Assembly: GCF_014230055.1 (NCBI RefSeq)
Contig: NZ_JACHVA010000111.1
Span: 1 to 33,945, forward strand
Direction: 5' to 3'
DNA: 33,945 nucleotides
Origin: Puniceicoccus vermicola
GTDB taxonomy: Bacteria > Verrucomicrobiota > Verrucomicrobiia > Opitutales > Puniceicoccaceae
A program made the position numbers and the translations under genes. Positions 1 through 33,945 of the stretch are shown in pieces (positions within the stretch are counted from its first letter, which is position 1; each line of letters starts with the position of its first letter). The notes under the pieces were generated by a model. It had not been told where the DNA came from and made no database searches. It saw only the letters and a list, made by a program, of their open reading frames with translations.

Positions 1-752
1 AAAAAATTAACAACCTATATCGCACTGAGGTAGGAAGCCACCGAGGGCGTCCGGTTGGAAACCTTGACGCTACGCTCAATGGGATTTGGTGGATATTGTG
101 CACGGGCTCGATTTGGAATCAGTTGCCTGAACGTTATGGAAAATGGAACAGTGTTTGGCGGTGTTTTCGCCGCTGGTGTGGTTCAGGCATGTGGGGATGG
201 ATTCTGCAGAATCTTACGGAACAGCACTCTGACTACGAAATCGCCTTGATGCTGGACGGCTCCCATATCAAGGCTCATCAGGACGCTTCCCGGAGTCCCT
301 TAGATTCTGAACAACAAAAACTTGGAAAAACCAAAGGTGGCAGAAATACAAAACTCTCTGCTGTGGTAAATCTTGCCGGAAGAGCCGTTTCCCTTGTCTT
401 GGTTCCCGGCAATGAACACGACAGTGTCAGTGCCATCGAAACCCTTCCCAAGAACTTGAAAGCCAAGTTCGTTCTCGCCGACAAGGCCTATGATGCCAAC
501 CGCATCAGAAGTCATATTGAATCGGCGGGAGGGTTCTGCGTCATCCCTCCTAAAGCGAATCGAAAAGAGACGATCTCTTACGACAAGGAAATCGGTAGGC
601 TTCGAAGAATCGTCGAAAACTTCTTCTGCAGAATAAAATCATACAGAAGAGTCGCTACACGATACGAGCAACTCCCCAAAACCTTCCTCGGATTCGTAAC
701 TCTCTCTGCAATAGTAGATTGGATTAAATTTGAATTTGTCCACGCGGCCTAG
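1..752 (+). CDS. IS5 family (IS427-like group) transposase, 5' end outside window
   Basis: DDE transposase that would catalyse cut-and-paste movement of its insertion sequence. The frame is open from base 3 with no stop, so the gene starts left of the window; no frameshift is needed to read it. The early segment RGRP ... LNGIWWIL ... LPERYGKWNSV is the usual IS5 N-terminal helical region. The catalytic triad is visible: Asp in MLDGSHIKAH, Asp in ADKAYDAN, and Glu in RRIVENFF, followed six residues later by Lys, which is the R(3)E(6)K part of the IS signature. The Tyr normally seven residues before that Glu is Gly here, a possible mild defect. The stop is TAG at 750-752. Compared with usual IS5 proteins only some 20-30 N-terminal residues seem to be missing. 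Family assignment is firm; whether it is active cannot be judged without the left terminus. Confidence 0.9.
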   Translation, partial: KINNLYRTEVGSHRGRPVGNLDATLNGIWWILCTGSIWNQLPERYGKWNSVWRCFRRWCGSGMWGWILQNLTEQHSDYEIALMLDGSHIKAHQDASRSPLDSEQQKLGKTKGGRNTKLSAVVNLAGRAVSLVLVPGNEHDSVSAIETLPKNLKAKFVLADKAYDANRIRSHIESAGGFCVIPPKANRKETISYDKEIGRLRRIVENFFCRIKSYRRVATRYEQLPKTFLGFVTLSAIVDWIKFEFVHAA

Positions 753-807
753 AAGCCCTGCAAATCTGGAAAGAGTCTAACCAGTTAGTGTAAGCCGAGA
801 TACAGTT

Positions 808-843
808 AAACGGGGCGTATCGAAACATCGATACGCCCCGTTT
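808..843. terminator. Perfect 16-bp hairpin downstream of the transposase
   Basis: The arms aaacggggcgtatcga and tcgatacgccccgttt are exact complements around a 4-base loop (aaca). The GC-rich core flanked by A and T runs would act as an intrinsic terminator in either direction. It lies about 55 bases after the transposase stop and just before the promoter region of the next gene, so it would insulate that gene from transposase read-through. Alternatively it is a genomic inverted repeat next to the IS end. Confidence 0.7.
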
Positions 844-880
844 GATTTACTGTTAAAGTATATTATCTACTTACAGTCAA

Positions 881-915
881 TTGACCCTGATTGAAAGTAT
901 CACTTTTATTGTGAT
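881..915 (+). promoter_or_regulatory. Candidate promoter with an inverted repeat over the -10 box
   Basis: TTGACC at 881-886, a 17-base spacer and TTTTAT at 904-909 resemble a sigma-70 promoter (the -10 matches 4 of 6). The arms atcac (899-903) and gtgat (911-915) form a short palindrome centred on the -10, as a repressor site would. The cassette A gene starts about 50 bases downstream. Pattern evidence only. Confidence 0.35.
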
Positions 916-965
916 CGGCTATAAGCCCCCCTATTTTAACCATTTCCTACAAGCCGAGCCAAGCT

Positions 966-3900
966 ATGTCTGAGATTAAACGCCCCCTTTCGACACATTC
1001 TAAATCACGGAATACCGCTGGCTTTGCATTGGTCATCTCCCTGTCTTTGATGGCGTTCATCCTCCTTCTCTTGCTGACTCTGACAACTATGACCAAAGTG
1101 GAGCAACAAAGTAGTTCCACTTTATCCCGCACATTATCTGCCAAACAAAATGCCCTATTGGGCTTACATATTGCGCTCGGCGAACTGCAACAATCCGCTG
1201 GCGCCGACGCCGTCGCGACGGGGCCGATATCGGTTGATTCGACATTAAGCCCACACGCTGATAAGCGATACTGGACCGCTGTTTGGGCAAATGCAGGCTC
1301 CTATGATAGCAGCCGCAATCTGACCAGCTATTCACCATCTTTACAGAAAATCTTAGTATCAGGCGATGATCAGAGTCTCATCTCGGACATTGCCAACTCG
1401 GCCACTCCCGATTGGCCGATTCTAGTAGGGAGCGACACAGTGAATGATCCAAGCGATCGAGTCAGTGCCCCGCCAGTCACGATCGAGAGCAACACGAATG
1501 ATCAGGGCGTCTACGCTTACTGGATAAGTGACGAAGCTTCAAAGGCACGCATTGATTTATACGACGACCTCGCAACTACGCGTCCGAACGATCCACGGCG
1601 CATGCTCGTCATGCCGAGGACGGGAACTCAGTTGATGCGTGAAGATACGAGCACGGACAGTCAAGTGATTGGGACCAGATTTCCATCTGATGAGCTGACG
1701 TTGAGCAAATTTCTATCGATTGACCAGATCGACCTGAGCCCGAGCCTGAAAGATAGCTTTCGCAAAGCACATTTCCACAACCTTAGTCTGCATAGTCGAG
1801 GTGTGCTCAGCGACCAGCGGCGAGGCGGACTTCGTCAGGATCTAACCTGGATGCTGAAGAACAATGCCTTGCCCACTGGCTACCTCTACCAGGAACCGGT
1901 AGCGCTGTTAAATCGGACCTCGGTGCCTGGTCCCGCATGGAGCTTGCTTCAGGATTTTTATGATGCGTCCACCGCCCTTGAAACAACTGGCGCACTTCAA
2001 CCCACAACGATGATGAGGCAAATCGGCAACTCTGCCGGTCATCGTAATGCCATCAATCCGATTCTGACACAGCTGAAGCTCTATTTTAACTTCTCATTCA
2101 GTGATCCGGATCCGGGCACCGATGGCGGGAATTTACGAATGCATATGTTCCCCTTAGTCGTTCTCTACAACCCATACAATGCGCCTCTGGCAGCTGCGGA
2201 CTATCAATTTAATTTTCAGCAACACAACTCATTGGCGTCGACTGAGCTTCTGGTAAATGTGGAGACATCCAGTGGCCCCATGTCCTTTGGCGGCTATAAA
2301 TTCAAAGATGGTAATAATGCTCTCTTTGACCCGAAGCCTCACAACGGCAGCAATGACTTCAGCGGAATGATATTCTTCAATGCCAGAAATCTAAGCTTCG
2401 CACCGGGTGAGGTCAAAGTCCTGACACTGGCCGACAACGGTGAATATCTCGGAAACGTCAATACATCCTTAGTCAATGCGCTAGAACCGAGACAATATAA
2501 CGGCAATGAACTCGTCGAAGATTTCAACGACTTCAAAAGTGCCTACCTTGAATTTCAGGATACTTTACCGGATGGCACCACGCCCAATTTCTACGAATTC
2601 CAACTAGTCAATTCAGGCTACTTACGCTTCAAAATGCGACTGATTGAAACGACTGGTGAAAGTTACTTCAATAATTACGACGGCATTGGCTATAGTGCGG
2701 GCACAAACCCGACCTCTGCCCTGGCCGAACAGGGAGAAAATCTGGTCATTTTCCCAAAGGCCGGCTTTAGCTACAAGGTGGACGTCGATTCGATCCGATA
2801 TCTTGCGAATTATAATCTTAGAGGTTCTTACGTGGTGCAAACAGGATACGATACGGACCCCAATATTCCGCCACGACTCTTTCGTGGTGCTTACGGATTG
2901 GGTGACTTTACGACTGACCACGTCGCGAATACAGGCAGCGCCTACTTTGGCATTGACCATACCAGTGCGGCACAAAATCGAGTCACACTTTTTGAGATCC
3001 CGGATGATCCGAATGATTTCATTTCCATCGGGCAATTTCAACACATCGACTTAAGCGTCCGTCCAATGAATCAATCAAGTGGCTATGACCAGACAGACCC
3101 AAATGCGCCGAGTTATACTTTGGGTAATTCGAACGGTAATCCCAGTGTTCTCAGAACGCAGACTTACTACAATGATTCGACCCAGTTCTGGTATAGTTTT
3201 AAAACAGCATTCGATACCGCTTATCGTGCCAATGAAGCTATCTGGGATGGTTACTTTCTTTCCACACTGGATCTCAACACCAACGAATCCAATCTAAATC
3301 CGGGCAACCACCGTTTTGAATTATTGCCTCCAATCGATCAGATCCCGACCACCCCCTACGGGGCCGCGGAAAACATGCTCATACTCGGTGCTTTTAATGT
3401 GAATTCAAACTCCGTCGAGGCCTGGAGAGCGCTATTAGGAGGCTTACAGGAATATACCCTGACCAAGATCGACAATAGCCAACAAAGCGATCTGGATTAT
3501 CTTTTCGCACGACTGACGAAGCCGTATGGGGACGCGATTAATGACGACGATATCACCGACCCATCCAACAGTCATGTTTGGAATGGAGTTCGGGAATTGA
3601 CCGAATCCGACATCATCGCACTCGCGGATGCGATCGTTGACGAAGTCGAAGCGCGCGGTCCCTTTCTTTCGCTCGCAGACTTTATCAACCGGGATTTAGT
3701 CGCAACTGGCGGACCCAATGAAGCGCATGCAGTCGCCGGAGCCCTCCAATCGGCCATCAATACCGTTAACTTGAACGCCAATCTGAACGGCCCCGCCATC
3801 ACACTCCCTCCCGAAAGCAGCAATTATCCCGAACCCACCTTTTACTATGGGAATATATACGACAGCGCTCCAGCCAATATCACTCAAGCTGACTTATTAA

Positions 3901-4136
3901 CACCGATCGCCCCCATTCTGTCCGCTCGCTCGGATACCTTCGTCATTCGCTCCTACGGCAAAGCAGTCAATCCACTGAACGAGGAATCCAATAGTCAAGC
4001 CTGGCTAGAAGCGGTCGTGCAACGTTGTCCCGATAAAGTCGACCCGTCGGAGTCGATCGAAACAGCTGCAGTCAGCACCAATTTCGGACGACAGTTTCGC
4101 ATACTCAGCTTACAATGGATTGACCCCCAAATTTAA
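966..4136 (+). CDS. Verru_Chthon cassette protein A-type pilin-like protein
   Basis: A 1056-aa exported protein. The N-terminus has about 18 polar, basic residues and then a hydrophobic helix beginning GFALVISLSLMAF (roughly residues 19-41), followed by VEQQSS and LSAKQNALLGLHIALGELQ. That pattern, including the 'LGELQ' segment, is characteristic of the Verru_Chthon cassette A family of Verrucomicrobia. The helix resembles type IV pilin/GspK-like prepilins, but the Glu five residues after the Gly is absent (GFALV-I), as in GspK/PilX minor pseudopilins. The remainder is a large, beta-rich, Asn/Asp/Ser-rich passenger with a late segment (about residues 875-905, GVRELTESDIIALADAIVDE...GPFLSLADFINR) like the helix-hairpin-helix end of GspK. 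The gene ends 8 bases before the next gene, suggesting an operon. The usual B, C and D partners are not in the window. Family assignment is good; the biological role of the family is unknown. Confidence 0.8.
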   Translation: MSEIKRPLSTHSKSRNTAGFALVISLSLMAFILLLLLTLTTMTKVEQQSSSTLSRTLSAKQNALLGLHIALGELQQSAGADAVATGPISVDSTLSPHADKRYWTAVWANAGSYDSSRNLTSYSPSLQKILVSGDDQSLISDIANSATPDWPILVGSDTVNDPSDRVSAPPVTIESNTNDQGVYAYWISDEASKARIDLYDDLATTRPNDPRRMLVMPRTGTQLMREDTSTDSQVIGTRFPSDELTLSKFLSIDQIDLSPSLKDSFRKAHFHNLSLHSRGVLSDQRRGGLRQDLTWMLKNNALPTGYLYQEPVALLNRTSVPGPAWSLLQDFYDASTALETTGALQPTTMMRQIGNSAGHRNAINPILTQLKLYFNFSFSDPDPGTDGGNLRMHMFPLVVLYNPYNAPLAAADYQFNFQQHNSLASTELLVNVETSSGPMSFGGYKFKDGNNALFDPKPHNGSNDFSGMIFFNARNLSFAPGEVKVLTLADNGEYLGNVNTSLVNALEPRQYNGNELVEDFNDFKSAYLEFQDTLPDGTTPNFYEFQLVNSGYLRFKMRLIETTGESYFNNYDGIGYSAGTNPTSALAEQGENLVIFPKAGFSYKVDVDSIRYLANYNLRGSYVVQTGYDTDPNIPPRLFRGAYGLGDFTTDHVANTGSAYFGIDHTSAAQNRVTLFEIPDDPNDFISIGQFQHIDLSVRPMNQSSGYDQTDPNAPSYTLGNSNGNPSVLRTQTYYNDSTQFWYSFKTAFDTAYRANEAIWDGYFLSTLDLNTNESNLNPGNHRFELLPPIDQIPTTPYGAAENMLILGAFNVNSNSVEAWRALLGGLQEYTLTKIDNSQQSDLDYLFARLTKPYGDAINDDDITDPSNSHVWNGVRELTESDIIALADAIVDEVEARGPFLSLADFINRDLVATGGPNEAHAVAGALQSAINTVNLNANLNGPAITLPPESSNYPEPTFYYGNIYDSAPANITQADLLTPIAPILSARSDTFVIRSYGKAVNPLNEESNSQAWLEAVVQRCPDKVDPSESIETAAVSTNFGRQFRILSLQWIDPQI

Positions 4137-4144
4137 AGCATCGC

Positions 4145-4855
4145 ATGTTTCAATCAATTAAAACAATCCCCTGCTGCTTACTCGTCAGCTTAATTCTCAA
4201 TATTGGTCATGCTCAAGACGTCAGTCCGGAGAGCATCTTTCAATTATCATGGCGTGGTATTAGTGTCGGAAAAACAATCGATGATTTATATATAGGAAAC
4301 CCCGAAAGCGGATTTCAGCGAGTTTACATTCCCAATGGCGCCTTCTCGGCCGAATACAGTTACCGGGGAACGGCTCCCATGTATTTCTACAGACTCTCAG
4401 AAGTCTCCGGTCGGCAGGTTCACACTCCAGTGGGTGCACTACCGATCAACAGCAACTTAAAAGGCGCTGCGCTCTTCATCAATCCAGACTCGTCAAATAA
4501 GAAAGTTACAGTGAACGCGATCCCCATCGATTGGGATAAACTAGTCAACGGTCAGACTCGATTAGTCAACCTAACTTCAGAAACGGTAGCAGGTTTTCTG
4601 GGTGGGACCCGCTTTGCGCTAGACCCGATGCAAACGGAAATCATCCCCTTTGATGCCGCAAGCAGCGGCGTAATCAAAGTGACAATTCAACTGGCCGTTC
4701 GTGAAGAAACCGGCTGGCAACCCAAACTCAACAGCACTTTCGGAGTGACAGATGATATGTGCGTCAACCTGCTGATTACGCAAAAAACGAATGGAAGCAT
4801 CGAGATGATCCCTCTACGGGAAAGAAAGCAGCCGCCTCAAGACGTCCAGAACTGA
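4145..4855 (+). CDS. Exported hypothetical protein next to cassette protein A
   Basis: A 236-aa protein with a clear signal peptide: short basic N-region, the hydrophobic stretch CCLLVSLILNIGHA and predicted cleavage near GHA-QD (about residue 23-24). The mature part looks all-beta, with alternating patterns such as FQLSWRGISVG, RVYIPNGAFSAEYSYRG and VIKVTIQLAVREE, and no Cys pair or catalytic motif I recognise. It starts 8 bases after the cassette A stop in the same orientation, so the two are probably co-transcribed and may work together at the cell envelope. It converges with the sulfatase gene, 24 bases away, with no obvious terminator between them. I do not recognise the family. Confidence 0.75.
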   Translation: MFQSIKTIPCCLLVSLILNIGHAQDVSPESIFQLSWRGISVGKTIDDLYIGNPESGFQRVYIPNGAFSAEYSYRGTAPMYFYRLSEVSGRQVHTPVGALPINSNLKGAALFINPDSSNKKVTVNAIPIDWDKLVNGQTRLVNLTSETVAGFLGGTRFALDPMQTEIIPFDAASSGVIKVTIQLAVREETGWQPKLNSTFGVTDDMCVNLLITQKTNGSIEMIPLRERKQPPQDVQN

Positions 4856-4879
4856 GGCATCAATCGTTCTCGGTTCAAT

Positions 4880-6346
4880 CTATGCGTTTCGCAGATGTTG
4901 TAGGATCGGTGAAACAGGTCGACCCGGCAGAAGCGCTCCATCGGCACTGACAAACCCCTCTTCCCGATGTCGAAGTGTATCCACCATCCGCTGTCTCCAT
5001 ACAGCGAGTCTTTCAACCGCCAGCGGGCTTGCATTCAAAGAGAGATCCTTCACTTCATTCGGGTCGTCTGAGAGATCAAACAACTGCTCACGACCGGTCC
5101 CACTGTGCCAAACATATTTTTCGCGCCCATCCGTCAACCACTGCAGCGAATAGCCAAAGAGTGTATGCTCACCGTGCAAGTATGGTCGTAGGGACGCTTG
5201 AGACTTGCCGACCACATGATTCAAAAAGCTGCGGCCATCAATCTGATCCGGCGCGGGCAAACCCGCGCAGTCCAGTAAAGTCGGGAGAAAATCCATCATT
5301 TCAACGACCGTTTCACAAACACTGCCTTTGGGATATTCGACCGACTGAGGCGGTTTCACAATTAAAGGCACCCGAGCCGATGCTTCGTAAGGATAGCCTT
5401 TGCGGTAGAGATGGTGATCCCCTAACATCTCGCCATGGTCCGAGGTAAAGACGATCCATGTATTCTCCGCCAGATCATACTCCTGAAGAATTTCAAGGAA
5501 ACGATTAATCTGATGATCGATATGAGTCAGATGTCCGTAATAGCCTGCGCGGGCACGTTGCAGGATATCAGGGCGATATTTTGCCCGGAAAGCTTCGGGA
5601 CTGTGAGACTGGTCGTATGGCTCATATAGATCCACCCAATCACCGACAACCGGATCAGGCATCGGAGCTTGTAGATACTGGTCCAAGGCCCATCCAGGGG
5701 GGTCATAAGGCGGATGTGGTCGATGGTAAGACATGTAGAGGAAGAAAGGACGGGATGTGTCGCGCGTATCCAAAAAATCGAGGCTACGCGAAGTTACCCA
5801 ATTCGTCGGATGCAAGTATTCCTCCATCGGCCATGGTCGGGCGACGATTGAATTACAATTCACTCCATGCTCGAAATAATCGGCATTCGCCCGTCCAGTC
5901 TCTTCTCGCAACCATGCCAGGTAGTCATCGTTTTCAATTGGCTGACCATGGCGTTTACGCGCGAAATGCAAATAGCCATCATGTAGTTCAACCGACTCGA
6001 ACCCCAACTGGTTACGTTCAGGAAAGGTGTGTAATTTGCCAATCGCCTTGGTCTGATAGCCACACTTCGTGAATTCACCCGGTAGCGTGATGGGATAATT
6101 CCACGGCACACCATCCTGATAGCTGACACGGCCATGATGTTCCGGTGTCAGCCCGGTCATCAGGGATGCCCTTGAAGGCACACAGGTCGGACAGGAAGCA
6201 TAGGCATGTGAAAAGAGCACACCCTGCAGCGCAAGCAGATCCAGTGTAGGTGTATGCACAACGGGATGTCCTTCAATCGAAAGACAATCAGCGCGCCACT
6301 GATCGACGTGAATAAAGACGATATTGGGAGATGATGGTTTTGTCAT
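4880..6346 (-). CDS. S1-type sulfatase (formylglycine-dependent)
   Basis: A 488-aa hydrolase of sulfate esters, most likely on a polysaccharide-derived sugar. The sulfatase signature CVPSR-A-SLMTG is present with Cys55 as the residue to be converted to formylglycine. The N-terminal metal-binding segment is NIVFIHVDQWRADCL (Asp15, with Gln16 where many family members have a second Asp), and the second metal site is SDHGEMLGDH. Length is normal for the family. There is no signal peptide: the protein begins MTKPSSPNIVF and enters the first beta-strand at once, which suggests cytoplasmic action or a non-canonical route. The ATG at 6346 overlaps the TGA of the upstream propeller enzyme gene (ATGA), so the two are translationally coupled. 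The substrate cannot be read from sequence. Confidence 0.93.
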   Translation of the reverse strand: MTKPSSPNIVFIHVDQWRADCLSIEGHPVVHTPTLDLLALQGVLFSHAYASCPTCVPSRASLMTGLTPEHHGRVSYQDGVPWNYPITLPGEFTKCGYQTKAIGKLHTFPERNQLGFESVELHDGYLHFARKRHGQPIENDDYLAWLREETGRANADYFEHGVNCNSIVARPWPMEEYLHPTNWVTSRSLDFLDTRDTSRPFFLYMSYHRPHPPYDPPGWALDQYLQAPMPDPVVGDWVDLYEPYDQSHSPEAFRAKYRPDILQRARAGYYGHLTHIDHQINRFLEILQEYDLAENTWIVFTSDHGEMLGDHHLYRKGYPYEASARVPLIVKPPQSVEYPKGSVCETVVEMMDFLPTLLDCAGLPAPDQIDGRSFLNHVVGKSQASLRPYLHGEHTLFGYSLQWLTDGREKYVWHSGTGREQLFDLSDDPNEVKDLSLNASPLAVERLAVWRQRMVDTLRHREEGFVSADGALLPGRPVSPILQHLRNA

Positions 6347-7578
6347 TTTACGACCGATTCTAAGTCATTGAATAATTGTCCTTCAGCATTAAAAGCACGA
6401 ATGTAATTAAGTAGTTCATCCAAATTCACGTTCGCCACTCCAGCAAAGGTATCTGCCGCACCATAGCTCATGATTAGCTGACCATTGCGGACAATTCCAC
6501 CGCAGGTAAACAGGCAGGGAGTCGCAAATTTCCCGGCCAACTCCCAATCTTGAGAAGCATACATCATGCGGGTTGGGCAGCGATGCTTCACACGCATCCA
6601 ATCGTCCTTACAGGACTCAAGGATCATAAATGATTGGGTGTAACCAATACGCGCATCTTGCTTGCCATGATACGGCAGTAACCACTCTCCGTCGCCAATC
6701 GGAATGGGGGTCCAACTCGCACCAATACGATCGCCTTCCCAATCAAAAATAGGCTCTGCCAAAAGTCGGTGTTCCGCTTTATCAGTCCCCAGATCCTCTA
6801 AGCAGCCTGCTGAAGCCATAAAAATAGAAGGTGCAATCTGATCATAGGCATCCCCATATAACTCCGGTTGCTTTGGACGATGTAAACTGAGATATCGATG
6901 CCGATCACCAATCTGCACCAATTCGGGGAAGATGACCACATCCCGGTTATCACCTCGCTCGGGATCTGTAATCGCGGCGACATAGCGACTTGCGGCCGCA
7001 TAATCCTTTTGGATCCAGGCATCTCGATCAATCTCATACAAGACACTCACCGTTAAGTTTTCAGAGGCTGCCCGCCCAAGCCCATGACGACCGGATACAG
7101 CCCATTCAGGAGCACATTGAACCGGATCGTCTTTAATCCAATAAGCTCCCGGTGCAAAGAGACGACTGGCCGTGACCAGGTAGCATTTCCCTTCCAGCCA
7201 AAAGAGACGTGGGTCTTCAATGCACCCGTTTGAGTAATTGACCACAGGCGCTCCTGCACGACTTTGGCAAAACATGTCGGCTTCTTCGGTTGCAAGCGCT
7301 GGAGCGAGAAATGGTTGCGAAAAATCTGCCTGCCAGCTTTGACCTCCGTCTTCACTGTATGCAGAACCGAGCTGAATCGGATACGATGAAACTCCCTCCC
7401 TCTCTGCTTCTGGTCCACCGGCGCCACAAGCGCGGAAGAGCATAAAGATTTCAGAGCGCCCCGGCAACTCAACGATGGATGGGTTCAATACCATTGTGTC
7501 TGCCCAAGGCACATCCATTTGTGGTCCGAGAATCGCCTCTTTAGAATAAGAAAATACAGGTAATCGGGGATGACTCAT
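6343..7578 (-). CDS. GH130-like five-bladed beta-propeller glycosidase/phosphorylase
   Basis: A 411-aa protein of the five-bladed propeller superfamily (GH43/GH62/GH117/GH130 clan-type folds). Typical blade segments are visible: WADTMVLNPSIVELPG, IFMLFRACG, LGSAYSEDGGQSW and, centrally, CIEDPRLFWLEGKCYLV, where the EDPR element carries the usual acidic residue. No signal peptide is seen, so cytoplasmic action on imported sugars is inferred. The open frame extends 27 codons further to a GTG at 7659, but the extension (MQECLYLYYYSLAPVV) is not family-like; ATG 7578 (MSHPRLPVF) is preferred. The stop overlaps the sulfatase start, forming a two-gene operon. It is transcribed away from the 7759 glycosidase. 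GH130 would mean mannoside or related phosphorolysis, but the exact family is not certain. Confidence 0.75.
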   Translation of the reverse strand: MSHPRLPVFSYSKEAILGPQMDVPWADTMVLNPSIVELPGRSEIFMLFRACGAGGPEAEREGVSSYPIQLGSAYSEDGGQSWQADFSQPFLAPALATEEADMFCQSRAGAPVVNYSNGCIEDPRLFWLEGKCYLVTASRLFAPGAYWIKDDPVQCAPEWAVSGRHGLGRAASENLTVSVLYEIDRDAWIQKDYAAASRYVAAITDPERGDNRDVVIFPELVQIGDRHRYLSLHRPKQPELYGDAYDQIAPSIFMASAGCLEDLGTDKAEHRLLAEPIFDWEGDRIGASWTPIPIGDGEWLLPYHGKQDARIGYTQSFMILESCKDDWMRVKHRCPTRMMYASQDWELAGKFATPCLFTCGGIVRNGQLIMSYGAADTFAGVANVNLDELLNYIRAFNAEGQLFNDLESVVK

Positions 7579-7758
7579 AGAGGACAGATAATTGTAGAAG
7601 GGATTCCCCGGGACAACAGGCGCCAAACTATAATAGTAAAGGTAAAGGCATTCCTGCACCCGACAGAAGCGGTCAACTGAGTTACTTTACTGATACACCT
7701 CCCTGAAAGTGGACAACCCTACCACGTCTTTCATCTCATAGTATTTGATACCTGTCCT
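7579..7758. promoter_or_regulatory. Divergent promoter region of two propeller-enzyme genes
   Basis: About 180 bases separate the divergent starts. The octamer CTGATACA lies at 7690-7697 and is shared with two sites upstream of the LacI-type regulator gene; a weaker TTGATACC lies near 7746. Both starts are preceded by CTGTCCT and followed by ATGAG(T/C)CA, so the two leaders resemble each other although they face opposite ways. No strong Shine-Dalgarno sequence is seen at either start. A regulator-bound divergent promoter is inferred. Confidence 0.5.
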
Positions 7759-8847
7759 ATGAGCCAATTAAGTCCACATACCTCGACTGTAGTCACAGCC
7801 CCCTCATCTCTTTTTTCTGACATGAAACCGGCCCCGATCAACGGAGGCCTACGTGATAAAGATTATTGGATTTGGTGCCCGACGGTATTGTCGGATAATT
7901 CCGGCACCTACCATATGTTTGCCAGCCGCTGGCCACATGGTTGCTCATTTAGCCCCCACTGGCTGACAAATTCAGAGGTGATCCATGCAACATCAACCAC
8001 ACCGGAGGGGCCTTATCAGTTTGAGCAAGTTATCCTGCCACCACGTGGTAACCAATTTTGGGATGGTTGCATGACACACAATCCTACGGTTCGACGCGCA
8101 AAGGATGGAACCTGGCTTTTGTTTTACACCGGAACTTGCTACGAGGGTGAACGTCCTACAGTGGCGAAACCAGCGCAAAACCAGGACCCAGGGTGTATAT
8201 CCAATGAGAAGACACACGACACAAGGATCATACAGGCTCGGAAAAACCAGCGAATCGGCTTGGCAACTGCGCCGTGTCCATACGGCCCATGGACACGGAG
8301 CGAGGTGCCGATTGTGTCACCTCGCCCTGGGCGGTGGGATGCGTTTATGGCGACAAACCCGGCCCCTTGTCTAATGCCGGATGACAGCGTGCTGTTGATC
8401 TATAAATCGGCAAAAGACCAGCTGGGTCGCTTACACCTTGGTGCCTTGCGCGCCGATCACTACACAGGCCCTTATTACCGAGTATCGGAGGAGCCGATAC
8501 TCGAATTCGATAATGGAGGACACATTGAAGACCCATTTATCTGGCGCGAGGATGGCCGCTTCCGTATGTTGATCAAAGATATGACAGGCTCCATAAGCGG
8601 CTGCGAAAGAGGCGGAATTGAAGGTGAATCCGAAGATGGAATCACTTGGCAACTGACCAGACGTGGCTACAACCGAGAGATTCAATGGTCTGACGGATCA
8701 AAAACCCTGCAAAACTTTGTCGAGCGCCCCAGTCTCATACTAGACACTCAGGGCAAGCCCAGTCACTTTTGTGCAGCCACAGCGATTGGTTCGGATCTGG
8801 TGCAAGGCATTACTGAATCGTGGAACATGGTCATTCCACTCGGCTAA
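7759..8847 (+). CDS. GH43/GH117-like beta-propeller glycosidase
   Basis: A 362-aa protein with the repeating blade pattern of five-bladed propeller glycosidases: KDYWIWCPTVLSDNSGTYHMFASRW, FWDGCMTHNPTVRRAKDGTWLLFYTG, RWDAFMATNPAPCLMPDDSVLLIYK and GGHIEDPFIWREDGRFRMLIKD. The H-IEDP element is the typical acidic centre of GH43/GH117-type enzymes. No signal peptide is present. Size and motif spacing would fit a GH117-like 3,6-anhydro-galactosidase, but other families of the superfamily fit as well. It is transcribed divergently from the GH130-like gene and converges with the LacI-type regulator gene, 16 bases away. Likely role (inference): removing terminal sugars from oligosaccharides inside the cell. 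Confidence 0.75.
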   Translation: MSQLSPHTSTVVTAPSSLFSDMKPAPINGGLRDKDYWIWCPTVLSDNSGTYHMFASRWPHGCSFSPHWLTNSEVIHATSTTPEGPYQFEQVILPPRGNQFWDGCMTHNPTVRRAKDGTWLLFYTGTCYEGERPTVAKPAQNQDPGCISNEKTHDTRIIQARKNQRIGLATAPCPYGPWTRSEVPIVSPRPGRWDAFMATNPAPCLMPDDSVLLIYKSAKDQLGRLHLGALRADHYTGPYYRVSEEPILEFDNGGHIEDPFIWREDGRFRMLIKDMTGSISGCERGGIEGESEDGITWQLTRRGYNREIQWSDGSKTLQNFVERPSLILDTQGKPSHFCAATAIGSDLVQGITESWNMVIPLG

Positions 8848-8863
8848 TCAATACTGAGAGGGC

Positions 8864-9904
8864 CTAAAGGGATCTAATTGTAGTGCCTTCAGTCCACGTT
8901 CCTTGAACCGTTGTGCCGACCTTGGCCGCTTCGATCCCACTGGATTGCTGCATGAGGAAACCATGGAGAATATCAATCAATAACTTTCCCATAAGCCGGC
9001 GATTTTGGGTAATTCCGGCAGGATTGATATGCGGCTCATCACATGCAGTTAGACTCACGTAGCCAATATCGTTTGGAATCGAATAACCGTCTTCACGAAG
9101 CCATCGATAAATCACTTCATTTTTAGAAATAACAACATCCGGTTTCGTTTGCTTCAGCCACTTAAGGAACGTTGCCTTCTTCTCGTAATCCTTAAGATAC
9201 AGCATGGGCAGTCGCTTCGACTGCGGGGCATTCTTCTGCTGTTCAAACATATGAGCCGCGGCCCAATGGTATTGCACTCGCTCAGCGGCCTCGTGCGGTA
9301 AGACCAGCCCGATCCGCTCATAACCACGTTCCATCAATTTTCGCCAAACCTGAGATATATCCCATAGATAATCCGGACTAATATAGTGAAAATCGGGAAG
9401 TGAAAACGGTTGCTCAATCGTAATGGTTGAAAACTTACTCCAATCAACGTCCAGAGTTTTCTCGGGATTACATAGTGGTGCAATGACCAAGCCCCGAATT
9501 CCCCGGGAATATAGAATATCAGATAGTCGCCGGTCACTGATCGACTGTTTGACCGTCCGAAATACTTCCAATTGATAGCCATATTTCGAGCAACTCTCTC
9601 TAGCCCCATCCAACAAAAGGGAGGCTGATGCGAATTCAGCCCAATCATGCACTGCGGGCCAATTATCCAGAATGGCAATTGTCGCAAACTCCTTGCGCGA
9701 GTGACGCCGTGTTCGATAAGCGGAGAGCGCTGTCATCGCTGGGTCGGCGACATATCCCATCTCCGTCGCTTTGGACAGGATCCTCTTCCTTGTTTTGTCT
9801 GAGACACCGGGTTGATTTCTCAAGGCAAGCGAAACTGCCATCGGGCTGACCCCGATGCTTTTCGCTATATCTTTGATGCGTATGCGTTGCTCCAAACGAG
9901 CCAT
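8864..9904 (-). CDS. LacI-family transcriptional regulator
   Basis: A 346-aa sugar-responsive DNA-binding regulator. The N-terminal LacI helix-turn-helix is at about residues 9-35 (IRIKDIAKSIGVSPMAVSLALRNQPGVSDKTRKRI), followed by the hinge region AMTALSAYRTRR. A periplasmic-binding-protein-like effector domain follows from about residue 65 to 340, including GLVIAP, MERGYERIGLVLP and the C-terminal ITQNRRLMGKLLIDILHG. The start is ATG 9904; no clear ribosome binding site precedes it. Its own upstream region carries two inverted CTGATACA motifs and the divergent glycosidase promoter carries a third, so autoregulation and control of the neighbouring hydrolase genes is the natural inference. It lies between catabolic genes of the same cluster. 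Confidence 0.93.
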   Translation of the reverse strand: MARLEQRIRIKDIAKSIGVSPMAVSLALRNQPGVSDKTRKRILSKATEMGYVADPAMTALSAYRTRRHSRKEFATIAILDNWPAVHDWAEFASASLLLDGARESCSKYGYQLEVFRTVKQSISDRRLSDILYSRGIRGLVIAPLCNPEKTLDVDWSKFSTITIEQPFSLPDFHYISPDYLWDISQVWRKLMERGYERIGLVLPHEAAERVQYHWAAAHMFEQQKNAPQSKRLPMLYLKDYEKKATFLKWLKQTKPDVVISKNEVIYRWLREDGYSIPNDIGYVSLTACDEPHINPAGITQNRRLMGKLLIDILHGFLMQQSSGIEAAKVGTTVQGTWTEGTTIRSL

Positions 9905-9919
9905 AGGTTACTTAAATCG

Positions 9920-9992
9920 GTCTGTATCAGTCAATCCACAAGCAGACGAGAATGTATAAGCTTTTATCATGAACCGTCTGATACAAACGGTC
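9920..9992. promoter_or_regulatory. Two candidate operators upstream of the LacI-type gene
   Basis: TGTATCAG at 9923-9930 and its inverse CTGATACA at 9978-9985 lie upstream of the regulator start at 9904, with centres 55 bases apart. The second sits in an imperfect 17-base palindrome, CCGTCTG-ATA-CAAACGG (9974-9990), whose half-sites match at 6 of 7 positions. This is the size and symmetry expected for a LacI-family operator. The pair would permit autorepression, possibly with looping. The region also lies just beyond the 3' end of the GH50-like gene. Confidence 0.5.
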
Positions 9993-9997
9993 GAAAT

Positions 9998-12766
9998 CTA
10001 TCGAACTAGCTTAACCCGCCCCCAAGTGCTTGGGTCACTCGATGCTCGAGCATCACCATTCCAAATAATTTGTCGAACGCGGCGATGCCCCGCAGTGCTA
10101 TCGTCAACCGCCACATCGAACATCAGCTCAAGTCCTTCTTCCGGCCGCAGATTCAAATAGTCCCAACGAACGGCCATTTCAATCGAATACCCTTTTCCAT
10201 TCACGTCATCGACCAAGACGAGTTCACCCCATTCTCGGGTTTCCCCTTCAGGCAGAACAATCGCTTCAGCTAAGTTAGAATGTATCATAAACTGACGATC
10301 AGAAAGTCGACGAGCTATCACCTCCTCATCGCTGGCGGGACCAATAAAAAATTCCACACAGTCCGCATCCCAAGAACGATGGAGCGGCTGAGCATTCTGT
10401 CGTGGCGTAGTATCATTTACATGCACAAAGAAGTAGAAATACTTTTCATCCCAAGCGACCCGAAAATCAGCAAAGAATTCCGGATCTTCCACCCCATAAG
10501 TAATTCGGCTCGAACTGATCGGTTCTCCGGGGACTCCGGGCCAATCATTGATCAAGCCATCCAGTTGAACTTTACCTGGGACGTGGGGTGCTGCCACCAT
10601 TTTGCTGCGATCCCGCTGATCATAGATAAAGCGAGGGTCATCAAATTGATAGGGAGCTTTTTCTCCCATCATGACCTTATAAATGTCACGGTGAGTCTGA
10701 TAGGCATACTGCATCAATGTTTTGTAAGGACGATCAACAACATTGATTAAGCCTGTGTTGGCAGCTTCACCGTTCAGCTTTTGGAAAAAGCGCCCCGTCA
10801 AAGACTGGTCTAAGTAGGTGAACCACTGCTGACCAACCACATAAGGAAGTGTTGCTGCATTTTCAACATAATGCCGATAGGCCATTCCACGCTCCTCCTG
10901 ACTATCTACCTCACGTCCTCCAATCGCTCCCTGAGTCGATGCCGAGAAGAACCACTCACTTAAGATCAGAGGTCGCCCACCGGTCAGTCGGTGAACACGA
11001 CTCAGGAAATTAGGATCAAGACCAAATGTGTAGTAATTCACACTAATCACATCCATATATTTTCCACTCACCTCGAGCACATCACGGTTGCTACAGGTGC
11101 TGGGCATCAGCCGGTCGCCGAGTAACAGGTGGTTCGGATCATACTCCCGAAAGAGACGAGTCACAGTGCCAAAATACGCTTCAAGAAAGTGCCGCAAGTA
11201 AGCGGACATGTCACGGTAAGCCGATTCCGTTGTTGGCATCAGCTTGACATCCAGTAAGCTGTCGAAGTCCTGAAAATCATTCTCTGGCTCCCACGCCTTA
11301 TTGAATGCATCGATGGTTGCATACTTTTCCCGCAGTAGCTTCACCATTTCTACCTTGGCCGGGTGGGAACCATTCAGCGCCGGCACGATCCTCGGGATAT
11401 CCTGATAATTCGCCTCGTTGCCGAGGAAATAACCGATAATCAGGGGGTTCTCTGCCTCCGGCGCAACATAGCGACGAAAAGCATCCCTTAAGTTAGCCTC
11501 CACATTTTCAGCGAATGGATCGAATACAGTCGCTTTTAAGCCCGGCACTTTAGCCAGCTCACCAAAAGCAAAGGAATTGAGCATCACAGAATATGGAAAC
11601 TCTTCTTCGGCATAGGCATCGGTGATCTCAGCCCAAGCACCTGCGCTGTTAAAACCAATCTTTCGCAGTCGTTTTATCGCTTCTCTGGACCAGTCCAAAT
11701 AATTGAATTCTTTTTCATTCTTACGAATCCAATTAGCCCGATAAAATGAAAAATTCGATGGGTTCTGTCGAAAGAATGCCGATTTGTATTCGCTATTGAA
11801 TGACGGTAACCAATCATAAATCTCTTCACGTCCGGTAACAAAGGTTGCATCGTCATGTGATTGAATTCCGCAGACACCCAATTGAAAGAACAGATTTCCT
11901 TTAGGATCGACCATGACTTTTCGCCCCTGCCACTCATCCACCCGAAAAAAACCGGTAGCTTCCAAACGGACCGCATCATCACCTCCATATACGCTGCGGT
12001 TTAACTCTGGGTAGGATTCATAATATTGACGGTCAGCTTCGATGTCGGACTTCAATTCATCGACAGATTGGACCTTATCCGAATAGTCTAATGCTTTCAA
12101 TTGACCAAAAGCATCCAAAATTGCGACATCCGAATCGCTTGTGGCGCGGACCGAGGCCAATTCAATTGTAAATTCGTCCTCGTGCCCCTTTTTGAGCTGT
12201 CTTAATTCGTAAGTATACTGATAACGACTCCAACCATACTGACGATTGTCTTGTAACACCTGTAAACCTTTCGTCGTTTCAAACTGCACACCACTACCGT
12301 TCGGCGATAGTATCGAAAACGACTCTCCCATGGTTTGGTAGCGCGCTTGCTCTAACTTTTTCGGGAACAAGCGGGGTGCATCATCCCCCAAGACAAATGA
12401 CCAGCCATTGCCATAAAATAAAGGCAGGAGAACTGCGATGCGAAACCCGTTGTAATTCACCTCGGGGAATTCGTTAATCTGATAGTGAAGCTCCGCGCGT
12501 GCTGCATCCAGTGAAATTTCTACTTCTGCGCCTCCTGGATATTGAATCAGTGCTGATTTGGAGTTCTGAATACTAAAGTTGCCTTCAATCCGCCCACCGG
12601 CGTTATCAATAATATAGGGACCCTCAATGTTGAAAGTCTCTACACCATCTAACTCAACTTGAATGCCATCCTGCGTTATCTCTATATAGGGTTGATCTGC
12701 AGCCGCAAGAGTCTGAATCCGAAATAGAAGTAATAGTAGGATCGTAAATAGTCTCAATGTAGACAT
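9998..12766 (-). CDS. Secreted GH50-like (beta-agarase-type) glycoside hydrolase with C-terminal CBM9-like module
   Basis: A 922-aa exported enzyme. I start it at ATG 12766, where a typical signal peptide begins (MSTLRLFTILLLLLF, cleavage near LAAA-DQ); the frame continues 21 codons upstream to 12829, but that extension is not signal-like. An N-terminal beta-domain is followed by a (beta/alpha)8-type core. It contains GFFRVDEWQGRKVMVDPKGN and LGVCGIQ ... VTGREEIYDWLP, like GH50 agarases. The presumed acid/base is Glu451 in GYFLGNEANY and the presumed nucleophile Glu604 in LILSEWFF. From about residue 725 to the end there is a CBM9/DOMON-like sugar-binding module (GLINDWPG, WDEKYFYFFVHVNDTTP, WDADCVEFFIG). 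It follows the PEP-CTERM gene by 67 bases and may share its transcript. GH42-like or unclassified clan GH-A enzymes are the main alternatives. Confidence 0.78.
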   Translation of the reverse strand: MSTLRLFTILLLLLFRIQTLAAADQPYIEITQDGIQVELDGVETFNIEGPYIIDNAGGRIEGNFSIQNSKSALIQYPGGAEVEISLDAARAELHYQINEFPEVNYNGFRIAVLLPLFYGNGWSFVLGDDAPRLFPKKLEQARYQTMGESFSILSPNGSGVQFETTKGLQVLQDNRQYGWSRYQYTYELRQLKKGHEDEFTIELASVRATSDSDVAILDAFGQLKALDYSDKVQSVDELKSDIEADRQYYESYPELNRSVYGGDDAVRLEATGFFRVDEWQGRKVMVDPKGNLFFQLGVCGIQSHDDATFVTGREEIYDWLPSFNSEYKSAFFRQNPSNFSFYRANWIRKNEKEFNYLDWSREAIKRLRKIGFNSAGAWAEITDAYAEEEFPYSVMLNSFAFGELAKVPGLKATVFDPFAENVEANLRDAFRRYVAPEAENPLIIGYFLGNEANYQDIPRIVPALNGSHPAKVEMVKLLREKYATIDAFNKAWEPENDFQDFDSLLDVKLMPTTESAYRDMSAYLRHFLEAYFGTVTRLFREYDPNHLLLGDRLMPSTCSNRDVLEVSGKYMDVISVNYYTFGLDPNFLSRVHRLTGGRPLILSEWFFSASTQGAIGGREVDSQEERGMAYRHYVENAATLPYVVGQQWFTYLDQSLTGRFFQKLNGEAANTGLINVVDRPYKTLMQYAYQTHRDIYKVMMGEKAPYQFDDPRFIYDQRDRSKMVAAPHVPGKVQLDGLINDWPGVPGEPISSSRITYGVEDPEFFADFRVAWDEKYFYFFVHVNDTTPRQNAQPLHRSWDADCVEFFIGPASDEEVIARRLSDRQFMIHSNLAEAIVLPEGETREWGELVLVDDVNGKGYSIEMAVRWDYLNLRPEEGLELMFDVAVDDSTAGHRRVRQIIWNGDARASSDPSTWGRVKLVR

Positions 12767-12833
12767 GACTAATCTTTTTACGCATCTCCACGATACGTGT
12801 ATATTCTTTGTAAGAACTGGTGATGACAAGGCT

Positions 12834-14216
12834 TTAGACTTTACGCCGTCTCATCAAACGTTGTGCCGCCATCAATACGACCAAACCAAAGATCGCTTGC
12901 GTCGATGGTTCAGGAATACTTGTCACATTCAAAACAAGTTGTGATCCATCAATACTGAAATTACCATCAATCCCGCCGGCTCCAAGAAGGAAGTCCGAGG
13001 CATCGACTCCCAAAGCACTGGCTGAGGTCCAATCAAGCAATACATAACTGCCCAGAGAAGCACCCTCATCCAGCAATACATTCACGATTGTCTCTCCACT
13101 GGAATTCCCAGTCAAGGTGCCTCCAGTCAAAAGAATCAGGTCCGAAACCGTTCCGAGGTCAAAGGTGAGTTCCGCGCCACCGCTAGCTGCGAGGTTTAAA
13201 CCGTTGGCGAGTGTCAATGTTCCAGCAGTCCCATTGCCACCCGCAGCGATGATCGCCCCACTGTTGGCGGTCACTTCACCCCCAATGCTACCATAACCTG
13301 CGAGCATAGCTCCATCATTCAGGGTCACCCCCCCTGTGGCCGCAGATTGATTTCCATTGATCTGCAATATTCCCGCATTTACAATTGTCGTCCCGGTATA
13401 GGTGTTATCACCACTCAGAATCTGAGTCCCACTTCCTGACTTCACCAAATTGAGAGTATTCCCGGCAGCACCATTGGATAAGACCCCGGTGAACTCTGAT
13501 TCGCTACTACTATTAATAGTTAAAATGCCACTCGTTCCAGTGCCCGTATCCGTTGCGGCAACCGAACCGGATCCAGATAAACCCGTTGCTGATACGCCCC
13601 AAGTTCCGGAAAGACCACTGCGAGCTACATAAAGTGTACCATCTACATTGAGTGAATTCAAAGTAGCACTCGGTGAGAATACATTCATGACTGCACCAGA
13701 AGAAACTGAGGTCGCACCGGAAACATTAAGAGAACTTAGGAATTTGTCAGCATTCCCTGAAACACCAAAATTTGCAGTCCCTTGCAGTACATTGAGTGAA
13801 CCCATGCTAGCAAATACGGTACCGTTGGCACTCCCATTTACTAAAGTGAAATAGCCTCCATTCGCCTGATTAATCGTCAGACTACTGGTAATCGATAAAT
13901 TTGAATTTGCAGCATAGGAGAGAAAAGCCAATGCACCCGATCCAGTCGTTGCGCCAGTTACCGTAATGGAGTTGGTCGAACGACTCCCTCCCATCGATAT
14001 TGCGTTGTATCCGTCTGTATTCGTAAACCCGACTATATTGTCAGATACTCCGGGAATAAGCGCTCCCTGATCCCAATTGGCACCGGCTGCCCAACCAGCA
14101 GTGCCTCCATTGGCAGTCCAATTAAAATCGGTTGCATTGACAGTTAGTGACGACAGAAATGCGGCCAATAATACAGAAGGTCGCAAAAATGGAGTGATAG
14201 CGATGGCATTTTTCAT
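12834..14216 (-). CDS. PEP-CTERM protein with autotransporter-associated beta-strand repeat
   Basis: A 460-aa surface protein. It has a signal peptide (PFLRPSVLLAAFLSSLTVNA, cleavage about residue 27-28). The Gly/Ser/Thr/Asn-rich body is beta-helix-like, with the autotransporter-associated strand repeat at about residues 255-290 (LVKSGSGTQILSGDNTYTGTTI followed by VNAGILQING). The C-terminal sorting tag is IPEPSTQ, then a hydrophobic helix, then RRRKV, the PEP-CTERM signal recognised by an exosortase (not in this window). It would be processed and anchored or released at the envelope. It lies directly upstream of the secreted GH50-like enzyme on the same strand, so it could present or bind the polysaccharide, though that is inference. 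The start ATG 14216 is fixed by the signal peptide. Confidence 0.88.
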   Translation of the reverse strand: MKNAIAITPFLRPSVLLAAFLSSLTVNATDFNWTANGGTAGWAAGANWDQGALIPGVSDNIVGFTNTDGYNAISMGGSRSTNSITVTGATTGSGALAFLSYAANSNLSITSSLTINQANGGYFTLVNGSANGTVFASMGSLNVLQGTANFGVSGNADKFLSSLNVSGATSVSSGAVMNVFSPSATLNSLNVDGTLYVARSGLSGTWGVSATGLSGSGSVAATDTGTGTSGILTINSSSESEFTGVLSNGAAGNTLNLVKSGSGTQILSGDNTYTGTTIVNAGILQINGNQSAATGGVTLNDGAMLAGYGSIGGEVTANSGAIIAAGGNGTAGTLTLANGLNLAASGGAELTFDLGTVSDLILLTGGTLTGNSSGETIVNVLLDEGASLGSYVLLDWTSASALGVDASDFLLGAGGIDGNFSIDGSQLVLNVTSIPEPSTQAIFGLVVLMAAQRLMRRRKV

Positions 14217-14571
14217 AATGGGATAATTCGGATTCAGGCGTAGGACAGAAAATCAGTCTGAACATAGAATCTTCAATGCACAGAGGATTGTCCAGTGACT
14301 CGAAACTATAACAGTAAAGTCATGAATTCTCATAATTTAGTGAACAGGATCAGTGAATCCATTGGGGCGCGTTTCCTCATAAACAATGACGAATTCATCC
14401 AAGTTTTTAACGAAAACCCAGTCTACTTGATGCATATCAGATCACTGCTGTCCAGTTCAGCGTGGTTTAATATTTCTCAAGTGCTTCATTTGAAGATGCT
14501 TATAAAGGAAAAAGGTTGTCCTGCACTTGAAACGCCTGACTGCTTCCCGGCTGCGCTATTCTCAATAGGAG
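14217..14571. other. Non-coding stretch: PEP-CTERM upstream region and remnant of an IS left flank
   Basis: About 355 bases without a convincing gene. The first part must hold the promoter of the PEP-CTERM gene, but I see no clear -35/-10 pair. The last part probably belongs to the left end of the IS4-type remnant whose start codon is at 14572. A small open frame from 14295 has no family resemblance and overlaps the transposase fragment. Confidence 0.5.
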
Positions 14572-14817
14572 ATGAACGCCGGACGACTCGTTTTCACCCA
14601 GGTCATAGATATTCTGGATCCCAAGGAACTGACGCGATGCGTCAATCGCTTTCCGATGCCGAGGGCGAACCGCAAGTTTCCGGCCCGGGATCAATTCCTT
14701 TCCATGGTCTTCGCCCAGCTCACTTACCGGGAAGGATTGCGCGATATCGAAGCCTGTTTGCGGGGGCAACCAACACGCTTACGCTATGAAAGGCACAAAA
14801 AAGACTTCAAGTCTTGA
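14572..14817 (+). pseudogene. Truncated IS4-family transposase (DUF4372 N-terminal domain only)
   Basis: An 81-aa remnant. The first 70 or so residues, MNAGRLVFTQVIDILD ... ARDQFLSMVFAQLTYREGLRDIEACLRGQPTRL, match the conserved N-terminal DUF4372 domain of IS4-type transposases (AQLTYRE-LRDIEACL is diagnostic). Full proteins are several hundred residues long with a DDE domain, none of which is present. After PTRL the sequence no longer resembles the family and stops eleven residues later. AGGAG abuts the ATG. The break near 14785 coincides with a rise in GC content and with a small hairpin at 14801-14815, so it marks a rearrangement point. It is inactive. Confidence 0.82.
14801..14815. repeat. 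Small perfect hairpin at the IS remnant boundary
   Basis: The sequence aagacttcaagtctt has arms aagact and agtctt around tca, preceded by a run of A. It overlaps the last codons of the IS remnant. It could be a weak terminator or a scar of a deletion end. Confidence 0.4.
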
Positions 14818-15542
14818 TTCTTAACAAGCACCCTCTTCTACCCAGCTCTACTCTCGAAGGTTTCCCTTATTCCTTGTTCGCTTCACCCATCTGAAAAAAT
14901 CCAAAGGGGGGGGGCACGACGTTCTCCATCGGGCAAACAATCGTCCTCGCCGCCGAGGTCTCTCGTTTCAGGTTTCGTAAGCGAACCTCTGCCATGGAAA
15001 TGGGATCGAATCCCTTGTCGATCCCTGCGCGCTGCGGCTTTGACTCCTAGCCTTCGGCTCGACTCACTCCTCACCGCGTCAAGGGCGCATCCTGTCCGCC
15101 GGAAGAATTCAACCCACCTCTTTCAATCTACACAGTCAAGTAAACCGTTTCTTCCCGACTCAGCGGACGCCGGGCAACCCAAAGGAAAGGTTTATCATGT
15201 CCAGGCCCCGAAACAACGCCCGGGAACCTTAGAACCACGTGCCTCAATGAGGTGCGGATTATTCTCTCACAGTGCGCACGGAGCCCACAGAGGTTACCGA
15301 GAGGCAGCGTGAAGGAAGGCGCGCACTGGGGCTCCGCAGAAGAAGGATCACGAATAAAGTCAGGATTCCCAATCGAACCGTATCCAACCTCCCAAAAACT
15401 CTCCGTGAACTCTGTGCTCTCCGTGAGAGGCAATGCGTCGGAACGGGTTGGACGCGGGCTTTCGAAATCCTCCGCGCCTCTCCCGGCTTGCTCCAAAAGA
15501 ATGTCATTGCCCTCCGGCTCGGAGAGGAGAAATCTCATACGA
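14818..15542. other. Long non-coding region with repeats, no convincing gene
   Basis: About 725 bases, noticeably richer in G and C than the sequence to the left. It contains a 9-G run near 14905, a short hairpin AGCC-TTC-GGCT near 15050, and the CACGGAG/CACAGAG inverted repeat pair at 15277-15427. Several small open frames on both strands overlap one another and show no family resemblance. The sequence just before 15543 (ggagagga at 15521-15528) may serve the following gene as ribosome binding site. Confidence 0.55.
15277..15427. repeat. Inverted pair of CACGGAG/CACAGAG-type intergenic repeats
   Basis: The copy at 15277-15303 (cacggagcccacagaggtta then ccgagag) and the copy at 15399-15425 are reverse complements at 22 of 27 positions, separated by 95 bases. 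Each is built of the ~10-base unit CACNGAG NN repeated three times. Such CACAGAG/CACGGAG strings are, to my knowledge, common dispersed intergenic repeats in Verrucomicrobia and Planctomycetes; their function is unknown. Confidence 0.7.
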
Positions 15543-16367
15543 GTGAAAACGCCCCATCGTCTCATTTCACCTACGGCGGCTTCGGCCTTTTTCCTGATTC
15601 CTCAGATTCTTTTCCCGCTGTTTTTGCTGTTCTCCCCGCTCGCCGCGAAGGATGAAGGGCGTCTGAGCGGTTTTCAAGAAGGGTTGCGGCACCCTTCGAA
15701 GGAGACGGACCCCCGGCCATCCCGGGAGGCCACCGTCGGAGAAGAGGCTCTGGCCGAAACGCTTTCCACTTTGATGGGCGGCCTTTTCGTTTCGGGGACG
15801 TTCAACAGCCTCGCCTTGGTCGCCCCGGAATCTGGTCCCGATCGGCCCCTCATGAGCCAACCCCGCGCCCCCGGCGAAGCGGTTCTCCCCTACATCGAGG
15901 GCGAGTTTCAGTACCAATGGGTGGATGGAGACACAGACGCTCTCGATTTCCGGCTCACCGGAGGCTACGGCCCGGCGGGCGCGTCCGTGCGCTGGACTCG
16001 ATTCAGGGAGACTGAGCCCGACACCCGCCTGGACGTTCTCCAAGCCTATGGACACCTCCGCCTCACCTTAGGCAATTTCCTGGAATTTTCCCCAGGCTTG
16101 GGATACGGAAATTTCTCTCTCGGTGACGACGCAGAGGATGAGGGTGGCCTGGCCCTAACCCTCCCCCTTCGTGTTCACTTCCAACCCGGCATCGGTCTAG
16201 AATATCGCCCCGCCTGGGTCTTCCCCAACGGAACGACGGTGAGCGACCAAGAAGTAGCTCTGGTTCTCGGACGCCGCAACGCCTTCCTCCGCCTCGGCTA
16301 CCGATGGCTTTGGAACGAGTCCGAAACCCTCTCCGGCCCCTACCTCGGCGTGTCGTTGCGCTGGTAA
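15543..16367 (+). CDS. Exported outer-membrane-barrel-like protein
   Basis: About 274 aa from GTG 15543; an in-frame ATG at 15501 would add 14 residues and the start is uncertain. The open frame reaches back to 15252, but that part covers the intergenic repeats and is unlikely to be coding. A hydrophobic signal segment (AASAFFLIPQILFPLFLLFS then PLAAKDE) leads into a mature part. From about residue 130 it shows alternating amphipathic strands separated by polar turns: YIEGEFQYQWVDG, DFRLTGGYGPAGASVRWTRF, LEFSPGLGYGNFSLG, PGIGLEYRPAWVF, AFLRLGYRWLWN. The protein ends GPYLGVSLRW with a terminal aromatic residue, typical of outer-membrane beta-barrels. It converges with the CsgG-like gene, with a hairpin between. 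The family is not recognised; a small porin or barrel partner of the exported proteins nearby is an inference. Confidence 0.62.
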   Translation: MKTPHRLISPTAASAFFLIPQILFPLFLLFSPLAAKDEGRLSGFQEGLRHPSKETDPRPSREATVGEEALAETLSTLMGGLFVSGTFNSLALVAPESGPDRPLMSQPRAPGEAVLPYIEGEFQYQWVDGDTDALDFRLTGGYGPAGASVRWTRFRETEPDTRLDVLQAYGHLRLTLGNFLEFSPGLGYGNFSLGDDAEDEGGLALTLPLRVHFQPGIGLEYRPAWVFPNGTTVSDQEVALVLGRRNAFLRLGYRWLWNESETLSGPYLGVSLRW

Positions 16368-16394
16368 GTTTGCGGGAGCCGCGTAGGAGTTCCG

Positions 16395-16416
16395 TAGGAA
16401 TGGCTATCGCCATTCC
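16395..16416. repeat. REP-like hairpin between convergent genes
   Basis: AGGAATGGC and GCCATTCCT are perfect 9-base complements around TATC. It lies between the barrel-like gene (+) and the CsgG-like gene (-), so it could terminate either transcript, although no T run follows. The core resembles dispersed palindromes I associate with Opitutales intergenic regions; this could not be checked here. Confidence 0.55.
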
Positions 16417-16565
16417 TCTCCGAAAAAGGAAAGGCGAAAGACACCAAGCCTGGATTTTTGACAAAAGATTCTATCCCAAGCCCTACCCTACCCCATTCTT
16501 GCGACAGAAACGGGACTCTCCCCTCCACCGACACCAAAGATCGCCCCGAGGGTATTACCCAGCAT

Positions 16566-17522
16566 TTATTGCTCGTTGAGGATGGGCAGGATGTGTTCCA
16601 ATAGAACGAGCGTTCCGTTTTCGAGAGCCAGTTTACCGGCGATGGCTTCCGCGACATCGACAGCCACGGAGACCTGTCGATCGGCCAGCAAAAGTTTTCC
16701 TTCTTCGACCGAAACGACCTCCACCTCAATACGGCTGCGGCAGGAAACCAATCCACCGCGCCGTCCCGCCATTTCACTAAATGCCTCCCCTGTGATCGCG
16801 ATGTCTGCCGGAGAGGTGGACGCATCCTGATTGATCACTTCGAACCCGAGAGCGATTAGCACCTTCTTCATCTCGGTCTCCACGGCGGGATCAATTACCT
16901 GCATGCGGATGTGTTCTTCCACGACATCTACCGAGACTGAGGGAAGATCGCCCGACGGCACGAGTCCGCGAAATCTTTCCAGCATTTCCTCATACGATTC
17001 CACATCGGCAACCAGAACGTCCGCATTCTCTCCCACCGAGTTGTTCAGTTTCTCACCGAGCTCCCCTATCGCTGGCTCCAGGGCGCCGATTTTTTCGAAA
17101 GAAACTTTCTCGGCAATCACTCGGCCGGTTTCGGCACTGATGATACGGGCTACGATAAAAAACCGGTTGCCAGCTTCGAACATGCGCCCGGTTACCAAGA
17201 CTTGCGCTCCGGTAAGTTGGCCCACCGCCGCAGCCGTTTGGGCGCTCACGTTACCGGCCAGGCCAAGCTCTTGTTCAGCAAAAATAGCATCCAACTGTTC
17301 GCGCTCCACGAGAAACAGGTTTTCGGAGCCCGAAAGATCGGCATAGAGCAAAGCCGAGATCTCCGATCCGCGGTCGCCGGGAATCCCCTCGGAGACCTCA
17401 AAATCAAAAACAGCGGCGGTAAGCGGACTTTGAGTCGAGGCACCCACCGCTGCCTGAGAGTGAAACACCAAGCCGATGACGAAGAGGAAAATGAAAGAAA
17501 CAGGGGAAAAATACGATTTCAT
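16566..17522 (-). CDS. Exported CsgG-like protein
   Basis: A 318-aa protein with a signal peptide (FIFLFVIGLVFHSQAAVGA, cleavage about residue 27) and no lipobox Cys, unlike CsgG proper, which is a lipoprotein. The CsgG/LpoB/FlgO-type domain is visible at about residues 34-145: a first strand LTAAVFDFEV, the element LFLVEREQLDAIFAEQELGL, then AVGQLTGAQVLVTGRMFEAGNRFFIVARIISAETGRV. This V-(D/E)-R-x-x-L...EQ signature also occurs twice in each of the three giant proteins nearby. The C-terminal part (about 195-305) forms a second alpha/beta unit containing IALGFEVINQD and ADIAITGEAFSEMAGRRGG. The start overlaps the stop of the upstream gene by ATGA, so the two proteins are made together. A periplasmic or outer-membrane-associated role is inferred; curli export is not implied. 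Confidence 0.75.
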   Translation of the reverse strand: MKSYFSPVSFIFLFVIGLVFHSQAAVGASTQSPLTAAVFDFEVSEGIPGDRGSEISALLYADLSGSENLFLVEREQLDAIFAEQELGLAGNVSAQTAAAVGQLTGAQVLVTGRMFEAGNRFFIVARIISAETGRVIAEKVSFEKIGALEPAIGELGEKLNNSVGENADVLVADVESYEEMLERFRGLVPSGDLPSVSVDVVEEHIRMQVIDPAVETEMKKVLIALGFEVINQDASTSPADIAITGEAFSEMAGRRGGLVSCRSRIEVEVVSVEEGKLLLADRQVSVAVDVAEAIAGKLALENGTLVLLEHILPILNEQ

Positions 17523-18391
17523 GGGACGAGATCAGAGGTTATGGGTTGGACTAGGTAAAGAAGGGTTTTCTGGGCAAAAGGGTCCGTCTGAAGATCTTCG
17601 AGGAGCGGCAAAGTAATCTTCGTCGCCTTGTCTCCAGAACGAGCCGGAGGATAGATTCCTGGCATCAACGCGTCCGGTGGGGCAAACCACAACCAACGGG
17701 CGTCACGGGTTGCACTCCCCGGAGGAACCGTTCCCTCATAAAATACCACGCCTCCAGTCTCCGCGGATGAACCTCCGTCGAACGGAATATCCCAAACGGT
17801 GAAAAACTCCCGGATCCTCGGCGCCTCGCCCTCGACCCGAAACCGGGATGCCTTGGCGGCGCTCCGAAGGGCGGTGATCAAGCCGTCTTCCCCTTCTGGA
17901 TCCGGAAAAACATATCCCGCGATCGTTGCGACCGAGGTTTCGGGATCCGCCCCATCGGTGCGAGTGGCCAAAAAGCGGACAATGACCTTACTCTCCCGCT
18001 CCACTTTGGGGAGTTTTACTACGGCCTCGATACTCTGAGACGAAGATTCCGCGAAACTCACCTCCTCAACCACCACTTGGCGGCCTGCAATCGGCGCTGC
18101 CGAGTTTCCCGAAACTTGCAGCCACTCCGCTTCCAACTTCCAGATCCCTCCCTGCGGACTCTCCATCCGCAGAGGCACCATGATCTCTTCCTCCGCAAAA
18201 CCGCAGACTCCCGTCGCAAAGAAATCCCTACGATCCGGACTCTGCCCCCGTAGTTCAATCGAGGCCTTTTCCGCCTTGCCCAAGAAGGGGATCGCGCAAA
18301 GAAAAGAAGCCCAAAAAACCGCCCTTAGTGGGAGAGAAAGTCCGGCACTGGGGAGAGTTGGAGATTTTGCTGGGCTACGCACGAGCTTCAT
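17519..18391 (-). CDS. Exported protein of unknown function, coupled to the CsgG-like protein
   Basis: A 290-aa protein with an N-terminal signal (PLRAVFWASFLCAIPFLGKA, after a basic stretch). The mature part reads as two beta-sandwich-like halves: EIMVPLRMESPQGGIWKLEAEWLQVSG then VVKLPKVERESKVIVRFLAT, and later REFFTVWDIPFDGG, GVVFYEGTVPPG and ARWLWFAPPDALMPGIY. No catalytic motif is recognised. It ends in LLYLVQPITSDLVP with its stop overlapping the ATG of the CsgG-like gene. That four-base overlap strongly suggests the two products act together, for example as partner proteins in the periplasm. The start is ATG 18391, about 90 bases after the first giant gene. Confidence 0.65.
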   Translation of the reverse strand: MKLVRSPAKSPTLPSAGLSLPLRAVFWASFLCAIPFLGKAEKASIELRGQSPDRRDFFATGVCGFAEEEIMVPLRMESPQGGIWKLEAEWLQVSGNSAAPIAGRQVVVEEVSFAESSSQSIEAVVKLPKVERESKVIVRFLATRTDGADPETSVATIAGYVFPDPEGEDGLITALRSAAKASRFRVEGEAPRIREFFTVWDIPFDGGSSAETGGVVFYEGTVPPGSATRDARWLWFAPPDALMPGIYPPARSGDKATKITLPLLEDLQTDPFAQKTLLYLVQPITSDLVP

Positions 18392-18481
18392 TTCAGGGAT
18401 ATAGATAATTCTGCTCCAAAATCTGACTCATTGAAAGCCCAAAAACGAATTCCTCATGATTTAATCCGAATTCGAAATCCG

Positions 18482-21400
18482 CTATTCGGAAGGCTCGACA
18501 AGGGGAAAATGGTGGTCCCATGCGTGTTCCATGATCGCTTCCATTTCCTCCGCAGTGTAGATCGTGAAGCCAAGTGGTGAGTAAAAGAGAACGGCGCCGT
18601 TCTCGCTGACCTTGACCCCCTCCCGTGACGGGTCGGGTGATCGAATCCAGCGGTTCAGGTTTTCCCATTCATCTGGAAGTGGCTCCATGGACTCGGGATA
18701 GTAGGGAAAAGGAATTTCGAACTGGTGTTCTTCGGTAAAGTTTGAGCGGAGGCGCTGTTGTTCGGCAAGGATCTCCGGAGGTGTCCGATAGGCTCTGATC
18801 AAATACTGACCGGAACTCTTGTCGTACCTGGGCTTCAAATAAGTCACTCCTTCGAAGCTGAAACTACCATGACGCTCTCCGCCGCGATTTTCTCTCGCAG
18901 TTTGGATCTCTTCGCGATTGGCCCGACGCCACTCTCCTGTGTTCAAGTTGATGATTTGCCGTAAACCGATCAGAAACTCATCGTTTTCAAGTGATCGAAT
19001 TACAGGCATGTGCGGATCGCCACCCCGCTGGTCGAGAGGAGAGACTGGCGGGACCCGGCGGGTGTCGACCAAGACCCGCTCTTCACCAGAGGCGAGATTA
19101 TAATGCTTAACGACTTCATATCTGGAACCACTTACCGACATCCCGGCTTCTCCCTGATCGACGGTCTGGTCCTGATTCTTTATTAGTGAAAAGACCAGAT
19201 GATCTCCCATCAATGCGGGGGCGTTTCCGTATTGCGGCACACCTTCAAACTTCAATACCTCCCATGATTTCTCAATGCGGTCGTAGATGGCATACCAGGT
19301 TAGCTTCGACGAAATAACTTCAGCCACTATACGCTCTGGAGAGACCACCATTTTTTTCACGAATTTTCCTTTGAGCTCGGGGGGAGGCCGAAGGAGTTGT
19401 TGAAACTTTCCACTGGCATCGAATTGAAGCAAATCGCCAGAATTCAGAACGACCCAAAGCGATTGATCATAATTGCCGAAGTAGGTAGCCTGCGCGTGGT
19501 AGTGACGCGGATTGTCAATGGCTTCTGGAAATTCGAGTGCGGGGATAAAAAAGTCAGCATCCCGGATATAAGGATGAACCGAAAGTTCCACTTCCACTAT
19601 AGAAGAGTCCATTTCGCGGCGCTCCACTTCCTCAAACAGGGAATTGAAAAGACTTGGCCCCCATCCTGTAGGAACCCCCATGCTGAGAAGGCTGCTCTCG
19701 AGCTGATCCGAAAGAGTGGTATCAGCAATTGTCTCTCTCATTTCCGTGCGAATCTCTTCCGCCTGTTCTCGTAGAGAAATCATTGTATCCTGAGAGAGGG
19801 CTCGGGCATGGCTTTCCGGTACCAGTTCATGAGGCGGCCTCCGACGGGGTTGTGTCCCCTGAACCGATTGGATCTTTTGCCAGTGATCGGCCAAGCGCTG
19901 CAACCGAGATCCCATGATGGCTTCATCTCTTTTGAGGCCCTCAGCATCCGTCGCTATCTCCGGGAGCAAGAATCTCTTATCGTCAAATCGGATGCCTGGT
20001 TCCCCTTCGGGCAAGATCTCGTCGGGAAGCGAAAAGGTAACGTCTCGTGGGGGCTGAAGCCTGTTGAAGGTATCATACGATAGTACCGAGAATTCGAGCA
20101 AGCCGGGGATTGCCAGGCTCGGAGTCGGTCGGGAAGTGGTAAAATATCCGAAATCTCCGATGTATTCCCTCAATCTCTGTTCCGCCTCTAGCCCTTCCAT
20201 AAGGGAACGCCACTGTTCCATTTGCTCTTCTGGATTCCTCTTGTCTATCGCAAGTCGGTTTACCGGCATGGCAATATGGTTCGCCAGAAGTCGAACGTTT
20301 GCGAATTGACTCTCTCGCATCTCGTTCAGAGACCGATGCCAAAAGTTTTCGGCGTAGGCGGATACTCGCCAGCCATCTTCGTTTTCGTAGATATACTGCA
20401 GTGTATTGAAGAATGCATAGGAGATGTTCTCCATTTCAGGTCGGTGGATCTGCTCGAGGATTTTTTTTCGCTCGCGAATGGCTTCGGCCTCATCGTCCGT
20501 CCAGTAGGGAATCGAACGATAGCGCATCGTCAGAAGTTCACCTCGAAGAATCGGGAGATCGATCTCCCCGGCCCATTGAATCGCTTCATTGGTCAATGAG
20601 TTCAGGCGAGCACGCAACGACTCAATTTGATGTCCATGTTTGTCCCGATCAGAAAGCGGAGTGAGTAATTCGAGAACAGAGTTTGCGATGTAGAAGATCA
20701 GATTGATGCTGTTCAGTTCACCGATGTCGTCCTGAATATTGGTTCGGTTCGACTGTATATAGTCCTCAATCTGATCGAGCAGCATGTGGGCAATATCGAT
20801 AAGCCTCTCCACTTCAGCGTCGTAAGCGAATCGAGAGAGCGACAATGGGGGCCATGCGAGAAACTCCATTCGACCGGGAACTTCGGACTGATCCTGAATC
20901 TCGCGAATCTGTTGCAATATATCTGTGCCGGATTGGATGATCGCTTGCCGAATTCGGGAACTCCGAACGCCGAGAGCGTAGGCTGTGCGCAACGAAGCCA
21001 GCGCGTACGTATGCAGACCCGCGCGACTCGCCTCCAGTCCCCTTTGAAGAAAAATCTGCCCTTCGATATCGGCCGCGTCGGGATCCATTGGAGTCAGAGA
21101 CTTTTCAAGAATCGCGGCTGCAGCCGCATCAATCAACGACCCGGGATCCGAAGAATCTCCCACAAGTGTGGTTCTTTCTTCTTCCTTCCCCGTTCCACGC
21201 TGCAGGCGGAGCCTCAGAACCCACTCGCCCGATTCGTTTCCCGGCTCCAATGAGCCGTCAACAATCCAGGCTGAGCGGTAGAATTCGGCGGCCTCTTGGG
21301 TCAGGCCCTGTTCGAGCTGGAGGCGTTGCAATTCGTGGCGATCCAAAAGAAACACGCCCGGCTCGCCCCCGAGCCGGTAACCGAGAGCCAGAGTCAACTG

Positions 21401-22936
21401 GTCGGCGACCCTCGCCAGCCCGCTCGATCCAGTGGTGCCAATTCGTGGGATGGAGATAAGGGTGGCCTCCTCCGGATCGATCTGGAAGCGATGGAGATTG
21501 CCGAGGATGCCATAGGCCGCTACTTCGTCGATCCAGGCATTGAAATCGCCTCCACCGGTGTAGTAATGGGTCGAGAGGATGAGTCCGGTGGATGTGGAGA
21601 CCACGCGCACTTCGTAATGATTGCCCAATGAGCGCAGATAAAGCAGTGCGTCAGCGCCCACTAAGGAGCCAATGCGATTGGTGCTGCCCGTGGACAATCT
21701 AGATTCAAGCAACCGCTCATCCACCAATTTTTGCAGCTGCCTACGATCAACTAGATCGATGGCGGTCTCCTCGGATAGTCGGGCCTCCAGTAATGCGGTC
21801 GACTCCTCCAATCCTGCACTCTGTTGGATGATGGCGACACGCAAGCTGGAGTCCTCCGCTTGGGTTTCAGACCTCTGAACAGAAGGGCGGAAGGCATTTA
21901 GAAGTGTGCCCAGCTCCCGGGAGTATGAATCGGGGTTATGGGCCTCGGCCTCCCCGGCGGAGCCCGCAAGTTGACGAAAAGGCTCTAGGCGAAGAAACTC
22001 ATAGGGCTCGGGTCGCTTGGATCCAGCAGCAAGCAACCGATCGTAGATGGCTTTGTTCCCCAGTGCATCGGCCCAAAGGATGGCGGCATCATTGTCCGCT
22101 TTTGGATCAACACCAGCTTCCAGCAAACGTTCCACCATGGGAAGATTGTGAGTCATAACCGCAGAGACCAAGGGGCGTCCCAAGTCGAAGCGATGTCGAC
22201 TTAAAAATGCTCCTTTAGCCACGTCTAGATCCAGACTAAAACCCCGTTCGATCAGCTTTTTTAGAGCTTTTTGATTATCGTAATAGACCGCAATTGTGAC
22301 GGCCGATGGGTGGATCGCACCCCAATTTTTTTGCAGAAGAAAATTAACCATTTCATGATTATGCTCAATGATGGCTTGTTCCAGATTCACGGCGTACATG
22401 CTTCGAATTTGTGGGAGAAGGCCAATCTCTGCGCAGTATTCCAAAAGCTCAGGCTCCGCCCGCGAAATATAAACGGCCCATGGGCTCCAGAAACGGTTGT
22501 TCGCTATGTATCCTTTCAGCTGTTCCGAACTCCCACGAATGTACGCTTGCAGAGTTTCCAAATCGCTCTGGAGCGCAGCCCCGAAATCCTCATCTAGCAG
22601 GTGACTCCCGTCACTGCCTTTCTCCCAGTCGTACCCTTGGTCGGCAAGAAGTTCCACAATCTCGGGCTGCTTGGCACTGATGGCATGCCACATCAGGGTA
22701 CGTCTGTCTCCATCAATTTGATCCACCGGAATCCCCTTCTCCAGCCCGGCGATCACTCCTTCAGCATCGCCGAGCCGAACGGCATAGATCAGATCGATGA
22801 AATCATCTTCCGTGATTTCTTCGGAGGCAGCGGCAGTGAAAGACTGCAGTGCGGCACACAGTAGCAGAAGTCGCTTCAGTAGACTCAATATCTTCGAAAC
22901 AGAGTTTGAAACATGCAGAGAGGTGGCCGGATACAT
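18482..22936 (-). CDS. Giant exported ankyrin / double CsgG-like / TPR / propeller protein, copy 1
   Basis: A 1484-aa protein from ATG 22936. The frame is open to 23083, but alignment with copy 3 and the position of the signal peptide (SKILSLLKRLLLLCAALQSF, cleavage near TAAA-SEE) favour 22936. Domains in order: degenerate ankyrin repeats, about 42-316 (DGDRRTLMWHAISAKQPEIV, AAILWADALGNKAIYDRLLA); a CsgG-like domain, about 355-450 (LRVAIIQQS, IDLVDRRQLQKLVDERLL, GADALLYL); a second, about 480-600 (LISIPRIGTTGSSGL, VFLLDRHELQRLQLEQGL, WIVDGSL); a TPR-like helix pair, about 617-650 (FLQRGLEASRAGLHTYALAS); a long helical region with HELVPESHAR; then a beta-rich, propeller-like end with RRVPPVSPLD at about 1293 and GFTIYTAEEMEAIMEHAWD. 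It is expected to lie in the periplasm or outside the cell. It is about half identical by eye to copy 3 and more distant from copy 2. Confidence 0.78.
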   Translation of the reverse strand: MYPATSLHVSNSVSKILSLLKRLLLLCAALQSFTAAASEEITEDDFIDLIYAVRLGDAEGVIAGLEKGIPVDQIDGDRRTLMWHAISAKQPEIVELLADQGYDWEKGSDGSHLLDEDFGAALQSDLETLQAYIRGSSEQLKGYIANNRFWSPWAVYISRAEPELLEYCAEIGLLPQIRSMYAVNLEQAIIEHNHEMVNFLLQKNWGAIHPSAVTIAVYYDNQKALKKLIERGFSLDLDVAKGAFLSRHRFDLGRPLVSAVMTHNLPMVERLLEAGVDPKADNDAAILWADALGNKAIYDRLLAAGSKRPEPYEFLRLEPFRQLAGSAGEAEAHNPDSYSRELGTLLNAFRPSVQRSETQAEDSSLRVAIIQQSAGLEESTALLEARLSEETAIDLVDRRQLQKLVDERLLESRLSTGSTNRIGSLVGADALLYLRSLGNHYEVRVVSTSTGLILSTHYYTGGGDFNAWIDEVAAYGILGNLHRFQIDPEEATLISIPRIGTTGSSGLARVADQLTLALGYRLGGEPGVFLLDRHELQRLQLEQGLTQEAAEFYRSAWIVDGSLEPGNESGEWVLRLRLQRGTGKEEERTTLVGDSSDPGSLIDAAAAAILEKSLTPMDPDAADIEGQIFLQRGLEASRAGLHTYALASLRTAYALGVRSSRIRQAIIQSGTDILQQIREIQDQSEVPGRMEFLAWPPLSLSRFAYDAEVERLIDIAHMLLDQIEDYIQSNRTNIQDDIGELNSINLIFYIANSVLELLTPLSDRDKHGHQIESLRARLNSLTNEAIQWAGEIDLPILRGELLTMRYRSIPYWTDDEAEAIRERKKILEQIHRPEMENISYAFFNTLQYIYENEDGWRVSAYAENFWHRSLNEMRESQFANVRLLANHIAMPVNRLAIDKRNPEEQMEQWRSLMEGLEAEQRLREYIGDFGYFTTSRPTPSLAIPGLLEFSVLSYDTFNRLQPPRDVTFSLPDEILPEGEPGIRFDDKRFLLPEIATDAEGLKRDEAIMGSRLQRLADHWQKIQSVQGTQPRRRPPHELVPESHARALSQDTMISLREQAEEIRTEMRETIADTTLSDQLESSLLSMGVPTGWGPSLFNSLFEEVERREMDSSIVEVELSVHPYIRDADFFIPALEFPEAIDNPRHYHAQATYFGNYDQSLWVVLNSGDLLQFDASGKFQQLLRPPPELKGKFVKKMVVSPERIVAEVISSKLTWYAIYDRIEKSWEVLKFEGVPQYGNAPALMGDHLVFSLIKNQDQTVDQGEAGMSVSGSRYEVVKHYNLASGEERVLVDTRRVPPVSPLDQRGGDPHMPVIRSLENDEFLIGLRQIINLNTGEWRRANREEIQTARENRGGERHGSFSFEGVTYLKPRYDKSSGQYLIRAYRTPPEILAEQQRLRSNFTEEHQFEIPFPYYPESMEPLPDEWENLNRWIRSPDPSREGVKVSENGAVLFYSPLGFTIYTAEEMEAIMEHAWDHHFPLVEPSE

Positions 22937-23218
22937 GAGGGCACGGAGAGGATACCGAATAACCCTACAGCACTTGGTTTTTCGCGCAAGCTCCATATTT
23001 GGATCGAAATTGAACTGGCAAAACATGGCCAATTTCCTACAACGAATAAGATAGAGCAGCCAAAATTGCATGCAGTTACCCAATCTTCTCTAGTTTCCCC
23101 CTTTCGAAACCGTTGAGGAAACTCTACCGCTCTGTCAGCGAACCTTTTCAGGCATCTCGACCCGAAGCTAGAATCACCCCCGAAACCACTCCAAGCGCTC
23201 CCTGGAAGACCGAAAAAC
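22937..23218. promoter_or_regulatory. Divergent intergenic region between giant genes 1 and 2
   Basis: About 280 bases between the proposed divergent starts, so both promoters should be here. I see no unambiguous -35/-10 pair. A ggaag (23204-23208) precedes the copy 2 ATG at suitable distance. The stretch gcacggagag next to the copy 1 start contains one unit of the CACGGAG repeat found at 15.3 kb. Confidence 0.4.
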
Positions 23219-26200
23219 ATGATTCGAAAACCATCCGTTCGGTCGCATTCCGCTCGACCACCTCACTTCAAAGGGTTCGCGAAGATCCTTTTTGCCGTGG
23301 TCGCCTCCCTCTCGCCCATCTGCCTAACGGCAGAATCCAATTTGCCATCGCCCCGCCAGGTCCATATCGACTTTCTAGAAGGGATTATGTCCGGCGATAT
23401 CGCAGCCATGCAACGCGCCTTCGCTGCCGGAGCAACCCTTGAAGATGCCAGCGAATTCGGCGGAAAACCACCGATCTCTTACGCCATCCAATATAATCAA
23501 ATCGAGGCCCTCCGTTGGCTGCTCGAAAATGGTGCGGATGTTGAAACTTTCTGTTATTCTCCAAATCCTCAAGACTCCCTATTGAATCGCGTCTCGCCAC
23601 TCACGCTGGCGATCACCCTGCAACGCCAAGAGATCATTCAAGAACTCCTCCGGCAGGATGCCTCGATCAAAGCGATTGAAGGCAGCACCCGATCCCCCGC
23701 TCATGCGGCTCTCGCGGTCGGAGGTCCCCAACTCCTCCAGCAGCTCGAACAACTGGGGGTCAACTGGAAGGCGCCCCTCAGCGATAGAAGGCATCCATTG
23801 ATGTGGGCGATCCTCAATAACAATGTCGAAGCGATCGAATTTCTAGTCGACGGCATAGCCGATCCCAACGCACCCCTGAACAACGGGAATTTTCCTCTCG
23901 CCGAGGCCGCCGCGATCGGGAACCCCGATGCGCTGCACGTCCTCCTCGATCATGGTGCCGATCCCAATGCCGTTAGCAAAAACAAGCCGATGATCCGATA
24001 CGCACAACCTCTTCCTCATACCGCCCTCATCAACGCAATCCGGCGTAACAGCCAAGCCTGCGTCGAAGTTCTCCTCCAAGCCGGAGCAGATCCCCAGGCC
24101 CTCGACAACGCCGCGATTAAATGGGCCGACCTCCTCGGCCATCAAAACATCTACGAACTCCTCCTCAAAAACGGTGCACCGAAGCCCGCGCCCTACGCAT
24201 TCCTCGACCTTCCCCAGTTCCGCGGCGTCGAGCGCGCCTCCGCGCGTCGGAAAAGCTCCTCCGCCAATCGGCCCCTCTTATCCGCCATTACCCGCACTCC
24301 GGAAGGATCCCCTCTCACCCCGGAGGAGCCTGTCACTCTTGCCGTCATCACGCGTTCCGACGGCACCGAAGAAGTCGCCGAACTTCTAGGCGTCGGGCTC
24401 TCTGAAGTTCCCGGAATCAACCTCGTCGAGCGAGAAGAACTGCGGTTGCTCAACAGGGAACAAGTCATCTCGAAAAGCACATTTTTCGATCCTTCCACCG
24501 CTGCCCGGAGCGGCCAACTGGAGGGAGCCGATGCCGCGGTGTTCCTCACCCGCACCGCCGATGCTATTGAGCTGCGCACCGTTGCCGCATCCTCCGGCCT
24601 CGTCCTCCACAACACAACTCTCTCCACCTCCGCATTCAACGAGGAAACCGTCCAACAGCTCGTGCGCTCCGTTGCACATGCCACCCACCGCCTATCCGAC
24701 GACCTCTCCGAGCAACTCCTCGTCTCCCTGCCGAACCTCATTCCATCCCGCAGCACGCCCGAGGGTGACCGACTGACCCGGCGAATCTCCTCCGGCCTCG
24801 CCATGGTCCTCGGTGCCCAACCCAATCTCCACGTCCTCGATCGCAGCGAATTGCAACGTCTTTCGCTGGAAAAAGGCCTCAATTCCGATGTCGCCGAATT
24901 CTTCCAAAGTGGTCTCGTAATCGATGGCGGGCTCGAATTCGCGGTGGACGGCACCGATAGCCTCATTCTGAACCTGCGCGCCAGGTCGCTCGATGGCACG
25001 GAGATCGCATCGACTTCAACCCCCGGACTCATGTCCGGTCCCAGTAAACTCGTCATCGAAGCGACCTCCTCCCTGCTGACCCAATTGAGAAACACGGATC
25101 CTGTCGTCACTGGCGACACTTCCGAGGCCTCCGCGTATTTTGCACAAGCCCGCACCGCATTCGACAGTCATATTTGGTCAGAGGCCCATGCCCTGCTGCA
25201 AGCCGCCGAGGGATTGGGGCAAACCGGCGATGATTTTCTCAAGTTTCGCATCCTCACCATTTGCAAACTCTTCCAATCCGACCTTCGGAACGTCCAGAGA
25301 TGGCAAAACGAGACGGGGAAGTCAGAACTCGATATTCTTGTCCGCTGCGCGCCGCTGGAGTTTCTTCCCGATCCATTCATCTCCCGTCAGTCAGGAGACT
25401 ACCTCGAATTGGCTCTCGAACTCCTCGACCTGTCCGCACCGATCATTTACAGCGACAAAAAACCTACACCTACCGAACAAATATTCTGGGGATATCTACC
25501 GGAAGTCTTCGAATCCGCCAACACCCCGCTGGAGCTCATGCTCTCACTCTCCGATCAACAAGCCTACCCCGAGGAGATCGCCGAACTGCGCAGCAAGCTT
25601 CTCCATCAAACCGAAGTTGTCATCCAGAAGGCCGAAGACTGGCAATTCACCCAAGTCTACTGCAGGCTCATCCTTCTCCGCGCCCGCCTCCTTCGCTACT
25701 GGATCACGGATGAAAACGAGGTTATCGAGCAAACACTACAAACGGTAGCTGAAGCCCACGAACTCGCCCCGCCCTACATCCTGCACACATTGATCAATGA
25801 GATCGTCGGCGAAGGCTACCTCTTCTATTTTCCGCGCCTCATTGGGAGCCGCATCAGCACATTTAACGGTCGGCTCGCCGCCGCTCTCGCTACCAGCGAC
25901 TATCCCCACGCTCGCTGGCAGGGTGCGACAAAAATGCTGAAATGGGATCGAGGCTTCAAAAATCATCTTCGCTGGACCGAAATCATCGCAGATTTCTTTG
26001 ACGAACTATACGTCTACGACCCATCACCCGAAGGTCTTCTTCTCTTCGACGAGCCGTATCTTCTTCAGTCCGCCGATTACGACGCCAGCAAACCCCCGAG
26101 GTCAGACGAACCATGGTATCAACACCCCCCCGATACCATGCACCATTACCAACCTATATTTTATCATGTGCACCCCGATCCCGACTCAAACCGATCCAAA

Positions 26201-27589
26201 GAGGTCTATGCGCCTATCGCCCAAGAATGGCTAATCGATCTTGAGACGAAACGCCTTGAATTTCTCGCGAAGAATGGAGCTGGCCCCTTTAGCACACTCG
26301 TATCCAGCAGAAATCTTCCTTACTCGGAGCGCGATCCCGATATGCTCTCCGAACAACTCGAATTGGCCGAAACCGCTCTGCAGCAATTTTCTCCCCAAAA
26401 CTCCGATTCCAGCAAAAGATGGGCCACAGCGAGTTTTGAGCGTCGCGCAGTCAAACCGAGGCGAGAGGCCCTCGCCCCCGATACTCCGCTCACGAGGCTG
26501 CCAATCACTACTGTGGCCGGCTTCCTTCCCGAACACATTGAACCCTTTCGGGGCCTCGCCGTTCTCGACAAGAATAAATCCCTCAGCATGAACCGTAAAT
26601 CGGGAGGAAATCAGAATATCTGGATCACTCTGCGGCGTGGAGGCTTCTTTGAAATCTCACCCCAAGGAACGGTCGCACGCTCCCTCAGGTTTCCCGGCGG
26701 GAATCAAAGAGGGATACTCTTCGCGGCAGACGATCAATACTTGATCGCCAGTTTTAACCACCCGGAATCCGGTATTAATGAGGTTTCCGCCTACAACTTT
26801 GCCTCAAAATCCTGGAAGATCCTCACCAAAGAGGAAAAAATCCCGCACGCAGTGACGCTCCATGGAGATTTCGCTTTGTTTATCTTTATACGGAGTCCGA
26901 AATCTGCCGACTCCATGGTCAAAGAAGAAAACACCACCTACTCTCTCGAACTCATCAATCTCACAACCAATGAACGCCACGTCCTGATTAGCAGTCGACG
27001 CGTACCACCTCAGTCTCCATTGGATAACGACTACCTCAAAATTTTGGGTAGACCTCCCGTTTTATTGTCCGATCACGAACTTTTTATCGAGAACTTCGTT
27101 TATCATTTACAGGCCCACACTTGGCGAAAGAGCTCCAACGAGGAACGCCAAAAAGTCAAAATACTCCGCACTCCGACTCATCTGTGGAACCTTGAGCCCT
27201 GGTTAGGGAGCCCCCAAACGCCGATCCACAACCCGAACACTGGGCTGTGGAAATTTCCAGTCCGTATTTCAGAGCCCACGATCCATGAAAGAACTGGCAA
27301 GCTCTTTTGGGATTCAAAAATGTACGACATAGACGTTCCCGTCCATCGAATCATCTTGCCCGGCGGAATCCCCGGACTCTCTGAAGCCGAAGTCGCAACA
27401 CTCACAGCGCCGGGATCCCTCCACTACGAAACGGTCCCCCAAGGTCTCCTCGCGTTCAATGATCGCATCGTCGCACTCATTCCAAAGGAAACGCTACTTC
27501 CCCATATTCTTCAAAGGCTCGAAGATCTGAACGTCCCGAAAAAAGACGACGCACCCCGACAGCCAACAGCAACCTCTACATCACGATAA
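23219..27589 (+). CDS. Giant exported ankyrin / double CsgG-like / TPR / propeller protein, copy 2 (divergent)
   Basis: A 1456-aa protein with a basic N-terminus and signal segment (FAKILFAVVASLSPICLTAES, cleavage near TA-ES, about residue 38). The ankyrin repeats at about 48-320 are clearer than in the other copies (ALRWLLENGADVET, ALHVLLDHGADPNAV, CVEVLLQAGADPQALDNAAI). A CsgG-like domain lies at about 372-470 (VTLAVITRSDG, INLVEREELRLLNREQ, GADAAVFL) and a second at about 500-600 (LVSLPNLIPS, LHVLDRSELQRLSLEKGL, LVIDGGLE). A TPR-like pair at 636-665 (YFAQARTAFDSHIWSEAHAL), a long helical region and a C-terminal propeller-like part follow, with RRVPPQSPLD at about 1260 and WRKSSNEE. The last 100 residues differ from the other copies. 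Codons end in C more often than in copies 1 and 3. Its stop is 5 bases from the stop of copy 3, tail to tail. Function unknown. Confidence 0.8.
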   Translation: MIRKPSVRSHSARPPHFKGFAKILFAVVASLSPICLTAESNLPSPRQVHIDFLEGIMSGDIAAMQRAFAAGATLEDASEFGGKPPISYAIQYNQIEALRWLLENGADVETFCYSPNPQDSLLNRVSPLTLAITLQRQEIIQELLRQDASIKAIEGSTRSPAHAALAVGGPQLLQQLEQLGVNWKAPLSDRRHPLMWAILNNNVEAIEFLVDGIADPNAPLNNGNFPLAEAAAIGNPDALHVLLDHGADPNAVSKNKPMIRYAQPLPHTALINAIRRNSQACVEVLLQAGADPQALDNAAIKWADLLGHQNIYELLLKNGAPKPAPYAFLDLPQFRGVERASARRKSSSANRPLLSAITRTPEGSPLTPEEPVTLAVITRSDGTEEVAELLGVGLSEVPGINLVEREELRLLNREQVISKSTFFDPSTAARSGQLEGADAAVFLTRTADAIELRTVAASSGLVLHNTTLSTSAFNEETVQQLVRSVAHATHRLSDDLSEQLLVSLPNLIPSRSTPEGDRLTRRISSGLAMVLGAQPNLHVLDRSELQRLSLEKGLNSDVAEFFQSGLVIDGGLEFAVDGTDSLILNLRARSLDGTEIASTSTPGLMSGPSKLVIEATSSLLTQLRNTDPVVTGDTSEASAYFAQARTAFDSHIWSEAHALLQAAEGLGQTGDDFLKFRILTICKLFQSDLRNVQRWQNETGKSELDILVRCAPLEFLPDPFISRQSGDYLELALELLDLSAPIIYSDKKPTPTEQIFWGYLPEVFESANTPLELMLSLSDQQAYPEEIAELRSKLLHQTEVVIQKAEDWQFTQVYCRLILLRARLLRYWITDENEVIEQTLQTVAEAHELAPPYILHTLINEIVGEGYLFYFPRLIGSRISTFNGRLAAALATSDYPHARWQGATKMLKWDRGFKNHLRWTEIIADFFDELYVYDPSPEGLLLFDEPYLLQSADYDASKPPRSDEPWYQHPPDTMHHYQPIFYHVHPDPDSNRSKEVYAPIAQEWLIDLETKRLEFLAKNGAGPFSTLVSSRNLPYSERDPDMLSEQLELAETALQQFSPQNSDSSKRWATASFERRAVKPRREALAPDTPLTRLPITTVAGFLPEHIEPFRGLAVLDKNKSLSMNRKSGGNQNIWITLRRGGFFEISPQGTVARSLRFPGGNQRGILFAADDQYLIASFNHPESGINEVSAYNFASKSWKILTKEEKIPHAVTLHGDFALFIFIRSPKSADSMVKEENTTYSLELINLTTNERHVLISSRRVPPQSPLDNDYLKILGRPPVLLSDHELFIENFVYHLQAHTWRKSSNEERQKVKILRTPTHLWNLEPWLGSPQTPIHNPNTGLWKFPVRISEPTIHERTGKLFWDSKMYDIDVPVHRIILPGGIPGLSEAEVATLTAPGSLHYETVPQGLLAFNDRIVALIPKETLLPHILQRLEDLNVPKKDDAPRQPTATSTSR

Positions 27590-27594
27590 ATCCG

Positions 27595-30500
27595 CTATTC
27601 AGGCGTTTCGGCGAGTGGAAAATAGAAATCCCATGCGTGCTCCATGATCGCTTCGACCTCCTCAGGGGTATAGATGGTAAAACCGACGGGGCTACTTGCC
27701 AAAATAGCGCCGTTGTTGCTTACGTGAAAACCGAGCTTGGATAAAATCGGGCGTTCGATCCATTTATTGATTGCTTTCCATTGCTCAGGAAAAATCTCTC
27801 TTGTTTCTGGCTCGTAGAAAAAAGGGATTTTCAATTGATGCTGGGCAGTGAAGTCGGGTCGTAGCGGTTGGTGTTCTTGAACCACCGAGTTCGATGGGGT
27901 TCTGGCGTGAAAATCAAGATAGTCGTCATCGTCTTGAAAACGTGGAAAATGTGGAATTGCGTAGATCATGCCTCGGAATTCGAGCTCAAAACTATAATGA
28001 TTACGCTTTAGGGGATCGGCATTTGCATGCTTGATTTCTTCGCGATTCGCACGCCGCCATTTCCCGGTTTTAAGGTCGATAATTTGTTTTTTTGCTATAA
28101 GAAACTCGTCGCCTTTCAGGGGGTCGATTCTGGTCAAATCGAATTGTTCCTCCTGGTCCAAGGGCGAGATCGGCGGGACCCGTCGGGTGTCTACCAGAAC
28201 CTCTTCGTCGCCCGTGATGAGATCGTGCTGCACAATCACTCTATATCCGGAATGGTTTACTGGGCTCCAACCTCCTCCTCCGCCCGTCACCCATTCTCTG
28301 TCTTTGTGTATGGAGAAAACTAAATAATTCTTCTCCAATCCTGTATCGATTACCAAACCCTCGTGCTCAAGTACGCTCCAAGTTCCATGGTTACGGTTCA
28401 GAATTGCATGCCAGGATGTGTCTTTTGACCGGCCGAAGTCTGAATGATCAAAAGATGCTATGACATAATCCGGAGTGATATGCAGAAACTCTGTCGCGCC
28501 CATGATACTGAACTGGTCGGGGAATTTGAAGAAATTTTCGAGATGGCCTTTAGGGTTTAGTTGAAGGACACCAAATCTGTATAGATTGATCCAATAGGAA
28601 CCATCACGAAAGGCAAAGAACACGACGAAACTCGAAAAACCTCGGGGATCATCAATGTAGTCAGATAATTCCTTGGCTGTGACAAAAGAATCCGTCGCTT
28701 TGATACCCTGAAGAGTGGGTTGCTTTAGACTTTCTCGTTCAGAGATCGATTCCCTTCGTCTGATCTCTTCATGAATAGGACTACTATTGTCCGTTAAAAG
28801 AAGTGGGCTGTAAAATAGCTTCCGTTCTGATTCGTCTGTAATCTCATTTAGTATTTCATTGTAAATACGTGCGGTCTTGTCTCTCCAACCCTCCAAGGTT
28901 GCAAGGGGATAGATTCGTAAGTGGCTTGCCGGCACAAGTTCATGTGGCCGAAATCGAGACCGTCCGGCCTCTATCGCGGGGTAAAGATTTTGCCAGTATT
29001 GGGCGAGGCGTTGCAATCGGGAATTGATAACGATCTCGTCTCTTTGGATACCTTCTTGGTCCAGAGCAAATTCTGGAAGCAAGTTGTGCACCGATTTGAA
29101 AGTAAGAGCAGACCGTTGTCCTGTAGGATGGATCTCCTGAGGCATCCTAAACATGGTTTCTCGGGGAGGCAGAAAGCGATCCGCACTAAGATGCCAACCA
29201 ATGTTAAAAAACTTACGCCCCGCTCCTCCCAATTCCAAAGGATCATGAGATGGTCTTATAAGGGAGAAATTGACAAAATCACCCGCAAATTCACGTTTGC
29301 GAAAATCCGTTTCCACTGCCTCGTTTAGCCTCCGCCACTGTTCCATTAGAGATTGCGGCGAGTTCGATTGTTGGTGTCTTTTGATGTTACGGTTGCTTCT
29401 GTTCAGATAGTTGACGAGTAGATGGACATGAGGATATTCGCTTTGCTGCATTCTTTTTAAATAACGACTCCAGAAAGTCATGGCATATGATGCTCTTGCT
29501 ACAGGAATGAACATGCCGTAAGCACTCTCCAATTCGTTGAAAAACGGGTAAAGAAAAGCTTCCAGCTCGGGCTCATGAATTCTGTCAAAAACTTGATCCA
29601 TCTCGCGCATGGCCTCCGCCTCGTCGTCCGTCCAGTAAGGGATCGAAGCAAAGCGCATGATCAGCAGTTCTCCTTGAAGCAATCTCAGATCCTTCTTTCC
29701 CGCCCAATCGATGGCTGTTTCGGAGAGTGAGTCCAACCGATTTCGCAGTGCGGAGATTTGCTGACCATGATGATTCCGATTCGAGAGCGGCGAGAGCAAT
29801 TCGAGGACCGAATTCGCATTGTAGAAAGCATACGGAAGATAACTCAGATCGTTGATATCGCCTTTCTTGGTCGCTTGATTTCTCCGAAGGCAAACTTCCA
29901 CTTGATCCAGCAGGAGATTGGCAATGTCGATTAGATCTTCGACTTCCGAATCATAGGCGAATCCGGAGAGGGAATAAGCGGGCCAAGTCAAATACTCCAA
30001 ATAACTCAAATCTATTTCTAGATTATTGATCGTAACCAGTTGGTTTCGCACCTCCATTAGACTGCGAATGCATGATCGGATCGTCGCATCCCATAGATCT
30101 TTCTTTTCGTAACCGAGGGCCGAGGCGGTGCGGAACGAGGCCAACGCATATCCGAATAAACCGGCTCGGTGCGCTTCCAGCCCCCGCTCGAAAAAGAGGC
30201 GCCCTTCGGTGTCCGTTTCATCAGAATCAAGACTTGTGATATCGCGATCCAAAAGGGCTTCTACAATCGCTTCGACCATAGGTTGTGGATTCTCAATATC
30301 GGCTTCCAAGACGATCCTTTCCTCCTCCCTTCCCAGACCGCGTTGCAGCCGAATCTCGAGGATAAGTTGCTCTGGATCCTCCGCCCGGTCCATGAACCCG
30401 TCAATTACCCAAGCCGAACGAAAGAACTCGGATGTTTTCTGGGCCAGTCCCTGTTCAAGGGTTAAGCGCTGAAGCTCATTCCGATCCAACAGAAAGATGT

Positions 30501-32079
30501 TGGGTTCTTTCCCCAGTCGATAGCCCAGCAGAACGGCGAGCTGGTCGGCGAGACTCTCTAGTCCACTCGATCCGTTCGTGCCGATCCGCGGAATGGAGAC
30601 AAGAAGGGCATCCTCTCCCGTCACGCGAAGACGAGCTTCATTGTTCCGCACACCTTTTTCAACCACCTCCTTCGTCCAAGAGTCGAAATCCGATTCCCCC
30701 GTGTAGAAGTACGTCGCAAGGATCAATCCGGTCGCCGTTGAGACGATTCTCGCTTCGATAGTAGCCTCTATTTTTCTAAGATAGAGTATGGCATCGGCCC
30801 CCGTAAGCGCACCCAATTCGGAGGCGACCTCACTTGCAAATTCGGCCCGGAGGCTGCGTTCACCCATCAGGACCCGCAGTTGGGATCGATCCACAAGAGT
30901 AATGTCAGGTGTCTTCGATAAGGTCGCTTCCAACAAAAGGGCCGGGTCGTCAAGTCCCTCGCTTAGCTGGATAATTCCAACCTTGATGGGCCTTCCGTCG
31001 GGCTGCAGCACCGAGTCATCATTCTCGCTTTGCAGAGAATTGAGGATCGAACCAAGCTCCCAGGAGTAGTTTTCGCGTTTCACGGGACGATTCTCATTCG
31101 ATGCAGAAAGCAAATAAGTGAATGGCTCGTAATCGAAGAATGCGAAAGGTTCCGGCTCTTCCGCTCCAGCGGCAAGCAAGCGATCATAAATAGCTTTGTT
31201 CCCCAACGCGTCGGCCCAAAGAATCGCCGCATTATCATTCGCGCCCGGATCGACGCCGGCTTCCAGGAAACGCTCCACCATGGAAAGGTTGTGAGCCATA
31301 ACCGCAGATACCAAAGGACTTCCTAATTCAAAGCGTACGCCCCGTAACGAAACGCCCTCATGCATGCCTTGATCGAGGCTGAGCCCTTTCTCGATAAGCT
31401 TCTCGAGTGCAATCTCATTGTCGTAATAGACTGCGACTGAAACGATCGACGGGTGGATCCTCGCCCAGTTTCTCCGCAGTAGAAAATCTACCATTTCATT
31501 ATTATGATTGATGATGGCGTGTTCGAGAACCTCTGCGTACATTCGCTGACTTTGCGGGAGGAGGCCGATCTCCACACAGTATTCCAAAAGCTCAGGATCG
31601 GCTCGCGAGATCTGCTCGGGCCAATCACTACCCCTCTGTCGATATCCCAAAATCTCTTCCACAGCCTCCGAACCTTCACGGACGTAGAGTTGCAGGGTTT
31701 CCAAGTTGCTCTGGAGTGCAGCCCCAAAATCTTCTGTGACCGGCGATCGTCCGTCGCTCCGTGAACTCCAATCGTAACCTCGATCCGCCAGAAGCTCCAT
31801 GATTTCAGGCTGTTCAGCGCTGATGGCGTGCCACATCAGTGTGTGGTAGTCCCCGTCGATCTGACCGACCGGTATCCCCTTGTCGAGTCCGGCGATCACT
31901 CCCTCGGCATTGCCGAGGCGGATCGCATAAATCAGATCGATGAAATCATCCTCAGTGATTTCCGAGGAGGCTTCCACGGAGAGGGACTGCAGTGCCGCAC
32001 ACAACGCCACGAGCCTCAGCAATGAGTTCAATATCTTCGAAAAAAATGGGGGGACAGACTTAAACTTGGGATGATTCAT
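27595..32079 (-). CDS. Giant exported ankyrin / double CsgG-like / TPR / propeller protein, copy 3
   Basis: A 1494-aa close relative of copy 1. Signal segment: FFSKILNSLLRLVALCAALQ, cleavage near VEA-SSE (about residue 38). Ankyrin-type repeats span about 45-305 and again end in AAILWADALGNKAIYDRLLA. CsgG-like domain I is about 365-465 (IKVGIIQLSEG, ITLVDRSQLRVLMGERSL, GADAILYL). Domain II is about 490-600 (LLVSIPRIGTNGSSGL, IFLLDRNELQRLTLEQGL, WVIDGFMD). The TPR-like part is about 627-655 (LFFERGLEAHRAGLFGYALA). The long helical region includes RSIPYWTDDEAEA, which has a near-identical counterpart in copy 1. The C-terminal part has RRVPPISPLD at about 1299, WRRANREE, and the same GFTIYT.EE.EAIMEHAWD ending. 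The start is ATG 32079; no clear ribosome binding site. Its 3' end carries the same 13 bases across the stop codon as copy 1. Function unknown. Confidence 0.8.
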   Translation of the reverse strand: MNHPKFKSVPPFFSKILNSLLRLVALCAALQSLSVEASSEITEDDFIDLIYAIRLGNAEGVIAGLDKGIPVGQIDGDYHTLMWHAISAEQPEIMELLADRGYDWSSRSDGRSPVTEDFGAALQSNLETLQLYVREGSEAVEEILGYRQRGSDWPEQISRADPELLEYCVEIGLLPQSQRMYAEVLEHAIINHNNEMVDFLLRRNWARIHPSIVSVAVYYDNEIALEKLIEKGLSLDQGMHEGVSLRGVRFELGSPLVSAVMAHNLSMVERFLEAGVDPGANDNAAILWADALGNKAIYDRLLAAGAEEPEPFAFFDYEPFTYLLSASNENRPVKRENYSWELGSILNSLQSENDDSVLQPDGRPIKVGIIQLSEGLDDPALLLEATLSKTPDITLVDRSQLRVLMGERSLRAEFASEVASELGALTGADAILYLRKIEATIEARIVSTATGLILATYFYTGESDFDSWTKEVVEKGVRNNEARLRVTGEDALLVSIPRIGTNGSSGLESLADQLAVLLGYRLGKEPNIFLLDRNELQRLTLEQGLAQKTSEFFRSAWVIDGFMDRAEDPEQLILEIRLQRGLGREEERIVLEADIENPQPMVEAIVEALLDRDITSLDSDETDTEGRLFFERGLEAHRAGLFGYALASFRTASALGYEKKDLWDATIRSCIRSLMEVRNQLVTINNLEIDLSYLEYLTWPAYSLSGFAYDSEVEDLIDIANLLLDQVEVCLRRNQATKKGDINDLSYLPYAFYNANSVLELLSPLSNRNHHGQQISALRNRLDSLSETAIDWAGKKDLRLLQGELLIMRFASIPYWTDDEAEAMREMDQVFDRIHEPELEAFLYPFFNELESAYGMFIPVARASYAMTFWSRYLKRMQQSEYPHVHLLVNYLNRSNRNIKRHQQSNSPQSLMEQWRRLNEAVETDFRKREFAGDFVNFSLIRPSHDPLELGGAGRKFFNIGWHLSADRFLPPRETMFRMPQEIHPTGQRSALTFKSVHNLLPEFALDQEGIQRDEIVINSRLQRLAQYWQNLYPAIEAGRSRFRPHELVPASHLRIYPLATLEGWRDKTARIYNEILNEITDESERKLFYSPLLLTDNSSPIHEEIRRRESISERESLKQPTLQGIKATDSFVTAKELSDYIDDPRGFSSFVVFFAFRDGSYWINLYRFGVLQLNPKGHLENFFKFPDQFSIMGATEFLHITPDYVIASFDHSDFGRSKDTSWHAILNRNHGTWSVLEHEGLVIDTGLEKNYLVFSIHKDREWVTGGGGGWSPVNHSGYRVIVQHDLITGDEEVLVDTRRVPPISPLDQEEQFDLTRIDPLKGDEFLIAKKQIIDLKTGKWRRANREEIKHANADPLKRNHYSFELEFRGMIYAIPHFPRFQDDDDYLDFHARTPSNSVVQEHQPLRPDFTAQHQLKIPFFYEPETREIFPEQWKAINKWIERPILSKLGFHVSNNGAILASSPVGFTIYTPEEVEAIMEHAWDFYFPLAETPE

Positions 32080-32214
32080 TCGGGGAATAATGGAAATCTC
32101 GACTCCACGCTAGATTGTCCTGATTTCCGCGCAATCTTCAAATGGGATTGATGTGGCACTGCGGAGTTGTAGCTATCTACATCGGCAGCCAAAGGCATTG
32201 ATCATGGTCAATCG
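32080..32214. other. Upstream region of giant gene 3 and downstream region of the glycosyltransferase gene
   Basis: The stretch must carry the promoter of copy 3 on the minus strand, not recognisable by eye. A weak inverted repeat, attga at 32197-32201 and tcaat at 32208-32212, could help terminate the glycosyltransferase transcript but has no T run. Confidence 0.3.
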
Positions 32215-33426
32215 TCAAGCGCCGTCGCTCAATCGATTCTTCGCTTCGATCCAGCGACTCATGAATTCCGTGCTGCGGTGCCGATGGTGGCGCAGCATAC
32301 GGCCGATGAAGTGATTTTGGCGGCTTTCGGCGTCCAGGGATTCTATTTGCTGGATCAGCCTAGGCTTCCAATTCTGGGCCAGGAAACGCTCTTCAACAAT
32401 CCGATAGCCCTGCCGCTGCACCCTTTCCCATCTCTCCGGATGGGTGTAGACCTCTACTGCGGTTTGGGCAAAACCGGGCGCATCCGCTTGGATCGGGCAG
32501 CCCCAGTCAATTGGGCCGTTCATCGATTCGGCCGCAATCGGTGTCACCACCGTCGGCGTGCCGGAACAAAAGCCGTCCGCGACCTTCCCCTTCTGCCCGG
32601 CCCCAAAACGGAGGGGCGCTAAATTCACCCGGTAGCGTTCGAGCGTATGCAACGCATCCCCGGCCCGACCGCAAAAGTGAATCCCCTTCGCGGGGTTCTC
32701 CAGTTGGCGTGCCTTACCCGGCTCATAGGAGCCGTAGAGGTGGAGGGCTGCGTCGGGCAATTGCTGACGAAGGATCGGCCAGATTTCGGCACAGCACCAG
32801 CGAACGGCATCCCAGTTGGGGGCATGGAGGTAATTGCCGATCATGACAAAATCTTTCCGGTCCTCGTAGGTGGACGTCGAGGGAACCGGCGCCTCCAACA
32901 TCAGAGGCAGATAACTCAGCTGCGTGGCGGGCACTTGAAAGACCGATTGCAGGCATTCGATCTCGAACTCGGAAATCATCAGGCTCAGATCCGAGCGAAA
33001 GATCGCGGCAATCTCGCGGAGTGCCACGTCATTGAAAAGATTCAGGGCCCCACCCTCCTTCAACTGCTGCTCCCGGGCTTCCCGTAAGCAATGGAGATCG
33101 ATGGTATCGAGAACGCGCAACGCCTCCGGACAGGCTTTTTCAATCCGCCAGCCGAACTGCTCCTCCGTCATATAGCGGTCGAACACCACGAAGTCGGGCG
33201 CCAGCGCTTGGGCCCACTCATCGAAAGCGTCGTCATTGACCTGAATTTTCGCGGTCGACACCCCCTTTTCCACCAAATCGACGGAATGCTCGTTCGGCTG
33301 CGCCGACGTCGCAAAAGTCACCGACCACCCGGCCTCCAAAAAAGCCTCGATCAGCCCCAAAGTCCGCGCGCCCGCCGCACTCGAGCGAGGCTCCGGCCAA
33401 ACTTTACCGATGACTAAGACTTTCAT
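32215..33426 (-). CDS. GT4-like glycosyltransferase
   Basis: A 403-aa GT-B-fold glycosyltransferase, expected to transfer a sugar from a nucleotide-sugar donor onto a glycan or lipid acceptor in the cytoplasm. I start it at ATG 33426 (MKVLVIGKVWPEPRSSAAG), the canonical first Rossmann strand; the open frame reaches 33510, but the extra 28 residues are not family-like. The N-terminal half includes the acceptor-side segment GARTLGLIEAFLEAGWSVTFAT and DFVVFDRYM. The C-terminal half has the donor-site elements DFVMIGNYLHAPNWDAV, LHLYGSYEPG and the GT4 motif APLRFGAGQKGKVADGFCSG followed by TPTVVTPIAAE, plus a C-terminal helix typical of the family. It stands alone here, so neither donor nor acceptor can be guessed. 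Cell-envelope or exopolysaccharide synthesis is the usual context. Confidence 0.86.
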   Translation of the reverse strand: MKVLVIGKVWPEPRSSAAGARTLGLIEAFLEAGWSVTFATSAQPNEHSVDLVEKGVSTAKIQVNDDAFDEWAQALAPDFVVFDRYMTEEQFGWRIEKACPEALRVLDTIDLHCLREAREQQLKEGGALNLFNDVALREIAAIFRSDLSLMISEFEIECLQSVFQVPATQLSYLPLMLEAPVPSTSTYEDRKDFVMIGNYLHAPNWDAVRWCCAEIWPILRQQLPDAALHLYGSYEPGKARQLENPAKGIHFCGRAGDALHTLERYRVNLAPLRFGAGQKGKVADGFCSGTPTVVTPIAAESMNGPIDWGCPIQADAPGFAQTAVEVYTHPERWERVQRQGYRIVEERFLAQNWKPRLIQQIESLDAESRQNHFIGRMLRHHRHRSTEFMSRWIEAKNRLSDGA

Positions 33427-33681
33427 TGAATGATTAAGATCCAGCAGAGCTGAAAACCGCTTATAGCTCGCTGATGACCAATGGATAGGCGATCGGATGA
33501 ACCGGAACAAGGGCTGTTTCTCGATTTCGGGATAAGTTTATCGAGACAAAGAATCAGCCCACAACCGCGCAAAAAATAAGGTTCATCGTCGATTGGCGGG
33601 AAAGAAGTAGCAAAGAAGCGGAATCGAAGTTAACTGATGTTGTAACTACACTAACATCAATCACTTCAAAACCGCTTCAAC
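33427..33681. mobile_element. Flank and probable left end of an ISL3-family element
   Basis: The sequence from about 33580 (ggttcatcgtcgattggcgg) has the look of an ISL3-type terminal repeat, but the right end lies outside the window so it cannot be confirmed. A perfect 7-base hairpin (tgatgtt at 33635-33641, aacatca at 33653-33659) lies between this and the transposase ATG and may limit read-through into the transposase. The first part is the upstream region of the glycosyltransferase gene. Confidence 0.4.
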
Positions 33682-33945
33682 ATGAAGTCTGTACTATGTT
33701 CCCTGTTTTGGGAAGGCTACACTTTGTATAAACACAAGCATCTGGGAAAAGGGCATTTGTTGTTCATCCTAGAGGCCCTAAACGATCCGGTCTGTGGAGG
33801 TTGTGGGCAGAGTTGCCGGAGGATTCACGACCAGTCGCTGCGCCGTATTAGCGACTGTGATCTGTTGGATCAGCGGTTAAGTCTGGAGTTGAGTGTCCGT
33901 CGGGTTCGCTGCGGGCGCTGCGGGACGAAGACCGAACGCATTGCG
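33682..33945 (+). CDS. ISL3 family transposase, 3' end outside window
   Basis: The first 88 codons of a transposase, open to the last base of the window. It begins MKSVLCSLFWEGYTLYK. A zinc-binding domain follows, with Cys38 and Cys41 in CGGCG and Cys77 and Cys80 in VRCGRCG, separated by RRIHDQSLRRISDCDLLDQR and LSLELSVRR. Two CxxC pairs spaced by a D-x-x-x-R-R segment are the zf-ISL3 signature found at the N-terminus of ISL3 transposases; the catalytic DDE domain would lie to the right. The start ATG 33682 follows a short hairpin. Whether the element is intact cannot be seen. Confidence 0.87.
   Translation, partial: MKSVLCSLFWEGYTLYKHKHLGKGHLLFILEALNDPVCGGCGQSCRRIHDQSLRRISDCDLLDQRLSLELSVRRVRCGRCGTKTERIA

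Follow-up and report, generated by a model that had tools for sequence, protein, structure and literature searches.

The window, by which we mean the whole analyzed stretch of 33,945 nucleotides from Puniceicoccus vermicola, contains three neighboring genes for giant proteins, P0001, P0002 and P0003 (giants 1 to 3; Table 1). The start of P0001 is taken as the methionine at residue 50 of a longer ORF (18482-23083). P0003 is 48% and P0002 26% identical to P0001 in an alignment along the full length, and the 245 invariant columns of the 1642 in this alignment are spread along the length. Judged from their sequences, the three giants are paralogues. The ORF lengths and the full-length alignment bear out an earlier sequence-only reading, according to which three adjacent genes share one domain order. 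That reading also placed the ankyrin repeats, which are usually cytoplasmic, behind a signal peptide. In agreement with export, all three giants have a signal-peptide-like N-terminus according to a hydropathy heuristic (not SignalP), and each exceeds the curated Pfam Ank_2 cut-off of 27.3 bits. A hydropathy scan finds no 19-residue segment above a mean of 1.35 after the N-terminus of the three window giants, and a pattern search finds no lipobox in them.

Two smaller genes lie beside giant 1. P0004, which codes for a secreted protein of a family we call P4, begins 90 bp after giant 1 on the same strand and overlaps by 4 bp with P0005, the gene for a C-type protein; giant 1, P0004 and P0005 probably form an operon. 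P0004 is without a Pfam match, and the P4 family yields one weak Pfam match among 33 members and no credible relative in the PDB (best E 0.026, lactoferrin). The same gene order is present in the congeneric genome G001 at locus L020 (giant 9020-13489, P4-like gene 13510-14340, C gene 14321-15271). A second pair of a C gene followed by a giant gene, here without ankyrin, encodes 317 and 1074 aa in the window's own genome and 308 and 1061 aa in G001.

Table 1. Positions of the cassette genes and their domains in the window.
Feature	Position	Strand	Description or basis
Giant 1 (P0001), 1484 aa	18482-22936	-	signal peptide - ankyrin - CsgG-like x2 - TPR-like - propeller
Giant 2 (P0002), 1456 aa	23219-27589	+	domain order as in giant 1
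Giant 3 (P0003), 1494 aa	27595-32079	-	domain order as in giant 1
P0004, P4-type secreted protein	17519-18391	-	BLAST cluster with 29 loci
P0005, C-type protein, two CsgG-fold domains	16566-17522	-	Pfam CsgG and AF2 model
Ankyrin region, giant 1	21989-22816	-	Pfam Ank_2 39.3 bits; limits approximate
Ankyrin region, giant 2	23366-24193	+	Pfam Ank_2 89.9 bits; limits approximate
Ankyrin region, giant 3	31135-31947	-	Pfam Ank_2 30.1 bits; limits approximate
CsgG-like x2, giant 1	20921-21880	-	family profile 315 bits, ORF residues 402-721
CsgG-like x2, giant 2	24293-25270	+	family profile 296 bits, residues 359-684
CsgG-like domain 1, giant 3	30622-30996	-	AF2 model residues 18-142 and hhalign to C family
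CsgG-like domain 2, giant 3	30244-30612	-	AF2 model residues 146-268 and hhalign
TPR-like helical region, giant 3	29284-30213	-	AF2 model residues 279-588; core profile against TPR structures, E 2e-12
WD40-like beta-propeller, giant 3	27646-28701	-	AF2 model residues 783-1134

Domain composition of the C protein and the giants

P0005 matches Pfam CsgG with 44.3 bits, above the cut-off, over profile positions 33-98 of 210 only, and all 44 C-family members scanned match this profile at E<=0.01. Its AF2 model (pLDDT 91.3) predicts two compact CsgG-fold domains with three-strand meanders, loops of 2-5 residues and no inserted hairpins; the three strands of the second domain are 14-15 residues long. 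The N-terminus of P0005 resembles a signal peptide and has no cysteine in its region, and among 44 members of the C family a lipobox pattern occurs in two and any cysteine within the first 45 residues in 15.

Domain 1 of P0005 is closest to FlgT, the flagellar H-ring or LPHT ring protein (3w1e, 8z5n; Z 13.8, rmsd 2.5, 128 residues aligned), tied with the N domain of TolB from the Tol-Pal system (Z 13.7), while domain 2 is closest to CsgG, the curli secretion channel (4q79, Z 12.4). A FlgT-type fold is thus present (P0005 residues 30-168 against 3w1e), although identity over the aligned stretch is 16%. The top Foldseek match of P0005 (residues 32-166, E 2.7e-6) is CT253 of Chlamydia trachomatis, also a PVC bacterium (6uxc; Z 12.5 over domain 1). 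CT253 differs in that its solved chain has 163-172 residues, of which one domain aligns at 13-16% identity, and it is titled a hypothetical protein. Ribosome-biogenesis proteins among the structure matches of P0005 were taken as chance.

In the giants, Pfam CsgG scores of 9.5, 18.4 and 14.9 bits for P0001, P0002 and P0003 stay below the cut-off of 20.8 and would, taken alone, provide a lead only. Across the family, 19 of 30 giants match PF03783 (CsgG) at E<=0.01 (best 3.8e-8). Profile-profile comparison with hhalign relates giant domain 1 (99.4%, E 7e-22) and giant domain 2 (97.1%, E 5e-11) to the first domain of the P0005 family and the two giant domains to each other (95.1%, E 3e-8); it detects no relation of either to the second domain of C. 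A profile search of structures gives a marginal match of the giant domains to solved CsgG (best E 0.27). Among the Foldseek matches listed for the giant model, the sole one passing E 0.001 is an apocarotenoid oxygenase, and the only one of CsgG-like fold in the 50 rows is the lipoprotein GNA1162, at a weak E of 0.086. Hence, the CsgG-like identity of the giant domains rests on the profiles.

For P0003 residues 345-1494, the AF2 model has moderate confidence (pLDDT 67.4, pTM 0.67). It arranges, in order, two alpha/beta domains, a helical solenoid, an unreliable stretch comprising much of model residues 588-782, and a propeller; the first alpha/beta domain has the same order of elements as in C. 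P0003 residues ~1127-1478 align to WD40 propellers (best WDR26, 8qe8; Z 13.4, rmsd 4.2, 228 residues aligned), and the propellers of P0001 and P0002 are assigned through their alignment to P0003, the one giant in which this part was modeled. The two CsgG-like domains per giant, the TPR-like region and the propeller-like C-terminus of the sequence-only reading are therefore in line with the family Pfam and profile-profile matches, the match of the core profile to TPR structures and the WD40 alignment, respectively.

A recurring cassette with a variable giant family

The three giants belong to a wide cassette of PVC bacteria that includes P4 and C genes. A profile of the C family finds 123 relatives in genome contigs. 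The best 80 of these 123 were kept, and their record titles name Verrucomicrobia, Planctomycetes, Kiritimatiellae, Lentisphaerae, Omnitrophota and a few others. In Verrucomicrobiota, Planctomycetota, Kiritimatiellota and Omnitrophota, giants are repeatedly found beside a C gene of ~310 aa, which usually follows a secreted P4 protein of ~280 aa. P4 lies directly upstream of C in 51 of the 80 loci, at a median spacing of 6 bp (n=51; <=50 bp in 49 of 51). A giant is found anywhere in 48 of the 80 C loci, within three genes of C in 46, and adjoining C on the same strand in 30; 32 loci have none. Among the 35 loci with at least 6 kb available on each side of C, 28 have a giant and seven have none. 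Two or more giants occur in 18 of 80 loci and two or more C copies in seven of 80. An ECF sigma gene lies upstream of C on the same strand in 33 of 80 loci, and a short transmembrane (TM) protein (ANTI or its counterpart k6) is present in 32 of 80, typically just after the sigma gene.

With G for the giant and SIG for the sigma gene, the order SIG-ANTI-P4-C-G is found at L054, L072 and L046, and the order G-P4-C at L028 (after SIG-ANTI), L038, L044 and L057. The window cassette has the G-P4-C order without SIG and ANTI. Copy numbers range from one to six for C and from one to three for giants. Six tandem C-type genes (305-354 aa) follow a single P4 gene at L032:4404-10852, a locus without a giant.

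Presence of the cassette is patchy. At E<=1e-10, matches are found in 40 of 384 genomes of the class and 83 of 387 of the phylum, numbers that take in genomes with C alone and should not be read as numbers of giants; the congeneric G002 matches neither the C nor the giant profile at this threshold. Gene clusters were built via BLAST linkage at 40% query coverage. From each of 10 other recurrent neighbor families, a single representative was compared with Pfam: five are a histidine kinase, an ABC transporter, PSCyt2/PSD1, DUF1501 and a sulfatase, the others an IS200-type transposase, a transketolase and three without any Pfam match. None of these representatives matches a barrel, secretin, curli or flagellar family, and by the Pfam matches of one representative each, none of the 10 families looks like a part of the cassette.

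A restriction of the giants to the genus was considered and rejected. A first profile, built from the window paralogues alone, matched over most of its length only the own genome and G001, and a deeper profile found the wider family; the apparent restriction thus reflects a limit of sensitivity. The full giant alignment as query found no relative in the genome contigs, and the query with the CsgG-like C family was productive. If every ORF of 750 aa or more with a match to the CsgG x2 profile, in some cases over only part of it, is called a giant, there are 73 giant ORFs in 52 of 86 loci examined.

The conserved core of the giants is made up of the two CsgG-like domains, the TPR region and the propeller, and ankyrin is an optional N-terminal extension, because Ank_2 is matched at E<=0.01 by eight of 30 scanned giants (the three of the window, that of L020 in G001, and one each at L036, L075, L077 and L078) and the L037 giant has Sel1 repeats where other giants have ankyrin. 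A later Pfam scan confirmed ankyrin in the second giants of L075 and L077. L077, from Verrucomicrobiaceae bacterium E54, thereby has a C gene and two ankyrin giants, and L065, from Geminisphaera colitermitum TAV2, has a C gene and a TM protein. A search for homologs by domain order had been suggested along with the sequence-only reading; indeed, the arrangement of ankyrin ahead of the CsgG x2 core is also found beyond the window's genus, at L036, L075, L077 and L078. In a tree of 47 CsgG x2 regions, ankyrin giants stand in three places and require three changes. A tree constrained to group all 10 ankyrin giants is not rejected (p-AU 0.166); repeated gain of ankyrin is therefore not established, and a single origin stays compatible with the data. 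Further add-on domains in family giants are an EF-hand in three of 30 and PA14 in one of 30.

A hydrophobic N-terminal segment (13-residue mean hydropathy >=1.5) is present in 68 of 73 giant ORFs. The starts of the five exceptions are doubtful because three overlap the preceding gene and one is cut by a contig end, and start positions are rough in general, as genes were called greedily as the longest ORF. Ten of the 73 giants, none of them in the window, have a later 19-residue segment with a mean hydropathy of 1.61-1.93 that could be a TM helix, and five of 73 have a lipobox pattern.

Sigma factor genes, short transmembrane proteins and a promoter-like motif

All five ECF proteins tested match Pfam sigma-70 r2 and r4 above the cut-offs. 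ECF genes occur in 22 of 48 loci with a giant vs 11 of 32 without, which suggests an association of the sigma gene with the cassette and no clear one with the giant. The window's own cassette has no ECF sigma gene. The short TM protein is probably the anti-sigma factor of the linked ECF; all five TM proteins tested are without a Pfam match, and the label thus rests on position and topology. A single-TM family of ~200 aa directly follows ECF sigma genes (L066:3466-4122 and relatives), is likewise without a Pfam match in all four members tested, and has a conserved domain after the TM segment (FP-x-Q-L-x-A-V, FSGQ). These proteins may constitute an undescribed anti-sigma family. The TM profile matches none of G000-G003, G041 and G368, of which the last two carry a C gene; it does match G057 and G071, whose sequences are both in the profile.

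A promoter-like motif is common to the sigma genes and some P4, C and giant genes. A search for two-part motifs in 24 regions upstream of sigma genes with a neighboring TM gene returns AAGGA...GTCT in eight, vs 4-5 occurrences of the best two-part motif in each of 10 shuffles. The consensus CAAAGGAT-N14-CGTCT scores at least 11/13 in 15 of 24 sigma upstreams, the same set from which it was learnt, vs 0.62 expected from first-order Markov shuffles. An initial scan across every gene in the loci (250 bp, spacer 13-18) gives 37 of 880 genes that reach 11, namely 17 sigma genes, 16 P4, C or giant genes and four others. Loci L023 and L024, which duplicate L070 and L066, were kept in this 880-gene background and left out of the sigma set and of a narrower test. 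The narrower test (150 bp, spacer 13-15), with the threshold of 11 fixed after the initial scan in which the four other genes also reached it, finds the motif before 13 of the 237 genes for P4, C or giants and before none of the 571 other genes (Fisher p 9e-8) or the 31 genes for TM proteins. Forty shuffled-consensus controls give 0-6 (median 1). Lowering the threshold to 10 removes the significance of this difference (21 of 237 vs 32 of 571, p 0.12).

The motif precedes P4 at L027, L028, L031 and L044 and a giant at L058, and at L028, L031 and L058 it also precedes the sigma gene. At the P4 gene of L032, the sigma-type motif attains the full score of 13/13. The five window genes, the L020 giant and the C genes of L021 and L022 are without the motif (best 9/13). 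Since the TM protein was not found in the window's genus and the cassette there has no sigma gene, P4, C and giants of this genus are presumably controlled otherwise.

Possible roles in the envelope

PVC bacteria have an unusual and poorly understood cell envelope. We see an even chance that the P4, C and giant genes form an exported accessory envelope cassette of these bacteria, at the head of which an ECF sigma gene and a short TM protein are often found. The best reading of this cassette is a periplasmic scaffold complex, often sigma-controlled, that may work like FlgT or TolB assemblies. The analogy is drawn from FlgT-, TolB-, PelC- and LpoB-type proteins, which have this fold and are components of rings or envelope complexes in the periplasm. 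The TM protein would sense a periplasmic condition and release the sigma factor, which would raise the expression of P4, C and giants. C might build a soluble core in the periplasm, comparable to the role of FlgT- and TolB-type domains in other envelope assemblies, and giants might dock on it via their two homologous CsgG-fold domains. Docked giants would then hold out their TPR and propeller arms, and any ankyrin or Sel1 arm, toward client proteins or the cell wall, with paralogous giants as alternative client adaptors on one core. Tentatively, and with less confidence than in the cassette as such, this could amount to a PVC-specific envelope machine, often under its own sigma factor, in which paralogous giant arms on the C core are swapped as adaptors for different periplasmic clients. 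The sequence-only reading had tentatively regarded the trio as a complex with variant subunits. Its paralogy holds, while the idea of a stand-alone trio does not, given that P0004 and P0005 belong to the cassette and ankyrin is optional.

The same reading left open a sensor, a scaffold or a secretion-type complex, of which we favor the scaffold. CsgG has inserted membrane-spanning beta-hairpins. If C formed an outer-membrane ring of this type for the export of a substrate, and the giants acted in the periplasm as its gate or as adaptors, the Pfam CsgG match throughout the C family and the alignment of C domain 2 with its three long strands to CsgG would be expected. However, the P0005 match covers a limited part of the profile, P0005 appears to differ from CsgG in its modeled compact domains without pore inserts, P0005 and the three window giants lack a lipobox (found in few C-family members), and the recurrent neighbor families include no barrel or secretin by their representatives. 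A secretion channel is thus not supported and quite improbable. A sensor role, in which the giants bind an envelope or extracellular ligand through propeller and ankyrin arms and pass their state to the TM protein, so that the cassette is its own signaling receptor, would fit the frequent sigma and TM genes, the motif that sigma genes have in common with P4, C and giant genes, and the conserved domain after the TM segment. Yet 22 of 48 giant loci have neither a sigma nor a TM gene, though some contigs end early, and the TM profile has no match in G000-G003; we consider this role unlikely. Repeat arms, divergent tandem copies in loci with two or more giants and patchy occurrence could also point to fast-diversifying exported interaction proteins against competitors or phage, with paralogous giants as specificity variants. 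Against this, no toxin or immunity domain is found among the 25 listed of the 28 Pfam families matched by 30 giants, and all PADLOC matches are to models of ankyrin type (PDC-M72A in 8 of 30, 'Ankyrin' in 4 of 30, MzaA in 1 of 30), the P0003 match falling within its ankyrin region; such a function seems very improbable.

The periplasmic scaffold reading relates the cassette to known systems without identifying it with one of them. The flagellar setting of FlgT differs, as no neighbor-family representative matches a flagellar family, and the giants differ from FlgT by additional TPR, propeller and ankyrin parts. In TolB this fold is coupled to a beta-propeller, as seems to be the case in the giants; the giants, however, have two such domains and a TPR region between them and the propeller. 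The giant propeller matches WD40-type proteins, and TolB is not among the best 50 matches listed, which excludes nothing. Within the openly licensed full texts, a scope that leaves aside subscription papers and preprints, no description of such a system appears among the matches listed, in agreement with the claim of the sequence-only reading that the combination belongs to no described system. The folds are known, and as far as these searches of openly licensed literature go, there is no description of their combination, of the P4 and TM families or of the sigma link. The function of the cassette could still place it in a known kind of system. An exported cassette of several genes that recurs, often together with a sigma factor of its own and a predicted promoter, provides a concrete handle on the PVC envelope, and the motif predicts a testable regulon. 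Moreover, the giants retain one core order across several phyla and are a case of ankyrin repeats on exported proteins.

Adjoining the cassette in the window is a barrel-like ORF ending in Trp, P0011 (15252-16367, + strand). It was rejected as an outer-membrane partner because, of four genomes checked (the own genome, two of the same genus and one of the same family), only the own genome has it. Short ORFs at 15128-16464 on the minus strand look like antisense frames and were dropped. An IS-type transposase lies at the left edge of the window, beside an ORF of 1056 aa (966-4136, + strand) without a Pfam match at E<=0.01. The region 4880-14216 encodes a sulfatase, a GH130 protein, a LacI-type regulator, a CBM9 protein with a weak GH42 match and a PATR-repeat protein, and resembles a polysaccharide-use cluster.
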